From Actinomadura sp. DC4 (GTDB taxonomy: Bacteria; Actinomycetota; Actinomycetes; Streptosporangiales; Streptosporangiaceae): a stretch of 64,000 nt of DNA. Each line of letters starts with the position of its first letter. The stretch's first letter is position 1. Location: the NCBI RefSeq assembly GCF_030406325.1, contig NZ_JAUEQY010000003.1, positions 248,001 to 312,000 on the forward strand. The letters run 5' to 3'. Of this stretch, positions 1 to 64,000 are shown piece by piece. A program made the position numbers and the translations under genes. The notes beneath the pieces were generated by a model that made no database searches, had not been told where the DNA came from, and saw only the letters and a program-made list of their open reading frames with translations.

Positions 1-421
1 GCTGCTCGCCACCATCGGCAGGGCCCGTACGGAGCTGTTCGAGACCACCGCGCAGGCGATCGAGGCGGCCGCGTCCGCCGAGGACAAGCTGCGCAGCGGC
101 TACCTCGCCTACTTCCGGTTCAACGAGGCGCACCGGCGCGCCTGGCTCGTCCTCCTCCAGGAGCCGATCCTGCACCGCGGCGCCGCCGGCGAGATCGAGG
201 CCACCCGCCGGCAGCAGACCGACCTGATCGCCGCGCAGATGGCGCAGCTCGTCCCCGACCGGCCGCGGCGCGACCTGGAGGCGTACGCGGAGATCATCGT
301 CGGCGCCAGCGAGCGGCTCGCGCTGTGGCGTACGCGCAACCCCGACGTCAGCGTCGAGGAGGCGGCACGCCAGATGATGGACCTCACGTGGCACGGCCTT
401 GGCTCACTGGACGGCGCCTGA
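1..421 (+). CDS. TetR-family regulator, C-terminal part (truncated by window edge)
   Basis: The frame is open from the first bases to a TGA at 419-421 and codes for about 139 residues, mostly helical, rich in Ala, Arg and Glu. It ends with a stretch (ARQMMDLTWHGLG) typical of the C-terminal ligand-binding and dimerisation domain of TetR repressors. The DNA-binding N-terminus lies outside the window, so the family call rests on the C-terminal pattern only. It points toward the ABC exporter gene downstream and could regulate it, which is inference from position. Confidence 0.6.
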   Translation, partial: LLATIGRARTELFETTAQAIEAAASAEDKLRSGYLAYFRFNEAHRRAWLVLLQEPILHRGAAGEIEATRRQQTDLIAAQMAQLVPDRPRRDLEAYAEIIVGASERLALWRTRNPDVSVEEAARQMMDLTWHGLGSLDGA

Positions 422-613
422 CCCCGAATTGTCCGGCTACTCCAAGTTGTCCGGCGATCACGTCATGTTCTCGACCGCGGCGGGGAACGATACAGCCATG
501 GCGAGCGACACGCACCACCGCACGTGACGAGGCGCCGTGGGCGGCCGGCCGGCAGGCCGCCCTCCCGGCCCCCGGACCACGACGGCCCCGGGCGGCCACG
601 CGTGGAGCGCGCG

Positions 614-2512
614 ATGCGGCGCCTCTTCCAGAAGCAGACCGGCCTGCCCGAGCCCGCCGAACACGCCGCGGAGATGAACCTCCCGCCCTGGCAGACCCAC
701 CTCGCCGCCCTCGCCGAGGCCGGTCTCGGCGGGATGACCCGGCGGCTGCCGACCCTGATCGCCGCGGCGGCGCGGCTGGCCTGGCGTGCCTCCCCGGCCG
801 ACACGCTCATGACCGTCACGCTGCACCTGCTCGCCGGCGTCTTCACCGCGTACGGCCTGCTCGCGACCACCGGTGTGCTGCGCGCGCTGTTCGCCGGCGG
901 CGCGACCCCTGACCGCGTACGCGCGGCGCTGCCCTCGCTCGCCCTCGTCGCGGGCGCGACGGCCCTGCGCGCCGGGCTGCAGGCGGGCGCGGGCTGGGCG
1001 CAGGCGCGGCTGAAACCACAGGTCGACCACCTCGTGGAGAAACGCCTGTTCGACCTGACCACGAGGGTCGAGCTGCCGTGCTTCGACGACACGCAGTTCC
1101 ACGACGCGATGCACCGTGCGCGCGACCGCGGCCTCATGGAGGCGGCACCGGTCGTGGAGGCGACGATCGACGTCCTCACCGGGGTGATCGGGCTCGCAGC
1201 GGCCGCCGGTGCCCTCGGCGTCCTGCATCCCGTGCTGCTGCCGCTGCTGCTGATCACCGCGATCCCCGACGGCTGGGCGGCGGCGCGCGCGGCGCGGATG
1301 CGCTACCTCGCGATGTTCGTGCTCTCGGCCGTACGGCGCCGCAAGTGGATCCTCGCCGACCTGATGGCCGACCGCGAGTCGGCGGCCGAGATCCGCGCGT
1401 TCACGATGCGCCCGTTCCTGGCCCGCGAGCACGACCGGCTCGCGGTCCGCGAACGCGACATCCACGTGGACCTGGCCCGCCGCCAGACCGTCGTACGGAT
1501 CCTGGGCGACGTCGCCGGCGGCGTGGCGACCGGCGCGGTCTACGTCGCGCTCGGCGTCCTGCTCGCGATCGGGGCCGTGCACCTCGCGGTGGCCGGCACC
1601 GCCGTGCTCGCGATCCGTACGGGACAGACCTCCCTGGCCAGCCTGCTGTTCGCGGTCAACCGGTGCTATGAGTCCGGGCTGTACTTCTCCGACTACCTGG
1701 ACTTCTGCGCGGACGCAGAGCGCCGGATCCCGGAGGCGCGGGACCGCCCGGTGCCGGACGGCTTCGAGGTGATCACCGCGCGGAACGTCGGGTTCACCTA
1801 CCCGGGCGCCGACCGGCCGGCGCTGCGCGACGTGTCCGTGGAGATCCACGCCGGGCAGGTCGTGGCGCTGGTCGGTGAGAACGGCTCCGGAAAGTCGACG
1901 CTCGCCAAGATCCTCGCCGGGCTGTACGCGCCGGACGAGGGCGAGGTGCACTGGGACGCCACCCACCTCGGCGAGGTCGACCTCGACCGGCTCCGGCAGA
2001 ACGTCGCGATGATCCCCCAGCACTACACGCACTGGCCGATGACGGCACGGCACAACATCGCGATGGGCCGGGAGCCGTACGAGACGCCGATCGCCGACGC
2101 CGCGGCGGCGTCCGGCGCCGACGCCGTGATCGCGGCGCTGCCGCACGGGTACGACACGCTGCTCGACCGCCGGTTCAAGGACGGCCACGAACTGTCCGGC
2201 GGGCAGTGGCAGCGCATCGCGGTCGCCCGCGGCTTCTACCGCGACGCGCCGCTGCTGATCTGCGACGAGCCGACCGCCGCCCTCGACGCCCGTGCCGAGC
2301 ACGCCCTGTTCGAGCGGATACGCGAGCACGCCGACGGGCGTACGGTACTGCTCATCACGCACCGGCTCGCGAGCGTCCGCCACGCCGACCAGGTCTACGT
2401 CCTGGACCACGGCCGGCTGGTCGAGCAGGGCCCGCCCGCCGAACTCCTCGCTGCGGGCGGGGTGTTCGGCGAGCTGTACGGCCTGCAGGCCCGCGCGTAC
2501 CGTCTCGGCTAG
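614..2512 (+). CDS. ABC exporter half-transporter, fused membrane and ATPase domains
   Basis: A single polypeptide carries an N-terminal membrane domain of about 380 residues with several hydrophobic helices, followed by an ABC ATPase. Walker A (GENGSGKST), the signature (ELSGGQWQRIAVAR), Walker B (LLICDEPTAALD) and the H-loop (LLITHRLAS) are all intact, so it should be an active exporter working as a dimer. I chose the ATG at 614, which has a GGAG seven bases upstream; a GTG at 524 would add a low-complexity 30-residue leader without a ribosome site. The substrate is unknown; a drug or peptide is possible. The stop codon TAG overlaps the stop of the convergent monooxygenase in a shared CTAG. 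Confidence 0.85.
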   Translation: MRRLFQKQTGLPEPAEHAAEMNLPPWQTHLAALAEAGLGGMTRRLPTLIAAAARLAWRASPADTLMTVTLHLLAGVFTAYGLLATTGVLRALFAGGATPDRVRAALPSLALVAGATALRAGLQAGAGWAQARLKPQVDHLVEKRLFDLTTRVELPCFDDTQFHDAMHRARDRGLMEAAPVVEATIDVLTGVIGLAAAAGALGVLHPVLLPLLLITAIPDGWAAARAARMRYLAMFVLSAVRRRKWILADLMADRESAAEIRAFTMRPFLAREHDRLAVRERDIHVDLARRQTVVRILGDVAGGVATGAVYVALGVLLAIGAVHLAVAGTAVLAIRTGQTSLASLLFAVNRCYESGLYFSDYLDFCADAERRIPEARDRPVPDGFEVITARNVGFTYPGADRPALRDVSVEIHAGQVVALVGENGSGKSTLAKILAGLYAPDEGEVHWDATHLGEVDLDRLRQNVAMIPQHYTHWPMTARHNIAMGREPYETPIADAAAASGADAVIAALPHGYDTLLDRRFKDGHELSGGQWQRIAVARGFYRDAPLLICDEPTAALDARAEHALFERIREHADGRTVLLITHRLASVRHADQVYVLDHGRLVEQGPPAELLAAGGVFGELYGLQARAYRLG

Positions 2513-3972
2513 CGCGAGAGGTGCTCCTTGATCGCGGGGAGCAGAGTGCCGGTGGCCCCGTCGGTCGCCCAGCAGACGTACCCGTCGGGGCGGATGAGCA
2601 CCGCGGCGGCGTCCAGGCCGGACTTGGCGCGTACGAGGTCGACCCCGGCGGGAAGCCGCAGGTCGGGCGGGACGACGCCGCCCAGGTCCAGCAGGACGGC
2701 GTGCCCGGAGCGGAACAGCGTGGACGCCCGTACGGGACCGGCGTCGGTGATCAGGTCGGCGTCCGGCATCCGATGACCGGTGAGCGGGTGGTCGCCGGGC
2801 AGGTCGTACCTCAGCGACAGGCCGGACATCAGGCCCGCGAGGTGCCGGTTGGCGTCCGGCAGCCGCAGGAGGTCGACGAAGATGTCCCGCAGCGCGAGCA
2901 CGTCCTCGCCCGGCCGCGGATCGGCCAGCACCCGCTGCGCGGACGTGTGGTGCAGCACCCCCGCCCCCACCGGACGCCGTTCGGTCTCGTAGGTGTCCAG
3001 GAGGCCGGCCGACGCCCGGCCCTGGATCGTGGCGGCCAGCTTCCAGCCGAGGTTGATCGCGTCCTGCACGCCGGTGTTGAGGCCCTGCCCGCCGAGCGGC
3101 GGGTGGATGTGCGCGGCGTCCCCCGCGAACAGCACGTCGCCCACCCGGTAGTGCTCCACCTGCCGGGTCGCGTCGGTGAACCGTGAGGCGTTGTCCACTC
3201 CGCCGAGGACGGTCTCCTCGCCGTAGACGGCGCGCAGCGCGGCGGCGATCTCCTCCTCGGTCACCGGGGTGTCCTTGGTGAGATCGGCGTCCCCCTCCCG
3301 GCCGAACGTGAACCGGTACCGCTCGCCGCCGATCGGCACGAGCATGGCCCAGTAGCCGCCCGCCATGCGGGTCATCGTGCTGATGTGCCCCATCCGCCGG
3401 GGCACCAGGGACGAGGTCGCGGACAGCCGTACGTCGGCCAGCACGGCCAGGTAGGTGCCGGGCCGGCCGGGGAAAGGCTGACCGAGCAGCTTGCGCACCG
3501 TACTGCGGCCGCCGTCGCACGCCACGAGGTACCGTGCCCGTACGCGGAGCCCGCCCGCCTCCACGGTCACGCCGTCGCCCGGTTCGACCGCGGTGACCGG
3601 GGTGTCGCGCAGGATCCGCGCGCCGCGCGCGGTCGCCCGCTCCTCCAGCAGCTCCTCGACCCTCCACTGGGGGATCGAGATCGGATAGGGGCACCGCGTG
3701 TCCCACGGGGTGCAGTCCAGGGGTACGGGCAGCATCGCGAAGTGCCCGCCGACCGGCTCGCGCGGCAGGCTCCGGTCGCGCAGCGGCTCCAGCAGCCCGC
3801 GCATCTCCAGGAGTTCGGCCGTACGGGGCTGGATCGCTCCGCCCTTCACCTGCTCGATGCGCCGCGGCAGCTTCTCCAGCACCAGCGTCTGGACCCCCGC
3901 CAGGGCCAGTTCGTAAGCCAGCGTCAGGCCGGTCGGCCCGGCCCCCGCGATGACGACCTCGGTCTCTTCCAC
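2509..3972 (-). CDS. FAD-dependent aromatic monooxygenase (PheA/TfdB or rifampicin-monooxygenase type)
   Basis: A 487-residue class A flavoprotein hydroxylase. The dinucleotide-binding motif GAGPTG lies near residue 10, the DG motif (VACDGGRST) mid-protein, and the GD motif (FAGDAAHIHPPLGGQGLN) near residue 280. The C-terminal 100 residues look like the thioredoxin-like domain of phenol hydroxylases, polyketide hydroxylases and Rox. The reaction would be NAD(P)H-dependent hydroxylation of an aromatic ring; the substrate cannot be told. The GTG at 3972 was chosen because a GAGGAAA ribosome site precedes it and the Rossmann fold starts at once; a longer frame upstream runs antisense to the TetR gene. 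It is divergent from that TetR gene, which probably represses it. Confidence 0.85.
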   Translation of the reverse strand: MEETEVVIAGAGPTGLTLAYELALAGVQTLVLEKLPRRIEQVKGGAIQPRTAELLEMRGLLEPLRDRSLPREPVGGHFAMLPVPLDCTPWDTRCPYPISIPQWRVEELLEERATARGARILRDTPVTAVEPGDGVTVEAGGLRVRARYLVACDGGRSTVRKLLGQPFPGRPGTYLAVLADVRLSATSSLVPRRMGHISTMTRMAGGYWAMLVPIGGERYRFTFGREGDADLTKDTPVTEEEIAAALRAVYGEETVLGGVDNASRFTDATRQVEHYRVGDVLFAGDAAHIHPPLGGQGLNTGVQDAINLGWKLAATIQGRASAGLLDTYETERRPVGAGVLHHTSAQRVLADPRPGEDVLALRDIFVDLLRLPDANRHLAGLMSGLSLRYDLPGDHPLTGHRMPDADLITDAGPVRASTLFRSGHAVLLDLGGVVPPDLRLPAGVDLVRAKSGLDAAAVLIRPDGYVCWATDGATGTLLPAIKEHLSR

Positions 3973-3992
3973 GTTTCCTCCCCGCTCGACTC

Positions 3993-4032
3993 GGTGCAAA
4001 TATATACCAGGTGCAAGAATAAGACGAGTGCA
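3993..4032. promoter_or_regulatory. Putative TetR operator/promoter region between monooxygenase and tetR
   Basis: Two copies of GGTGCAA (3993-3999 and 4010-4016) are spaced 17 bases apart, and a third partial copy, GTGCA, starts at 4028. They flank an AT-rich core (ATATATACC), unusual in this GC-rich sequence. The segment lies between the two divergent starts, as expected for a shared operator. The assignment is inferred. Confidence 0.4.
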
Positions 4033-4054
4033 TAAAGCTGCTAGAGTCGGCGGC

Positions 4055-4684
4055 GTGACCGACCAGCCCGGCCTGCGCGAGCGCAAGAAGCAGCGGACGC
4101 ACGCGGCGATCTCGGACGCGGCGATCGCCCTGTTCTTCGAGCGCGGCTTCAACGAGGTCTCGGTGGCCGAGATCGCCGAGGCGGCCGAGGTGTCCAAGCG
4201 CACGCTCTTCGCGTACTTCCCGGCCAAGGAAGACCTCGTCGTGCACCGCCTCGCCGACCACGAGACGGAGGCGGCCCGGGTCGTACGGGCCCGGCCGGCG
4301 GGCACGACACCGCTGGCCGCGCTGCGCGCGAACTTCCTCGACGGACTGCGCAGGCGCGACCCGGTCACCGGGATCAACGACGCCCCGCAGGTCCGGGCGC
4401 TCTTCCGGATGATCCTCGGTACGCCGGCCCTGGTCGCCCGGATGCAGCGGTTCCGCAACGGCGCGGAGCTCTCGCTCGCCAAGGCGCTGCGCGAGACGGC
4501 GGGCGCTCCGGACCTCACCGCGCGGCTGGCCTCCGCCCAGCTCGTCGCGGTTCAGTGGACGCTGACGCTGGACAACGCCACGCGCCTCGCGGACGGCGAG
4601 GCCGCCGACGAGCGGTACGCGGGGGCGGTGAGCGACGCGGAGTACGCGTTCGCCCTGCTCGCGAACGGGCTAGAAGGTCTCTGA
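4055..4684 (+). CDS. TetR-family transcriptional regulator
   Basis: A 209-residue repressor. The N-terminal HTH is complete (residues about 12-58, with AEIAEAAEVSKRTLFAYFPAKEDLV), followed by a divergent helical ligand-binding domain. The GTG at 4055 was chosen because it places the usual short leader before the first helix; an in-frame GTG at 4028 falls inside the putative operator. It is divergently transcribed from the FAD monooxygenase, so likely controls that gene and itself in response to an aromatic ligand. Its 3' end overlaps the convergent RNA methylase gene by 15 bases. Confidence 0.85.
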   Translation: MTDQPGLRERKKQRTHAAISDAAIALFFERGFNEVSVAEIAEAAEVSKRTLFAYFPAKEDLVVHRLADHETEAARVVRARPAGTTPLAALRANFLDGLRRRDPVTGINDAPQVRALFRMILGTPALVARMQRFRNGAELSLAKALRETAGAPDLTARLASAQLVAVQWTLTLDNATRLADGEAADERYAGAVSDAEYAFALLANGLEGL

Positions 4685-5296
4685 TCCGGCGTGGCGGCGG
4701 ATCCACTCATACATCGCCACGCCGCTGGCCACGCCCGCGTTGATCGAGCGCGTCGAGCCGTACTGCGGGATGTGCAGGATGACGTCGGCGGCGGCCCGGC
4801 CCTCCTCCGACAGGCCGGGGCCCTCCTGGCCGAACAGCATCAGGCAGGCGCGCGGCAGGTCGGCGGTCTGGATCGGGCGGGAACCGGGCAGATTGTCGAT
4901 GCCGATGACCGGCAGATCCCGTTCCCGGCACCACGCGACCAGGTCGCCCGTCTCTGGGTGATGGCGGACGTGCTGGTAGCGGTCGGTGACCATCGCGCCG
5001 CGGCGGTTCCACCGGCGGCGGCCCACGATGTGCACCTCGGCGGCGAGGAAGGCGTTGGCGTTGCGGACCACCGCGCCGATGTTGAAGTCGTGCTGCCAGT
5101 TCTCGATCGCGACGTGGAACGGGTGCCGGCGCGCGTCGAGGTCGGCGATGATCGCGGCGTTGCTCCAGTAGCGGTACTCGTCGACGACGTTGCGCCGGTC
5201 GCCCTCGGCGAGCAGCGCCGGGTCCAGGCGCGCGTCGTCCGGCCAGGGCCGCGGATGCGGTCCCACGCCGGGCCGCTCGTCGACTTCGGAGGTCAT
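4670..5296 (-). CDS. SpoU/TrmH-family RNA 2'-O-methyltransferase
   Basis: A 208-residue SPOUT enzyme that would use S-adenosylmethionine to methylate a ribose 2'-OH in tRNA or rRNA. The three SpoU motifs are visible: NIGAVVRNANAF, LMLFGQEGPGLS and the knot-forming IPQYGSTRSINAGVASGVAMYEW. Motif 3 has Ile-Asn-Ala where many members have Leu-Asn-Val. The ATG at 5296 gives a normal-length protein; the much longer open frame upstream is antisense to the next gene. The RNA target cannot be predicted. Confidence 0.85.
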   Translation of the reverse strand: MTSEVDERPGVGPHPRPWPDDARLDPALLAEGDRRNVVDEYRYWSNAAIIADLDARRHPFHVAIENWQHDFNIGAVVRNANAFLAAEVHIVGRRRWNRRGAMVTDRYQHVRHHPETGDLVAWCRERDLPVIGIDNLPGSRPIQTADLPRACLMLFGQEGPGLSEEGRAAADVILHIPQYGSTRSINAGVASGVAMYEWIRRHAGSETF

Positions 5297-5366
5297 GGCC
5301 CCGAGCCTAGGGGGTGGCGTGGGTCGGCCCGGCCGGAGTGTCACCGGGTACGGGGATAATCGCCCG

Positions 5367-6536
5367 ATGGCGACACGGCGGATCGGGGTCACGGAGCGGC
5401 GCGCCCGGCTGGGCGTACGGCACCTTCTCGCGGCGCGAGGCGAGACCGCGCTGGAGGCCGCGCGCGCCGTGGTCGCGCTGCACGGGTCCGACCCGGCGTC
5501 GGTGTTCCTGTCCGCGATGGCCCGGATGCGCTCCCCCGGCGTCGCCGCCGTCGAGCGGGAGCTGTACGACGAGCGGCGGCTGGTGCGGATGCTGGGCATG
5601 CGGCGTACGGTCTTCACCGTCCCGGCCGAGCTGGTGCCGGTCGCGCAGGCCGCCTGCGCCAACGACATCGCCCGGATCGAGCGCCGCCGTACGCTGCTGC
5701 TCCTCGACCAGGCGGGCGTCGGCGGCGACGAGTGGCTGCGCTCGGTCGAGGAGGCCACGCTCGCGGCGCTGCGCGCCCGGGGTGCGGCGTTCGCGGCCGA
5801 GCTGACGGCGGACGAGCCGCGGCTCAAGGAGCGGATCGTGCTCTCCCAGGGCAAGACGTACGAGGCCCGGCCGGCGGTCGCGAGCCGGGTGCTGTTCGGC
5901 ATGGCCGCCGAGGGCCGGATCGTACGCGGCCGCCCGCGCGGGTCGTGGATCAGCAGCCAGTTCCAGTGGTCGCCGATCGAGTCGGTGCTGCCGGACGGCA
6001 TACCCGAGCTGCCCGCCGAGACCGCGCGGACCGAGCTGGTCCGCCGCTGGCTCGCCTCGTACGGGCCGGGCACGCCCGCGGACCTGAAGTGGTGGACCGG
6101 CCTGAGCCTCACGCAGGTCCGGAAGGCGCTCGCCGCGCTCGACACCGAGGACGTCGACCTGGACGGCGAGCCCGGCGTCGTCCTCGCCTCGGACGCAGGG
6201 CCGGTGGCCGCGCCGGAGCCGTGGGTGGCGCTGCTGCCCGCGCTCGACCCGGCCGTCATGGGCTGGGCCGGGCGCGGGTGGTACCTCGGCGAGCACGGCC
6301 CGGCCCTGTTCGACCGGTCGGGCAACGCCGGCCCGACGGTCTGGGCGGACGGGCGGATCGTCGGAGGCTGGGCGCAGCGCGAGGACGGCGAGGTCGTCCA
6401 CCGGCTGCTGGAGGACGTCGGCGCCGCGACCGCGGCGGCGGTCGCGGACGAGGCGGCCCGCCTGGCCGGCGGGCTCGCCCCCGTACGCGTCAAACCGCGG
6501 TTCCGCACCCCGCTCGAACGGGAGCTGGCTACCTGA
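5367..6536 (+). CDS. Winged-helix DNA-binding domain protein (HTH_42, YcaQ/AlkX-like superfamily)
   Basis: A 389-residue protein of the actinobacterial HTH_42 family. The N-terminal block GVRHLLAARG followed by ARAVVALHGSDPASVFLSAMARM, and the later GPGTPADLKWWTGL block, are family hallmarks. Relatives such as AlkZ and YcaQ are DNA glycosylases for crosslink repair, but the position of their catalytic Gln pair reads HGSDP here, so glycosylase activity should not be assumed. The ATG at 5367 is the first start clear of the divergent methylase gene. Its stop overlaps the convergent phosphoesterase by 8 bases. Confidence 0.75.
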   Translation: MATRRIGVTERRARLGVRHLLAARGETALEAARAVVALHGSDPASVFLSAMARMRSPGVAAVERELYDERRLVRMLGMRRTVFTVPAELVPVAQAACANDIARIERRRTLLLLDQAGVGGDEWLRSVEEATLAALRARGAAFAAELTADEPRLKERIVLSQGKTYEARPAVASRVLFGMAAEGRIVRGRPRGSWISSQFQWSPIESVLPDGIPELPAETARTELVRRWLASYGPGTPADLKWWTGLSLTQVRKALAALDTEDVDLDGEPGVVLASDAGPVAAPEPWVALLPALDPAVMGWAGRGWYLGEHGPALFDRSGNAGPTVWADGRIVGGWAQREDGEVVHRLLEDVGAATAAAVADEAARLAGGLAPVRVKPRFRTPLERELAT

Positions 6537-7812
6537 CCTTGAAGCCGCGCTGCCGGGCCCGGGCCTTGAGCTCGGGCCAGTCCTCGCCGGAGTGCGCGTG
6601 GTCGGGGATCAGGCAGCCGAGCGTGATCGGCAGCGGCACCTTGTAGCGCGCGGCGGTGAGGTTCGGCGGGTTCGCGAAGTCCAGGACGTCGGCGAGGTTG
6701 TTCGCGGCGGCGTCCCGTACGGTCAGCGGCTCCAGGTCGTGCCGCCACTCGATCATCTTCAGCACGGACGTGTGGTCGTACAGGTCGTGCGCCACGTAGC
6801 CGCGCCGCGCCCACGGGGAGATGACCACGCAGGGCACACGGAAGCCGCGCAGGCCCGCGCCGAGCGCCGGGTTCGGGTCGGGGCCGACCGTCGGCGGCAC
6901 GTGGTCGAAGAAGCCGCCCCACTCGTCGTAGGTGATGACCAGGACGGTGCGCTCCCAGTTGGGGCTGGTGACGATCGCGTCGTGGACCTTGCCGAGGAAG
7001 TGCTGGCCGAGGCGGATGTCGGCGAGGGGGTGCTCGTCCTCGGCCATGCCCGGGATGGCCTCGCCGAGGAAGCCCGGGTCGACGTAGGAGACCGCGGGCA
7101 GCGTTCCGGTCGCCGCGGCCAGGTAGAACTCGGTGATCTGGTGGCTGATGCCGAGGTACTTCGTGCCCCACAGCGCGGTGATCGGCACGTCGCTGTAGTA
7201 GTAGCGCCCGTCGACGCCCGCGTCGGCGAGCCGGTCCCAGATGGCGGGCATGGTGGCGATCCGGTCGATCGAGGTCGTCGTACGGTCGGTCGTGGCGGAG
7301 TGCAGGAAGAACCGGTTGGGGAAGGTCGGCCCCATCATCGCGGCGAAGTAGCGGTCGCAGACGGTCCACTCACGCGCCGCGCGGCCGTAGAAGGCCAGGT
7401 CGGCGGCCTCGAAGTAGCCGATGGACAGCTCGTCGTTCTCCCCGGCCCGCAGCCAGCCGTCGCAGGCGCCGCCGTTGAACTCGGTACGGCCGCCCTCGTA
7501 GGAGTGGTCGGGGTCGTTGAAGCCGCAGCCCGAGGGCGTGGTCAGGTGATGGGTGTCGTGCGCGGCGCCGGCGGTGTCGGTGTAGGTCAGCCCGGCCTGC
7601 CTGCCGTCCGCGCCCGGGAGCCAGCCGAGGTAGTGGTCGAAGGAGCGGTTCTCCATCATCACGACGACGATGTGGTCGATGCCGGACTGCCCTGGGGAGG
7701 GCAGGGACGCCGCCGCGGGTTTCGCCGCCCGCGCCCGGCGCGGGGTGGCGACGCCCGCCGCGACCACTCCTGCGGTTCCGGCCATGAATCCGCGCCGACT
7801 CACATCGTTCAC
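6529..7812 (-). CDS. Tat-exported phospholipase C-like phosphoesterase
   Basis: A 427-residue alkaline phosphatase superfamily protein of the phospholipase C/acid phosphatase AcpA group. A twin-arginine signal (SRRGFMAGTAGVVAAG) opens the protein, followed by the metal-binding start IDHIVVVMMENRSFDHYLGW. Further metal or phosphate motifs are LVITYDEWGGFFDHVPPP-like residues around 260-280 and the HTSVLKMIEWR block near the C-terminus. It lacks the extra C-terminal repeats of the large haemolytic phospholipases. It should act outside the cell on phosphodiesters, perhaps phospholipids, giving phosphate or head groups. No neighbour clarifies the substrate. Confidence 0.85.
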   Translation of the reverse strand: MNDVSRRGFMAGTAGVVAAGVATPRRARAAKPAAASLPSPGQSGIDHIVVVMMENRSFDHYLGWLPGADGRQAGLTYTDTAGAAHDTHHLTTPSGCGFNDPDHSYEGGRTEFNGGACDGWLRAGENDELSIGYFEAADLAFYGRAAREWTVCDRYFAAMMGPTFPNRFFLHSATTDRTTTSIDRIATMPAIWDRLADAGVDGRYYYSDVPITALWGTKYLGISHQITEFYLAAATGTLPAVSYVDPGFLGEAIPGMAEDEHPLADIRLGQHFLGKVHDAIVTSPNWERTVLVITYDEWGGFFDHVPPTVGPDPNPALGAGLRGFRVPCVVISPWARRGYVAHDLYDHTSVLKMIEWRHDLEPLTVRDAAANNLADVLDFANPPNLTAARYKVPLPITLGCLIPDHAHSGEDWPELKARARQRGFKVR

Positions 7813-7921
7813 CGTCTGTCTCCCTGCGTCCGGGGGCCTGAGCCCGAGCAGAGTACGACGGCGGAAGCTACTGGTTGGTTAACTCCCGCAGGCCGCTTGC
7901 GGACACGACCTGAACAGGCCG

Positions 7922-7938
7922 CCTCGCCTCAGGCGAGG
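7922..7938 (-). terminator. Hairpin overlapping the stop codon of the HAD gene
   Basis: CCTCGCC TCA GGCGAGG is a perfect 7-bp stem whose 3-base loop is the TGA stop codon of the HAD gene (read on the minus strand). It may act as a terminator or RNA-stability element. No U-tract follows, which is usual in actinomycetes. Confidence 0.35.
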
Positions 7939-8585
7939 GGACTCTCGTCGAAGTGGCCGAGCAGGTCGGCGGTGCCCTCGTAGATCGCCACCGCCCCGGC
8001 TCCGCGGAGCTCCTCGGCGCCGAACCCGCCGGTGAGCACCGCGACGCAGGGCACCCCGGCCTTGCGGCAGGCGTGCACGTCCCAGACCGCGTCCCCGACG
8101 AAGACGGTACGGTCGGGCGGCACGCCGGCCCGATCGAGCGCGATCCGCACGAGATCGGGCGCGGGCTTGCTCTCCCCCGCCTCGCTGGAGGAGGTCGCGT
8201 CGGTGATCGCGTCATCGGCGTCGAGCGTCTCGCGCAGCGTCTCGAGCTCGCGCGCGGCGGCGGAGCTGGCCAGGATGACCTTCATCCCCCGCGCGGCGCA
8301 GGCGCGGAGGAGGTCCGCCGCCCCGTCGAAGGCCCGCAGACGGGTCCAGTAGGTGCCGTACAGCGACCGGTGCGCGGCACGCATGTCGTCGTCGGCGTCA
8401 CGGTCACGGTCGTCGGGCAGCAGGTGGTCGAGCAGCTTGTCCGACCCCATGCCGATGGCGCGGTGGATGTCGGCCATGTCCACCTGCTGGCCGTACTGCC
8501 GGAACGCCTCCCACCAGCACACGGCGTGCAGGTAGTTGGTATCGACCAGGGTCCCGTCGACGTCGAAGATCACCGCATCCACCAT
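7929..8585 (-). CDS. HAD-superfamily phosphatase (phosphoglycolate phosphatase/beta-PGM type)
   Basis: A 218-residue HAD hydrolase. Motif I is FDVDGTLVD near residue 8, motif II is the ILASSAA segment near 107, motif III Lys lies in ESKPAPD, and motif IV is VFVGDAVWDVHA. The alpha-helical cap between residues 15 and 85 marks subfamily IA, which dephosphorylates small phosphometabolites through an aspartyl-phosphate. Substrate unknown. It stands alone on the minus strand between the phosphoesterase and the baeRF gene. Confidence 0.85.
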   Translation of the reverse strand: MVDAVIFDVDGTLVDTNYLHAVCWWEAFRQYGQQVDMADIHRAIGMGSDKLLDHLLPDDRDRDADDDMRAAHRSLYGTYWTRLRAFDGAADLLRACAARGMKVILASSAAARELETLRETLDADDAITDATSSSEAGESKPAPDLVRIALDRAGVPPDRTVFVGDAVWDVHACRKAGVPCVAVLTGGFGAEELRGAGAVAIYEGTADLLGHFDESPLA

Positions 8586-8618
8586 GCCTCGACGCCTACC
8601 CGACCCCCTGCGAGGTAA

Positions 8619-9704
8619 TCAGCGGGCGGCGGTCTCGTAGCGGAGCAGGGCGCCCAGGCCCTGGTCGGCGTGCCAGTCGTCCAGGTTCACCAGGAGCAGT
8701 TCGCCGTCCGTGCAGGCCGCCGCTCTGATCATGGCCGCGTCCGCGCGGTCCTCGGTCGGCTCGGCGACGCCCAGATCTCTCAGTTCGCCCGGGGACGTGG
8801 CCAGGTCCGTGCCGCGCGGGCCGGTCCACACAGGCGTGTCCGCGAACACGTCCGGCGAGATCAGCAGGCTCGCGACCTGGGCGTTTCGCAGAGCTCCCAC
8901 CACCGCGGCCAAGCCGCCCGCCGCGCGCCGGCCCTTCGTCAGCTGCTCCTCGTAGCGGTCGACCGCCGCCCGGAGCCGGGCCGTGCGCCGGCGTTCGACG
9001 GCCGCGGCGACCTCCGCGTCCAGGCCTGGGCCGCACGAGCTCGGCGACTCCGCTATCCGCGTCAGCATGGGTTCCGACAGGTGTTCCAGTACCGCCGCGC
9101 GAGCGCGGACGTCCCCGGCCAGGACGATCACCTCGCCCGCGCAGGCGCCGGCCGCTCGTTCGATCACCAGGGCGACCTGCTTGGCGTTGGCGCGCCAGGT
9201 GTCCTCGGCGGCGTTCTGGGCGTGCGGCTGGCTCTGCATGTCGCCGCCCTTCGGCTTGCGTACCGGGAACTCCACCTTCGGCGGCACGTCGATGTTCCAC
9301 CACGTGCCGTCCGCGGCGACGCAGGTGAGCCGCGCGCCCAGGCGGTTGACCACGGCGACGAGGCGGGAGACCGGCTCGCCGCGCTGTTCGAGCAGCGGGC
9401 CCACGTGCGGTAGCGGAGCGTACCTCGCCGACTCCGCCCTCGGCGGGCCGTCCAGCACCTTCGCGTAGACGACCTCGTCGCCGGTGGCGAACACCGCCAG
9501 GCACCCCGGTTCCCGTTCGTCCCGTACGACGCGTTCGATCGCCTCGACGGTCTCCGGCGGGGCTCCCTGGCCGGCCAGTTCCCTGCGCCGGGCGTGCCAT
9601 CGCGCCTCGACCGTGCGGGACGCCTCCGTACGGCGCATGTCGAGGTACACGGACGCGAAAGGCCCCGGGTGGTCGTACAGAGCCCGGAGGAACAATAGGT
9701 CCAT
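8619..9704 (-). CDS. Rv2629-like bacterial archaeo-eukaryotic release factor family protein (baeRF2)
   Basis: A 361-residue protein resembling Mycobacterium tuberculosis Rv2629. It opens with the typical LRALYDHPGPFASVYLDMRR and has a central eRF1-domain-2-like block (VALVIERAAGACAGEVIVLAGDVRARAAVLEHL), then an L7Ae-like C-terminal region. Archaeo-eukaryotic release factor relatives act on ribosomes or peptidyl-tRNA; the bacterial forms are thought to help ribosome rescue, hibernation or stress, but the role is not settled. The ATG at 9704 was chosen because the conserved N-terminus begins there. An upstream extension would overlap the next gene. Confidence 0.7.
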   Translation of the reverse strand: MDLLFLRALYDHPGPFASVYLDMRRTEASRTVEARWHARRRELAGQGAPPETVEAIERVVRDEREPGCLAVFATGDEVVYAKVLDGPPRAESARYAPLPHVGPLLEQRGEPVSRLVAVVNRLGARLTCVAADGTWWNIDVPPKVEFPVRKPKGGDMQSQPHAQNAAEDTWRANAKQVALVIERAAGACAGEVIVLAGDVRARAAVLEHLSEPMLTRIAESPSSCGPGLDAEVAAAVERRRTARLRAAVDRYEEQLTKGRRAAGGLAAVVGALRNAQVASLLISPDVFADTPVWTGPRGTDLATSPGELRDLGVAEPTEDRADAAMIRAAACTDGELLLVNLDDWHADQGLGALLRYETAAR

Positions 9705-9745
9705 ATGGGCTGCGGTACCCGCCCCTGGCCGAGCTAAGGGCCAGG

Positions 9746-11075
9746 TCAGGCGAGAGTCTCGACGAACTCCGCGAGCTGAGTGAGGTTCCGGCACTCGTGC
9801 ATCGGCACCACCTCCGCGTACGCGGAGGCCACCGAGTCACCCGAGTCCCAGTCCTTGGCGGGCTCGGGGTTGAGCCAGTACGCGTGCCTCGCCCGGCCGG
9901 CCAGACGCCGTACGGTCTCCAGGTTCGGGTTCTGGTAGTTGGTCCGGGCGTCTCCGAGGACCAGCAGCGAGGTCTTCGGCGTGATCGCGTCGCCGTACCG
10001 CTCCTCGAAGACGCCGAACGCGCGCCCGTAGTCACTGTGGCCGCTGACCCACACGATGTCGGCCTCGTTCGTCATGCGGGTGATCGCCTCGACCACGTCC
10101 GCGCCCGGCGCGAAGAAGCGGGTGACCTCGTCCAGGCCGTCGATGAAGGCGAACGCGCGCACCTTGGCGAACTGCTCCCGCAGCGCGTATGTCAGCAGCA
10201 GCGTGAAGTGGGCGAAGGAGGACACCGAGTCGCTCGCGTCGCAGAGGACGATGAGCTCGGGCTTGTGCGGGCGGCGCGGCCGGTGGTGGGTGGTGAGGGG
10301 CACGCCGCCGGTGGACAGGGAGGTCCGCACCGTACGGCGGAAGTCCAGGCGTCCGCGCCGGCCGTGCCGGTTGCGCATCGTGAGGCGGGTGGCCAGGCGG
10401 CGCGCGAGCGGGTGGATCTCCCTGCGCAGCGCGGCCAGGTCGGCGCGGGTGGCACGCAGGAAGTCGACCTGTTCGAGCGGCGGCCGTACGTTGGAGCGGG
10501 CGACGCGCTCGACGCTCGTCTCCTCGGCCAGCCGCCGGCGTACGTCCTCGCCGACGAGCTCCTCGAACCGCGCGATGCGCTGGGTGAACATCCGGCGCGC
10601 GACCTTCTCCTCCAGGCCGCCGCGCTCGGCGAGGAAGGCGTTCAGCAGCCCGGCCATCAGCGTCTCCGGCGAGACGATCCGCAGCACCTGGTAGGAGAAC
10701 CACTGCCCGGTGCCTCCGTTGCCGCGCCCGTACGTCCCGACGACGCCGCGGACGTACGCGCGCAGGGCGGCCTCGTCGCCGCTCAGCAGGATCCGGCTCA
10801 GCTCGTCGCGGAGGCGGCCCAGCTCCGGATCGTCGTACGCGGGCCGGTCCCTGGCCTCCTCCGGGCTGCCCACGGCGGGCGGGAACCACAGGTCGAACAG
10901 CATGTCGAACGCGTCGCGGTGCGCGGGCCGCTTGACGAGCGTGGCCGCGTACGCCGCGCGCAGCGAGGACCGCTCGCTCAGCTCGATCGTCTCCAGGGCG
11001 CGTACGGCGTCGAGACCCTCGGCGAGCGAGACCGGCAGCCCCGCCTCCCGCAGGGCCGCGACGAACCCGATGTGC

Positions 11076-11092
<17 letters not shown>
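9746..11092 (-). CDS. CoxE-like von Willebrand factor A domain protein
   Basis: A 448-residue VWA protein of the CoxE/DUF58-like type that works with MoxR AAA+ ATPases. The metal-ion-dependent adhesion site is intact in the second half (LCDASDSVSSF, a DxSxS motif). Such pairs act as chaperones that insert metals or assemble enzyme complexes; the client is not evident here as no dehydrogenase is next door. Its start lies inside the 3' end of the moxR gene (17-base overlap), showing translational coupling. Confidence 0.85.
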
Positions 11093-11936
<844 letters not shown>

Positions 11937-11986
11937 TCGAGCCTCCCGGGGTGGATCCGAACCGCGTTCGAAACTACCCCACCCGG

Positions 11987-12580
11987 TCAGGAGCCGGCCG
12001 GGCGAGCCGGGGAGGGAGCGGCGAGAAGGAGATCCTGGATCAGCGACCGGAGCACCCACGTCGCCGAACGAGGGTCACGGGCGTCGCACCAGACGATCGG
12101 CACGCGCGGGTCGAGCTCGAGTGCGGCGCGTACCTCCTCGGGCCGGTAGGAGAACCCGTCGTCGAACTCGTTCACCGCGACGATGAAGTGAACGCCCCGG
12201 CTCTCCAGGAAGTCGATGGCCGAGAAGCAGTCGGCGAGGCGACGGGTGTCGGCCAGCACGATCGCCCCCAGTGCGCCGGCGCAGAGTTCGTCCCAGACGA
12301 ACCAGAAGCGTTCCTGCCCGGGCGTCCCGAACAGGTAGAGCACGATGTCGTGCCGGTGGAGGGTCATCCGGCCGAAGTCGAAGGCCACGGTGGTCGTGGA
12401 CTTGCCCTGCCTGCCGCCCAGATCGTCGATGCCCGCGCTGGCCGTGGTGATGAGCTCTTCGGTGTTCAGCGGTTCGATCTCACTCGCCGCACCGACGAAG
12501 GTCGTCTTCCCGACCCCGAAGCCTCCCGTGATCAGGATCTTGACCTGGGTGGGGGACGTCTCAGATTCGTTGTAGGCCAT
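11987..12580 (-). CDS. cvnD: Conservon small GTPase (CvnD-like)
   Basis: A 197-residue Ras-like GTPase of the conservon type. G1 is GGFGVGKTT near residue 20, G3 is LFGTPGQERF, and the G4 position reads NEFD. In Streptomyces the four conservon proteins form a membrane-associated complex reminiscent of eukaryotic G-protein signalling. It overlaps the DUF742 gene upstream by 20 bases and closes the five-gene unit 15516-11987. It has no transmembrane segment. Confidence 0.9.
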   Translation of the reverse strand: MAYNESETSPTQVKILITGGFGVGKTTFVGAASEIEPLNTEELITTASAGIDDLGGRQGKSTTTVAFDFGRMTLHRHDIVLYLFGTPGQERFWFVWDELCAGALGAIVLADTRRLADCFSAIDFLESRGVHFIVAVNEFDDGFSYRPEEVRAALELDPRVPIVWCDARDPRSATWVLRSLIQDLLLAAPSPARPAGS

Positions 12581-12932
12581 CGAGCAACTTCTCCAGCAGG
12601 ACTCGGTCGCCGGCGTCGGGCAGCGGCGAGGACGCCCGGACCACCATGGCTCCCTGATCGACGAGGTCGGCGATGAGGACCTTGGTGACGGCCAGGGGAA
12701 GACGGACGTGCGCCGCCACCTCGGCGACCGAGATCGGGGCGTGGCAGATCTCGAGCACCTGGACGTGTTCCTGGTCCATCTCGGGTGCGGGCCGGCCGGT
12801 CGCGATCACCATGGAGAGCATGTCCAGGGCCACGGTGGGGTGCGTACGCCCTTCGTTCACCGTGTACGGGCGAATGAGCGGGCCGGCGTCGTCGTCGAGC
12901 CATACCTCGTCGTCACCGGCGGCCACGTTCAT
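12561..12932 (-). CDS. cvnC: Conservon DUF742 protein (CvnC-like)
   Basis: A 123-residue DUF742 protein with the family block GPLIRPYTVNEGRT and a winged-helix-like core (HAPISVAEVAAHVRLPLAVTKVLIADL). It is a standard conservon component thought to bridge kinase and GTPase. Its ATG overlaps the stop of the roadblock gene (ATGA), and its 3' end overlaps the GTPase gene. Confidence 0.9.
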   Translation of the reverse strand: MNVAAGDDEVWLDDDAGPLIRPYTVNEGRTHPTVALDMLSMVIATGRPAPEMDQEHVQVLEICHAPISVAEVAAHVRLPLAVTKVLIADLVDQGAMVVRASSPLPDAGDRVLLEKLLDGLQRI

Positions 12933-13360
12933 CGACCTTCGTCACCCGGGCGGACGACGGGCGGGCGGGTCGCCGTGCCGAGGAAGGGCTGGACGGCCTT
13001 GATCAGGCGGGCCATCTCGAACCCGACGACGGCCGGGTCGGCCTCCGCCTTGGCCAGGACCGCGAAGACCGAGTTGAAGCCGGCCCAGGAGATGAACAGC
13101 TGGCTGGACTCCAGTTCGGCCAGGACCTGGTGCACCTTGTTGCCGCCGTCGAGTCTCGTACCGGCGCTGCGCGCCATCGAGAACAATCCGGAGGCGAGTG
13201 CCGCGAGATACTCCGCGTCGGCGCGGTCGAGGCCGTGGGCCGCCTTCATGATCCCGTCGGAGGACAGCAGCACACTGCCTCGGATGGCGGGAACCTCCTC
13301 GGCCAGCCCTCTCAGCAGCCAGGCGAGGTCCGCGGTCTGATTCGGGGAGACTGTGCTCAA
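12929..13360 (-). CDS. cvnB: Conservon roadblock/LC7 protein (CvnB-like)
   Basis: A 143-residue roadblock/LC7 protein: LAWLLRGLAEEVPAIRGSVLLSSDGIMKAA, then the conserved EYLAALASGLFSMARSAG helix. In other systems such proteins act as GTPase-activating or scaffold subunits. The start is a TTG at 13360, supported by an AAGGAG ribosome site seven bases upstream. It lies 12 bases downstream of the kinase stop codon and overlaps DUF742 by four bases. Confidence 0.9.
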   Translation of the reverse strand: MSTVSPNQTADLAWLLRGLAEEVPAIRGSVLLSSDGIMKAAHGLDRADAEYLAALASGLFSMARSAGTRLDGGNKVHQVLAELESSQLFISWAGFNSVFAVLAKAEADPAVVGFEMARLIKAVQPFLGTATRPPVVRPGDEGR

Positions 13361-13372
13361 CGGATGCTCCTT

Positions 13373-14920
13373 CTAGATCTCTGTCTTGTCCGCGCCGGGC
13401 TCGTCGGTCCCGTACGCCGGCCTCGTTTCGGCTCCGCTGCGCATGCCCTTCCTGAACGCGGCCATGAGGTGGTGGTTGTGGCCGATGTCCCCGTCGTCGT
13501 CCCGGGGCGCGGGAGCGTTGAGGAGCTCGGGCGCCAGGTTCTCCTGCGGGCGGCGTCTCGGCAGTTCCGGCCGCCGGCCGGCGTTCGCCGGAGCGACGGC
13601 GTCCGCGTCGTTCTCGCGCCGTGCCGGGGTACGGACCGCGGGCACGCCGGATCCGGGAGAGCGCGTGGGGGCGGGTGCCGCGTCCGGAGGGCCGGTGAGT
13701 TCCGCCGGCTGGACTCCGGTCCGCTCCCCCACCGGATCGATCAGTTCGCCCGGGATCACGACGACGGCCTGCGTGCCGCCGAACACGTTGGTCTGCAGGT
13801 CTACCGCGATCTTGTGCCGGCGCGCGAGGGCGGACACCACCAGCAGCCCGATCCGTCCGTCCCGCACCAACGCGTCGCCGTCGCTCGTCTCGGAGCCGGC
13901 GAACAGGTCGTTCAGCCGGCTCCGGCCGTCCCGCGGTATACCGAGGCCGCGGTCCTCGATCTCGACGGCCAGACCGGCCGCGACGGCCTCGGCGCGGATG
14001 AGCACCCGTGTGTGCGGGGGCGAGAACTTGGTGGCGTTCTCCACCAGTTCCGCGAGCAGGTGGATGAGGTCGGCGACGGCGCCGCCGTCCAGCGTGCCCT
14101 CGATCGGCGGGACGATCCTGACCCGGCTGAAGTGCTCCACCTCGGCGACGGCCGAGCGCAGCACCTCATAGACGGCCACCGGCCTGCTCCACTGGCGCCG
14201 GGGCGCCGCCCCGCCGACCACGGCGAGGCTTTCCGCCTGGCGGCGCAGCCGGGTACTCAGGTGGTCGACCTTGAAGAGGCCCTTGAGGAGATCCGGGTCC
14301 TCGACCCGGCTCTCCAGCTCGTCGAGTCCCTGAAGGGCCCGGTGCGAGAGTGTCTGCATCCGCCGGGCGAGGTTGACGAAGATCTCCACCCGCTTCGCGG
14401 CGTCACCGTCGCTCCGGCCGGCCGCGCCGATGACGGCGTTCCACGCCTCCGCCTGACCTCTGCGCAGCTCCTGCTCGACCTGGCCGACCGGATCCTCGGT
14501 GGGCCGGGTGTCGACGTGGCGGACATGGGGGATCTCGCCGGCCGCGATCCGCTCCGCGAGAACCTGTAGTTCCTGCCGGCCGTGGAACACCAGCGATCCG
14601 AGTCCGTACAGCCGCTGCCGCAGAGCATCCTCGTCGAACGCCGGACGCGTCGGCCGAGTCGTCCGGCCCGCGGTGAGGACGGCGGCGCACAGCACCGCCA
14701 TGGCCCCGGCGGCCGCGAGGACCAGCGTCGGCTTCGCCTCGGGAGACGAGGGTCCGGCGACCATCAGGACGGTCATCGCGGCCGCGCCGAGGCAGGTGAT
14801 GAGAGCCGCAGGGACCAGCGCGAGATAGGCGTCGAACGAACGAGCCGTCGTCAGGCGGCGCTTTCCGTGGCCCGCGCGCCGGTGATGGCGTCCGTCACCT
14901 CGCGGGTCGGGGACGCTCAT
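13373..14920 (-). CDS. cvnA: Conservon sensor histidine kinase-like protein without large ectodomain (CvnA-like)
   Basis: A 515-residue protein with two N-terminal membrane helices (about residues 30-85) separated by only a short loop, so it lacks the big NIT sensor of typical CvnA proteins. A cytoplasmic region (FVNLARRMQTLSHRALQGLDELE) is followed by a HATPase domain with N box ELVENATKFSPP and G1 box EDRGLGIP. The last 130 residues are Pro/Arg/Ala-rich. The ATG at 14920 overlaps the stop of the GAF gene (ATGA), so the GAF protein probably supplies the missing sensory input. Confidence 0.85.
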   Translation of the reverse strand: MSVPDPRGDGRHHRRAGHGKRRLTTARSFDAYLALVPAALITCLGAAAMTVLMVAGPSSPEAKPTLVLAAAGAMAVLCAAVLTAGRTTRPTRPAFDEDALRQRLYGLGSLVFHGRQELQVLAERIAAGEIPHVRHVDTRPTEDPVGQVEQELRRGQAEAWNAVIGAAGRSDGDAAKRVEIFVNLARRMQTLSHRALQGLDELESRVEDPDLLKGLFKVDHLSTRLRRQAESLAVVGGAAPRRQWSRPVAVYEVLRSAVAEVEHFSRVRIVPPIEGTLDGGAVADLIHLLAELVENATKFSPPHTRVLIRAEAVAAGLAVEIEDRGLGIPRDGRSRLNDLFAGSETSDGDALVRDGRIGLLVVSALARRHKIAVDLQTNVFGGTQAVVVIPGELIDPVGERTGVQPAELTGPPDAAPAPTRSPGSGVPAVRTPARRENDADAVAPANAGRRPELPRRRPQENLAPELLNAPAPRDDDGDIGHNHHLMAAFRKGMRSGAETRPAYGTDEPGADKTEI

Positions 14921-15516
14921 ATTTCCCGGGAGGCGATGTCGGAGGCGTAACCGTGGCGGGCCTCCGCCCGCTGATGGATTCTCTGCACGAGCTCGGCGGC
15001 CCGGGCTTTGACGAAGGCGACTCCCTGGGCCCCCCAATCATGGGGTTCGGTGTCCAGAACACAAATGGTGCCCAGTGTCCCGGTCTCGTCGATCAGCGGA
15101 GCGCCGAGATAGGCGCGAACGCCGACCTCCTCGACGACCGGATTGCCGGCGAAAAGGTGATAGTCCGTTACCTGGTCCAAGGCCATCGCGTGCCCGCGGG
15201 TCACCACGTACATGCAGTATCCGTGGTCACAGGCCATCGTCCGGAACGGATCCGTCGCCGGGTCGACGCCACGGTCGCGCGAGGACGGGTACAGGCCCGC
15301 GAAGTACTGCCGCTCCGAGCCGATGAGGTTGACCATGGCGAACGGGGCGTCCAGCGCCTGGGCCAGGTCGCGGGCGAAGTCGTCGAACTCGGGGTCGGGC
15401 TCCTCCCGAACGTCCAGCTCCCGCAGCCGGGCCGTGCGGCGAGGCGCGTCCCGGTCGGCGGGAGTCACCAGGCGAAAGGCGGGGGAATGGTTCAAGACGG
15501 GCTCCTGTCCGGCCAT
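14917..15516 (-). CDS. GAF-domain sensor protein heading the conservon operon
   Basis: A 199-residue soluble protein that is almost entirely one GAF domain: FARDLAQALDAPFAMVNLIGSERQYFAG, then CMYVVTRGHAMALDQVTDYHLFAGNPVVEEVGVRAYLGAPLIDE. The layout is that of free-standing GAF proteins next to sensor kinases, where it binds a small ligand, haem or redox cofactor. A Cys pair near the FRTMACDHGYCMYV block could be redox-active. The ATG at 15516 was chosen; longer versions begin with a hydrophobic stretch that is probably not translated. Its stop overlaps the kinase start by four bases. Confidence 0.75.
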   Translation of the reverse strand: MAGQEPVLNHSPAFRLVTPADRDAPRRTARLRELDVREEPDPEFDDFARDLAQALDAPFAMVNLIGSERQYFAGLYPSSRDRGVDPATDPFRTMACDHGYCMYVVTRGHAMALDQVTDYHLFAGNPVVEEVGVRAYLGAPLIDETGTLGTICVLDTEPHDWGAQGVAFVKARAAELVQRIHQRAEARHGYASDIASREI

Positions 15517-15668
15517 TGACGGTCTGCACCAGATGAGATGCGCCGAGAATATCGCCGCGACGTACCATAAAGCACGGTATCGCCACCGCAGGAGCTGATT
15601 CAGCAATTCCCAACCGAATAAAAGGCTCGCTGTGCGAAGTGATACTTCCGCGTCTCCCGCCGTATTGT

Positions 15669-17531
15669 TTACCCTGCGCCGTCGCGGAAACCGTCCTGGA
15701 CTCGCAGGGCGAGCCAGAGCTCATAGCGTGCCGACGGGCCGCTCAGAAGCGCGCGGCCGAGGACCTCCTCGATACGGGTCAGCCTCTTTCGTGTGCCCGG
15801 GACGGAGATTCCGAGCACTGACGCGGTCGCCTCGATGCGTGCGTTCCTCTCCAGCCACACGCGCAAGGTCTTCGAGAAGAGCTCCGAATCCCGCCCGGAC
15901 AGCGGCGTCATCTGCCTATCGGCCCACCGGCGCACTTCGAGGTCATCCAGCAGCTCCTCCAGGGTCCCCGGACCGTCGCCGGCCGCGGGGCCGTCGAGGA
16001 CGCGCATCGCGAGATGCAGTCGCGACTGCGTCTCGAGATCGTCCAGCGGGTGGCCGATGAGTCGTTCGATGTGCCGCAGCCGCGCGGCCAGGGTGTTGCG
16101 GTGGATCTTCAGCTGCCGCGCGGCGCCACCGCCGAAGTCCAACCAGGCCCGGAGCGTGGCGATCAGCTCGTCGGCGGCCGGATCCTGGGCGCGCGGGGGC
16201 CGGTAGGAGCTGAGCGGTTCGAGCGTCGACCTCGCCCAGCGATGCCCCCGCGGTCGTACGAGGGACGCCACGTCGCCGCGCGAGTCGAACTCGGCGTAGT
16301 GCCCGGTGCTTCCCCTCGCCACCGCGAGGGCGTGGAAGGCCTGGCCGTACCCCGACTCCGTCTCCCGGAGCGCCACGGGAGTGCTGGCCCCGACGTCGAG
16401 GCCCTCCGTCTGGCCGGCGTAGACGCGGAGGGCGTCCGCCGTCTCGTCCACGGCGTCGTTCGTGAATGGGGCGAGGATGATGACATGGCCGATGTAGACC
16501 GGGCACCGTACGACCCATGCCCGGTCGCCGAACATCTGCCGGCAGTAGGCCACGGACCTGTCCCGCCTCGCCGCCGGACCGGTGAGCACGTAGACGCGGA
16601 TCCGCTCGGCGAGGCTCGGCCCGAGCGCTCCCGCGACGCGCCGGGCGGCCTGCAGGTTGCCCGTCATCAGCAGCTGGAGCACCACTTCCCGGGTGCGCGT
16701 CTCGACGTCGTCCACCCGCCTCTGCCGGCGGGTGAGGTCATCCACTCGCCAGCGCAGCGCGATGAGCCGCGAGGCGTCCGCGACGAAGTCCTGAACGGCC
16801 GAGGAGAACCGTTCCTTCCGTATCACGACCAGCGTCGCGCCCGTCGTGTCCCCGCCGATCGCCTGGATGCGCACGACGCCATCGCCGAGGTCGGCCGCCA
16901 CGGCCCTTACCTCACCGGTCACCACCCGCTCGATCTCGGTCGCCATCTGGTCGAGCACGTGGCCGGGGATCTCCGGAAAGGCGTGCAGCGGCGCGCCGTC
17001 CCGGTCGAGCAGTACGACGGTTCCGCTCACCTGCCGCGCCAGCCGCCGGAGGAGACGCTTCAGGCCGTCGGGCCCGGCCGCCTCACGGTGCATCTCACGC
17101 AGTTCGCCGCTCATGGGCTTCACGGCGTCGTCCCGACCATTCCGGATGACCGTCATCATCCGCGCCCACACCCTCGAAGGGTCGTGTGGTGCCAGCAACA
17201 GCGGTGTCCGGTACGGGCGAGCCGACGCCGCCACCGCCTCGAGATCGAGCGAGCCCGGTTCCGCGGAACCCTCGGCGAGGACCACGGCCGCGGCGTGCCC
17301 GGCGCCCGCCCGTCGTACCGCGGCCTGGATCCGGTCGTGCCGCGGCACCGCGGGCACCGGCAGGATCACGACGACCTGCCGGAGCTCCGCCACGTCGGTG
17401 TCGGACCAGTGAGCCAGGTCGCCGTCCGGGACGATGATCGCCGTCTCGACCCGCAGGGTGCCGCCGGTCTCCCCGGCCAGACACCGCGCTTCGGGCACGG
17501 ACCGGTTCAGGAGCACGCTGAGCGTGAGCAC
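15669..17531 (-). CDS. PucR-family regulator with two C-terminal HTH modules
   Basis: About 620 residues. The N-terminus (LTLSVLLNRSVPEARCLAGETGG) is the PucR purine-catabolism-regulator sensory domain; a GGDEF-like/CdaR middle region follows. The PucR-type HTH sits around residues 475-520 (ARQLKIHRNTLAARLRHIERLIG), and a second similar HTH closes the protein (ASVLGISVPGTRKRLTRIEEVLG). The GTG at 17531 was preferred because the conserved domain starts there with AAAGGG upstream. It follows the DUF4331 gene by 51 bases on the same strand, suggesting they are co-transcribed. Family members activate genes for purine, amino acid or secondary metabolism. Confidence 0.8.
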   Translation of the reverse strand: MLTLSVLLNRSVPEARCLAGETGGTLRVETAIIVPDGDLAHWSDTDVAELRQVVVILPVPAVPRHDRIQAAVRRAGAGHAAAVVLAEGSAEPGSLDLEAVAASARPYRTPLLLAPHDPSRVWARMMTVIRNGRDDAVKPMSGELREMHREAAGPDGLKRLLRRLARQVSGTVVLLDRDGAPLHAFPEIPGHVLDQMATEIERVVTGEVRAVAADLGDGVVRIQAIGGDTTGATLVVIRKERFSSAVQDFVADASRLIALRWRVDDLTRRQRRVDDVETRTREVVLQLLMTGNLQAARRVAGALGPSLAERIRVYVLTGPAARRDRSVAYCRQMFGDRAWVVRCPVYIGHVIILAPFTNDAVDETADALRVYAGQTEGLDVGASTPVALRETESGYGQAFHALAVARGSTGHYAEFDSRGDVASLVRPRGHRWARSTLEPLSSYRPPRAQDPAADELIATLRAWLDFGGGAARQLKIHRNTLAARLRHIERLIGHPLDDLETQSRLHLAMRVLDGPAAGDGPGTLEELLDDLEVRRWADRQMTPLSGRDSELFSKTLRVWLERNARIEATASVLGISVPGTRKRLTRIEEVLGRALLSGPSARYELWLALRVQDGFRDGAG

Positions 17532-17582
17532 GTCACCATCCCTTTCTCCGTCCGGTGCCACACCGGCGTCGGAGGGCCGATG

Positions 17583-18587
17583 TCACACCGGAGGAGCGAG
17601 GTAGGGGAAGTCGCGGGTTCGGACGCCGGTGGCCGACGTGCCGTCCAGACCGAGCGGCACGGCCTTGTTGAGCACCAGGGCGAACATCACCTCGGGTACG
17701 CAGTCGGCGAGCCCGCGGCCGTTGCGGACGGTGAACCCGAACTCCGCCGGGGTGCCGATCCGGTAGCGGAGCACGTCGGGGAAGAGTTCGTCCACCACCC
17801 GGCTCGCGTGCGCCGCCGGGTCGTCGCTGCTGCCCGTGGCCGCCACGACCTTCGTGACCAGGTCGCCGACCATCGGGCCGTACCGCGCGCGGTCCTCGCT
17901 CGGGTGGGTCAGGTTGTACTCACTCGACCGCTCCGAGTCGTCCGGATTGAAGATCGTGTTGATGAGCGGAGTCGCGCAGCGATTGATCTGCCCCCAGCCG
18001 CCGGCGTCGGTCGCCAGAGCCGTCGTCCCCCAGAAACCGATCTCGGTGACCGCGAAGGCGTCGTCGGGCACTTCCAGCACGATGGCGTGCACGTTCGTCC
18101 CGGCGAACGGGTTGGCCGCGTCGCCTTGGCCGACGGCGGCGAGGTCGAAGGGCAGGCCGTTCGCGACGGCCGCCTTGACCGCGCCGATGACGGCGCCGTT
18201 GATGGAGAACGGATCCGCCGCCGGGCCGGCCCAGACGCGTACTCCACCGGCGCCGACCTCCTGACCCGTCCGGCCGTATGCCAGGAGGAGCCCGGGCGCC
18301 TCGCGGACCCGCGCGTCGGCCCCGTCGAGCCGCCGCACCTCCATGGCCTGATCACCCCTGGCGTCGCGCTCACCGAAGGTGAACACGAAAGTGTGGTCCT
18401 CGACCGCGTCGCCGTCCGTGTCGACGCGGAATTCATACCGTCCCTCCGGGTGAAAGCCACCGGCCCCGGAGAGGGGATTCACGTTCATGACGAAGACGGT
18501 CGCCGCGGTGCCGCGAAAAACGTAGACATCGCTGATGTCCAGGCGCGGGTCCTGCCGTGCGAGCGGCGAATCAAGATGGTGGGACAC
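17583..18587 (-). CDS. DUF4331 family protein
   Basis: A 334-residue DUF4331 protein, recognised from the N-terminus HHLDSPLARQDPRLDISDVYVFRG, the internal VDTDGDAVEDHTFVFTFGE and the GFWGTTAL block. The family is beta-rich, often secreted in other bacteria, but no signal peptide is seen here. The function is unknown. The GTG at 18587 has few alternatives. It is probably in one transcript with the PucR-type regulator downstream. Confidence 0.75.
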   Translation of the reverse strand: MSHHLDSPLARQDPRLDISDVYVFRGTAATVFVMNVNPLSGAGGFHPEGRYEFRVDTDGDAVEDHTFVFTFGERDARGDQAMEVRRLDGADARVREAPGLLLAYGRTGQEVGAGGVRVWAGPAADPFSINGAVIGAVKAAVANGLPFDLAAVGQGDAANPFAGTNVHAIVLEVPDDAFAVTEIGFWGTTALATDAGGWGQINRCATPLINTIFNPDDSERSSEYNLTHPSEDRARYGPMVGDLVTKVVAATGSSDDPAAHASRVVDELFPDVLRYRIGTPAEFGFTVRNGRGLADCVPEVMFALVLNKAVPLGLDGTSATGVRTRDFPYLAPPV

Positions 18588-18754
18588 AGGAATGCTCCAT
18601 CGCGGATTCTCTTGGGCGGTCGCGCTGCGTTGAGCGCCAGACCGGCCGAGCCTAGGGGCCGCGACAGGCGCCGACCAGAATCACCTTGCACCGCGACGCG
18701 GTCACCGGGTTTCCGAATGCTGAGTCGGTTCGGGCGGCGATGCCGACCGGCCGT

Positions 18755-20404
<1,650 letters not shown>

Positions 20405-20485
20405 TCCCGGCCCTCTATGCACAATCCGACATTTCACCAGAGAAGCCGCCGTTGGGTCGCGGCGACCGGTTATGTGTTCTACATG

Positions 20486-20512
20486 ACCCCATTGGGGTTA
20501 CAGTAGGGGTAG
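20486..20512. promoter_or_regulatory. Probable operator of the RHH/Clp-repeat gene
   Basis: ACCCCA-T-TGGGGT (20486-20498) is a perfect inverted repeat with a one-base spacer. A further copy of the half-site, GGGGTA, follows at about 20506-20511. It lies 36 bases upstream of the start of a gene whose product begins with a ribbon-helix-helix fold, so autoregulation is a natural guess. It could also serve the divergent kinase gene. Confidence 0.45.
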
Positions 20513-20533
20513 GTTCCTTCATCAGGAGGCATG

Positions 20534-21283
20534 ATGCCGAAGATCAACGTCTACCTGCCCGACGACCTGGCCGAGGCCGTCAAGGACTCCGGGGTGCCCG
20601 TGTCGGCGATCTGCCAGCGCGCCCTGGAGCAGGCCGTACGCCGGGTCAACGCGATCCGCGCCGCGACACTGAGCGACCTGGGCGAGGAGGACCTCGCCGC
20701 ACGGCTGCCGAACTTCACCGAGCGGACCCGTACGGCGCTGCGTCTCGCGGTCGGGCAGGCGCGCGAGCAGGGCGCGCCCGAGGTCGGCACCGAACACCTC
20801 CTCGGCGGTCTGCTCGCCGAGGGAACCAACCTCGGCGTGCGCGCCCTGCAGGTGCTGGAGATCCAGCCGGAGCAGCTGACCCGCGAGCTCGCGCGCGTGG
20901 CCGTACCCGGGGACTCCGGCGCCGAGGCGGGACGGCGGTTCAGCGGACCGGCGGCGAACGCGCTGGAGCTGACCGCCACCGAGGCGATCGGGATGCAGCA
21001 CAACTACATCGGCTGCGAGCATCTGCTGATCGCGCTGGCGCTGGAGCCCGACGGCGCGGCCGGCGTCGCGCTGCGCGCGGCCGGCGCCGACGCCCGCGTG
21101 CTCCGCCGTACGGTGAGCGCGGCGGTGGCGGGCTACGCGCACCTGCGTGCCCAGACCGCCGCCCCGGAGGCGTCCGGCGGAGCGGATCGTAGGGCGATGC
21201 TGTCGGCGGCCATCCGCAAGGAGATGGAGCCGCTGGTCCGCCGCATCGAGCTCCTGGAGTCCTCCGCGGAGGAGAAGAGCTGA
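20534..21283 (+). CDS. Ribbon-helix-helix protein fused to Clp N-terminal repeats
   Basis: A 249-residue protein. Residues 1-40 (PKINVYLPDDLAEAVKDSGVP) form a CopG-like ribbon-helix-helix DNA-binding unit. Two Clp N-domain repeats follow, recognised by VGTEHLLGGLLAEGTNLGVRALQVL (about 88-112) and IGCEHLLIALALEPDGAAGVALRAAG (about 158-183). These repeats normally sit on ClpA/ClpC and bind substrates or adaptors; here there is no ATPase. It may be a regulator whose stability or activity is tied to the Clp protease. The second of two adjacent ATGs (20534) is preferred because AGGAGG at 20524 leaves proper spacing. Confidence 0.8.
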   Translation: MPKINVYLPDDLAEAVKDSGVPVSAICQRALEQAVRRVNAIRAATLSDLGEEDLAARLPNFTERTRTALRLAVGQAREQGAPEVGTEHLLGGLLAEGTNLGVRALQVLEIQPEQLTRELARVAVPGDSGAEAGRRFSGPAANALELTATEAIGMQHNYIGCEHLLIALALEPDGAAGVALRAAGADARVLRRTVSAAVAGYAHLRAQTAAPEASGGADRRAMLSAAIRKEMEPLVRRIELLESSAEEKS

Positions 21284-21343
21284 CTCGACGGCACGGCGCG
21301 GCGGGAGGAGACTGATCAAACGATCAATCACCTGGAGGCGACG

Positions 21344-22462
21344 ATGCCGGCCCACGCGACTCCCCCGTTCCGCGCCGACCATGTCGGGAGCCTGCTTCGG
21401 CCACCGGAGCTCCTGCGCGCCCGCGACGACCTCGCCGGCGGGCGCATCACCGCCGCGGAGTTGCGCGCCGCCGAGGACGAGGCCATCCGTACGGTCGTGG
21501 CCATGCAGGAAGAGGTGGGCCTGCAGACCGCGACCGACGGGGAGTTCCGCCGTACGACCTGGCACATGGATTTTATTTATCAGCTCGGCGGCATCGACCC
21601 GGCCACGGAGAAGATGCAGATCCACTTTCGCAACGAGGCCGGCGACCTCTCCTTCACCTCCGCCGCGCTGAACGTCCACGAGCGCGTACGGCTGGACCAC
21701 ACGATCTTCGCCGACGACTTCCAGGTGCTCCAGGGCCTCGTCACGTCGAACACCCCGAAGCTGACCATCCCGTCACCGAGCATGGTCCACTACCGCGGCG
21801 GCCCGGCCTCGATCGACCCCTCGGTCTATCCGGACGTCGAGGAGTTCTGGTCGGACCTGAGCGCGGCGTACGCCGAACAGGTCCGCCGCGTCGGTGAGCT
21901 GGGCTGCACCTACCTGCAGTTCGACGACACCAGCCTCGCGTACCTGAACGACCCTGCCCAGCGCGCGGAGATCGCGGCCCGCGGCGACGACGCCGAGCAC
22001 ATGCACCTCCGGTACATCAAGCAGATCAACGCCGCCCTCGCCGGCCGCCCGGACGGGATGACGATCACGACGCACATGTGCCGGGGCAACTTCCGCTCCT
22101 CGTGGGTGGCCTCCGGCGGCTACGACTTCGTGGCGGAGGCGCTCTTCGGGGAACTGGGGGTGGACGGCTTCTTCCTGGAGTTCGACGACGCGCGGTCGGG
22201 CGGCTTCGAGCCCCTGCGGTACGTGCCGAAGGGCAAGAGGGTCGTGCTGGGGCTGGTGACGACCAAGCACGGGACCCTGGAGTCGAAGGACACGCTGAAG
22301 CGGCGCATCGAGGAGGCGTCGAAGTTCGTCGACCTGGACCAGCTGTGCCTGTCCCCGCAGTGCGGCTTCTCCTCCACGGTCGAGGGCAACGTCCTGACGT
22401 ACGAGGAGGAGGTCGCCAAACTCCGCCTCATCGTGGAGACCGCCGCCGAGGTCTGGGGCTGA
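21344..22462 (+). CDS. MetE-like cobalamin-independent methionine synthase family protein
   Basis: A 372-residue (beta/alpha)8 barrel of the UROD/MetE superfamily, corresponding to the C-terminal catalytic half of MetE as in B. subtilis YxjG/YxjH. Recognisable blocks are FRADHVGSLLRP, ATDGEFRRTTWH and the zinc ligands in THMCRGN and near the end LSPQCGFSST. It would transfer a methyl or alkyl group to a thiol such as homocysteine. A good GGAGG ribosome site lies just upstream. No methionine genes are adjacent. Confidence 0.8.
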   Translation: MPAHATPPFRADHVGSLLRPPELLRARDDLAGGRITAAELRAAEDEAIRTVVAMQEEVGLQTATDGEFRRTTWHMDFIYQLGGIDPATEKMQIHFRNEAGDLSFTSAALNVHERVRLDHTIFADDFQVLQGLVTSNTPKLTIPSPSMVHYRGGPASIDPSVYPDVEEFWSDLSAAYAEQVRRVGELGCTYLQFDDTSLAYLNDPAQRAEIAARGDDAEHMHLRYIKQINAALAGRPDGMTITTHMCRGNFRSSWVASGGYDFVAEALFGELGVDGFFLEFDDARSGGFEPLRYVPKGKRVVLGLVTTKHGTLESKDTLKRRIEEASKFVDLDQLCLSPQCGFSSTVEGNVLTYEEEVAKLRLIVETAAEVWG

Positions 22463-22479
22463 CCGCCCGAGCGCCTCGC

Positions 22480-22650
22480 TCGTGCGGTCAACGAGGCCGT
22501 GGTGACGGGGCCGGATCCGCTTCAGACGGCCGGCAGGCGTCGCCCAACGCCAGAACGTCGCCACCCGCACACCCAGCACGGCCGCCGCCTCTCGCGGTGT
22601 CATCAAGTCGTCATCGGAACAGGGCACGGCGAACACCGATCGTCGCGGTG
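22480..22650 (-). pseudogene. Fragment of a MerR/BldC-like HTH protein
   Basis: From an ATG at 22603 the minus strand codes MTPREAAAVLGVRVATFWRW followed by AGRLKRIRPRHHG, which matches the first half of a BldC/excisionase-type winged HTH. The usual RRY continuation is missing and the frame then runs antisense into the MetE-like gene. It is best read as a remnant. Confidence 0.4.
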
Positions 22651-22671
22651 CTCTGCCCAGAGCCGGGCCCG

Positions 22672-22890
22672 TCAGGCAGACCGTGCCGCGGCGACGAAGA
22701 CGGCGGTGACCGTGCGGCCGTGCTCGTTGCCGGGCCCGCCCCAGCCGACGGCCAGAGTCGCGGCCGTCCGCAGGCCGCGCGCCGACTCGGTGTGGCGCAG
22801 CGCGTTGACGACGGACTCGCCGGCGGGGAGAAGGAGGTCGTCCGCATCGCCCGTGACGCCGCCGAACGCGGCTGGTGGGACTCCTACGGC
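22672..22890 (-). pseudogene. Fragment of an anti-sigma-factor-like (RsbW/HATPase_c) protein
   Basis: The minus strand codes ADDLLLPAGESVVNALRHTE followed by a short beta-like segment ending VTAVFVAAARSA. This resembles the N box region (SELVTNALRH) of actinobacterial anti-sigma regulatory ATPases, with the core Glu/Asn partly kept, but both the N-terminus and the G boxes are missing. It has only a weak TTG start. The match is modest. Confidence 0.3.
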
Positions 22891-23095
22891 GATTCCGGAG
22901 TTGCCCTGGGCGTTGGTCAAGCCGACACCGGCCGAAGAAGTGATCGACTACGTCCCCGAGCACATGGCCGAGGCGGGGCCAGGGTGTCTGCGCGCTCGCG
23001 GCGGACCGGGCGTTCGGTCGCCCCTCTCGTCAGGACCAGTGGACGGGCAGCCGCTGTTCGGCGGGGAGGAACACCACGTCCCCTGAGCAGCGCCG

Positions 23096-25153
23096 CTACC
23101 GCGCCCCGGCCCTCGCGGTCGACCGCTCGACGTACGGGGTGCCGTCCTGGGCCTCGGCGGCGGGTACGTATCCCGCCTGGCGCAGCAGGCGTAGCGTCTC
23201 GGACGGTCCCCGTGCACTGACGAGCACGCCCGGGGCGATCGTACGCAGTGCCAGTCTCGTAAGGCTTCGTGCGCGGGTCAGCTCGATCGCCAGGGCGTCG
23301 TCGGCCACGCGCAAGCAGCAACCGGACGCGACCACGCGCACCTCCCCGTGTCGCCGGGCGACATCCTCGATGAGGCGGGTCAAGGTGTTCGGCAGGCCGC
23401 CGGTGCGGGACATCGCGGTGAGCTCTTCGGTAAGGTCCCCCGCCGACCGGCCCCGGTCGAGGCCACGCCGCATGCTGTCCGGCGAGAAACGCCAGGTCGA
23501 CGCCGCGCCGCGGGCCTCCCGGTCGGCGACGCTGTCGAGCAGCTCACCCATGTCGAGCGAGGGAAGGCCGGTGACGACCACCGTCAGGTCGTTCTGGAAC
23601 AGGGCGGTGGTGAGCTGATCGGCGAACAGTTCCTTCACCGACGAGCCCACTCCGCCCTCGACCAGGCCCCCGAGAAGTGCGCTCGGCCGGCCGTCGGCGA
23701 TGACCCCGAGCGCGGTCGCCTCGGCCCAGAGCGCGGCGGCGAAGAACCCGGCGTCGGCGGGGTCTTCGAAGTCGAACGGCAACCGCCACAGCATGCCGTC
23801 CACCAGCGCGTCCGGTCCCGTGGCCGCGTGCCCGGACGGCACGGTCGCGGCCGTACGGGCGAAGGCGACGCGCAGCCTCGGCGCGTACGGCTCGACCGCG
23901 TCTGGATCGAGGCAGGGCTCCGGCTTCGCGCCCTCGCCCGGGTCCAGGAGCGGCAGCCGCTCCATCCGCCACCAGGCGTCGAGGATCGTCGCGAGCCGAT
24001 CCACCGGTGAAGTGGCGAGCCAGGCGTCGAACTCCGCAGTGGGCAACGCGGCGTCACGCTCCCAGGCGAGGAGTCCCGCCTCCTGCGCGATCTCCAGCAC
24101 CAGCCGCAGCGTCGTGATCTCGCCGTCCGTGGCCTTCGCCAGCCGGCGCAAGTCGCGTACGCCGACACCGCCCGTCTTGAGAGGCGTGAGAGGCGCCGCC
24201 GCACAGGCGTGCAGGGCCGCCTCGGTGAGCTCGACCGCCCGCATCGCGGCGTGCGCGGCCGTACCCGGCGCGGAGTCGGCGGCGACGACCGCCGGAGCCG
24301 GAGGTGCCGGCTCGAAAGGCGCGCGGTAGTCCTCTCCGCGCAGTGCCAGGCGTACCTCGCGCGGCATCGCCAGAAGGTGGCCGTCCAGGATGACGAGCCC
24401 GTGCTCCGCCGCCCAGACGACGTCGTTCATCGTGATGGACTCAGAATCCGTACCGGGAGAGCCCGGCAGGCCGAACGAGGCGAGCCTGGTGAGGATCCCT
24501 CCGGTACGGGCCGGTGCCCGCGCCGCGACGGAGCGGACGAGGTCCCGGTCGGCGAGGGCGCGAGATACCAGGCCGGTGAGTGTGTCGCGGTGCCCGGCAC
24601 CGCGGATGTTCAGGCCGAGGTTGAGCGCGATCTCGCGCAGCGCGCGGTTCGGCAGGTCCGGCAGCAACACCTCCAGGCCCAGTCCCGCGCCCAAGGGGCC
24701 GCCGGGGCGGGTCTCCAGCGAGGCGGTCGCCGCTCCGAGCCGGAGGCGTTCTCCTTCCGGCCAGACCAGCGCGAGGCCGGCGAGCTCGCCCAGCACGCGG
24801 TCGAGCGCGGACGGGTCGGGAACGTCCAGGAGCAGCGGCAGATCGGCGCGCCGACAGCCGTCGCCGAGTACCTGGACGGTCTCCAGCACCTGGATCTGCG
24901 GTGTGGTCAGGCGCTCAGCGGCGGCAACGGCCGATGAGGGCGCCAAGAGCGGCCCGACGAGGTCACCGGGAGCCGGGTCCGTGCCCTGGATCGGCTCATC
25001 GGCCGGGCCCGGACCGGCGAAGCCTCGCACGTCCACCCGCGGATCCCCCAGGTGCCACAGGAGTACGGCGTCGGCACGGGCCGCAAGCAGGTCACGGTAC
25101 CGGCCGACGTCCAGCGACTCCAGCCAGCAGGCCAGCGATTCCTCAATCGTCAA
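23096..25153 (-). CDS. Helicase-associated (XPB/Ssl2 N-terminal-like, Helicase_C_3) domain protein
   Basis: About 685 residues, of a common actinobacterial family with a helicase-associated domain but no helicase motifs of its own. The start (ESLACWLESLDVGRYRDLLAARADAV), the middle winged-helix repeats and the C-terminal block (ALFQNDLTVVVTGLPS ... WRFSPDSMRRGLDRGRSAGDLTEELTAMSRTGGLPNTL) are typical. In other members the WRFSPDSMRRGLD block precedes DNA- or protein-binding. Function unknown; a role in DNA repair or transcription is inferred. A TTG at 25153 (AGAGGG upstream) fits best. It lies 43 bases after the ImmA-type gene and is probably co-transcribed. Confidence 0.7.
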   Translation of the reverse strand: MTIEESLACWLESLDVGRYRDLLAARADAVLLWHLGDPRVDVRGFAGPGPADEPIQGTDPAPGDLVGPLLAPSSAVAAAERLTTPQIQVLETVQVLGDGCRRADLPLLLDVPDPSALDRVLGELAGLALVWPEGERLRLGAATASLETRPGGPLGAGLGLEVLLPDLPNRALREIALNLGLNIRGAGHRDTLTGLVSRALADRDLVRSVAARAPARTGGILTRLASFGLPGSPGTDSESITMNDVVWAAEHGLVILDGHLLAMPREVRLALRGEDYRAPFEPAPPAPAVVAADSAPGTAAHAAMRAVELTEAALHACAAAPLTPLKTGGVGVRDLRRLAKATDGEITTLRLVLEIAQEAGLLAWERDAALPTAEFDAWLATSPVDRLATILDAWWRMERLPLLDPGEGAKPEPCLDPDAVEPYAPRLRVAFARTAATVPSGHAATGPDALVDGMLWRLPFDFEDPADAGFFAAALWAEATALGVIADGRPSALLGGLVEGGVGSSVKELFADQLTTALFQNDLTVVVTGLPSLDMGELLDSVADREARGAASTWRFSPDSMRRGLDRGRSAGDLTEELTAMSRTGGLPNTLTRLIEDVARRHGEVRVVASGCCLRVADDALAIELTRARSLTRLALRTIAPGVLVSARGPSETLRLLRQAGYVPAAEAQDGTPYVERSTARAGAR

Positions 25154-25196
25154 GAGAACCCTCTTCCGAGCGGCGCGATCAGGGCGGAGAGCCGGG

Positions 25197-26333
25197 TCAT
25201 CTCGCAGGCACGCCCGCCCCACCGGACGGGACGAGACGGAGCCGGGGGCGATCGTCGATGACATGACTCACCAGCTCCCGGATCTCGGTCGCCGGCAGAC
25301 GCAGCCGGATCGCGAGGCCCTCCTCCGTCAGGCCGTGTCTCCCGCCCAGGGCGACCGCCTCGGCCAGGACGGCCGGCCACTCCGTCGGGTAGTCGCCTCT
25401 CGGCTCGTCGCGGCGCCACCCGAGCCTGGTCAGGGTCACCTGGCCGCGGCGGTACAGGTCGTCGCCGATGCGGTTGAGCTCCCGGCTGCGGCGCAGCAGG
25501 GCCTGCACCGAGACGCCCCACGCCCGCTGGATCTCCAGCAGCCGCGCGAAGTCCAGGCGGGTCGGCAGCAGGTCGGCGATCTGCGGCGCCGGGGTGAGGA
25601 ACTCCGCCGCGAAGCGGTTCGCCTCCTGCTCATGCGCGCGGTCGCCCGGGGACGCCTCGCGGTGGAGCAGCAGGTGGCCCAGCTCGTGCGCGGCGCTGAA
25701 GCGGCGGCGTAGCGGGTTGCCGCGGTCGCGGGACAGGCAGATCAGCGGACGGTCCAGCCCGGACGGGCGGCAGGAGAACGCGTCGATCCGTTCTCCCGCG
25801 CCGAAGCGGGCCATGCTGACGACGGCGCCGTTGGCCTCCAGCAGGCGGACCAGGTGGTGGACCGGGCCGGCGGGCAGGTCCCAGGCGGCGCGCAGGTTGC
25901 GGGCGGCGCTCTCCGGGTCGCCGCCCAGGCGCGGGAGCCGCGGTGCCGGCAGGCGTACGACGGCCTGGATCTCGCGTACCGCCTCGGCCAGGTGGCTCAT
26001 GGTCGCGCGCGCCTGGCGGCGTTCGTACGCCCGGGTCGTGCGCAGGCTGCGAAAGTGCGTGGCCTCCTCGGCGACCGGCAGCACCGGGCGGCCCGCGGCG
26101 AAGTATCCCACCGGCAGGCCCAGCTCGGCGGCGAGCCTCGCCAGGGTCGGCGCCGACGGACCGGCCTGACGGCGTTCGAACCGGGTGATCGCGGCGGCCG
26201 TGACGCCGGCCCTGGTGGCCAGGTCGCGTTTTGTCAGGCCGCTGCGTTCGCGGGCCAGGGTGAGGCGATCGGGGTCGAAGGCGGCGACGACGGGGGCCGG
26301 GACCGCGGACAGGTGCGGCTCACGCGCGTCCAC
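25197..26333 (-). CDS. XRE regulator fused to ImmA/IrrE metallopeptidase
   Basis: A 378-residue protein. Residues about 20-75 form an XRE-type HTH (LTLARERSGLTKRDLATRAGVTAAAITRFERRQAGPS). The C-terminal half is an ImmA/IrrE zinc metallopeptidase with the motif HELGH at about 216-220 and a downstream Glu in the EANRFAAEFL helix. In ImmA the peptidase cleaves a partner repressor; in IrrE it cleaves DdrO after DNA damage. Such fusions can regulate toxin-antitoxin or mobile elements, but no such element is next door. GTG start at 26333. It sits in the middle of a three-gene operon. Confidence 0.85.
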   Translation of the reverse strand: MDAREPHLSAVPAPVVAAFDPDRLTLARERSGLTKRDLATRAGVTAAAITRFERRQAGPSAPTLARLAAELGLPVGYFAAGRPVLPVAEEATHFRSLRTTRAYERRQARATMSHLAEAVREIQAVVRLPAPRLPRLGGDPESAARNLRAAWDLPAGPVHHLVRLLEANGAVVSMARFGAGERIDAFSCRPSGLDRPLICLSRDRGNPLRRRFSAAHELGHLLLHREASPGDRAHEQEANRFAAEFLTPAPQIADLLPTRLDFARLLEIQRAWGVSVQALLRRSRELNRIGDDLYRRGQVTLTRLGWRRDEPRGDYPTEWPAVLAEAVALGGRHGLTEEGLAIRLRLPATEIRELVSHVIDDRPRLRLVPSGGAGVPAR

Positions 26334-26371
26334 GTACGTCCGTCCCCTCTCGTCATCGGCGGTCCTTCACC

Positions 26372-27106
26372 CTAGCCATCCGTCCCGGTCGGCTCAGCGT
26401 CCCACGCGGAAAAGCCGGCGCCTCCGTCGATCAGGCTGAGGTCGAACTCCGGTGGCGGCGGTACGTCCGGCTCCCCCACCGGGGACGGATCGGACGGCAG
26501 CCCGTACGGGTGGCGGCCCGCCTCGACGTCGAGCTCGACGAACCGGTCTTCCTGCCAGTAGACCAGGTCACGGTGCAGGCGCGGCGAGGCGAGGAACGCC
26601 CGTACGAGGCCCTCGTGCCGATTGCCGGCCCAGCCGAGCACGACGACGTTGGACAGCGGCACGGCCGGCAGCCCCTCGTAGTCCAGCATCTGCTGACCCG
26701 GCGGGCCGCCGCCGACGATCCGCGAGCGGATGCCGGTCTCCTCGGTGACCGGCAGGCCCTGGTGCCGGTCGTCACGGGTACGGCCGTAGCGCCAGGGGTA
26801 GATCAGCCAGTTGCCGGTCACGATGGTGAACGGCGTGCCGAGACGTTCGGTGGGCCGGTGCACGTGAGCGCGGGGCAGCCGGTCCGCCGCGATCCGGCCG
26901 AAGGTCTCGCAGAGGCAGTGGTACCGGTCGGTGCCGTACGTGGTCTCGTTGGTCCAGTCGGCCAGCCGGAACCTCCACAGCGCCTGCCAGTGCGCGTAGT
27001 GCAGGCACGGCACGGCGTACGTGGTCAGCACCCGCGCCGTACGCGGGCCGAGCAGCGTCCCCAGCCAGTCACCGGGAGCGGCCTCGGCGGTTGCGAGAAT
27101 GGACAC
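26372..27106 (-). CDS. Conserved protein of unknown function, partner of the XRE-ImmA gene
   Basis: I do not recognise the family. The product is 244 residues, soluble, rich in Trp, Tyr, Arg and His, with conserved-looking stretches such as CLHYAHWQALWRF, TVTGNWLIYPWRYG-like residues near 95 and VVVLGWAGNRHEGLVRAFL. There is no signal peptide or membrane segment, and the tail is Pro/Asp-rich. It begins with GTG at 27106 and ends 38 bases before the XRE-ImmA gene on the same strand, so it is probably the first gene of that operon and may be a substrate or partner of the metallopeptidase (inference). Confidence 0.6.
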   Translation of the reverse strand: MSILATAEAAPGDWLGTLLGPRTARVLTTYAVPCLHYAHWQALWRFRLADWTNETTYGTDRYHCLCETFGRIAADRLPRAHVHRPTERLGTPFTIVTGNWLIYPWRYGRTRDDRHQGLPVTEETGIRSRIVGGGPPGQQMLDYEGLPAVPLSNVVVLGWAGNRHEGLVRAFLASPRLHRDLVYWQEDRFVELDVEAGRHPYGLPSDPSPVGEPDVPPPPEFDLSLIDGGAGFSAWDAEPTGTDG

Positions 27107-27141
27107 GCCGGACTCCCCACCTGATCTGTTCTTTGGAGGGT

Positions 27142-28077
27142 TCAGACTCTCACTTGATCTTCTCCGGGGCCACCTGATCCGTCGGCGTGGCGCGTTCCGC
27201 GAGCCCGGGAGCGGAAGGCGGCCGGCGTCTCACCGGCCCGTCGCCGGAAGAACTTGGTGAAGACCGTGGCGCCCGGAAAGCCGAGCCGCTCGCCGATGGT
27301 GGCGGCGGCCAGGTCGGTGTGCACGAGCAGGCGCCTGGCCTCCAGCAGGACCCGGTCGTCGATGAAGGTCTTGGCACCGCAGCCGGCGGCGGCGTAGGTC
27401 GCGCGAGTGAGGGTGCGGACGCTGTAGCCCAGCCGCCGGGCGTAGTCCCCGACTCTGTGGGTCCGGGAGAAGTCGCGCTCCACGGCCTGCTGGAAACGGC
27501 GGAACGCCTCGCTGCCGGCCCCCTCGGCGTCCCCTTCGTCGCCTCGTACGCCGGCCAGGCGCAGGACCAGGACGGCGAGCAGGTGGCGTACGACCTCGGT
27601 GTGCGCCTCCAGCGACAGGCCGGCCGGCCCGCGGTATTCGCGCTCCAGCAGGTCCAGGACCCGCCGCGCGGTGTCCTGGCCGGCGGCCCCGGGGGTCGGC
27701 GGCCGCTGCCGGGCGGGGTGGTCGACGCGGGCGGCGTCCACGGTGGCGGGGCTCAGGAAACCGGACTGGAAGAGGACGACGGCGCCTTCGGCCTCGGTGA
27801 GGCCGGAGTGGAATTGGTAGACCTGGCCGGGACGCACCCACAGCCAGGCGTCCTCGGTCAGCACGTGCTCGGCGAAGTCCACCGAGCAGCGCAGGACGCC
27901 CGATCGCACGGTGATGAGCTCGTGGAACGCCAGCCGTCTGGGCGAGTAGGGGTCGATGCCGTGCCCGCGGGCGCGGGCGAGCAGCCCGGCGAAGTCGAGG
28001 ATCTCCACTCCCGGCGGGGCTCCCACGGAGTCCCGGTACGGGACTTCCGTGATGGCAGTGTGTCCGTTTCTGTCCAT
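27142..28077 (-). CDS. AraC-family regulator of the decarboxylase operon
   Basis: A 311-residue AraC/XylS regulator. The N-terminal cupin-like ligand domain (PRRLAFHELITVRSGVLRCSVDFAEHV ... WLWVRPGQVYQFH) precedes a C-terminal double HTH (VGDYARRLGYSVRTLTRATYAAAG ... LGFPGATVFTKFFRRRAGETPAAFR). The ATG at 28077 was preferred to upstream starts. It is divergent from the bsdBCD operon with about 160 bases between them, so it most likely controls decarboxylation of an aromatic acid, acting as an activator in the presence of the acid. Confidence 0.85.
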   Translation of the reverse strand: MDRNGHTAITEVPYRDSVGAPPGVEILDFAGLLARARGHGIDPYSPRRLAFHELITVRSGVLRCSVDFAEHVLTEDAWLWVRPGQVYQFHSGLTEAEGAVVLFQSGFLSPATVDAARVDHPARQRPPTPGAAGQDTARRVLDLLEREYRGPAGLSLEAHTEVVRHLLAVLVLRLAGVRGDEGDAEGAGSEAFRRFQQAVERDFSRTHRVGDYARRLGYSVRTLTRATYAAAGCGAKTFIDDRVLLEARRLLVHTDLAAATIGERLGFPGATVFTKFFRRRAGETPAAFRSRARGTRHADGSGGPGEDQVRV

Positions 28078-28239
28078 GGCCTGTCGCCAGCATACGGCCT
28101 CGCACGCCCGATGCACACCTAACGTGGAGCACATCGGAGCTGGTCACAGGTGGTACGGATCAGCACGGCCGTAAACCGTCCGGCGACGGGGTGACCGAAA
28201 GTGTCGATGCCGTCCGGAGATCCAGAGGAGCCGACCACC

Positions 28240-28830
28240 GTGCGACTGATCGTGGGCATGACGGGTGCGACGGGCGCCGTGTTCGGCGTCCGGCTGCTGG
28301 AGAACCTCGCCGCGCTGCCGGAGGTGGAGACCCACCTGGTGCTCAGCCGCTGGGCGCGGACCACGGTCGAGCTGGAGACCGGCCGCACCGCCGCCGAGGT
28401 CGGCGCGCTCGCCGACGTCACCTACCGGCCCGAGGACCAGGGCGCGGCCATCGCCTCGGGCTCCTTCAGGACGGACGGCATGGTGATCGTGCCGTGCTCG
28501 ATGAAGACTCTCTCCGGTGTCCGCCACGGGTACGCCGAGGGACTCGTGGCCCGCGCCGCCGACGTGGTCCTCAAAGAGCGGCGCAGGCTCGTGCTCGTAC
28601 CGCGCGAGACGCCGCTGAGCGAGATCCACCTGGAGAACATGCTCGCGCTCAGCCGCCAGGGCGTGCGGCTGGTGCCGCCCATGCCGGCCTTCTACAACCA
28701 CCCTCGGTCGGTGGACGACATCGTCGACCACATCACGGCCAGGATCCTCGACCAGTTCGACCTGCCGGCGCCGGACGCCAAGCGGTGGGAGGGCATCCGC
28801 GCCGCTCGCGAACTCCGCTCCACGGCCTGA
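28240..28830 (+). CDS. bsdB: UbiX-like flavin prenyltransferase, decarboxylase subunit B
   Basis: A 196-residue flavoprotein: RLIVGMTGATGAVFGVRLLENL, the PCSMKTLSGVRHGYAEGL loop, and VLVPRETPLSEIHLENMLALSRQGV. UbiX-type enzymes make prenylated FMN, the cofactor that UbiD-type decarboxylases need. The GTG at 28240 has AGAGGAG nine bases upstream and begins right at the conserved fold; a GTG at 28201 would add 13 poorly conserved residues. It is the first of three genes bsdB-bsdC-bsdD, 21 bases before bsdC. Confidence 0.9.
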   Translation: MRLIVGMTGATGAVFGVRLLENLAALPEVETHLVLSRWARTTVELETGRTAAEVGALADVTYRPEDQGAAIASGSFRTDGMVIVPCSMKTLSGVRHGYAEGLVARAADVVLKERRRLVLVPRETPLSEIHLENMLALSRQGVRLVPPMPAFYNHPRSVDDIVDHITARILDQFDLPAPDAKRWEGIRAARELRSTA

Positions 28831-28851
28831 CTCCTCCCGAAAGGTGCACCC

Positions 28852-30282
28852 ATGCCCTACGACGACCTGCGAAGCTTCCTCGACACCCTCGACAAGGAGG
28901 GCCAGCTCCTGCGGATCACCGACGAGGTGATGCCGGAGCCGGACATCGCCGCCGCCGCGAACGCCGCCCCGCGCCTGGGCGACGCGGCCCCCGCGCTCTA
29001 CTTCGACAACGTCGCCGGCTTCACCGACGCGAAGATCGCCATGAACGTGCACGGCTCGTGGGCCAACCACGCGCTCGCGCTGGGCCTGCCGAAGGAGACC
29101 GGCGCCAGGGAGCAGGTCGAGGAGTTCATCCGGCGCTGGGCGGACTTTCCGGTCAGGCCCGAGGTGCGCGAGAACCCGCCCTGGGCCGAGAACACCATGG
29201 AAGGCGACGACCTCGACGTCTTCTCGGTGCTCCCGCTGATCCGCCTCAACGACGGCGACGGCGGCTTCTACATCGACAAGGCGGCGGTCGTCTCCAGGGA
29301 CCCGGACGACCCGCTCGACAGCGGCGGGCAGAACCTCGGCGTCTACCGCATCGAGGTGAAGGGCAAGGCCAGGCTCGCCCTGCAGTCGGTGCCGATGCAC
29401 GACCTCGCCCAGCACCTGTGGAAGGCCGAGGAGAAGGGCGAGGACCTGCCCGTCGCCATCGCGATCGGCAACGACCCGGTGATCTCCATCGTCGCCGCCA
29501 CGCCGATGAAGTACGACGAGAACGAGTACGAGCTGGCCGGCGCCCTGCGCGGCGCTCCCGCCCCGATCGCCGAGGCGCCGCTCACCGGGCTGCCCGTGCC
29601 GTGGGGATCCGAGGTCGTCATCGAGGGCGTCATCGTGGGCCGCGAACGCGAGATCGAGGGCCCCTTCGGGGAGTTCACGGGCCACTACTCCGGCGGCCGC
29701 AGCCTGGCCGTCATCCGCATCGACAGGATCTCCCACCGTACGGACCCCGTCTTCGAGCACCTCTACCTCGGCATGCCCTGGACCGAGATCGACCACCTGA
29801 TGGCGGCCAACACCTGTGCGCCGCTGTACCAGCAGCTCAAGGCCGACTTTCCCGAGGTCCAGGCGGTCAACGCGACGTACACCCACGGCCTGGTCGTCAT
29901 CGTCTCGACGAAGAAGAGGTACGGGGGCTTCGCCAAGGCCGTGGGCATGCGCGTGCTGACCACCCCGCACGGCCTCGGATACGCGACCACCGTGATCGTG
30001 GTGGACGAGGACGTCAACCCCTTCGACCTGCCGCAGGTCATGTGGGCCCTGTCCACCAAGATGAACCCGGCCGGCGACCTGATCCACATCCCGAACCTGT
30101 CCGTGGTCGGACTCGACCCGGCCGCCCAGCCGCCCGGCATCGTCGACAAGCTCATCATCGACGCCACGACCCCGGTCTCCCCGGACGCCCGGGGCCACTA
30201 CAGCACGCAGGTCCACGACCTGCCCGAGACCGGCGCGTGGCTCGCCAGGCTCCACGAGCTCGCCGCCCGCCGCCCCGCCTGA
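28852..30282 (+). CDS. bsdC: UbiD-family non-oxidative hydroxyarylic acid decarboxylase, subunit C
   Basis: A 476-residue UbiD-type decarboxylase. Family blocks are LRSFLDTLDKEGQLLRI, the prFMN and metal binding region around 170-240 (including NLGVYRIEVKGKARLALQ), EGPFGEFTGHYSGGR with the catalytic Glu-Arg-Glu set expected nearby, and VVVDEDVNPFDLPQVMWAL. It would remove CO2 reversibly from 4-hydroxybenzoate, vanillate or a similar acid. It uses the prenylated FMN made by the product of the preceding gene. Ribosome site AAAGGTG precedes the ATG. Confidence 0.9.
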   Translation: MPYDDLRSFLDTLDKEGQLLRITDEVMPEPDIAAAANAAPRLGDAAPALYFDNVAGFTDAKIAMNVHGSWANHALALGLPKETGAREQVEEFIRRWADFPVRPEVRENPPWAENTMEGDDLDVFSVLPLIRLNDGDGGFYIDKAAVVSRDPDDPLDSGGQNLGVYRIEVKGKARLALQSVPMHDLAQHLWKAEEKGEDLPVAIAIGNDPVISIVAATPMKYDENEYELAGALRGAPAPIAEAPLTGLPVPWGSEVVIEGVIVGREREIEGPFGEFTGHYSGGRSLAVIRIDRISHRTDPVFEHLYLGMPWTEIDHLMAANTCAPLYQQLKADFPEVQAVNATYTHGLVVIVSTKKRYGGFAKAVGMRVLTTPHGLGYATTVIVVDEDVNPFDLPQVMWALSTKMNPAGDLIHIPNLSVVGLDPAAQPPGIVDKLIIDATTPVSPDARGHYSTQVHDLPETGAWLARLHELAARRPA

Positions 30283-30304
30283 CCCGACCGGAGGAACCGC
30301 CACC

Positions 30305-30556
30305 ATGGACGACACCACGATCTGCCCGCGCTGTGCGTACCGGATCGTCGAGGAGATCTTCTCCTCGCCCATCCCCGACGTCTGGGACGTCCTGCAGTGC
30401 CGGCAGTGCCACTACATGTGGCGTACGAGCGAGCCCGCCCGCCGTACCCGGCGCGACGCCTACCCGGAGGCGTTCCGGATGACCCTCGACGACATCGACG
30501 GCGCCTCCGAGATGCCTCCCGTCCCGCCGCTGCGGGCCGCCGCGCCGCCCTCCTAA
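30305..30556 (+). CDS. bsdD: Hydroxyarylic acid decarboxylase subunit D
   Basis: An 83-residue small subunit: CPRCAYRIVEEIFSSPIPDVWDVLQCRQCHYMWRTSEP, with two CxxC pairs likely binding zinc. This is the third component of the B. subtilis-type phenolic acid decarboxylase. It ends with a TAA overlapping the stop of the convergent dienelactone hydrolase gene. The gene order bsdBCD makes assignment firm despite its small size. Confidence 0.9.
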   Translation: MDDTTICPRCAYRIVEEIFSSPIPDVWDVLQCRQCHYMWRTSEPARRTRRDAYPEAFRMTLDDIDGASEMPPVPPLRAAAPPS

Positions 30557-31311
30557 CGCCGTTTCGCCTGGACGCGGTCCAGCAGCTCGAACAGGTTCGT
30601 CCAGTGCCGCCGCTCGCCGTCCTCGTCGTACGTGGACGTGTCCGACATCGTGTAGCCGTGCGGGGCGCCGTCGTACACCTCCGAGCGGTAGGTCACGCCG
30701 GCCGCGTCGAGCGCCGTCTCCAGCGTGGCGATCTGCTCCCGCGTCATCGACGGGTCCTCGTCGGCGTGCCCGAGGTAGACCTCGCCGGTGATCTCGCCGA
30801 CCCGCAGGTGCGGGCTGTCCGGCTGGTCGGTGACGAGCCGTCCTCCGTGGAAGCACGCCGCCCCCGCGATGCGCCCGGGATAGGCCTCGATAGCGCGCAG
30901 CGCGTTCATCGCGCCCATGCAGTACCCGGTGATCACCACGGGCCCGGGGTCGACGCCGTCCTGGGCGGCGAGGAAGTCCAGGTACGCCTCGGTGTCGCCG
31001 ACGATCGCCGCCGGGGTCAGGCCGCCGGCCAGCTTCATGACCTGCTGGATGGTCTTCTCCCGCTGCTCGGGCTCACGGAGCCGCGACGTGTCGAACAGCG
31101 GCGCGCGCCCGGACCGGTAGAACAGGTTCGGCACGAGCACCGCGTACCCGCGCTCGGCGATCCGGTCGGCCATCTCCTCCAGCCGCGGCCGCAGGCCGAA
31201 CCCGTCCTGGAACATCAGCACCCCGGCGTACGGTCCCTCGCCGTCGGGCCGGACCAGGTACGCGTCGGCGGTCCCGTCCTGAGCGGGAACATCGACCATC
31301 GTCTTGCGCAT
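30553..31311 (-). CDS. Dienelactone hydrolase family protein
   Basis: A 252-residue alpha/beta hydrolase of the DLH family. The nucleophile is the Cys of GYCMGA near residue 124, with a predicted Asp in LGHADEDPSM and the catalytic His in YDGAPHGYT. It would open lactones or cleave esters in aromatic degradation. It is convergent with bsdD, so a functional link to the decarboxylase is possible but positional only. ATG at 31311. Confidence 0.85.
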   Translation of the reverse strand: MRKTMVDVPAQDGTADAYLVRPDGEGPYAGVLMFQDGFGLRPRLEEMADRIAERGYAVLVPNLFYRSGRAPLFDTSRLREPEQREKTIQQVMKLAGGLTPAAIVGDTEAYLDFLAAQDGVDPGPVVITGYCMGAMNALRAIEAYPGRIAGAACFHGGRLVTDQPDSPHLRVGEITGEVYLGHADEDPSMTREQIATLETALDAAGVTYRSEVYDGAPHGYTMSDTSTYDEDGERRHWTNLFELLDRVQAKRR

Positions 31312-31450
31312 GCAAACGCCTCCAGCGTGCGTCTTCGGTCGCCGTCGACGGCGCCGGTCTCCGTCGGATAACGGAAGCGCTCTGTAACGTATCGGGCGCT
31401 TCGTCCGGGCGTACGGTCACCTCGACATCGAGCGGATCCAGGGGGGAACC

Positions 31451-32573
31451 GTGAGTTTCGAGCCGGTGAGCCCCGGCGTCGCCGAGGCGATGGACGGGCC
31501 GGGCGGACGCCCGGAACCTCCGTCGCGAGGCAGGAGAAGACGTGTCCTCGCCGTGGCCTGCGGCCTCGCCGGGATCACCCTGGTGGTGACCGTCGTCCGC
31601 CTGACCGGCGGGGACCCGGAGAAGGCGTACGGCAGGGCGGCGCGCGAGGCGGGCGGCGCGCTCACGAAGGCGCCCGCCCTGTCCCTCGACGGCACGTACG
31701 GCGGAGGCCCGGCGACGTTCACGGTCGGCGGCGCCGGCACGGCTCGCGGCTCGTACGCGGCCGGCGGCGAGCAGGTGAGCCGGGTCGACATCGACGCCAC
31801 CACCTACCTCAGGGCCGGGACGAACTTCTGGAAGGCCCACGGCGAGTCGCCCGCGATCGCCGACGAGGCCGGCGGCCGGTGGGCCAAGGCGCCGGACGGC
31901 TACGCAGAGCTGGGCCTGAGCAGCCTTTCCCCCGAACACCTCGGGCAGAACCTGCTGGACCCGGGCACCGTGCTCGCCCCGGCGAGGACATCGCTGAACG
32001 GCGTCGGGGCCATCCGTCTCACCGCCGCCGGGCTGACGTACTTCGTCTCCGCGAAGGCACCACACCGCGTCCTGCGGGTGCAGGGCCGTACGGTCAGCAA
32101 CACGTTCTCCTTCGACCTCGCGCCGCTCCGGGAGACGACCGCGTTCTTCGCGGCGCTGCGCAAGGACGTTCGCGGACCTCCAGGACGCCTACAACCCCAA
32201 CGTCATCTTCGAGCCGACCGGCGGGAAACCCCGGTTCAGCGCGTGCGGTCCGGCGGGGTGCACGGTCAGCGGCAAGGTGCAGCCGGACGCGTGGGGCGGT
32301 TCGGGAGCGATCCACGTCGTCACGACCGTGGACTTCCGCGAGGCCTCCGGCCGCGTCGTCTCCCGGTGTACGGACTCGGCCATGGCCACGTCCAAGCTCC
32401 CGGTCGCGTTCTCCTGCCGGACGGGCGGGAGCGCGTGGACGTCCTGGTACCGCTCACACGGCGGGCGCTTCCGGATCCAGGCGACGCCGACGTTCGCCGG
32501 CACGGTGAACTCCGCGCGAGACGTCTCCCACCTGCTCCTCCTCCTGGACCAGGAGGAGGAGCAGACGAGCTGA
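31451..32573 (+). pseudogene. Membrane-anchored extracytoplasmic protein gene broken by a frameshift
   Basis: Unknown family. The first frame (GTG 31451) codes a cytoplasmic basic leader, one membrane helix (VLAVACGLAGITLVVTVVRL, residues about 33-52), and a beta-rich extracellular domain to LRKD at 32167. The sense then moves by +1: from 32169 the other frame reads FADLQDAYNPNVIFEP and continues with paired Cys (FSACGPAGCTVSG, SRCTDS, FSCRTG) to a TGA at 32571-32573. In the original frame the sequence past 32167 becomes Arg/Pro-rich nonsense. One extra base (or two missing) at 32168-32172 explains it. A sequencing error or a real inactivation are both possible. Confidence 0.7.
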
Positions 32574-32612
32574 CGCGCCGGGGCGGGCGGTCCCCGGCGC
32601 GTCAGGTGGAGG

Positions 32613-34043
32613 TCAGGCCTCGATGTTGGACATCACGTGCTTGACGCGGGTGTAGTCCTCGAAGCCGTACATCGACAGGTCCTTGCCGTGGCCGGAGTGC
32701 TTGAAGCCGCCGTGCGGCATCTCGGCGACGAGCGGGATGTGGGTGTTGATCCACACGCAGCCGAAGTCGAGGCGCTTGGCCATCCGCATCGCGCGGCCGT
32801 GGTCGCGGGTCCAGACCGAGGAGGCGAGGCCGTAGCGCACGCCGTTGGCCCAGCGGACCGCCTCGTCCTCGTCGGAGAACCTCTGCACCGTGATGACCGG
32901 GCCGAAGATCTCGTCCTGGACCGCCTCGTCGTCCTGCCGCAGGCCGGACACGACCGTGGGTGAGTAGAAGTAGCCCTGCTCACGGGCGCGCGAGCCGCCG
33001 GCGCGCACGGACGCGTGCGACGGCAGCCGGTCGATGATGCCGCTCACGCGGTCGAACTGGTTCGCGTTGTTCAGCGGGCCGTACAGCACGTCCTCGTCGT
33101 CCGGCAGGCCGGTCTTGGTCGCGGCGGCGACCTCGGCCAGGGCCGCGGCGAAGTCGTCGTGCACACCGGGACCGGCGAGGACGCGGGTCGCGGCGGTGCA
33201 GTCCTGGCCCGCGTTGAAGTAGCCGGCCTCGGCGATGGCCGCGGCGGCGGCCTCGACGTCCGCGTCGTCGAAGACGACGACCGGCGCCTTGCCGCCGAGC
33301 TCCAGGTGGATGTTCTTCAGGTCGTTGGCGGCCGACCGCGCCACCTCGATGCCCGCGCGCACCGAACCGGTGATCGAGACCATCTGCGGCGTCGGGTGCT
33401 CCACGAGCAGGCGGCCCGTGTCACGGTCGCCGCAGACGACGTTGAACACGCCCGGCGGCAGGAACTCCGCCGCGATCTCGGCCATCAGCGACGTCGTGGC
33501 CGGGGTCGTGTCCGAGGGTTTGATCACGACGGCGTTGCCCGCCGCGATCGCCGGGGCGAACTTCCACACCGCCATCATCATCGGGTAGTTCCACGGCGTG
33601 ACCTGCGCGCACACCCCGATCGGCTCACGCCGGACCATCGAGGTGTGGCCGGCCATGTACTCCCCCGCCGACCGGCCCTCCAAGACGCGCGCGGCGCCGG
33701 CGAAGAAACGGAGCTGGTCGAGCATCAGAGGGATCTCCTCCGACGCCGTCAGGCCGAGCGGCTTGCCGGTGTTCTCCGACTCCAGCGCGACGAGCTCGTC
33801 GGCGCGGGCCTCGAAGGCGTCCGCGATGCGCAGCAGCGCGAGCTGGCGCTCGCCCGGCGTCGTGTCGCGCCAGCCCTCGAAGGCGGAGGCCGCGGCGGAG
33901 AACGCCGTGTCGACGTCGGCCTGGCCCGAGACCGGGGCGGTGCCGAACACCTCACCCGTGACCGGGCTGATCAGGTCGGCGGTACGACCGTCGGTGGCGT
34001 CCGAATGCGAGCCGTTGACGAAGTTTCGGACGGTGCGCTTCAT
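32613..34043 (-). CDS. Aldehyde dehydrogenase, gamma-aminobutyraldehyde dehydrogenase-like
   Basis: A 476-residue NAD(P)-dependent aldehyde dehydrogenase. The signature [12 protein letters not shown] with catalytic Glu, the nucleophile Cys in [12 protein letters not shown] and the NAD-binding PWNYP and GS-rich SITGSVRAG are intact. YdcW/PatD-type enzymes oxidise 4-aminobutanal to GABA in putrescine use. It is the last gene of the polyamine-type transporter operon, 11 bases after the second permease gene, which fits that role well. Confidence 0.85.
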
Positions 34044-34053
34044 TGCGTCCTCC

Positions 34054-34860
34054 TCAGATGGCGCGGGTGTCTCCGGAGATGCGCTGGGCGATGTAGACGG
34101 GCACCACCGAGAGCACGATGAGTGCGGCGGCCACCACGTTGACGATGGGCGCCTGGTTGGGCCGGAAAAGGTTGTCGAAGATCCAGATGGGCAGCGTCTC
34201 CACGCCCGCGCCGGACGTGAAGGTGGTCACGATGATCTCGTCGAACGAGAGCGCGAACGACAGCAGGCCACCGGCGAGCAGCGCGGAACGGAGCAGCGGA
34301 AACGTAACGTACCTGAACGTCTGGAACGTGTCCGCGCCGAGGTCGGCCGAGGCCTCCTCGGTACTGGTGCCCATCCGCCGCAGCCGGGCCAGCACGTTGT
34401 TGTAAATGGTGACGATGCAGAAGGTCGCGTGCCCGACCACGACGGTGAACAGGCCGAGCTGGATGCCGAGCGGCGCCAGCACCGTACGGAAGGCGTTGTT
34501 GAGCGCGATGCCGGTCACGATGCCGGGCAGCGCGATCGGCAGGATGACCAGCAGCGACACGGTCTCCCGGCCGAAGAACCGGTAGCGCTGCACGGCGAAG
34601 GCCGCCATCGTGCCGAGTACGCAGGCGACCGCCGTGGCGCCGAGCCCGGCCTTCACCGATGTCCACAGCGCCGAGCGCACGCCGCCGTTCTGCCACGCGC
34701 GCGTCCACCACTCGCCGGTCAGGTGCGTCGGCGGCCAGGCGAACGTCTTGTCCGCGTTGAAGGAGTTGATGAGCACGACGAACAGCGGCACGTAGATGAC
34801 GGCGAGCCCGAGGATCATCGCCACGCGCAGGGCGATGCGGGCTCCTCGCGAGAGACTCAC
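34054..34860 (-). CDS. Polyamine-type ABC transporter permease (PotC-like)
   Basis: A 268-residue permease with about six membrane helices. The ATPase-contact EAA loop reads [30 protein letters not shown], and [13 protein letters not shown] follows. It pairs with the neighbouring PotB-like permease. GTG start at 34860 overlaps the preceding stop by four bases (GTGA), a sign of coupled translation. Confidence 0.9.
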
Positions 34861-35747
34861 AAGTTCTCCAGGGCGCCGGTGCGGCGGACCGCGAGCAGAT
34901 AGATGACCATGACCGCGACCGGCACGGTCGCGACGGCCGCGGCGAACGGCAGGTTGTTCGCGGTGCCGACGTTGTCGTAGACCACGTTGCCGATGAGCTG
35001 GCTGCGGCCACCGACGATCTTCACCGCGATGTAGTCGCCGAGGGACAGCGAGAACGTGAAGATCGATCCGGCGACGACCGCCGGGAAGGCGAGCGGCCAC
35101 ACGACCGTGCGGAAGCTGCGGAACGAGTGCGCGCCCAGGTCTCCCGCCGCGTCGAGCAGGGAGTTCGGCAGCCGCTCCAGCCCTGCGTAGACGGGCAGGA
35201 TCATGTACGGCAGCCAGAGGTAGGCCAGCGTCACGATGGTCGCCGGCAGGCCGTACCCCGGGCCGTGGCCGCCGACCGGGCTGAGGAACCAGTCGAGCAC
35301 GCCGGAGCCGGAGAACATGATCCGCCAGGCGTACGCCTTGACGAGGTAGCCCGCCCACAGCGGCGTGAGCACGGCGATGACCAGCCAGCGCTGGGCGCGC
35401 GGCGAGGCGACCTTGGCCATGTAGAACGCCATCGGGAAGGCCACGACGCTGTCGATGACCGTCACCGCCACCGCGACGCCGACGCTTCGCAGCGTGATCG
35501 TCCGGTAGACGCTCTGGTTCACGAGGTCCTGGAAGTTGCCCAGGTCGAAGACCTTGACCACGTCGCCGGTGAACTCGTTCGTGGTCCAGAACGCGGTGAC
35601 GAACAGCGCCGCGAGCGAGCCGAGGTAGGCCACGACGAGCCACAGCAGTGGCGCGGACAGCAGTCCGGCGAGCCGGATCCAGGGCCGCCGGTGGAACAGC
35701 CCGGCGAGCCGGCGAACCGGCCCGCCGGGCGAGGTGATGCCAGCCAT
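34857..35747 (-). CDS. Polyamine-type ABC transporter permease (PotB-like)
   Basis: A 296-residue permease with about six membrane helices. The EAA loop is LDAAGDLGAHSFRSFRTVVWPLAFPAVVAG, followed by FTFSLSLGDYIAV. The ATG at 35747 was chosen; frames upstream of it overlap the binding protein gene in the wrong register. It forms the membrane channel with the PotC-like subunit. Confidence 0.9.
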   Translation of the reverse strand: MAGITSPGGPVRRLAGLFHRRPWIRLAGLLSAPLLWLVVAYLGSLAALFVTAFWTTNEFTGDVVKVFDLGNFQDLVNQSVYRTITLRSVGVAVAVTVIDSVVAFPMAFYMAKVASPRAQRWLVIAVLTPLWAGYLVKAYAWRIMFSGSGVLDWFLSPVGGHGPGYGLPATIVTLAYLWLPYMILPVYAGLERLPNSLLDAAGDLGAHSFRSFRTVVWPLAFPAVVAGSIFTFSLSLGDYIAVKIVGGRSQLIGNVVYDNVGTANNLPFAAAVATVPVAVMVIYLLAVRRTGALENL

Positions 35748-35757
35748 CAGATGGTCA

Positions 35758-36963
35758 TCAGCCCTTGATCTGGGTCCAGGCCTGCGTCCACTTGGCGTAG
35801 TCGACGCACTTGACGTTCTTGCGACCGTCGAGGCACTGGGAGATCGGGGTGTTCCAGTAGTGGACCTTGGTCCAGTACGGCTCGTCCGCGGCGTGGTAGG
35901 TGTCGCAGAACGTCTTGTCACTCGTCAGCGCGCACGCCTTGCTGTTGGACGGCGCCTCGCCGAACCACTCGGCGACCTGGGCGTTCGCCTTCGGCGAGAC
36001 GATCCAGTCCATCCACTTGTACGCGCAGTTCGGGTGCTGGGCCTTGGCCGCGACCATCCAGGTGTCCGACCAGCCGGTCGAACCCTCGGCCGGCAGGATC
36101 GTCTTGACCGGCGCCTTGTCGGCGGTCAGTCCGTTCGCGATCACCTGCCAGGTGGTGCCGAGGACGGTGTCGCCGCTCTTGAAGGACTGCTGGGACTTGA
36201 GGTAGTCCGACCAGTACTCACCGATGTTGTTCTTCTGCTGCTTGAGCAGGTTGACCGACGCGTCGAACTGCTTCTGGTCCAGCGCGTACGGGTCCTTGAT
36301 GCCGAGGTTCGGCTGCGTGGCCGACAGGTACAGCGCCGCGTCGGCGATGTAGATCGGCGAGTCGTACGCGGTGATGTGGCCCTTGTAAGGGGAGTTCGCG
36401 TCGAAGACCGCGCCCCAGGAGGTCGGGGCGGGCTTGACCTTGTCGGTCCGCCACATCAGCAGGTTGGCGCCGCGGCCGTGCGGGATGCCGTAGGCCACGC
36501 CGTTGACGGAGTTCCAGGGCTTCATCTTCAGGTCGGGGAAGATGTCCTTGTAGTTGGGCACGAGGTTCGTGTTGACCGGCGCGACCGAGCCGCCGGCGAT
36601 GAGCCGCAGCGACGCGTCGCCCGATGCCGACACGGCGTCGTACTGCCCGGTCTTCATCAGGTTGACCATCTCGTCGGACGTGCCGGCGACCTTGGTGTTG
36701 ACCTTGCAGCCGGTCGCCTTCTCGAACGGGTGGACCCAGTCGACCGTCTTGTCGTTCGAGCCGTCCTCGGCATAGCCCGCCCAGGCTACGAGGTTGACCT
36801 GGCCTTCGCCCTGGCCGAGGGTCTGCAACGCGGAGATCTTCGGTGGCGTGAAGCCGGCGTCGCTGCCGCCACTGCTCTTCGAGGTGCCGCTGTCGTTGCC
36901 GCAACCGGCGGCGAGCAGTGCGACGGCTGCCATCGCGATGACCGCGAGGCGCGTGGACCGCAT
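35758..36963 (-). CDS. Spermidine/putrescine-type substrate-binding lipoprotein, copy 1
   Basis: A 401-residue extracellular binding protein. A lipoprotein signal ends with lipobox LLAAGC, then a Ser/Gly-rich linker. VNLVAWAGYAEDGSNDKTVDWVHPFEKATGCKV starts the PotD-like fold. The ATG at 36963 has GGAG at good distance; a start 15 bases upstream is less likely. About 60 percent of positions look shared with the second lipoprotein of the operon, including [13 protein letters not shown] and CAYKWMDWI-like blocks. It captures a polyamine-like substrate. Confidence 0.85.
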   Translation of the reverse strand: MRSTRLAVIAMAAVALLAAGCGNDSGTSKSSGGSDAGFTPPKISALQTLGQGEGQVNLVAWAGYAEDGSNDKTVDWVHPFEKATGCKVNTKVAGTSDEMVNLMKTGQYDAVSASGDASLRLIAGGSVAPVNTNLVPNYKDIFPDLKMKPWNSVNGVAYGIPHGRGANLLMWRTDKVKPAPTSWGAVFDANSPYKGHITAYDSPIYIADAALYLSATQPNLGIKDPYALDQKQFDASVNLLKQQKNNIGEYWSDYLKSQQSFKSGDTVLGTTWQVIANGLTADKAPVKTILPAEGSTGWSDTWMVAAKAQHPNCAYKWMDWIVSPKANAQVAEWFGEAPSNSKACALTSDKTFCDTYHAADEPYWTKVHYWNTPISQCLDGRKNVKCVDYAKWTQAWTQIKG

Positions 36964-37046
36964 GGGGACTCCGATCAAAAAATGGGGGTATCGGATGAGG
37001 GTTCTTCCGGTGGACGCCGCGATGAGGGGACCGCGGCGTGACGGTC

Positions 37047-37065
37047 GGCCGGTCAGAGACCGGCC
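37047..37065. repeat. Perfect hairpin between the ATPase and binding-protein genes
   Basis: GGCCGGTC AGA GACCGGCC is a perfect 8-bp stem with a 3-base loop. It lies 15 bases past the ATPase stop and about 85 bases before the next start on the minus strand. It could be a partial terminator or an RNA-stability element that sets the ratio of binding protein to ATPase within the operon. Confidence 0.5.
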
Positions 37066-37080
37066 GGTGTCACATCGGGG

Positions 37081-38136
37081 TCACATCGGACCGGTGATGG
37101 AGAATTCGTGCTCCCGCCGCCATGCGAGCCTGACCCGGGCGTCGCGCAGCTTGAGCACGTCCATCGAAGAGGCCTGCAAGTTCTGCTGCATGGCCACCAG
37201 CCGGCCACCCGCGTCGAGGTCCACGACGAATCGGGTGGCCGCCCCCGCGTAGACGACCTCCGCGACGGTACCTACCGCGGAGTGGTCGCCTTCGGGCAGT
37301 TCCGCGTCGAGTTCGGTGTCGACGCGGAGCTTTTCCGGGCGGACGCTGTAGACGCCCTCCCGGCCGAGAATGGAGAGGGCCGCTTCGCCCTCGATGAGGT
37401 TGGAGGTGCCGACGAACCCGGCCACGAACGCCGAGGCCGGCTGTTCGTACACCTCCGCGGGCGTCCCGATCTGCTCGATCCGGCCCGCGTTGAACACCGC
37501 GATCCGGTCGCTCATCGTGAGCGCCTCCTCCTGGTCGTGCGTGACGAACAGGAACGTGATGCCGATCTGGCGCTGGATGGCCTTCAGCTCGACCTGCATC
37601 TCCTCGCGGAGCTTGAGGTCGAGGGCGCCGAGCGGCTCGTCCAGGAGCAGCACCTTGGGCCGGTTGACCAGCGCGCGGGCGAGGGCGACGCGCTGCCGCT
37701 GCCCGCCGGACAGCTGGCCCGGCTTGCGCTTGTCATAGCCCTCGAGGCGTACGGTCGCCAGCGCCCGGAGCGCGCGTTCGCGGCGCTCCTTCGCGGGGAC
37801 CTTCTTGACCTTGAGGCCGTACTCCACGTTGGCGAGCACGTTCATGTGCGGGAACAGCGCGTAGTCCTGGAAGACCGTGTTCACGTCACGGTCGAAGGGC
37901 GCCTGGCGGGTGACGTCGCGGCCGCCGAGGCGCACGTGGCCCTCGGTCGGCGTCTCGAACCCGGCGATCATCCGCAGCACGGTCGTCTTGCCGGAGCCGG
38001 ACGGGCCGAGCATCGCGAAGAACTCTCCGTCGCGTACGTCCAGGTCCACGTTGTCCACGGCGGTGACGTCGCCGAAGGTCTTGCGGACCCCGCGCAGGCT
38101 CACGGCCGACGCCCCGCCGCTGTCCTCAATCTTCAT
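37081..38136 (-). CDS. Polyamine-type ABC transporter ATPase (PotA-like)
   Basis: A 351-residue ATPase. Walker A (GPSGSGKTT) near residue 46, signature ([15 protein letters not shown]), Walker B ([12 protein letters not shown]) and switch His ([11 protein letters not shown]) are intact. A C-terminal TOBE domain (about 280-345) is typical of PotA/FbpC importers. The ATG at 38136 was chosen over a longer frame. It sits between two binding-protein genes. Confidence 0.9.
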
Positions 38137-38144
38137 TGTGCTGC

Positions 38145-39317
38145 TCAACCCTTGATCTGCGACCAGAGCTCGGTCCATTTGGAGTAGTCCACGCAGACGG
38201 CGCCGCGAGAGTCGCCGCAGTCCGCCACCGGAGTCTTCCAGAAGGCCAGACGCCGGTAGAAGTCGACGTCACCGACGTGGAACTGCGAGCAGAACCCCTT
38301 CGCGGCGTACTGGCACGCCTTGGGGTTGGCCGGCGCCTCGCCGAACCACTGGGCCACCGCGGCCTGGATCTTCGGCTCGCTGATCCAGTTCATCCACTTG
38401 TACATGCAGTTCGGGTGCTCGGCGCGGGTGGCGATCATCCACGTGTCCGACCAGCCGGTCGCGCCCTCCTGCGGGATCGTCGTCGCGATCGGCGCGCCCT
38501 CGGACTTGGCGAGCTGGGCGGTCACCTGCCAGGCGGTGCCCGCGTAGTTGTCACCCGCCTTGAACGACTGGATCTCGTCCAGGTAGTTCGACCAGTACTG
38601 GTTGACGTTGGGCCGCTGCTGCTTCAGCAGGTCGATGGCCGCGTCGAACTGCTCCTGCGTCAGCTCGTACACGTCGGTGATCTTCAGGTCCGGACGGTGC
38701 GACTTGAGGTAGAGCGCGGCGTCGGCGATGTAGATCGGGGAGTCGTAGTCGACGACGTGGTCCGCTGCCGCGGACTTCTTGTCCCAGACGATGCTCCACG
38801 AGGTGGGCTTCTGCGGGATCTTGTCGGTGCGGTAGGTGAGGTAGTTGGCCCCGTAACCGTGCGGCATGCCGTACATCTGGCCCTTGACCGAGTTGTACGG
38901 CTGGTCCCGCAGGTACGGCGCGACGTCGCCGTAGTTGCGGAGCAGATTCGTGTTCACCGGGGCGACCGTGCCGCTGTAGATGAGCCGCAGCGAGGCGTCG
39001 CCGGAGGCCGAGACGCCGTCGTACTGGCCGGAGTTCATCAGCGCGACCATCGAGTCGGACGTGTCGGCGACCTTTGCGTTGACCCGGCAGCCGGTCCTGC
39101 GCTGGAAGCCATGGACCCAGTCGACGGTCGGGTCCGTCGACCCGTTCTCGGCGTAGCCCGCCCAGATGACGAGGTTGAGGGTGCCTTCGGAGGCCCCGAT
39201 CTCCTGTTGGGCGTTGAGCCGTGGCGCCGACGCCTGCTTGCCTTCCGAACCGCCGGCGCCGCAGGCGCCGACGGCCAGGATGAGTGCAGCCGCGCAGGCG
39301 AGCCTCGTCAGTCTCAT
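38145..39317 (-). CDS. Spermidine/putrescine-type substrate-binding lipoprotein, copy 2
   Basis: A 390-residue lipoprotein, paralogous to the other one in this operon. Lipobox VGAC around residue 19, then [32 protein letters not shown]-terminal [26 protein letters not shown]-like residues and [10 protein letters not shown] match copy 1 closely. Two binding proteins for one permease pair suggest two substrates or affinities. It ends 9 bases before the ATPase gene and its ATG overlaps the upstream CbiX-like stop. Confidence 0.85.
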
Positions 39318-40159
39318 GACCGTTCCTCGTCCTGGTCCGGTTCCCTGCTGCTTTCCAGCTGTTCCAGGGCCACTTCGTATCGGAGGTTGATGAGGCGCAC
39401 CACCGAGCTGTGCGCGCCGAGTGGAGCCCCGCAGCCGAGTCCGGCCTCGGCGGCGAGTTTGGCGAGTTGCTCGTGGTCGAGCTCGGGGCCGATCACGTAC
39501 GGCGCCACGGCGAGCCGCTGGGCACCGGCCTCGCGCAGCCGCGCCACGGCGTCCGACACCGTCGGCGGGCCGTCGACCGCGGCGGTGACCACCGGGACGG
39601 CGAGCCGGGCGGCGAGGAGCACGGCCGTCATGTCGGCCTGGAGTGCCGCCTCCGTGCCGCCGATCGCGGCGACGATCACGCCGTCGACCGCGGCACCGAT
39701 GCTGAACTGCCGGATGCGGTCCGCGCGGGCCAGACCGGCGTCGGCGAGCCGTACGTGCAGGGCCTCGGCGAGCAGAGGGTGGGGGCCGAGCGGGTCGGTG
39801 ACCACCGCCGGCACCCCGGCCTCATCCAGACCCGCGTCTATGTCGCGGTAGACCTGTGGGTGCGGGCCGGTGACCAGCGGCACCACCACGGCGGAACGGT
39901 CTTCAGGAAGACCGCGCAACGTCTCGGCGAATCTCGAACCTCTGAGAGGTGCGACCCGCACGTCGAGTTCGGCGCGTGCGGCCCGCGTGAGAGAGGCGAT
40001 CTCGTCGGCGACGTCCGGCTGGTCGCCGGGGACCGCCAGCACGAGGACGGGGGCGTCCGGCGGAAGATCGGCGGACGCCGGCCGACGGTGTCGCCCGCTG
40101 GGGAGCGATGAGCGCCCGCGTACAGGGAGCGTCTCCGGGGGCTGGTCGTCATAGATCAC
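39314..40159 (-). CDS. CbiX/SirB-like protein with degenerate active site
   Basis: A 281-residue protein with two repeated CbiX-like halves (VVVPLVTGPHPQVYRDI and RLAVAPYVIGPELDHEQLAKLA). True sirohydrochlorin chelatases begin with an HGSR motif containing the metal-inserting His; here the same place reads VLAVPGDQPD, so chelatase activity is doubtful. It is the first gene of the transporter operon; its stop overlaps the binding-protein start by four bases. GTG start at 40159. Function in this context is unknown. Confidence 0.7.
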   Translation of the reverse strand: MIYDDQPPETLPVRGRSSLPSGRHRRPASADLPPDAPVLVLAVPGDQPDVADEIASLTRAARAELDVRVAPLRGSRFAETLRGLPEDRSAVVVPLVTGPHPQVYRDIDAGLDEAGVPAVVTDPLGPHPLLAEALHVRLADAGLARADRIRQFSIGAAVDGVIVAAIGGTEAALQADMTAVLLAARLAVPVVTAAVDGPPTVSDAVARLREAGAQRLAVAPYVIGPELDHEQLAKLAAEAGLGCGAPLGAHSSVVRLINLRYEVALEQLESSREPDQDEERS

Positions 40160-40454
40160 GATGGCGGAGTCTAGAGGTTGTCCGAGGGGCCCGTGGGGCG
40201 CTTGTCACCGAACGTCCGTTATTTGAGTCTTGGCCGGGCCAGTTGCACCCAACCCATGACATGCCGCGCTACCAGGCAATATCTGACCTGCTACCCCTCT
40301 ATTTCGTCGTACGATGCTGCGCTTGGTAGGGAGATATTTACGGACATGGTCGGCCTTCGAAGCGCTGCGTAGTAGAGTCCTGCGCGTTCGCTTTGGGTGT
40401 TTCATCCGTCCATCGGGGTCCCCCTCCGTCTAACTGAAAGTCGAGCCTGGCGCG
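40160..40454. other. Non-coding divergent promoter region
   Basis: About 295 bases between the divergent CbiX-like and second conservon genes. It is less GC-rich than the flanks and contains AT-rich patches (GGCAATATCTG near 40277, GAGATATTTAC near 40330) that may hold promoters for both directions. No gene or clear operator was recognised. Confidence 0.5.
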
Positions 40455-43448
40455 GTGCAATCAAAGGACCGTCGAGTGGGATCAGATGTCAGTGAGCGGC
40501 CGTCTCGGTTCCAGGCCGGCCGCGTATTCCGGTCAGTTCGATTCAAGATCATCCTGCTGCTGATCGTGCCTCTCGTGTCACTGAGCACGTTGTGGGCCTT
40601 CGCAGCGAATATCACCTTGGGTGACGGCCTCAACCTGCGGCACGTGAACACCATCCAGGACCATCTCGGATATCCGTCCGGAGCGCTGGGCAGCGCTCTG
40701 GAACAGGAACGCCGGTTGTCCTTGGTGTTCCTCGGCAGCAAGGCCGAAGGCGACCGGGCCGCAATGGAATCGGGGCGTCTCGTCACCGACCGGCAGGCGG
40801 AGCAGTTCCGTCGCCTGGCCGTCGACAAAGACGCGCAGAACGTCATCAGTCCCCAAGCGCGGGACTGGACCAAGGAGATCCTGCAGTACCTGGACAGCCT
40901 GCCGGCCAGACGCCGCCAGGTCGACGGCGCGTCCGTCACCCGGGCGCAGGTCTTCACCCGGTACACGACCACGATCTCCACGATCAACCAGCTGCAGGCC
41001 TCGCTGGCGACACTGAGCGACCCCGAGGTCACCAAGGACGCCAGCACACAGGTCGCCCTGGCCCGTGCCCGCGAGGTGCTGTCACAGGAGGACGCGCTGC
41101 TGTCCGGCGCGCTCGCCGCCGGTCAGCTCACCTTCCCCGAGCACGTGCAGTTCACCAAGCTCGTCGGCACCCAGCGCAACCTGTACGCCGACCTGCTGCC
41201 GGACCTGCGCCCCGACGACCGTGCCCTCTACCAGAGGATCACGAGCACGCCGGAGTACACCCGGCTCCAGTCGCTGGAGAACCGCTTCACCGACAACATG
41301 CCGGCGCCGAAACGGCCGGCGGGCATGGGCACGACCACGCAGACGCCGACGGCCGGGATGCCGGTCGGCGCCAAGATCACGCCGAGCACCCAGGCCGAGT
41401 GGCACACCACGGTCTCCTCGGTGCTCACGAGGTTCCGTGGCCTGGAGCTGGTCTCGACCTCGGCCGCCAACGACCGGTCGAAGCCGATCTCGAACGGCAT
41501 CATCCTGCGCGTGGTCCTGGCCGGCGCCCTCGGCCTGGTCGCGGTCATCGCGTCGCTGATCCTGTCGCTGTGGGTCGGCCGCTCGGTCATCCGCGAGCTG
41601 ACCGGGCTGCGGCGCGCCGCGCTCGACCTGGCCAATGAGAAGCTGCCCGGCGTCATCCGGCGGCTGCGCCGTGGTGAGGACGTCGACGTGGCGGCCGAGG
41701 CGCCGCCGCTGTCGTTCAGCACCCGCGAGATCGACCAGGTCGGCCAGGCATTCAACGCCGCCCGCCGCACCGCCATCCAGGGCGCGGTCGAGGAGGCGAC
41801 GCTGCGCCGCAGCATCAGCGAGGTCTTCCTCAACCTGGCGCGCCGCAACCAGGCGCTGCTGCACCGGCAGCTGGCCCTGCTCGACGCCATGGAGCGGCGG
41901 ATCTCCGAGCCGGAGGAACTGGACGACCTCTTCCGCCTCGACCACCTCGCCACCCGCATGCGCCGTCACGCGGAAGGCCTGATCATCCTCTCCGGGCAGG
42001 CGCCCGGACGAGGCTGGCGCAACCCGGTCCCGGCCGTCGACGTCGGCCGCGCCGCCGCGGCCGAGGTCGAGGACTACGCACGGGTCACGGTCACGACGAT
42101 GCCGCGGGTCGCCATCTCCGGTCCCGCGGTCGCCGACCTCATCCACCTGCTCGCCGAGCTGATCGAGAACGCCACGCTCTACTCCCCGCCGGACACGACC
42201 GTTCAGGTCACCGGCCAGGTCGTCGCGCACGGCTTCGCGATCGAGGTGGAGGACCGCGGTCTGAGCATGGACCCGGCCTCGCTGGCGCAGGCCAACGAGA
42301 AACTGGCCCGGCCGCCGGACTTCGACCTGTCCAACAGCGCGCAGCTCGGACTGTTCGTCGTCGGCCGGCTGGCCCAGCGGCACTCCATCCAGGTCACGCT
42401 CCGCACGTCGCCGTACGGCGGGACGACCGCGATCGTACTGCTGCCCGACTCGATCGTGGTCCGTACCGACCAGGCCGAGCTGGGCGACTCCGGTCGCCTC
42501 GCGGTGACCCGCCGGGGCGAGGACGCTCTCGTGCCGATCGGCGCGATCGGGCCGCCCTCCTCCTACGACAACCGCAACAACACCGGGCCGATGCCGCTGG
42601 CGCCCGGTGGCGGCGAGCGCCCGCCGCTCCCCCAGCGGCACAACGAGGTCGCGCCCGCCGCGTACGAGCCTCCGCCGGGCCCGCCACTGGGTCCGCCGCC
42701 TGGTTCTCCGCAGGGTCCGGCGCCGCAGGGTCCGGCGCACTACGGCACCGGCGCACTTCCGGTGCCGTACGACACCGGACAGTTCGACGCGCCGTCGTAC
42801 GACACGGGCCCGCGCCGGTACGACGCGCCGCCGCCGAGCCCCTACGAGGCGAACCCTTACGAGGCCGGTCCTTACGAGGCGAACCCGCACGAGGCCGGCC
42901 CGGCGTACGGGAGCGGGTACGACCCGACGCCGTACGAGACCAACGCGTTCGGGTCGGGTGAACCGGCCTACCAGGACCCGGGCCCCGCCTCCGGACAGTT
43001 CGGCGCGGGCGACGGCGGGTACGACGCGGGGCCCGACACCGGGCACTGGTCGCTTCCGCCCGCCGGTGAGGCCGGACGCCCGCCTCTGCCACGCCGCAGC
43101 GCCGGCGAGCAGATGCCGGGCATCCCGACCGGGGACGTGCCGGTGGGCGGCCGCTCCGTGTTCGAGCCGGTCGAGGAGTCCGACGAGCAGGCGCCGGCGT
43201 ACGAGCAGGAGACCCCTGCGCCCGCCCCGGAGAACGGCGCGGGCAAGCCCTCACTGCCCCGTCGCGTGCGCCAGGCGAGTCTGGCACCACAGCTTCGCGA
43301 CGAGGTCGAACCGGTCAGTGACACCGCGAGCGGTGAGCGTTCGCCCGACGAGCTCCGCACGATGCTGAGCTCCATCCAGAAGGGTTGGCTGCGCGGTCGC
43401 TCGGACGCCGAGGAGACCACGACCGACCACGAAGAGGAGGACATCTGA
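40455..43448 (+). CDS. cvnA: Conservon sensor histidine kinase-like protein with nitrate/nitrite-sensing domain (CvnA-like)
   Basis: A 997-residue CvnA protein. Membrane helix 1 (IILLLIVPLVSLSTLWAFA, residues about 32-50), an extracellular NIT-type sensor (LGSALEQERRLSLVFLGSK is the family start) to about 345, helix 2 (about 350-375), then a HAMP linker, the FLNLARRNQALLHRQLALLDAMERR helix and HATPase with ELIENATLYSPPDT. Residues 690-990 are a disordered Pro/Tyr/Gly tail. GTG at 40455 is used; a GTG at 40476 is equally possible. It ends in ATGA-like overlap with the roadblock gene. Confidence 0.9.
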   Translation: MQSKDRRVGSDVSERPSRFQAGRVFRSVRFKIILLLIVPLVSLSTLWAFAANITLGDGLNLRHVNTIQDHLGYPSGALGSALEQERRLSLVFLGSKAEGDRAAMESGRLVTDRQAEQFRRLAVDKDAQNVISPQARDWTKEILQYLDSLPARRRQVDGASVTRAQVFTRYTTTISTINQLQASLATLSDPEVTKDASTQVALARAREVLSQEDALLSGALAAGQLTFPEHVQFTKLVGTQRNLYADLLPDLRPDDRALYQRITSTPEYTRLQSLENRFTDNMPAPKRPAGMGTTTQTPTAGMPVGAKITPSTQAEWHTTVSSVLTRFRGLELVSTSAANDRSKPISNGIILRVVLAGALGLVAVIASLILSLWVGRSVIRELTGLRRAALDLANEKLPGVIRRLRRGEDVDVAAEAPPLSFSTREIDQVGQAFNAARRTAIQGAVEEATLRRSISEVFLNLARRNQALLHRQLALLDAMERRISEPEELDDLFRLDHLATRMRRHAEGLIILSGQAPGRGWRNPVPAVDVGRAAAAEVEDYARVTVTTMPRVAISGPAVADLIHLLAELIENATLYSPPDTTVQVTGQVVAHGFAIEVEDRGLSMDPASLAQANEKLARPPDFDLSNSAQLGLFVVGRLAQRHSIQVTLRTSPYGGTTAIVLLPDSIVVRTDQAELGDSGRLAVTRRGEDALVPIGAIGPPSSYDNRNNTGPMPLAPGGGERPPLPQRHNEVAPAAYEPPPGPPLGPPPGSPQGPAPQGPAHYGTGALPVPYDTGQFDAPSYDTGPRRYDAPPPSPYEANPYEAGPYEANPHEAGPAYGSGYDPTPYETNAFGSGEPAYQDPGPASGQFGAGDGGYDAGPDTGHWSLPPAGEAGRPPLPRRSAGEQMPGIPTGDVPVGGRSVFEPVEESDEQAPAYEQETPAPAPENGAGKPSLPRRVRQASLAPQLRDEVEPVSDTASGERSPDELRTMLSSIQKGWLRGRSDAEETTTDHEEEDI

Positions 43449-43852
43449 TGTCAGCGGGTTCTGCGGGGGAACTCAACTGGCTGCTGGACAGTCTCGTCAA
43501 GCAGGTCGCCCAGGTGCACCAGGCGGTCGTGCTGTCGAGCGACGGGCTACTGGTCGGCGCCTCCACGGGGCTCACCCGTGAGAACGCCGAGCACCTGTCC
43601 GCGGTAGCCGCCAGCTTCCAGAGCCTCGCGCGCAGCGCGGGGCGTCAGTTCGGCGGCGGCGCGGTACGCCAGACCATCGTCGAGATGGACCATGCCTTCC
43701 TGTTCGTGACCGCCGCCGGGTCGGGCGCGTGTCTCGCCGTCCTGGCCGGGTCCGACGCGGACGTGGGCCTCATCGCGTACGAGATGGCGATGCTGGTCAA
43801 GCGGGTGGGGCAGCACATGTCCACCCTTCCTCGCTCGGCCGTGGAATCGTGA
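43448..43852 (+). CDS. cvnB: Conservon roadblock/LC7 protein (CvnB-like)
   Basis: A 134-residue roadblock/LC7 protein beginning AGELNWLLDSLVKQVAQVHQAVVLSSDGLLVGAS, with the conserved HLSAVAASFQSLARSAGRQFGGG segment. Its ATG shares bases with the kinase stop (TGATG). It is expected to dimerise and pair with the GTPase encoded downstream. Confidence 0.95.
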   Translation: MSAGSAGELNWLLDSLVKQVAQVHQAVVLSSDGLLVGASTGLTRENAEHLSAVAASFQSLARSAGRQFGGGAVRQTIVEMDHAFLFVTAAGSGACLAVLAGSDADVGLIAYEMAMLVKRVGQHMSTLPRSAVES

Positions 43853-43963
43853 CGCGGGATGAGCCAGGGGAACGGTCACACCTATGCGCTGAGGTCCTCA
43901 CACAGACGGGCGGAGGCGGCTTCTCCGGCCCCGCAGTGCGAAGCCTTCAGGCGAGGCAGTTGA

Positions 43964-44326
43964 ATGAGCGAATGGCTCGACGACGAGGCGGGGCCGGTTG
44001 TCCGGCCCTACGCGCTGACGCGAGGTCGCACCCGCTCGTCCCGGGAGGGTTTCGAGCTGATCGCGATCATCGCGACGGCCGCGACCTCGACGTTCGCACC
44101 CGCCGGGGCGGGCCCGGAGCATCTCGCGATCCTGGAGATGTGCGTCCGGCCGCTCTCGGTGGCGGAGGTGTCCGCGAAAATGAGGCTCCCCCTGGGCGTC
44201 GTCCGGGTGCTTCTCGGTGATCTACTCGAATACGGCTTGATCGCTGTACGGCGGCCCGAGCCGGACAACCGTCTTCCCAATGAACGGCTTTTGAAGGAAG
44301 TGCTTAATGGACTCCAAGCGCTCTGA
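43964..44326 (+). CDS. cvnC: Conservon DUF742 protein (CvnC-like)
   Basis: A 120-residue DUF742 protein: GPVVRPYALTRGRTR and the winged-helix-like core (RPLSVAEVSAKMRLPLGVVRVLLGDLL). It begins 111 bases after the roadblock gene and overlaps the GTPase gene by 20 bases, the same overlap length as in the other conservon of this window. Confidence 0.95.
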   Translation: MSEWLDDEAGPVVRPYALTRGRTRSSREGFELIAIIATAATSTFAPAGAGPEHLAILEMCVRPLSVAEVSAKMRLPLGVVRVLLGDLLEYGLIAVRRPEPDNRLPNERLLKEVLNGLQAL

Positions 44327-44921
44327 CCCCTCCCGGGGCGCTGCGATGCCGCTCGCCGTGAAGATTCTCGTGGCGGGTGGATTCGGTGTCGGCAAGACGA
44401 GCATGGTCGGCGCGGTCAGCGAGATCAAGCCGTTGCGGACCGAGGAACAGCTCACCGATCGCAGCGTTGGCGTCGACGACGTCTCTGGCGTCGAGCGCAA
44501 GACCACCACGACCGTGGCGATGGACTTCGGCCGTATCACCATCCGGGACGGCCTGGTCCTCTACCTGTTCGGCACACCCGGCCAGGACCGCTTCTGGTTC
44601 ATGTGGGACGAACTCGCGCTCGGCGCGCTGGGCGCGGTCGTGCTGGCCGACACCCGTCGGCTGGCCGACTGCTTCCCCTCGATCGACTACTTCGAGCGCC
44701 GGCGGCTCCCGTTCATCATCGGGGTCAACTGCTTCGACGGCGCGCTGAGGTATGACTCCGAGGAGATCCGTGCCGCCCTCGACCTGGACCCGAAGATCCC
44801 GGTCATCCTGTGCGACGTGCGTAAGCGCGAGTCGGGCAAGCAGGTGCTGATCACGCTGGTGGAGCACGTGCTGGCCGTGATGGCCGAACGGCAGCGCCAG
44901 CCCGGCGCGGCCGTCCGCTAG
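44307..44921 (+). CDS. cvnD: Conservon small GTPase (CvnD-like)
   Basis: A 204-residue Ras-like GTPase. G1 GGFGVGKTS, G3 FGTPGQDRF and G4 NCFD are present. It resembles the other conservon GTPase of the window closely but is more canonical. ATG at 44307 lies inside the DUF742 gene. It completes a kinase-roadblock-DUF742-GTPase set; no cytochrome P450 (CvnE) gene follows. Confidence 0.95.
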   Translation: MDSKRSDPSRGAAMPLAVKILVAGGFGVGKTSMVGAVSEIKPLRTEEQLTDRSVGVDDVSGVERKTTTTVAMDFGRITIRDGLVLYLFGTPGQDRFWFMWDELALGALGAVVLADTRRLADCFPSIDYFERRRLPFIIGVNCFDGALRYDSEEIRAALDLDPKIPVILCDVRKRESGKQVLITLVEHVLAVMAERQRQPGAAVR

Positions 44922-44925
44922 GCGC

Positions 44926-45858
44926 ATGGCCGGCGATCGGCCCGGATGGTCGGGCGTCGTCCACGGATCCTGGGGCGATCTCGCCAGGATCCGGGCGCTG
45001 CTCGACGCCGGAGCCGACCCCGACGGCCCGGTCTGGGACGACGAGCGGCCGTTACACGTCGCGGCCGAGGAAGGTTCCCCCGAGGTCGTCGCCGAACTCG
45101 CCGGGCGCGTGACCGACGTCGACGCCGTGAACCGGGGCCGCACCGCGCTCTGGAACGCCGTCTACCACCGCCGCCCGGACAACGTGCGCGCCCTGCTGGC
45201 TGCCGGCGCGGACCCGTGGCGGCCGATGATGGCGGGCTGGTCGCCCGGACGGCTCGCCCTCGCGAGCCCCGGCCTGTTCACTCTGCCCGGAAACGAGGCC
45301 GCGCTGTCCGGGGAGGAGGCGGCCATGGCCGCCGCCGCTCCGCGGCTGACCGAGATCTTCGCCGATCACCTCGACGGCCTGGGCCTGGCGTGCGTCGCGG
45401 GCATCGGGGCGGCCGAGGCGGTACGGCGGTTGGACGCCACGCCATTCGCCGTCACCGAGGCCGGTCCCTGCCACGAGCCGCCGCGGCCGGACGACGACCT
45501 GAAGATCGTCGGCGCCACCGACGTGCCGGGCGGCTGCGTCATCACCCAGCCCTGGGGGTACGCCCCGCAGCTGTCCGAGGTCATGGCCCCGCTGTCGGCG
45601 GGCACCTTCGCCTACGGGCTCTACGTCAACCCCAAGAGCGGAAGCCAGGGCTGCGTCTTCCGCGACGGCGCGTGCGAGAAGTGGGACCTGCACCCGGGAG
45701 GCGACCCGTTCCCCGACGCGACGGCCCGCGAGGTCCTGGCCGGCCACCTGACGTCGGGCAACGCCGTCGCGTACACCCTCGCCTACGCCGGCCTGCGCCC
45801 GCCCGACGGCCGCGCCGTCCAGGGCCCGCCGGACCTCTGGCTGAGACTGCCCCGCTGA
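44926..45858 (+). CDS. Ankyrin-repeat protein with DUF6461-like C-terminal domain
   Basis: A 310-residue protein. Residues about 10-100 form three ankyrin repeats (WGDLARIRALLDAGADPDGP, DERPLHVAAEEGSPEVVAELA, RTALWNAVYHRRPDNVRALLAAGADP). The C-terminal half (GGCVITQPWGYAPQ, YGLYVNPKSGSQG, KWDLHPGGDPFPDATAREVLAGHL, AYAGLRPPDGRAVQGPPDLWLRLP) resembles DUF6461, often found in immunity-like proteins of actinobacteria. It starts four bases after the GTPase stop, so may be co-transcribed with the conservon. Function is unknown. Confidence 0.7.
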   Translation: MAGDRPGWSGVVHGSWGDLARIRALLDAGADPDGPVWDDERPLHVAAEEGSPEVVAELAGRVTDVDAVNRGRTALWNAVYHRRPDNVRALLAAGADPWRPMMAGWSPGRLALASPGLFTLPGNEAALSGEEAAMAAAAPRLTEIFADHLDGLGLACVAGIGAAEAVRRLDATPFAVTEAGPCHEPPRPDDDLKIVGATDVPGGCVITQPWGYAPQLSEVMAPLSAGTFAYGLYVNPKSGSQGCVFRDGACEKWDLHPGGDPFPDATAREVLAGHLTSGNAVAYTLAYAGLRPPDGRAVQGPPDLWLRLPR

Positions 45859-45862
45859 GCTT

Positions 45863-47305
45863 CTAGGGCTCGGCGGAGAGGGCGGTCAGCTCGTCCAGCG
45901 CCTCGCGCAGGTGGTCGACGATGCTCCACACGTCCGGGACCATGTCCCGGCACGCCACGATCCCGACGTCGACGCTGCCGTTGTAGGAGAAGACCGTGAT
46001 GTTGAGGCCGCCGCTCACGTCGCTGATCACCGAGATCGGGTAGTAGCCGAGCACCTGCGCGCCGCACAGGTACAGCGGGAACTGCGGGCCCGGCACGTTC
46101 GAGATGACCAGGTTGATCGGCGGTACGGCGGCCGGGGCCAGCCGGAACAGCGCACGCGCGGCAAGGCTCCCGAACGCCGGCGGCACCGTGGCGGTCAGCT
46201 GCGCCAGCCACTGGTCCGGCGTCGCGCCGAGGCGCTGCTTGGCGACGTCCATCGTGCTCCGTACGGCCGCGACGCGCTCCCTCGGGTCGGCCAGGTGCGT
46301 GGGCACCGAGGTGAACATCGCCGAGATCTGGTTGCCGTGCGAGCCGTCCTCGGTCTCGCGGGTGGACACCGGGACCGCCGCGACGAGCGGCCGCGCGGGC
46401 AGTGCCTCGTGGTCGATCAGCCACCGCCGCAGCGCCGAGGCGCACAGCGCCATGATCACGTCGTTGACGCTGATGCCCAGCTTGTGGCGTACCGCCTTGA
46501 TCTCCTCCAGCGGCAGCGACCCGAACGCGACGCGGCGGTGCGCGGTCACCGGGCCGTTGAACGGCGTGCGGGGCACGCTCAGGTTCGGCGGGGGCGGCAT
46601 CTCGCCCGTACGCGCGGCGGTGCGTCCCGTGCCGGCGACCAGGCCGATCCCCGGGAGCCGCCCGACGACCGGCAGCGCGTCCAGGTGCGGGACCGCCCGC
46701 AGCAGCGCGCCCGCCGTGCGCAGGGGGTGGACCGCGGCGCGCGCGGCGGCGCCGGCGAGCATGCCCCACTGGCCCGGCGGCGGCTCGGGGTGCCAGTCGT
46801 CGTCGGCGTCGGCCTGGGGCGGCGACGGTTCCAGGTCCAGGAGGGCGGCCACGACCTGCGCGGCGGTGACGCCGTCGATCAGGGCGTGATGGATCTTGGC
46901 GTACATCGCGGTCCGGCCGCCGGCCAGGCCCTGCACGAGGTACATCTCCCACAGGGGACGGCGGCGGTCGAGCGGGCGCTGGTGCAGGCGTGCGAGCTGC
47001 TCGCCGAGTTGCTCGTCGTCACCGGGCGCGGGCAGCGCGATCTCCCGTACGTGGAACTCCAGGTCGAAGTCGGGGTCCTCGGTCCAGTACGGGTGGTCCA
47101 GCCCGAGCGGCACCTCGGCCAGCCGCCAGCGGAACTGCTCGATCCGCGGCAGTCTCCGCCGTACGAGATCGAGCAGATCCTCCAAGGTCAGCGCGCCATT
47201 CGGCGTACCGGACGCGTCGAGAATCGCCAGGCCGGCGATATGGGCGACGGTCCCGCCGGATTCGATATTCAGGAATTGCGCGTCGAGCGCGCTGAGCTGG
47301 CGCAT
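45863..47305 (-). CDS. Wax ester synthase/diacylglycerol acyltransferase
   Basis: A 480-residue WS/DGAT enzyme. The active-site motif HHALIDGV near residue 130, the N-terminal QLSALDAQFLNIES, and the C-terminal NLVISNVPGPQFPLYLCGAQV are diagnostic. It transfers an acyl group from acyl-CoA to diacylglycerol or fatty alcohol for storage lipid. ATG at 47305 was preferred as it matches the family start. It is convergent with the ankyrin gene (stops four bases apart) and divergent from the Hsp70 cluster. Confidence 0.9.
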   Translation of the reverse strand: MRQLSALDAQFLNIESGGTVAHIAGLAILDASGTPNGALTLEDLLDLVRRRLPRIEQFRWRLAEVPLGLDHPYWTEDPDFDLEFHVREIALPAPGDDEQLGEQLARLHQRPLDRRRPLWEMYLVQGLAGGRTAMYAKIHHALIDGVTAAQVVAALLDLEPSPPQADADDDWHPEPPPGQWGMLAGAAARAAVHPLRTAGALLRAVPHLDALPVVGRLPGIGLVAGTGRTAARTGEMPPPPNLSVPRTPFNGPVTAHRRVAFGSLPLEEIKAVRHKLGISVNDVIMALCASALRRWLIDHEALPARPLVAAVPVSTRETEDGSHGNQISAMFTSVPTHLADPRERVAAVRSTMDVAKQRLGATPDQWLAQLTATVPPAFGSLAARALFRLAPAAVPPINLVISNVPGPQFPLYLCGAQVLGYYPISVISDVSGGLNITVFSYNGSVDVGIVACRDMVPDVWSIVDHLREALDELTALSAEP

Positions 47306-47330
47306 CGGCTGGGCCTCTCTGCCTGTGCCG

Positions 47331-47355
47331 GAACAGTGTCGTTCTGTCCTAGAAC
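47331..47355. promoter_or_regulatory. Putative operator upstream of the DGAT gene
   Basis: GAACAGTGTCGTTC and the overlapping GTTCTGTCCTAGAAC form two inverted repeats with GAAC/GTTC arms. They lie 26 bases upstream of the acyltransferase start on the minus strand. A TetR- or similar repressor site is possible; the regulator is not in the window. Confidence 0.35.
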
Positions 47356-47508
47356 GGGTGGATCTGGAAGTCAACGGTCTGTCAAGCCCGGTGGACGAGT
47401 TATTCCACTTGGACCAAGCGAAGTTCGGATAAGGCTGGTGTCCGCATCCGGGCATGGACACAATGGGGAGTGGCGAGTTCGCTCACTCAGAGTTATGGTG
47501 CGAGATCC

Positions 47509-48075
47509 ATGCCCGATGACCCCTCTTCCCCCAAAGACGGGACCGAGTCCCCGTCGGCCACGGCCGATGGGGTCATCGCGGCATCTCTCGAACGAATACA
47601 CAGTGTGCTGGCCGACCTTACCCAGGCGGCCGGCCGCGAGCACGACCGGGCCACGCACCGTGAGCGCGTCATCGACCGGCTGCACGAGGAGAACCAGCGG
47701 CTGCGGCACAACGAGCTGCAGGCCGCCTTCGAGCCGGTGCGCACATCGCTCTACCGCCTTTACGACCTGGTCCGGCGTGAGTCGGAGCGGGACGAGGCGG
47801 ATCCAGCACACGTACCCAAGCTCCTGGCGGCGATCGCCGACGAGCTGGCCGAGATCATCGCACGCACGGGGGTCGAACGCATGCCCGTAGACGAGGGCGA
47901 TCCGTTCGACCCGGCGAGGCACCGCCCCGCCGGCACCTGCGATGTGGACGACGCGGAGCTCCACGGCACCGTCGTGACGGTCCAGCGCGCCGGATTCGTC
48001 CGTGGCGAGAAGGTCGTACGACGGGCCGAGGTGATCGTCGCCCGGGTGGCGGCCGACCCGGTCGGAGGGGATTGA
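47509..48075 (+). CDS. GrpE-like nucleotide-exchange factor of the Hsp70/GTPase cluster
   Basis: About 188 residues. A Ser/Asp/Pro leader is followed by a coiled coil (REHDRATHRERVIDRLHEENQRLRHNELQ) and a GrpE-like beta wing (DDAELHGTVVTVQRAGFVRGEKVVRRAEVIVAR). It is shorter and more divergent than housekeeping GrpE. The ATG at 47509 lacks a strong ribosome site and a GTG at 47470 is an alternative. The stop is one base from the Hsp70 ATG, so it is the dedicated exchange factor of the next gene. Confidence 0.75.
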   Translation: MPDDPSSPKDGTESPSATADGVIAASLERIHSVLADLTQAAGREHDRATHRERVIDRLHEENQRLRHNELQAAFEPVRTSLYRLYDLVRRESERDEADPAHVPKLLAAIADELAEIIARTGVERMPVDEGDPFDPARHRPAGTCDVDDAELHGTVVTVQRAGFVRGEKVVRRAEVIVARVAADPVGGD

Positions 48076-48076
48076 C

Positions 48077-49660
48077 ATGACTGTCTACGGAATCGATCTG
48101 GGCACGACGCACTCGTGCATAGCGCGCATCGGCGAGGTCGGCCGGCCCACCGTCCTGCGCAACATGGAGGGCACCGACACCACGCCCTCCGTCGTCTATT
48201 TCGAGACCGGCGACAACGTCGTCGTCGGCGCCCCGGCCAAGGACACCGCGGTGCTCTCCCCCGACCTGGTGGTGAGCCTGATCAAGCGCGACATGGGGCA
48301 CGAGGTGACGCGCGAGCTGCACGGGCGCGACTACTCCCCCGAGGAGATCTCCGCGTTCGTCCTGCGCAAGCTGGTCTCCGACGCGACGGCCACCACCGGC
48401 GAGGAGGCCGGCGACGTCGTCATCACCGTCCCCGCCTACTTCGGCGCGGCCGAGCGCGACGCGACCCGCAAGGCCGGCCACATCGCCGGGCTCAACGTCA
48501 TCGACATCATCTCCGAGCCGGTCGCCGCGGCGATCACCTACGGCGTGCTCAACCCCGACCAGGACCGCACCATCTTGGTCTACGACCTGGGCGGCGGCAC
48601 CTTCGACACGACCGTGATCACCCTGCGCGACGGCGACATCGGCGTCGTGTGCACCGACGGCGACCACGAGCTCGGCGGCGCCGACTGGGACTCCCGCCTG
48701 GTCGAATACCTCGCCGAGCGCTTCGCCGACGAGCACCCCGACGTCGGCGACCCGCTCGAGGACCGGCACACCGAGCAGCAGCTCCGGCACGACGCGGAGG
48801 AGGCCAAGAAGGCCCTGTCGCTGCGCACGCAGCACGTCGTCCGCGTCATGCACGAGGGCCGGGTGGCCACGATCGAGCTGAGCCGCGACAAGTTCGAGGA
48901 GATCACCAAGGACCTGCTCGACCGCACGATCGAGATCACCGGCCGCACGCTCGCCACGGCCGCGGAGAAGGGCGTCGGCGACTACGACGACCTGGTGCTC
49001 GTCGGCGGCTCGACCAAGATGCCGGCGGTGCCGCAGCGGCTGTCCAACGAGCTGTCGCTCAAGCCGAGGCTGCAGGACCCCGACCTCGCGGTCGCCAAGG
49101 GCGCGGCGCTGTACGCCTTCGAGGAGACCTACCGCCAGCTCCTGGCCAAGGGCGAGACCGAGAAGGCGCTCGACCTGGCCGCCCGCGCCGGCCTGTCCGA
49201 GGCCGAGCAGGAGCGCATGGCGGCCCGCCAGATCACGACGGTCGCCTCCCGCGCCTTCGGCGTGATCGCCCTGGACCCGGTGACCGAGCAGGAGCACGTC
49301 GTCCACCTCGTCCACGCCAACGACGCGCTGCCGCGCGGCAAGTCCCGCGAGTTCGGCACGGTCGACGAGGACCAGACGATCGTCAAGATCATCGTGGTCG
49401 AGCAGGCCGGCAGCGCCGAGTCGACCGAGGTCGCGCACAACAACCCGATCGCGGACGGCGAGCTGAAGATCCCGCCCGGCAAACCGGCGGGCTATCCGAT
49501 CGAGGTGACGTTCGCGCTCGACACGTCCGGTCTGCTGCACGTGACCGCGATCGAGAAGGAGACCGCCGAAGAGCTCACCCTCGACGTGCGCGTCGGAGGC
49601 ATGTCGGAGGACGACGTCCAGGACTCCCGTACGGACCTGGCCCACGTCCGCGTGGACTGA
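48077..49660 (+). CDS. Hsp70/DnaK-like chaperone lacking the alpha-helical lid
   Basis: A 527-residue Hsp70. The ATPase domain is complete: phosphate 1 (GIDLGTTHSCIA, residues 5-16), phosphate 2 (YDLGGGTFDTTV, 169-180) and adenosine motif (VGGSTKMPAV, about 309-318). A beta substrate-binding domain follows (TVASRAFGVIALD ... IPPGKPAGYPIEVTFALDTSGLLHVTAIEKETAEELTL), but the last 100 residues that form the lid in DnaK are absent. It would bind client peptides loosely. GGGGA lies just before the ATG. Second gene of the cluster. Confidence 0.9.
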   Translation: MTVYGIDLGTTHSCIARIGEVGRPTVLRNMEGTDTTPSVVYFETGDNVVVGAPAKDTAVLSPDLVVSLIKRDMGHEVTRELHGRDYSPEEISAFVLRKLVSDATATTGEEAGDVVITVPAYFGAAERDATRKAGHIAGLNVIDIISEPVAAAITYGVLNPDQDRTILVYDLGGGTFDTTVITLRDGDIGVVCTDGDHELGGADWDSRLVEYLAERFADEHPDVGDPLEDRHTEQQLRHDAEEAKKALSLRTQHVVRVMHEGRVATIELSRDKFEEITKDLLDRTIEITGRTLATAAEKGVGDYDDLVLVGGSTKMPAVPQRLSNELSLKPRLQDPDLAVAKGAALYAFEETYRQLLAKGETEKALDLAARAGLSEAEQERMAARQITTVASRAFGVIALDPVTEQEHVVHLVHANDALPRGKSREFGTVDEDQTIVKIIVVEQAGSAESTEVAHNNPIADGELKIPPGKPAGYPIEVTFALDTSGLLHVTAIEKETAEELTLDVRVGGMSEDDVQDSRTDLAHVRVD

Positions 49661-49680
49661 GGGGATCAGCTCGTACGAAC

Positions 49681-52212
49681 ATGGTCTTCGACGAACAGCG
49701 TTACGTCCGCGAGGTGCTGGACCCCGCCCGGGTCGCCGGCAACCAGCCGCCCGACGATCTGCGTGTCCGCTATGCCCTGATCGAGCCGCTCAACTCACGC
49801 GAGGTGGCGGACAGCGTCAAGCAGGTGCGGATGTGCTGGCGCAAGTCGCGCGGGCAGCTCCGCTTCCGCCGGCTCATCGACCGGCTGGAGGGCGACCACC
49901 TGAGGCTCGCGCCGCTGTTCGAGCGGGCCGTGCTGGGCGACCTCGCGCCGCTGCGCGCCGAGCTGACCACCACGACGGAGAAGGCCGGCCGCCGGCGCGA
50001 CGAGCTCCGTCACCGCCTGCTCGACGCCGCGGGCGAGATGCGGATGCTGGCGCCGGGCGACCTGCGCGAGATCGGCGGTGAGGCCGCGGAGCTGGCGCGC
50101 GAGGCGGGCATCGAGATCCGCGAGCCCGACGCGCTGCCGTCCACGCCGCCCTACCCCGCCTACCCGCGCGCCCGTGACGCGCTCGACGCCCTCGGTTCGC
50201 GGCACCTGCGGGAGTTCGTCACCGGGGAGCCGCGCGCCGGCCGGGTGCTCAGCGCGACGCTCGACCTGCGGCCGGCGATCCGGCAGGTCGGCGAGCAGTG
50301 GAGCCGCCGGCCGCACGACGGCAACCGCACCAACGCCGACACCGTGCTGATCGCGCTCAAGCGGGTCGGCGACCGGCTCGGTGAGCTGATCCTGTTCGAC
50401 GTGGCGGAGCGGCTGCGCGAGCGCCACCAGCAGCGGGCCTCGGAGGGCGCGCTGCTGCGGTTCGCCGCCGACGACCTGGGCGTGGACGACGGCGACGCGC
50501 GGCGGCTCGTCTTCGCGGTGCTGCGCGAGAGCGGGCCGCCGGGCGGCCTCGCCGCGCGGCTGCGGGCCCTGATCGACGGCGGTGAGATCCACGCCGCCGC
50601 CGAGCTGGCCGGCGCGGCCGGCCCGGCCGAGCTGACCGGCGACGCGGAGATCCTGGCCGCCGAGGCTAAACGCCGCATCTCGGCCGCCACCGCCCTGCGG
50701 CAGGAGGCCTCCACACTCGTTCTGACCGATCCCGACGCGGCGTGGCTGCGGCTCGCCGACGCGCTGCGGCTCGTCGGCGACCTGCCCGGCGCCGCCGACG
50801 TGCAGGCCGGGCTGCCGCCCCGCACGCCCGGCCGGCTGGAGGCGACCGTCGAGGACGGGGAGGTGGCGCTGTCGTGGCCGCCGACGCCGTCGCGGGTCGG
50901 GGAGATCGGCTACATCGTCACCCGCTGCCTCGGGCGGACCCCCCGCCACCCCGGCGACGGCGAGGCCCTGCGCTGCGGCGACGCCTTCGCCCGCGACACG
51001 GCCCCGCCGCTGAACGCCCCGCTCTTCTACGCGGTGTTCGCGGTGCGCGGCACCGCGGCCTCGCCCGCCTCGGCCGCCGGCCCGCTGCACGTACGCCCCG
51101 AGCCCTCCGAGCTGTTCCTGCGCGCCGCCGACGGCGTGGTCGCGGCCCACTGGACCTGCCCGCCGGAGGCCGTACGCGTCCTGGTCACGCGCGACGGCAC
51201 GCCGATCCCGTCCGAGCGAAACGCCTTCCGCGACGAGACGGTCCGCAACGGCACGACGTACCACTACCGCATCGCCGCCGCCTACCTCGGCGCCGACGGC
51301 CACGAGACCATCACCGACGGCGTGCACGCGGCGGCGACGCCGGCCGCCCGGCCCGACCCGGTCGGCGACCTCAGCGTCGAGCAGGACCCGGCCGGGCACC
51401 TCGTCGTCACCTATGACGAGCCCCGGCACGGCCAGGTGGAGATGCTCGCGATGAGCGGCCCGCCCCCGTGGCCGGCCGGCACGACGCTCGCGGTCGAGGA
51501 GGTGCACCGGGCCGGGCGCGTCCTGCACACGGCCCCGGTGCCCGGCGGCGTCGCGCTGCGGACCGGCCCCGGCGTGCTGCTCGCGGTGTCGGTCAGCGGC
51601 GACGTCGCCACGATCGGCGCGCACCGCGAGCACGTCAACCTCACGCCGCCGCGCGAGCTGGTCACCCAGCGGCGCGGCGAGGTGGTCGTGCTGGGCTTCG
51701 ACTGGCCCGCCGAGGTCACCGAGGCCGAGATCAGCTGGCGGTGCGGCGACGGCGACACGCTCCGGATGCCGGTCGGCCGGGCCGGCTACGACGCGCACGG
51801 CGGCGTACGCCTCGCGGCGCCCGGCGGCGAGACGGTGACGGTCGAGGTGGCCGCCGCCGCGACCGCGTACGGCCGCCGGGTCACCGGCACACCGGTCACG
51901 GTCGTGGTGCCCGGCCGGACGATCGTCGGGTACGAGCTCCGGCGGTCGCGGCTGCGGGGCCCGCTCGTCGTCTCGCTGTCCGCCCCGGCGCCCGCGCGGC
52001 TGGGGCGCCTCGTGCTGGTCGCGCGGTCCGGCCCGATGCCGCAGCGCGTCGCCGACGGCGAGACCGTGATGAGCTGGGAGGACCTCGAACTCCCCGTACG
52101 CCTGCAGGCCGCGATGCCGCGGCTGCCCCGGCCGTTCTGGCTACGCTGCTTCGCCGAAGACGCGACAATCGAGCTGCGCGACCCCCCGGTCCGCCACCTG
52201 AAGGTGGGCTGA
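49681..52212 (+). CDS. Large Hsp70-associated protein with helical N-terminus and FN3-like beta domains
   Basis: An 843-residue protein of unknown family. Residues 1-370 are helical (YVREVLDPARVAGNQPPDDLRVRYAL ... ALLRFAADDLGVDDGDARRLVFAVLRESG), with a possible J-domain-like start but no HPD motif. From about 380 to the end come at least three fibronectin III-like beta sandwiches (PGRLEATVEDGEVALSWPPT, FLRAADGVVAAHWTCPPEAVRV, VGDLSVEQDPAGHLVVTYDEP) and more beta repeats. There is no signal peptide. ATG at 49681 starts 20 bases after the Hsp70 stop. It may be the client-recognition or scaffold component. Confidence 0.7.
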   Translation: MVFDEQRYVREVLDPARVAGNQPPDDLRVRYALIEPLNSREVADSVKQVRMCWRKSRGQLRFRRLIDRLEGDHLRLAPLFERAVLGDLAPLRAELTTTTEKAGRRRDELRHRLLDAAGEMRMLAPGDLREIGGEAAELAREAGIEIREPDALPSTPPYPAYPRARDALDALGSRHLREFVTGEPRAGRVLSATLDLRPAIRQVGEQWSRRPHDGNRTNADTVLIALKRVGDRLGELILFDVAERLRERHQQRASEGALLRFAADDLGVDDGDARRLVFAVLRESGPPGGLAARLRALIDGGEIHAAAELAGAAGPAELTGDAEILAAEAKRRISAATALRQEASTLVLTDPDAAWLRLADALRLVGDLPGAADVQAGLPPRTPGRLEATVEDGEVALSWPPTPSRVGEIGYIVTRCLGRTPRHPGDGEALRCGDAFARDTAPPLNAPLFYAVFAVRGTAASPASAAGPLHVRPEPSELFLRAADGVVAAHWTCPPEAVRVLVTRDGTPIPSERNAFRDETVRNGTTYHYRIAAAYLGADGHETITDGVHAAATPAARPDPVGDLSVEQDPAGHLVVTYDEPRHGQVEMLAMSGPPPWPAGTTLAVEEVHRAGRVLHTAPVPGGVALRTGPGVLLAVSVSGDVATIGAHREHVNLTPPRELVTQRRGEVVVLGFDWPAEVTEAEISWRCGDGDTLRMPVGRAGYDAHGGVRLAAPGGETVTVEVAAAATAYGRRVTGTPVTVVVPGRTIVGYELRRSRLRGPLVVSLSAPAPARLGRLVLVARSGPMPQRVADGETVMSWEDLELPVRLQAAMPRLPRPFWLRCFAEDATIELRDPPVRHLKVG

Positions 52213-53396
52213 TGGCCTCCATCACCTGTCCCTACTGCTTCGCGCGCCTGGCCCGCGAGCGGATCGCCTTCCGCTGCGCGGGCAGCCCCGGGCGCGGGCC
52301 CGGCTGCGCGCCGCGCCTGGATGACAAGCTCGCCGCCTACACCGGCTCGGCCGCGGCGGCCTCGCTGCCGCCGGTCTTCGCCGCGCCCGACGCCGGGCGT
52401 CGGCTGGGGCGAAACGTGGGGCGAAACGTGGGGTGGACCGTGGGGCGAAACATGGTGCGCCGCGCGGCCTGCCCCGAGTGCGGGCAGGACACCGCCCGGC
52501 GCGTGTGCCCCGAGTGCCACAACCCACTGCCGGGGGCGTACTGCGAGACGCCCGGCAAGATCGTGGCGCTGGTCGGGGCGAAGAACTCCGGCAAGAGCAC
52601 CTACATCGCGGTGCTGCTGCACGAGCTGTCGCACCGCATCGGCGCCGAGCTGGGCACCGCCCTGGTCGCCTGCGACGACCGTACGATCGAGCGCTACAAG
52701 CGCGACTTCCACCGGCCCCTGTTCGGCGACCGCCGGCTGCTGCCCGCCACCGCCAGCGCGGTGACCACCCCGCGCGACCCGCTGGTGTACCTCCTCACCC
52801 GCACCCGGCGCCGTCGCATGCGGCAGCAGGACATGTCACTGACGCTGGTGCTGTTCGACACCGCGGGCGAGGACCTGCGCAGCCGCGACGTGACCGACCT
52901 GCACCTGCGTTACCTCGCGGCGGCCGACGCGATCATCTTCCTGGTCGACCCGCTGGAGCTGAAGGCGGGCGGCGGCGACCCGGACGGCGAGCCGATCAAC
53001 GTCATCGCCCGCGTCACCGAGCTCCTGCACGTCGGCCGGGACCTCCCGCACGGGCGGCGGCTCCCGGTGCCGGCCGCGGTCGCCCTCACCAAGATCGACG
53101 CGTTGCCGCTCGACGGCGCGCTGCAGCAGGACCGCACTCCCGTGGCCGCCCTCGACCTGGGCGACCGGGAGGCGGTGCAGGAGCAGGTACGCGCGCTGCT
53201 GTACGACTGGCAGGCCGGTGAGCTGGACCGTTATCTGAGCCACGAGTACGCCGAGTACGGCCTGTTCGGGGTGTCGGCGCTCGGCGGCGTGCCGCGCGAG
53301 GGCGCGGTCGGCACGGGCGGCATCCGCCCCTACCGCGTCGAGGATCCGCTGCTGTGGCTGCTGCACCAGTTCGGGATGCTCGACGGAGTCCGCTGA
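52212..53396 (+). CDS. Zinc-ribbon GTPase (DO-GTPase1-like)
   Basis: A 394-residue protein. It begins with a zinc ribbon (CPYC at 6-9 with further Cys near 22 and 31) and has two more pairs, CPECGQDTARRVCPEC. A TRAFAC-like GTPase follows: P-loop GAKNSGKS at 122-129, DTAGED at 216-221 and TKID at 293-296. The linker between ribbons carries a tandem repeat (RNVGRNVGWTVGRN). TGATG overlap with the previous gene. It would act as a GTP-driven switch regulated by the GAP1-like partner. Confidence 0.85.
   Translation: MASITCPYCFARLARERIAFRCAGSPGRGPGCAPRLDDKLAAYTGSAAAASLPPVFAAPDAGRRLGRNVGRNVGWTVGRNMVRRAACPECGQDTARRVCPECHNPLPGAYCETPGKIVALVGAKNSGKSTYIAVLLHELSHRIGAELGTALVACDDRTIERYKRDFHRPLFGDRRLLPATASAVTTPRDPLVYLLTRTRRRRMRQQDMSLTLVLFDTAGEDLRSRDVTDLHLRYLAAADAIIFLVDPLELKAGGGDPDGEPINVIARVTELLHVGRDLPHGRRLPVPAAVALTKIDALPLDGALQQDRTPVAALDLGDREAVQEQVRALLYDWQAGELDRYLSHEYAEYGLFGVSALGGVPREGAVGTGGIRPYRVEDPLLWLLHQFGMLDGVR
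52405..52452 (+). repeat. Four-unit 12-bp tandem repeat inside the zinc-ribbon GTPase gene
   Basis: Four 12-base units in phase with the reading frame: TGGGGCGAAACG, the same again, TGGGGTGGACCG and TGGGGCGAAACA. They add four-residue steps to the linker between two zinc ribbons. Such repeats can expand or contract without a frameshift. Confidence 0.85.
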
Positions 53397-55540
53397 TGGC
53401 GTGGGACCTGCGGTACACCTCGGCCGAGACCGGCCCGACCGGCCGGTCGGGGTTCCAGTTCGTCGCCACCACCCCCGGCACACCGCCGGAGGTCACCCTG
53501 GCCGTCACGCCCTACATGACCTACCGGCCACCGCCGTCCGCGCCGTCCGCGCCCGGCCCGGCGGAGCTCTCCCGCTTCCCGATCTCACTCGCCTACGGGC
53601 GGGAGGGCGACCACGCCGTCCTGGTCCGCTGCCGCTACACCGGCCGTGACTACTCCGGCCGCTACGGCAACTTCGCCGGGCACGCCGTCGTGGCGGCCCC
53701 GCAGGAGATGGAGGGACTGCGGCCGATCGAGCTGTGGGAGTCGCCGGTGTGGTCCGGCCCGGCGGGCGGCGCGCCTGACCTGGTGCCCGGAGAGGCGTTC
53801 GACCCCGACTCGCTGGTGGCCTGGCTCGCCCGCGAGGACGCGTACGCCCGGCTCGCCGCGCTGCTGGACGCCGTGACGGCCGCGCTCGCCGAAGGGCACG
53901 GCCGGGTGGTGCTGGTGGCCGGGGACGCCGGGCTCATCGCCCGGTGGATCGCGCTGCTGTCCTACTCCCTGCCCGCCGGTCTGGCGGCGCACCTGTCGTT
54001 CACCACCTACACCGCCGACCCGGAGTCCGCGCCGCAGCTCGTGGTGGGCACGGTGCCGGACGCCTGGCCGGGCCGCGGCTTCCGCCTCGACGAGCCCCAC
54101 GCCGGCGCCGAGCCCGGCCGCTTCGCCGGTGTGCTCGCCGACTGCTGGCGCACCGGCGACCTGGACGCCATCGACGCCGTCGGCGAGCTCCTCACCTCCG
54201 GGGCCGGCGACCGGCCGGACGGCGGCGCGCTGACGGCGGCGGACGGCGCGGCGGCGCTACTGGCGCTCTGCCGGGGTGACGCCTCCGTCTCCGCTGCGGA
54301 GGAGTCGGCCGCGGCGGGCCTCGTACGGCGCGGAGGGGCGCCCGGCTGGGTCTGGCCCGCGCTGGCGCCCGCGCTGCCCGGCCTGGGATTCGACCTCGCC
54401 ACCGCCCTCGCGGACGTCGCACCGCAGATCGCCGAGCACTGCGTGGCGCTCGCGCTCGCCGATCCGGCGCTGCGGCCGGACCTGCCGGCGTTCCGGCTGG
54501 ACGACGGGCTGCCGGAGCGGTTCCGCGCCGCCGTGGCCGCCGCGCCCGGGCTCGACGCGCTGGCCGAGACCGTACGCCTCGCCGACCAGGTGGGCGGCGT
54601 CCTGGAGACCGCGGCGGTGACGGCCTCCGCCGCGGCATGCGCGCGGCGCGGCGACGGTGACGTCGCCGCGGCCCTGCGCGCCACGCCCGGCGCCTGGCGG
54701 GCGGCCGTGGTCTCCGGCGTGCTCGCCGGTCTGGAGGCGGCCGAGCCCGCGACCCGCCGGGCCATGCTCACCCCCGAGGCGTGCGACGCGCTCGGCGAGC
54801 ACGACTGGACGCGCGCGCCGCGTACCGGCGGGCTCGTGCTGTCCGCGCGCGGCGACCGGCACGAGGCCACCGCCGGGCTGGTCGATCTGGCGCCGTACGG
54901 CCTGCCCGAGATCGACGAGCTCCTCGCCGCGCTCTGGGACGCCCCGCCGACCCCGGGCGACTGCGCCCGGCTGATCGGGCGGCTCGGGCCCGCGATGGCG
55001 CGGTTCGCGACGCTGCGGCGGCTGCCGCGGCGGGTCTTCGAGGCCGCGCCGCTGGAGGCCGAGGAGACCGTACGCCTCGCCGAGCTGGTCCGCGACCGGC
55101 TGCCCGAGCTGGCCGGGCCCGCCCGGATCGTACTCGGCCGCGAGGAGGCGCTGCGCGCCGAGCGCGAGCACGACGTGGCCCGCGTCCTGGCCCGGATGGA
55201 CTCGGCCGACCCGCTGACCGGCCGGGTGTGCGCGAGCGTGGCCGGCGCGCTCGCGGAGCGCTCCGCGCGGTCGCGCGCCGCGATCCTGGCGGCCTCCCCC
55301 GACACCGTACGCGCCGACCTGACCGGGCACTGGCTCGACGCCGGCGGCGACCGCATGAGCCGGGTCGACCTCGCCGAGATCGAGGTGCGCCTGCACCGGG
55401 CGCACGCGCCGGTGTCCCGGCTCACCGCGTGGGGGGACGGGCTCGGGCGGTTCGCGCGGCGGCACGTCGAGTCCGCGCTCACCGACCGCGACCCGCAGCT
55501 CGCCTCCGCGTGGCGGGCGCTGCGCCGGCGGGGGGCGTGA
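53396..55540 (+). CDS. GTPase-associated protein 1-like (GAP1) regulator
   Basis: A 714-residue protein. The N-terminal domain (LRYTSAETGPTGRSGFQFVATTPG ... GRYGNFAGHAVVA, residues 1-110) matches what I remember as GAP1-N2, then a middle domain with the block HGRVVLVAGDAGLIARWIALLSYSLPAGLAAHLSFTTYTADPESAPQLVVG (GAP1-M), and a long alpha-helical C-terminal solenoid (GAP1-C). There are no catalytic motifs of its own. GAP1 proteins are predicted partners of double-GTPases. TGATG overlap with the preceding GTPase gene. Confidence 0.75.
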   Translation: MAWDLRYTSAETGPTGRSGFQFVATTPGTPPEVTLAVTPYMTYRPPPSAPSAPGPAELSRFPISLAYGREGDHAVLVRCRYTGRDYSGRYGNFAGHAVVAAPQEMEGLRPIELWESPVWSGPAGGAPDLVPGEAFDPDSLVAWLAREDAYARLAALLDAVTAALAEGHGRVVLVAGDAGLIARWIALLSYSLPAGLAAHLSFTTYTADPESAPQLVVGTVPDAWPGRGFRLDEPHAGAEPGRFAGVLADCWRTGDLDAIDAVGELLTSGAGDRPDGGALTAADGAAALLALCRGDASVSAAEESAAAGLVRRGGAPGWVWPALAPALPGLGFDLATALADVAPQIAEHCVALALADPALRPDLPAFRLDDGLPERFRAAVAAAPGLDALAETVRLADQVGGVLETAAVTASAAACARRGDGDVAAALRATPGAWRAAVVSGVLAGLEAAEPATRRAMLTPEACDALGEHDWTRAPRTGGLVLSARGDRHEATAGLVDLAPYGLPEIDELLAALWDAPPTPGDCARLIGRLGPAMARFATLRRLPRRVFEAAPLEAEETVRLAELVRDRLPELAGPARIVLGREEALRAEREHDVARVLARMDSADPLTGRVCASVAGALAERSARSRAAILAASPDTVRADLTGHWLDAGGDRMSRVDLAEIEVRLHRAHAPVSRLTAWGDGLGRFARRHVESALTDRDPQLASAWRALRRRGA

Positions 55541-55544
55541 GGCC

Positions 55545-57248
55545 GTGCCCTTCGTCTACGTGCTCGTCGCCATCTTGTGGGTCGGCCTGGTCCTGGCCGA
55601 GTTCGTCTTCGTGGTGCCGCTGGCGCTCGCGCTCGCGCTGCTGGCCGGGTTCGGTCTCGGGCTCGGCCGCTTCTTCCAGACCGCGTGGCGCACCCTCCTG
55701 ACCACCGACGCCGCCGGGCCCTCCCCCGTGCCGCGCCCGGCGCCCGGCCCGCCCGACGCCGCGTACCCGCACTATCTGCTCTTCCAGGTGTGGCGTGACG
55801 TACGGAGTCTCGAAGGCCGCACCCTGCCCTGGTGCGTGGCCCAGGTCCGCTGGGCGATCGGCACGCTGACCGAGACGCTGCTGCCGGTCCCCCAGGGCCT
55901 CGCGCTGTTCCCGCTGTGGTTCGGGCTGTGCGCCGGCGTCGTGCTCGCGGCGGTGCCGCTCGCCGTGGCGGCGCTGGCGTTCGGCGCGGCGATGCTCCTG
56001 ATGGTCGTCCCGGGGCTGGTCGTGTGGTCGGCCTGCGTCATCGTCCTCGGCGCGGTCGAGCGCGTCTGGATGGGGTACCGCCGCATCCTGCTCGCCTGCC
56101 CGCATCCCGGCTGCTACCAGCGGTTCGCGCTGCCGGAGTACGCCTGCCCGAACTGCGAGGAGCGGCACGCGCGGCTCGTTCCGGGCCGTCTCGGCGCCTT
56201 CCGGCACGTGTGCCGCTGCGGCACCCGGCTGCCCACGACGATCCTGCTCGGCCGGTTCCGGCTCGGCGCGTACTGCCCGCACTGCCGGCGGCGGCTGCCC
56301 GGCCGGATCGGGCGCGCGCGCGTCGAGCCGCTGCCGTTCGTCGGCGGGCCGGCGGCCGGCAAGACGACACTGATGTTCCTGGCCGTACGGGCGCTGCGCG
56401 CGAGCGCCGCCGGGGCGCAGGGCCGGGCGGAGTTCGTGGAGGCACGGGACGCACGGGCGTACGCGGGCGCGGTGGCCGAGCTCGACCGCGGCGAGCGGCT
56501 CGCCAAGACCGGCCCCGAGCTGCCCGTCGCCACCATGCTCGACCTGAACCTCCCGGCCGCGCACCGCATCCTGTACCTCTTCGACCCGGCCGGCGAGCTG
56601 CACACCGGCGCGACCCAGGTCGAACGGCTGCGCTATCTCGACCACGGCGAGGCGCTGTTGTTCGTCATCGACCCGTTCGCGCTGCCCGAACTGCGGCTCG
56701 CGCTGTCCACGGACGAGCGCCGGTTGGCGGCGGACGCCGCCGCCTCCTCCGACGAGGATCCCTCCGACACGCTCCAGCGGCTGCTGACCGAGCTGCGGTC
56801 CCGCGATGACCAGGGGCGGCAGCGGCGCATCGCGGTGGTCGTCACCAAGGCCGACGTGCTGCGGCGCACCTCGGTCGGCGGCGGCCTCGACGGCGACGCC
56901 CGCGGCTGGCTCGAGGGCCTGGGCCTCGGCAACACCATCCGCACGCTGGAGCGCACCGCGGGCGAGGTCCGCTACTTCGCGTCGGGCCTGGACAGCCCGC
57001 CCGCCGCGCTGGCCGAGCTGTTCGGCTGGGCCGCCGGGCTGCCGCTGGGCGGCCGGGCCGACCCGGCGTTCGACGACCGGCCGACCAGCGACGAGATGCG
57101 CGAGCCGTGGCCGGTCGCCGGCCGCCCGGCCGGGCAGATCCCGTACGGGCACCAGGCCGGCCGCGGCGCGCTGCTCGCCGCCCTCGTCCTCCTCGGCCCG
57201 GTGATCATGGTGGTGCTCGGCTTGTCCCTCTACGCACGATTCCACTGA
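55545..57248 (+). CDS. Membrane-anchored zinc-ribbon GTPase (DO-GTPase2-like)
   Basis: A 567-residue protein with an N-terminal membrane helix pair (about 4-45), another pair (about 118-172), a zinc-ribbon cluster (CPHPGC, CPNC, CRCG, CPHC, about 185-255) and then a GTPase: P-loop GGPAAGKT at 267-274, DPAGE at 347-351 and TKAD at 434-437. A last membrane helix (GALLAALVLLGPVIMVVLGLSL) closes the protein. It would be the membrane arm of the double-GTPase system. GTG at 55545, five bases after the previous stop. Confidence 0.8.
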   Translation: MPFVYVLVAILWVGLVLAEFVFVVPLALALALLAGFGLGLGRFFQTAWRTLLTTDAAGPSPVPRPAPGPPDAAYPHYLLFQVWRDVRSLEGRTLPWCVAQVRWAIGTLTETLLPVPQGLALFPLWFGLCAGVVLAAVPLAVAALAFGAAMLLMVVPGLVVWSACVIVLGAVERVWMGYRRILLACPHPGCYQRFALPEYACPNCEERHARLVPGRLGAFRHVCRCGTRLPTTILLGRFRLGAYCPHCRRRLPGRIGRARVEPLPFVGGPAAGKTTLMFLAVRALRASAAGAQGRAEFVEARDARAYAGAVAELDRGERLAKTGPELPVATMLDLNLPAAHRILYLFDPAGELHTGATQVERLRYLDHGEALLFVIDPFALPELRLALSTDERRLAADAAASSDEDPSDTLQRLLTELRSRDDQGRQRRIAVVVTKADVLRRTSVGGGLDGDARGWLEGLGLGNTIRTLERTAGEVRYFASGLDSPPAALAELFGWAAGLPLGGRADPAFDDRPTSDEMREPWPVAGRPAGQIPYGHQAGRGALLAALVLLGPVIMVVLGLSLYARFH

Positions 57249-57272
57249 GGAGCCCGGGGTAACGCTCATAGT

Positions 57273-58202
57273 GTGAAAGCCATCGTGATGAACGAATATG
57301 GCGGTCCTGACGTGCTGAAACTCGCCACGGACGCGCCTGATCCGAAGGTCGGCCCCGACTTCGTCCTCGTCCGCGCCAAGGCGGCCGGCGTGAACCCGGT
57401 GGACGGGAAAATACGGGAAGGCTCGCTCGACGGGCTCTTCCAGACCGACTTCCCGGTCATCCCGGGCTGGGACGTCGCCGGTGTGGTCGAAAGCGTCGGC
57501 CCCGCCGTCAGTGAGTACTCCCCCGGCGACGAGGTCATCGGCTATGTCCGCGAGGACCACGTCGGCCGCGGCACGTACGCCGAACTCGTGGCCGCGCCGG
57601 TGCGCACGCTCGGCCGCAAGCCCGCGACGCTGTCGTGGACCGAGGCGGCCGGGCTGCCCCTCGCCGGGCTGACGGCCTACCAGGCGCTCGCCAAGGCGCT
57701 CGTCGTGAACGAGGACGACACGGTGCTCATCCACGGCGCGAGCGGCGGCGTCGGCACCTTCGCCGTGCAGATCGCCGTCGCGAAGGGCGCACACGTCATC
57801 GGCACCGCGAGCGAGCCGAACCACGACCATCTGCGCGAGCTCGGCGCCGAGCCGGTGACGTACGGCTCGGGCCTGGCCGACCGGGTGCGGCGGCTCGCCC
57901 CGAACGGCGTGTCCGCGGCGCTGGACCTGGTCGGCGGCGAGGCGCTGGAGGTCACTCCGGAGCTGCTGACACCCACGGGCCGATGGGCCTCGATCGTCGA
58001 CCCGTCCGTGACCGAACGCGGCGGGCGTTATGTCTTTGTACGGCCGGATCCGCACGATCTGGCGTCGCTGGCGAGCCTCGCCGACGACGGGCGGCTGAAG
58101 GTCTCGGTGGCGCGGACGTTCCCGCTCGCGGAGGCGGCGGAGGCGCAGCGGCTGGTCGCCTCCGGCCACACGCGGGGCAAGGTCGTGCTGGAGATCGGTT
58201 AG
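57273..58202 (+). CDS. Zinc-independent quinone oxidoreductase (MDR superfamily)
   Basis: A 309-residue NADPH:quinone reductase. GROES-like N-terminal domain (GPDVLKLATDAPDPKVGP, AGVNPVDGKIREG) and Rossmann NADPH site (VLIHGASGGVGTFAVQIAVAKGA). Zinc ligands are absent, as is normal for this type. GTG start with no strong ribosome site. It is the last gene in line with the Hsp70/GTPase cluster, but 24 bases past it and generic, so membership is doubtful. Confidence 0.85.
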   Translation: MKAIVMNEYGGPDVLKLATDAPDPKVGPDFVLVRAKAAGVNPVDGKIREGSLDGLFQTDFPVIPGWDVAGVVESVGPAVSEYSPGDEVIGYVREDHVGRGTYAELVAAPVRTLGRKPATLSWTEAAGLPLAGLTAYQALAKALVVNEDDTVLIHGASGGVGTFAVQIAVAKGAHVIGTASEPNHDHLRELGAEPVTYGSGLADRVRRLAPNGVSAALDLVGGEALEVTPELLTPTGRWASIVDPSVTERGGRYVFVRPDPHDLASLASLADDGRLKVSVARTFPLAEAAEAQRLVASGHTRGKVVLEIG

Positions 58203-58210
58203 GAGTAGGT

Positions 58211-58240
58211 TCACCCGGCACCGGCGGGAGCGCCGGGTGA
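58211..58240 (+). terminator. Transcription terminator hairpin
   Basis: TCACCCGGC and GCCGGGTGA form a perfect 9-bp stem with a 12-base loop, nine bases past the oxidoreductase stop. It should end transcription of this gene and perhaps the whole Hsp70/GTPase cluster. Confidence 0.65.
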
Positions 58241-58629
58241 CCAACCTCACTCGCGGCATGCTCCGGCCGGTCGCTCTTTGTAGTGATCTGTTGCCCTTTG
58301 GTAATTGTCCGCCCTGGCGTTACCACGAGCCGCCGAATGTCCCGCAAAGCGGTCGACTCGGCCTTCTTGGGCTCCTTGCCCGAAGTCGTCGCGGCGCTAC
58401 GCTGTGCGCCGGACGCCGCCCCTCTCCATCGTGAGCGGCATCACATTTCCGCAGGTGAGAGTGGTCATTTCGGCTTTGGATACGGCACCCCGGCGGGGCT
58501 TGGTTACACTGGGTAAGTAGTTCGCTCCATACTTTCCCCTCCGAACGCGTTGCCGTTCTCGCGAAACTTCCGATACATTGCGCCGTAATCGGCCTGTGAC
58601 TTACCTCCACCCGGGAGGTGACAGACCGA
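58241..58629. other. Non-coding leader/promoter region of the CHAP gene
   Basis: About 390 bases with no gene. It includes a less GC-rich piece around 58490-58600 (TTGGTTACACTGGGTAAGT) that may hold the promoter for the riboswitch leader. No other structure was recognised. Confidence 0.4.
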
Positions 58630-58757
58630 CCGCCGAATCCCTTCTGCGCCCCCAGTGCAGCGGGAACCGGGGACCCACGAAGTCCCTTGGGGTGAATCCG
58701 CACTCGTGCGGTAGGGCTCCTCCTGGCCCGAACCCGTCAGCTAACCCGGTAGGCGGC
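58630..58757 (+). promoter_or_regulatory. Cyclic-di-AMP (ydaO/yuaA) riboswitch, first copy
   Basis: The conserved ydaO elements occur in order: CCGCCGAATCC, CGGGAACCGGGGACCCA, TTGGGGTGAATCCGC, GCGGTAGGGC, then CCCGAACCCGTCAGCTAACC and GGTAGGCGGC. These are the core of the c-di-AMP riboswitch, which in actinobacteria turns off cell-wall hydrolase genes when c-di-AMP binds. It ends 12 bases before the start codon of the CHAP gene, so control by terminator or ribosome-site occlusion is expected. Confidence 0.9.
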
Positions 58758-58769
58758 ATAAGGGGAGAC

Positions 58770-59735
58770 ATGGATCCGATAGGTCAGAAACTGCTGCATG
58801 TCGCCAAGAGCCAGCTCGGCTATACCGAGAAGGCCAGCGGGTACACGAAGTACGGCGACTGGTATGGCAAGCACGTCGGCAAGGACCCCGTCTTCAAGGA
58901 CGCTCCCTGGTGCGACATGTTCCTCGCCTGGGCAGCGGACAAGGCCGGAGTCGCGGACTCGGCGGGCGAGTTCGCCTCCACCCCCGCCCACGCCAACTTC
59001 TTCAAGAAGCACGACGCCTGGGGCCACCACCCCGAGCCGGGCGCGATCGTCTTCTTCTCCTGGGGCGGAGGGAAGAGCATCGGCGACATCGACCACGTCG
59101 GCATCGTCGAGTCGGTCCACGGCCACACGCTCCACACGATCGAGGCCAACCACTACGACCACCTCGGCCGCGCGGAGCGCGACACCAGCCAGGTGGTGGG
59201 ATACGGCTACCCGTCGAAGGTGAAGGTCAAGGCCTCCCCGGCGGAGCAGAAGTACGTCCCCAAGCACTCGGCTCCGCCCCCGTCGGCGGAGTCCCTCACC
59301 ACCCAGCCCGGCACCGCGCTCCACGAGACGCAGACGACCGCGCAGCACGACTCCGCGCCGCCGCTGCCGGACCAGCAGGCCGCCCTTACGGGGCTGTTGG
59401 CGGTCGTGGTGTTCGGCACGGTCGCGCTGGCGCTGAGCAAGTCCAAGGTCCGTGTCCCGATGCCGGCGGCGCCGAACGTACGCGTCCGCAAGCGCGGCAA
59501 GCACCACCGCACGCCGGTCGAGCTGCCCGCCGATGTCAGCGTCTCCGACCTGGACTTCGCCGACGCCGGCACGACGGTCATGCCGATCCTGTCCGCCGAG
59601 GCCGCCGCGCTCGCCGAGGACAAGGAGTTCTGGGGCAAGATCACCGAGCTGGAGGACGACGTCGAGCTGGCGTTCTGGAACACCCTCCACACCGCGGTCG
59701 CCCAGCCGAGCTCCGCCGAGTTCCTCGACGCCTGA
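58770..59735 (+). CDS. CHAP-domain cell-wall amidase/endopeptidase-like protein, riboswitch controlled
   Basis: A 321-residue protein. Residues 1-150 form a CHAP domain with the nucleophile Cys in DAPWCDMFLAWAADKAG and the His in GDIDHVGIVESV. There is no N-terminal signal peptide; instead one membrane helix lies at about 205-224 (LTGLLAVVVFGTVALALS), followed by a basic segment and an acidic tail. The CHAP domain may be exported with an unusual route or act in a special context. GGGGAGA lies before the ATG. The gene is under a c-di-AMP riboswitch. Confidence 0.75.
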   Translation: MDPIGQKLLHVAKSQLGYTEKASGYTKYGDWYGKHVGKDPVFKDAPWCDMFLAWAADKAGVADSAGEFASTPAHANFFKKHDAWGHHPEPGAIVFFSWGGGKSIGDIDHVGIVESVHGHTLHTIEANHYDHLGRAERDTSQVVGYGYPSKVKVKASPAEQKYVPKHSAPPPSAESLTTQPGTALHETQTTAQHDSAPPLPDQQAALTGLLAVVVFGTVALALSKSKVRVPMPAAPNVRVRKRGKHHRTPVELPADVSVSDLDFADAGTTVMPILSAEAAALAEDKEFWGKITELEDDVELAFWNTLHTAVAQPSSAEFLDA

Positions 59736-59742
59736 ATTTCTG

Positions 59743-59770
59743 GGGTCCTCCTCCTCCGGGAGGAGGGCCC
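59743..59770 (+). terminator. Strong terminator hairpin after the CHAP gene
   Basis: GGGTCCTCCTC and GAGGAGGGCCC pair over 11 positions with one G-U, loop of six. It lies eight bases past the stop, a good intrinsic terminator. Confidence 0.7.
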
Positions 59771-60304
59771 GAAGGTCTGCTCTCGGAGTCCTCGCCGTCA
59801 CCGAGCCGCGCGACCTTACGGGCTGATTTGCCCGGGGTCGCGCGCGGGTGACCGGTTTCGAGCGGTGGGCCTGCCACGTGACTCGCGCCGGGAAAGGTAA
59901 GCCCCTCCGCGCAGGCTCTTCCCCAGGGCATGCCCTCCGCGCGGCCTTTCCCGGCGCGCGACCTCTCCTTCACCCCTACGCCGCCCGGCCATGAGGCCGT
60001 CCCTGGTGGCTTGTGGTCCCCACGCGCCCGTCCGGGCGCGGCCCACTCCTGGGAGACGCCTGAGGAGCCCGGGACACGGCAGCCTGGCCTGCCGTCGCTC
60101 TCGGCCACTCGCATTTACGAAATGCCGCCAGATACCTTCCGATTCGGCGGCGTCAATGGCGGGGCACTAGGTGGAATGGGCCAGACTCGCATCACCCACA
60201 GTGACCATCCTCAAAGACGGAAGGCCATCTCCGCATGTTCCGGTTGGCCATCCCGTCACGGTCCGTTAATGTCCAGCGGTGTCACCGGCCGGTCACCGGC
60301 CGGA
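59771..60304. other. Non-coding region between CHAP gene and second riboswitch
   Basis: Over 500 bases without a credible gene. It holds one long inverted repeat (CGCGCCGGGAAAGG at 59884-59897 and its complement at 59945-59958). The part from about 60110 is less GC-rich and probably contains the promoter for the second riboswitch leader. Confidence 0.45.
59884..59958. repeat. Perfect 14-bp inverted repeat with 47-base loop
   Basis: CGCGCCGGGAAAGG (59884-59897) and CCTTTCCCGGCGCG (59945-59958) are exact complements. The feature could be a second terminator, or a structured RNA. It does not overlap any gene. Confidence 0.6.
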
Positions 60305-60461
60305 CCGCCGAATCGTTCGTCGCGCAGCCAGCGCGCGAAAGGGCCGGGGACCCACTCGCGGAGCTTCTGGGGCTCTCCCACCGCTCCCCGATCCCGGGGT
60401 GAATCCGTAACCGGTAGGGCTTTCTCCTTGCCCGAACCCGTCAGCTAACCCGGTAGGCGGC
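60305..60461 (+). promoter_or_regulatory. Cyclic-di-AMP (ydaO/yuaA) riboswitch, second copy
   Basis: The same elements as the first copy: CCGCCGAATCG, GGGCCGGGGACCCA, CGGGGTGAATCCG, CCGGTAGGGC, then CCCGAACCCGTCAGCTAACC and GGTAGGCGG. The 3' half is nearly identical to the first copy, the variable stems differ. It ends 22 bases before the NlpC/P60 start, so this gene too should be switched by c-di-AMP. Confidence 0.9.
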
Positions 60462-60483
60462 CTAGGAGCAGAGGAGCACCTGG

Positions 60484-61509
60484 ATGGAGCCTTCGCGACC
60501 CGCGAAAGCGCATTATGGGCAGCACCGCACGCGAAATACCGTTATCACCGGCATTCTTCTCGCCGCCGGCCTGGCCCTGCAGACGCAGGCGGCCGGCGCC
60601 AGGGCCGCGCACAGGAAGGCCACCAAGCCGGGGCCCGGCATCGACGCGCTCCGGCAGCAGGCCGGTCAGCTGAACACCCAGCTCGAGCAGCTCACCGAGC
60701 AGTACGACGGGCTGCGCGTACGCCTCCAGCAGGCGCAGCGCGCCACCCAGATCGCCACGGCGACCTCCAAGCGCGAGACCAGCGCTCTCAAGAGCATCCA
60801 GCACCGCGTCGGCAGGCTCGCCGCGCTGCGCTACATGCACGGTGGCCCCGACGAGGCCCCGGCGCTGTTCTCCGCCCGTGACCCGCAGGCGCTGCTGGAC
60901 CAGGCGGCCACCCTGCACTTCTTCACCCAGCAGGACGACGTCCAGGTGCGACAGCTCACCCAGGCGATCCAGAACGCCCAGCGGGCCGGGCAGAACGCCC
61001 AGGACCGGGCCACGCAGGCCGCGCAGCTCAAGACCCAGCTCAAGCAGAAGAAGACGAACATCCAAAAGACCTTCGACAAGGTGCGCAAGCCGCTGCTGAG
61101 GGACGCCGTCGAGCGGGCCGGTCGCGGCCAGGCCGTGCCCTCGATCCCCGGCGGCCCCACGAAGGCGATCGGGGCCATCCGCGCGGCGCTGTCGCAGCTC
61201 GGCGTCCCGTACGTCTGGGGCGGCGCGACGCCCGGTCACGGCTTCGACTGCTCCGGCCTGACCATGTGGGCCTACCACCAGGTCGGGGTGAACCTCCCGC
61301 ACTACGGCGGCGACCAGTGGAACGCCGGCGTCCACGTCGCGCGGAGCCAGCTGCAACCCGGCGACCTGGTCTTCTTCTACTCCGACATCCACCACATGGG
61401 GATGTACCTCGGCGACGGCAAGTTCGTGCACGCGCCGCACACCGGCGACCGGGTCCGGGTCGCCGACCTGGCCACCCGGCCCTTCGCCGGAGCCGTACGC
61501 GTCGTGTGA
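60484..61509 (+). CDS. NlpC/P60 peptidoglycan endopeptidase with coiled-coil domain (RipA-like)
   Basis: A 341-residue secreted hydrolase. Signal/anchor helix (TVITGILLAAGLALQTQAAGA, about 19-39), a long coiled coil (about 52-200, rich in Gln and Lys) and a C-terminal NlpC/P60 domain with the nucleophile Cys256 in FDCSGLTMWAY and His303/304 in HHMGMYLGDG. It cuts peptide stems of peptidoglycan for growth or division. The coiled coil is likely a regulatory or dimerisation part as in RipA/PcsB. Controlled by the second c-di-AMP riboswitch. Confidence 0.9.
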   Translation: MEPSRPAKAHYGQHRTRNTVITGILLAAGLALQTQAAGARAAHRKATKPGPGIDALRQQAGQLNTQLEQLTEQYDGLRVRLQQAQRATQIATATSKRETSALKSIQHRVGRLAALRYMHGGPDEAPALFSARDPQALLDQAATLHFFTQQDDVQVRQLTQAIQNAQRAGQNAQDRATQAAQLKTQLKQKKTNIQKTFDKVRKPLLRDAVERAGRGQAVPSIPGGPTKAIGAIRAALSQLGVPYVWGGATPGHGFDCSGLTMWAYHQVGVNLPHYGGDQWNAGVHVARSQLQPGDLVFFYSDIHHMGMYLGDGKFVHAPHTGDRVRVADLATRPFAGAVRVV

Positions 61510-61568
61510 CACGCCCAGTCGGGGACGCGTGACGTAGCGTCGGACCACAGCATCTTTGGCCTCGTGAG

Positions 61569-62807
61569 GTGACCGGGATGAGCGAGCTCAGGTACGGATG
61601 GGACGAAACGTACCCCGATCGACGCCGTATCCATGAGATCCGGACGCGATTCCTGGAATGCGGTGAGTACCGCCGGATGTGTCTCCAAGTTGAGGATCTT
61701 CTTCACCGGGCCACTGATGCGGACGACGCGCGGCGTGACGCGTCCCGGAACACGAGCGTGATCCTCAAGAACCTCGAGATCGCTCTCGATGAACTCCGCA
61801 AAGACCTCAAGGAAGGAAATCGGGAGCGTGCCGAACTGATCGAACTCGGTTCGATGGACATCCTTGATGTGTCAATCGACGCGCTGGTCTGGCGACGACA
61901 CGAGGAGTTCCTGGATCCTCTGCTGACGGCACGCCTCGATCACCTGACCGCAGAGCTCGAAAGATACGCCGGAATCCGAGCGAAGACATCTGCGGATGGG
62001 ACAAATCCTTTGTCCCTCATCGAGACCGCGTCCAACGTCGTCAAGGACTTACTCCGCAGAGAGCGGGGCGAGTCCCGGGAGCCGGAAACGGACAGTCTGT
62101 TCGCGACTCTCATCGAATTCATCAAGGTGGCTTGCATCGAGATCCTGGCGGCTGGCCTCGCCGCCATTACCGTCGATGATTCACCCGTTACGGAGATGAT
62201 CAAGGCGACCATCGTGGTCACCGCCACCGCTGTCGCGTTGCGAGCCGCCGGCACCGTCAAATCGTGGTTGAGCCCGCCCGATCTGGCTCCCCAGCTAGCG
62301 AAGGTCATCGATACGCTGGACACGCAGAGGGAAGAGCTCGTCGTCCTACTCGACGCGTTGCACTCTGCGGGGGACGCGTCGCTGCTGGAAGTGGTCAGGG
62401 GTCAAGCAGTCGACATTCACGGGTTGGCGCACGCCGGACATCGGCTGGCGTTGCTAGCGGACTGGGACGACGGGCTCCGCGGTTCCTATGCGGAGCACTG
62501 CGACGACCTCGCCGATTCCGTCAGTGCGCTGGCGATGGTCGACGACCGGAGCGACTTCTCCGTCTTCGTGGACGCGGCGGAAGCCTTGCAGAGACTGACC
62601 GACTTCCCGTTGGTTCTGCCCAGCGAGGTAGCGATGAGGGCGAGCCTTTTCACCCGGTCGGACCCGGAAGCGACGGCCATCCCGGCGGCCGAGAATTCCT
62701 CGGCCGCCTCGTCCTCGTCCGCGATAATAAGAGAAGGCACATACTGGCGAGAGCAGGAGCCGCCCACCGGAGGCCTGCGCGCCACGGAGCCGTTCTCATC
62801 GACGTGA
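61569..62807 (+). CDS. Orphan membrane-associated protein of unknown function, lower GC
   Basis: A 412-residue protein I do not recognise. N-terminal half is helical and charged (coiled-coil-like HRATDADDARRDASRN ... LKNLEIALDELRKDLKEGN), then two hydrophobic segments (LIEFIKVACIEILAAGLAAI, near 190-210; MIKATIVVTATAVALRAAG, near 219-237), and a helical C-terminus ending in a Ser-rich tail. Codon use is visibly less GC-biased than the neighbours (GAA, TTT, ATA, TTA occur), suggesting transfer. An ATG at 61578 is an alternative start. The gene stops one base from the convergent DAHP synthase. Confidence 0.6.
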   Translation: MTGMSELRYGWDETYPDRRRIHEIRTRFLECGEYRRMCLQVEDLLHRATDADDARRDASRNTSVILKNLEIALDELRKDLKEGNRERAELIELGSMDILDVSIDALVWRRHEEFLDPLLTARLDHLTAELERYAGIRAKTSADGTNPLSLIETASNVVKDLLRRERGESREPETDSLFATLIEFIKVACIEILAAGLAAITVDDSPVTEMIKATIVVTATAVALRAAGTVKSWLSPPDLAPQLAKVIDTLDTQREELVVLLDALHSAGDASLLEVVRGQAVDIHGLAHAGHRLALLADWDDGLRGSYAEHCDDLADSVSALAMVDDRSDFSVFVDAAEALQRLTDFPLVLPSEVAMRASLFTRSDPEATAIPAAENSSAASSSSAIIREGTYWREQEPPTGGLRATEPFSST

Positions 62808-62808
62808 C

Positions 62809-64000
62809 CTATTTCGCGGTGCGGTACATCTCCGCGACCATGAACGCCAGGTCGAGCGCCTGACCCCGGTTGAGCCGGGGGTCGCACGCGGTCTCGTAGC
62901 GCTGGTGCAGGTCGTCCTCGACGATCTCGTGGCCGCCGCCGACGCACTCGGTGACGTCGTCGCCGGTGAACTCGATGTGCACGCCGCCCGGGTGGGTGCC
63001 GAGAGAGCGGTGGACGTCGAAGAAGCCGGCGACCTCGTCGAGCACGTCGTCGAAGCGGCGGGTCTTGTAGCCGCTCGGCGCCTCGAAGGTGTTGCCGTGC
63101 ATCGGGTCGCAGATCCACGCGACCCGCGCGCCGCTCGCGGTGACCTTCTCCACCAGCGGGGGCAGCGCCTCGCGTACGCGGCCCGCGCCCATGCGTACGA
63201 CGAAGGTCAGCCGGCCCGGCTCACGCTGCGGGTCGAGCAGCTCGATCAGGGCCAGGGCGTCCTCGGCGGTCGTCGTGGGGCCGAGCTTGACCCCGATCGG
63301 GTTACGGATGTGGCGCATGAACTCCACGTGCGCGCCGTCGAGCTGCCGGGTGCGCTCGCCGATCCACAGGAAGTGGCCCGACACGTCGTAGGGCAGGCCG
63401 GACCGTGAGTCGATGCGGGTCAGCGCGCGCTCGTAGTCGAGCAGGAGCGCCTCGTGGCTGGAGTAGAGCTCGACCCGGTGGAACTCCTCGGGGTCGGCCC
63501 CGGCGGCGTTCATGAACGCCAGCGCGCGGTCGATCTCGCCGGCGAGGCGCTCGTAGCGCCGCCCGGCCGGGCTCGAGGAGACGAAGTCCTGGTTCCACGC
63601 GTGGACCTGACGCAGGTCGGCGTAGCCGCCCTGGGTGAACGCCCGGCAGAGGTTCAGCGTGACGGCGGCGGCGTGGTAGGCGCGCAGCAGGCGCCCGGGG
63701 TCGGGCGCGCGCTCCTCGGGGGTGAAGCCGAAGCCGTTGACCATGTCGCCGCGGTACGCCGGCAGCTCCACGCCGTCGCGTACCTCGACCGGCTTGGAGC
63801 GGGGCTTGGCGAACTGCCCCGCCATCCGGCCGATCTTGACGACCGGGACGCTCGCCGCGTAGGTCAGCACGACCGACATCTGCAGCAGCGTCTTGAGCTT
63901 GTTGCGTACGTCGTCGGCGGTGGCGCCGGAGAAGGTCTCGGCGCAGTCACCGCCCTGAAGCACGAAGGCCTCACCGCGGGCGACGGCGGCGAGCTGCGTA
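62809..64000 (-). CDS. Class II 3-deoxy-7-phosphoheptulonate (DAHP) synthase, 3' part
   Basis: The window holds about 396 C-terminal residues of an approximately 450-460-residue enzyme; the N-terminus lies past the right edge. Typical class II blocks are LQGGDCAETF, SLPAYRGDMVNGF-like residues near the start, LCRAFTQGGYADLRQVHAWNQDF, IGERTRQLDGAHVEFMRHIRNPIGVKLGP and WICDPMHGNT. It condenses phosphoenolpyruvate with erythrose 4-phosphate as the first step of the shikimate pathway. Stop TAG at 62809. Confidence 0.95.
   Translation of the reverse strand, partial: TQLAAVARGEAFVLQGGDCAETFSGATADDVRNKLKTLLQMSVVLTYAASVPVVKIGRMAGQFAKPRSKPVEVRDGVELPAYRGDMVNGFGFTPEERAPDPGRLLRAYHAAAVTLNLCRAFTQGGYADLRQVHAWNQDFVSSSPAGRRYERLAGEIDRALAFMNAAGADPEEFHRVELYSSHEALLLDYERALTRIDSRSGLPYDVSGHFLWIGERTRQLDGAHVEFMRHIRNPIGVKLGPTTTAEDALALIELLDPQREPGRLTFVVRMGAGRVREALPPLVEKVTASGARVAWICDPMHGNTFEAPSGYKTRRFDDVLDEVAGFFDVHRSLGTHPGGVHIEFTGDDVTECVGGGHEIVEDDLHQRYETACDPRLNRGQALDLAFMVAEMYRTAK

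Follow-up and report, generated by a model that had tools for sequence, protein, structure and literature searches.

A GrpE/Hsp70 pair encoded in one operon with two GTPases and a GAP1 protein raises the question of what the chaperone pair does in such company, and whether the operon acts in conflict with invaders, as had been proposed from its sequence, or in developmental or envelope control. In the window (the whole 64-kb stretch of DNA that was analysed), we found six ORFs on the plus strand between positions 47509 and 57248, all of them open. In order, they encode GrpE, an Hsp70 without a lid, an FN3-like protein of 843 aa, a soluble DO-GTPase2 with zinc ribbons, a GAP1 with N2 and M domains, and a second, membrane-type DO-GTPase2 (Table 1). 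A single base separates GrpE from Hsp70, 20 bases lie between Hsp70 and the FN3-like gene and 4 between GAP1 and the membrane GTPase gene, and the two remaining junctions are TGATG overlaps (52210-52214 and 53394-53398), bearing out the close packing described originally. Pfam searches likewise upheld the family assignments, with GrpE, HSP70, DO-GTPase2 in both GTPases, and GAP1-N2 and GAP1-M in GAP1; no match to GAP1-C was found in the latter, though about 480 aa follow its M domain. A search of NCBIfam brought up nothing useful for either GTPase, for GAP1 or for the FN3-like protein, and its weak blaPenN match was taken as spurious.

Table 1. Features of the operon and its upstream region, in window coordinates
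Feature	Position	Strand	Evidence
Predicted BldD box TCACTCAGAGTTA	47483..47495	+	13 bases 5' of GrpE ATG; consensus match
GrpE-like nucleotide exchange factor, 188 aa	47509..48075	+	Pfam GrpE 3e-13; PDB 3a6m 1.9e-7 (both computed with the 201-aa version)
Lid-less Hsp70, 527 aa	48077..49660	+	Pfam HSP70 8.3e-106; alignment to solved DnaK chains
843-aa adaptor (proposed role), FN3-like C-terminal half	49681..52212	+	homologue fn3 1.1e-4
Soluble DO-GTPase2, 394 aa	52212..53396	+	Pfam DO-GTPase2 3.4e-9
GAP1, 714 aa: GAP1-N2 and GAP1-M, diverged C-terminal region	53396..55540	+	Pfam 3.2e-36, 1.4e-23
Membrane DO-GTPase2, 567 aa	55545..57248	+	Pfam DO-GTPase2 2.5e-20; hydropathy

The GrpE gene likely starts at the ATG at 47509, where it had been placed before; a start at the in-frame GTG at 47470 would lengthen the protein to 201 aa. 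When seven same-genus GrpEs were compared with that longer version, four aligned from residue 13-15, one from residue 1, and the remaining two only from residue 36-39. Both GTPases score above the Pfam DO-GTPase2 cut-off and carry the P-loop, the Walker B with Glu and the GTP-specificity motif that mark a DO-GTPase. The soluble one has N-terminal cysteine pairs (zinc ribbons) followed by the motifs GAKNSGKST (the P-loop), DTAGED and TKID; among the 80 relatives the P-loop and D-x-AG-x-D are present in all 80 and [TS]K-x-D in 78, and eight cysteines are invariant among 16 sequences. The membrane GTPase has hydrophobic stretches at residues 1-44, 115-176 and 538-566, leaving room by hydropathy for 4+1 helices, and cysteine pairs (read in the window protein only) that precede a GTPase domain at 262-492. 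Its relatives keep the P-loop and [TS]K-x-D in 72/72 cases and a G3-like pattern in only 52/72.

This combination of genes is not new. GAP1-N2 systems with HSP70, GrpE, an FNIII protein and DO-GTPases were predicted by Kaur et al. in 2020 (PMC7159879, section 29), so that the original prediction was right to link the locus to the work of Kaur, Burroughs, Iyer and Aravind, unaware that the full set was already described there. The operon shares with the HSP70/GrpE theme of that section GAP1-N2, a zinc-ribbon GTPase, a second GTPase with transmembrane segments, an FNIII-like protein, HSP70, GrpE and actinobacterial hosts. It differs in that its FNIII-like protein shows neither a J-domain match nor a significant TPR match, that it lacks a GAP1-C profile match and that no effector gene lies inside it; its sampled relatives differ further in keeping one gene order and in being inherited vertically. 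In the open-licence literature we found no experimental test of GAP1/DO-GTPase systems.

The six genes travel together, as originally anticipated. Among the best 80 of 252 relatives, a choice that leans the survey towards close kin, all six stand in one order in 70 of the named-genome loci and the other ten are cut by contig ends, so that the arrangement is not due to chance; a relative of the FN3-like protein was present in all 80. Median intergenic gaps across relatives are 3-14 nt. In trees built from 68 taxa, any two of the six components have 20-32 supported splits in common and 0-6 in conflict; in every one of the six trees, 6 of the 7 genera tested form clades. These trees were built without L112, one of 68 complete loci, whose GrpE was read as 24 aa, and with four other loci whose FN3-like protein was read at an odd length; five of the genomes in L034-L040 recur as L059-L063. 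Among six Actinoallomurus sequences, median omega ranges from 0.13 to 0.47 and the highest pairwise value is 0.53, and by this measure selection on the operon genes is purifying. GAP1 evolves fastest of the six (median 0.47); its genes in L062 and L102 break off early, and only the first part of the L062 gene entered the omega count. The agreement of the trees, the genus clades and the purifying selection together argue for vertical inheritance and against a hypervariable weapon, and the operon appears to have been retained for a long time in this lineage.

These observations bear directly on the reading as a conflict system, in which, following Kaur et al., GAP1 and the FN3 protein would sense an invader, the GTPases would set the threshold, and spread in the mycelium would be limited either by an effector from another locus or by the membrane GTPase. 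We regard this as possible but doubtful. It is the published inference from effector-bearing relatives (in the part of PMC7159879 that treats them), it fits with GAP1 being the fastest evolving component, and it fits with the concentration of GAP1-N2 in the family (152/341 genomes, as compared to 8/396 drawn from the phylum). Within Actinoallomurus, however, GAP1-N2 occurs in 8/8 genomes examined, with the low pairwise omega given above, and none of the six operon proteins has a PADLOC match below E 0.01.

Flanks are stable within groups of genera and differ between groups, suggesting that the operon moved in the deeper past. An ACT-domain gene family lies in its flank in 38/46 Actinomadura loci, in both Thermomonospora and in both Actinocorallia loci, and a GlnE family in 6/8 Sphaerisporangium, 5/6 Herbidospora and the sole Planobispora locus. 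The commonest neighbours are metabolic genes: we profiled ten recurring flanking families, and eight of them have functions in metabolism, transport or the like (ACT, aldolase, PfkB, MFS, ADP-ribosylglycohydrolase, AMP-binding, nitroreductase and GlnE), which speaks against an anti-invader role; the other two are a PASTA protein and a trypsin-like/PDZ protease. The protease, found in 26/46 Actinomadura loci at a median of about 3 kb downstream where counted, is a possible effector and speaks for that role. At E 1e-5, PADLOC matched two of the ten families, the protease (RT-Protease_XI, 2.7e-15, spanning the protease part only) and the PASTA protein (PD-T4-6, 5.1e-8); we take both as shared-domain overlaps and count neither family as defence genes. 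Among seven flanking window proteins one was matched (37081-38178, mad3, 1.2e-32), 9 kb from the operon.

A second GAP1-N2 locus in the same genome (L033) carries counterparts of all six genes, identically ordered, at 29-50% identity, followed downstream by a 1446-aa CHAT-domain protein (2e-36) and a second Hsp70, and its GAP1 does match GAP1-C (2.9e-35). The window copy has no CHAT protein. CHAT relatives appeared in 12/146 loci, eight of the 12 being more remotely related to the window's system, whereas among the best 80 of 252 relatives a CHAT match lay in the fetched flank of only two named-genome loci, both Acrocarpospora. The conflict reading of the original prediction is therefore weakened by the stable flanks within genus groups, the host-following trees, the purifying selection and the metabolic neighbours, and retains in its favour the CHAT protein of the second locus, the protease near many Actinomadura copies and CHAT near a few.

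The Hsp70 of the operon has a nucleotide-binding domain at about residues 3-347 and an SBD-beta at about 408-519, with a net insertion of some 25 residues ahead of the linker, as judged from residue counts and alignment. Its match to DnaK stops in SBD-beta, and lid positions 509-605 are 86% gap cells, confirming that it is lid-less. In E. coli DnaK numbering, D8, T11, K70, E171, D194 and T199 are kept in 74/74 Hsp70s, so that the motifs of Hsp70, like the P-loops of both GTPases in all relatives, are intact as had been read from the window alone. The same 74 proteins uniformly carry the replacements R167D, N170S, N147G and D393T, and never have D at position 148; the J-domain docking arginine and the linker aspartate are thus kept in none of them. 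The count of 74 was made without an 890-aa ORF of L155 that had no NBD motifs, and at least L174, L181, L182 and L183 are genomes already among the 74. The genome's three ordinary DnaKs, in contrast, all keep R167, N170, D148 and D393. J-domains act on R167 of DnaK, which pairs with D393 and D481, and where these residues are altered, allostery is disrupted and J stimulation is ineffective, according to the parts of PMC7289447, PMC8215388 and PMC13012618 that deal with them. D481 is S in 73/74 and K414 is A in 71/74 of the operon Hsp70s, changes that weigh little because the ordinary DnaKs of this genome carry N and R there, and the assignments of Q378 and D326 shift with the alignment used.

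As compared to the DnaK-GrpE-DnaJ machine, the operon Hsp70 therefore shares an actin-fold ATPase with intact catalytic residues, an SBD-beta and a GrpE partner, and differs in its J-coupling residues, in the insertion before the linker, in the missing lid and in the lack of a DnaJ gene in the operon. It should still hydrolyse ATP, and it may still hold extended peptides; at six peptide-pocket positions, 54% of cells match canonical DnaK. The proposal that it senses misfolded protein thus keeps the partly conserved pocket in its favour, and has against it the replacement of the DnaK residues that couple to J-proteins. The beta-hairpin that contacts GrpE is diverged and shorter in the alignment to DnaK (23% match, 22% gaps), so that the pairing of GrpE with Hsp70 stays predicted.

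No J-domain was detected by Pfam in the six proteins, and the closest J-domain match on the operon's contig lies about 256 kb off. According to the section of PMC7159879 cited above, in the HSP70 theme the FNIII protein typically comes as a fusion with DnaJ or TPR, and J-independence may therefore be a local trait. In the FN3-like protein of the window no DnaJ match was found at E 1, nor at E 0.5 in five homologues; across these six proteins the best TPR match was E 0.23, in homologue L049. An N-terminal J-domain, suspected by eye in the conserved and seemingly helical N-terminal region, was rejected: with HHalign, 69 N-terminal segments scored 9.9 against a small set of four J-domains, as compared to a median of 9.5 and a maximum of 16.3 for 60 column shuffles and 7.4-14.2 for other segments of the protein. 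An HPD triplet is present at some position in 3/73 FN3 proteins. The FN3-like label comes from L049 (fn3 E 1.1e-4; 22.7 bits, under Pfam's 25) and from weak matches to PDB profiles (DUF3472 proteins E 0.019-0.020, fibronectin E 0.19); the window protein had no Pfam match above cut-off and no fn3 hit, and among the other homologues fn3 scored E 0.06-0.07 in L042 and L033 and was absent from L055 and L043.

Alternatively, GrpE and Hsp70 might merely fold or assemble the FN3, GTPase and GAP1 proteins of their own operon, as the tight operon, the matching trees and the partly kept peptide pocket would allow. We consider this improbable: three full dnaK-grpE-dnaJ sets already exist in the genome, each ordinary DnaK adjoining grpE and dnaJ, and with its lid and J-coupling residues lost the Hsp70 should be impaired in a folding cycle. 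Least likely of all, and very unlikely in our view, is an Hsp70 that builds a scaffold by ATP-driven assembly and so substitutes for the tubulin found in sister GAP1-N2 systems, an idea that agrees with the lost J coupling and with the suggestion in PMC7159879 (in the part treating these themes) that tubulin and HSP70 are alternative themes that both form multimers, but that sits poorly with the retained SBD-beta and GrpE and the near-constant Hsp70 length (527-539 aa in 73/73 complete genes). The actinobacterial tubulin-theme systems described in that paper resemble the window operon in their GTPases, GAP1-N2 and FNIII proteins and have tubulin where it has HSP70/GrpE; the tubulin signature GGGTG[ST]G was absent from the 40 loci scanned.

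Our preferred reading, which we hold to be about equally likely to prove right or wrong, is a GAP1-N2 double-GTPase system of the HSP70/GrpE theme, carried as a fixed, vertically inherited operon and forming a membrane ATP/GTP switch worked without DnaJ. From the gene content we infer a complex in which the soluble and transmembrane DO-GTPases, partnered by GAP1, would form a membrane-located GTP switch, and the FN3-like protein would be an adaptor, signalling in a direction, on a trigger and to an output that are likewise our proposals. The lid-less Hsp70 would be an ATP-driven switch not operated by DnaJ-type proteins, and the dedicated GrpE would reset it; since the J-docking arginine and the linker aspartate are gone, a partner from the operon must trigger or replace the J step.

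Upstream of the operon, the predicted box TCACTCAGAGTTA fits the BldD consensus sequences TNAC-N5-GTNA (PMC4151990) and nTnACnC(A/T)GnGTnAn (PMC7374567), and a BldD-like_C protein is encoded in the genome. A predicted BldD-box core lies 5' of the operon in 8/8 Actinoallomurus genomes, with the full consensus in 7/8, a pattern suggesting a link between the operon and the developmental programme in this genus. The full box was found in 0/68 upstream regions outside this genus, so that a clade-wide rule was rejected and BldD does not explain the system elsewhere; a looser core occurs in 10/68 of these loci, as compared to 19/1460 random stretches and 37/1460 shuffles. No HspR/HAIR heat-shock operator was found upstream, the single 3-mismatch match in the window lying at 9255 (0.73 expected). 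A more specific version, with a J-free Hsp70 and its own GrpE, with the FN3 protein, GAP1 or a DO-GTPase as trigger, with the ATP cycle coupled to the membrane GTP switch, and with a role in developmental or envelope control (under BldD in Actinoallomurus) instead of a weapon, is one that we put forward tentatively.

Beyond what Kaur et al. described, the analysis adds a fixed, apparently vertically inherited operon, the replacement of J-docking residues, the predicted BldD-box core of Actinoallomurus, and the finding that of this genome's two copies only the second is accompanied by CHAT. The six-gene version is a fixed genome part in its species, has no internal effector to complicate assays, and makes a clear-cut prediction for biochemistry (ATPase on, J-coupling off, GrpE on), with BldD as the predicted regulator in one genus. 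If the preferred reading is true, another partner would have taken over the J-protein step of this Hsp70, and the operon would call into question whether all members of the GAP1/DO-GTPase class are conflict systems.

The six genes follow one another on the plus strand with gaps of 1, 20, -1, -1 and 4 bases between the reading frames of the window, which agrees with the tiny gaps and overlaps of the original prediction. Their products matched the Pfam families GrpE, HSP70, DO-GTPase2 (twice), GAP1-N2 and GAP1-M, so that the profile check on the DO-GTPase and GAP1 families came out as predicted, while the FN3-like character of the 843-residue protein is visible only through its relatives. The proposed link to the systems predicted by Kaur and colleagues was also borne out, as the set fits the theme with HSP70 and GrpE in Kaur et al. 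2020 (PMC7159879). There this "second theme" makes up about 14% of GAP1-N2 neighbourhoods and occurs mainly in actinobacteria and firmicutes, and an FNIII protein is listed among the components of GAP1-N2 systems. The window operon is therefore of a known kind, with two exceptions relative to the theme as described there: no DnaJ or TPR domain was detected in the FNIII-like protein, and the GAP1 protein had no match to the GAP1-C profile. We found no experimental study of GAP1/DO-GTPase systems in the later literature, mostly that outside subscription journals.

Locations of the operon and of features discussed with it (L numbers are fetched loci with relatives of the operon; G000 is the window's own genome, C88 one of its contigs)
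Feature	Sequence	Coordinates	Strand	Remarks
365-aa ORF	window	37081-38178	-	PADLOC matches mad3 (1.2e-32), mad8 (1.5e-12)
NIT-domain histidine kinase, then small ORFs and ATP_bind_1 GTPase	window	40455-44921		2.6 kb upstream of operon
Ankyrin-repeat ORF	window	44926-45858		directly after the kinase/GTPase group
Predicted BldD box	window	47483-47495		before GrpE ATG
Six-gene operon	window	47509-57248	+	
BldD-box-like palindrome TTACACTGGGTAA	window	58504-58516		past downstream ADH gene; retained in two other genus members (L037:4580, L039:3090)
1446-aa protein with C-terminal CHAT domain (2e-36)	L033 (G000:C88)	2594-6934		between membrane GTPase and second Hsp70
506-aa Hsp70 and 401-aa protein with J-domain match, overlapping genes	L142 (G000:C88, about 349-352 kb)	1393-2913 and 2910-4115		beside second GAP1-N2 locus
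Trypsin-like/PDZ protease (example)	L138	18456-19538		family in 26 of 46 Actinomadura loci

All 8 genomes of the genus had GAP1-N2, as did 152 of 341 in the family and 8 of 396 sampled across the phylum; each count includes the window genome. With the soluble GTPase as query, a search of the genome contigs returned 252 relatives. We retained the best 80, so that this sample leans towards close kin. Each of the 80 loci carried the block at least in part: 70 had the complete six genes in identical order and orientation, and in the remaining 10 the block reached a contig end. The claim that the six genes travel together thus held in this survey. Frame breaks were seen in the GAP1 gene of L038, which lies in two overlapping frames (L038 and L062 are from the same genome), and in the soluble GTPase of L049, in two frames; these may be draft errors or real. 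Five GAP1-N2 loci of another genus of the family (L166, L168, L169, L170 and L193) contain the FN3 protein, both GTPases and GAP1, and their fetched stretches gave no tblastn match to Hsp70 or GrpE; they may represent a naturally chaperone-free form of the system. Among 14 control genomes, only Corynebacterium glutamicum had DO-GTPase2 and GAP1-N2 matches.

Among the other Actinoallomurus loci, a downstream ADH gene is shared by 6 of 7, the remaining one being cut by a contig end. An upstream ACT-domain family occurs in 38/46 Actinomadura, 2/2 Thermomonospora and 2/2 Actinocorallia loci, and a GlnE family in 6/8 Sphaerisporangium, 5/6 Herbidospora and 1/1 Planobispora loci. The operon therefore keeps its place within a group of genera and has a different one from group to group. 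In the window itself, the kinase/GTPase group upstream of the operon looks like a conservon.

Protein trees of the six components, built from 67 loci and the window, recovered Actinoallomurus, Sphaerisporangium, Herbidospora, Acrocarpospora, Actinocorallia and Thermomonospora as clades in every tree (Sphaerisporangium with support below 0.9 in the GrpE tree) and Actinomadura in none of the six. Supported splits were rarely in conflict between trees (0-6 per pair). Median omega among six Actinoallomurus sequences was 0.13 for Hsp70 and the soluble GTPase, 0.29 for FN3, 0.30 for the membrane GTPase, 0.39 for GrpE and 0.47 for GAP1, the highest pairwise value being 0.53. We read these sequence comparisons as pointing to an operon that is inherited vertically under purifying selection and that moved in the deeper past, a result strengthened by the flanks common within genus groups.

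Upstream of the operon, a 20-base block starting with TCACTCAGAGTTA is common to six Actinoallomurus sequences and matches the BldD box. The full consensus occurs twice in the window (0.16 expected), and the predicted box is exact in 7 of 8 Actinoallomurus genomes; the eighth (L035) departs from the consensus at one base and retains the TNAC-N5-GTNA core. Across 1.54 Mb of related loci there were 8 occurrences of the full pattern, of which six lie upstream of the operon in the five Actinoallomurus loci; outside the genus, 0 of 68 loci have the full box upstream. The window's genome encodes a BldD-like_C protein. In Actinomadura, L073 being one example, inspection by eye showed a conserved block upstream of GrpE that ends in TTAAGGTnACnGCAC and directly precedes a GTG start; it is perhaps a leaderless promoter of a type other than that in Actinoallomurus.

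To examine the chaperone we aligned 74 Hsp70s (that of the window and 73 others) with E. coli DnaK as reference. D8, T11, K70, E171, D194, the glycines at 196-198, T199 and D201 are invariant in all 74, and R167, N170, N147 and D393 are replaced in all 74 (by D, S, G and T, respectively); position 148, D in DnaK, holds A, V or I. Canonical residues fill 100% of alignment cells at the ATPase positions, 51% across the NBD, 54% at six pocket positions and 0% at seven J/linker positions. More distant theme members show the same J-site loss with other letters (R167 or D393 in 0/7 Hsp70s), as do 26 further rows mixing close and distant members (0/26). The significance of these replacements follows from PMC7289447, PMC13012618 and PMC8215388: the aspartate of the J-domain HPD targets R167, itself paired with D393 and D481, and altering these residues disrupts allostery and renders J-protein stimulation ineffective. 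For comparison, the window's genome has three ordinary DnaKs, all of which keep R167, N170, D148 and D393. Since they keep neither D481 nor K414, the changes D481S (73/74) and K414A (71/74) in the operon Hsp70s carry little meaning. Q378 and D326 seem replaced as well, in an unstable part of the alignment. The GrpE face, defined after PMC10825016, is mixed: the IA (52%) and IB (56%) loops match at about the NBD average, and IIB is a short, diverged hairpin. We take the operon Hsp70, from its residues, as one that would no longer answer to J-proteins.

The window's genome carries a second six-gene set on contig C88, with 29-50% identity to that of the window; a CHAT protein and two Hsp70s are its distinguishing features, whereas the window operon contains no effector. 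Relatives of the CHAT protein were found in 12 of the 146 loci: eight belong to more distant theme members and four to the window's clade, with one Acrocarpospora genome accounting for two of these four. Beside the second locus, the 401-residue protein has a J-domain match without HPD, its neighbouring Hsp70 keeps R167 and D393, and a partial GrpE match lies near the pair. In all, the genome contains eight clear Hsp70 loci, of which four lie on one contig within 44 kb, together with six matches to J-domains and six to GrpE; three of these are ordinary dnaK-grpE-dnaJ sets.

That effectors accompany this sister version keeps alive the reading of the window operon as a conflict system, although its own version lacks one. 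We profiled ten recurring flanking families of the relatives: ACT, class II aldolase, PfkB, MFS, ADP-ribosylglycohydrolase, AMP-binding, nitroreductase, GlnE, a PASTA protein and a trypsin-like/PDZ protease. Members of this last family were present in 26 of 46 Actinomadura loci. A count within 6 kb placed the protease in 18 of 69 loci, where its median distance downstream of the operon is about 3 kb. It counts for the conflict reading because trypsin is mentioned by Kaur et al. (PMC7159879) as a component of some GAP1/DO-GTPase systems; however, the gene lies outside the operon, and the family had no match in the five Actinoallomurus loci searched.

As the findings on R167/D393 and on inheritance both stand, our overall reading is unchanged: we take the window operon to be a fixed, membrane-anchored putative GTPase and chaperone switch, inherited with the chromosome in its lineage. 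A partner would drive the switch, and its output may be developmental, envelope-related or defensive.
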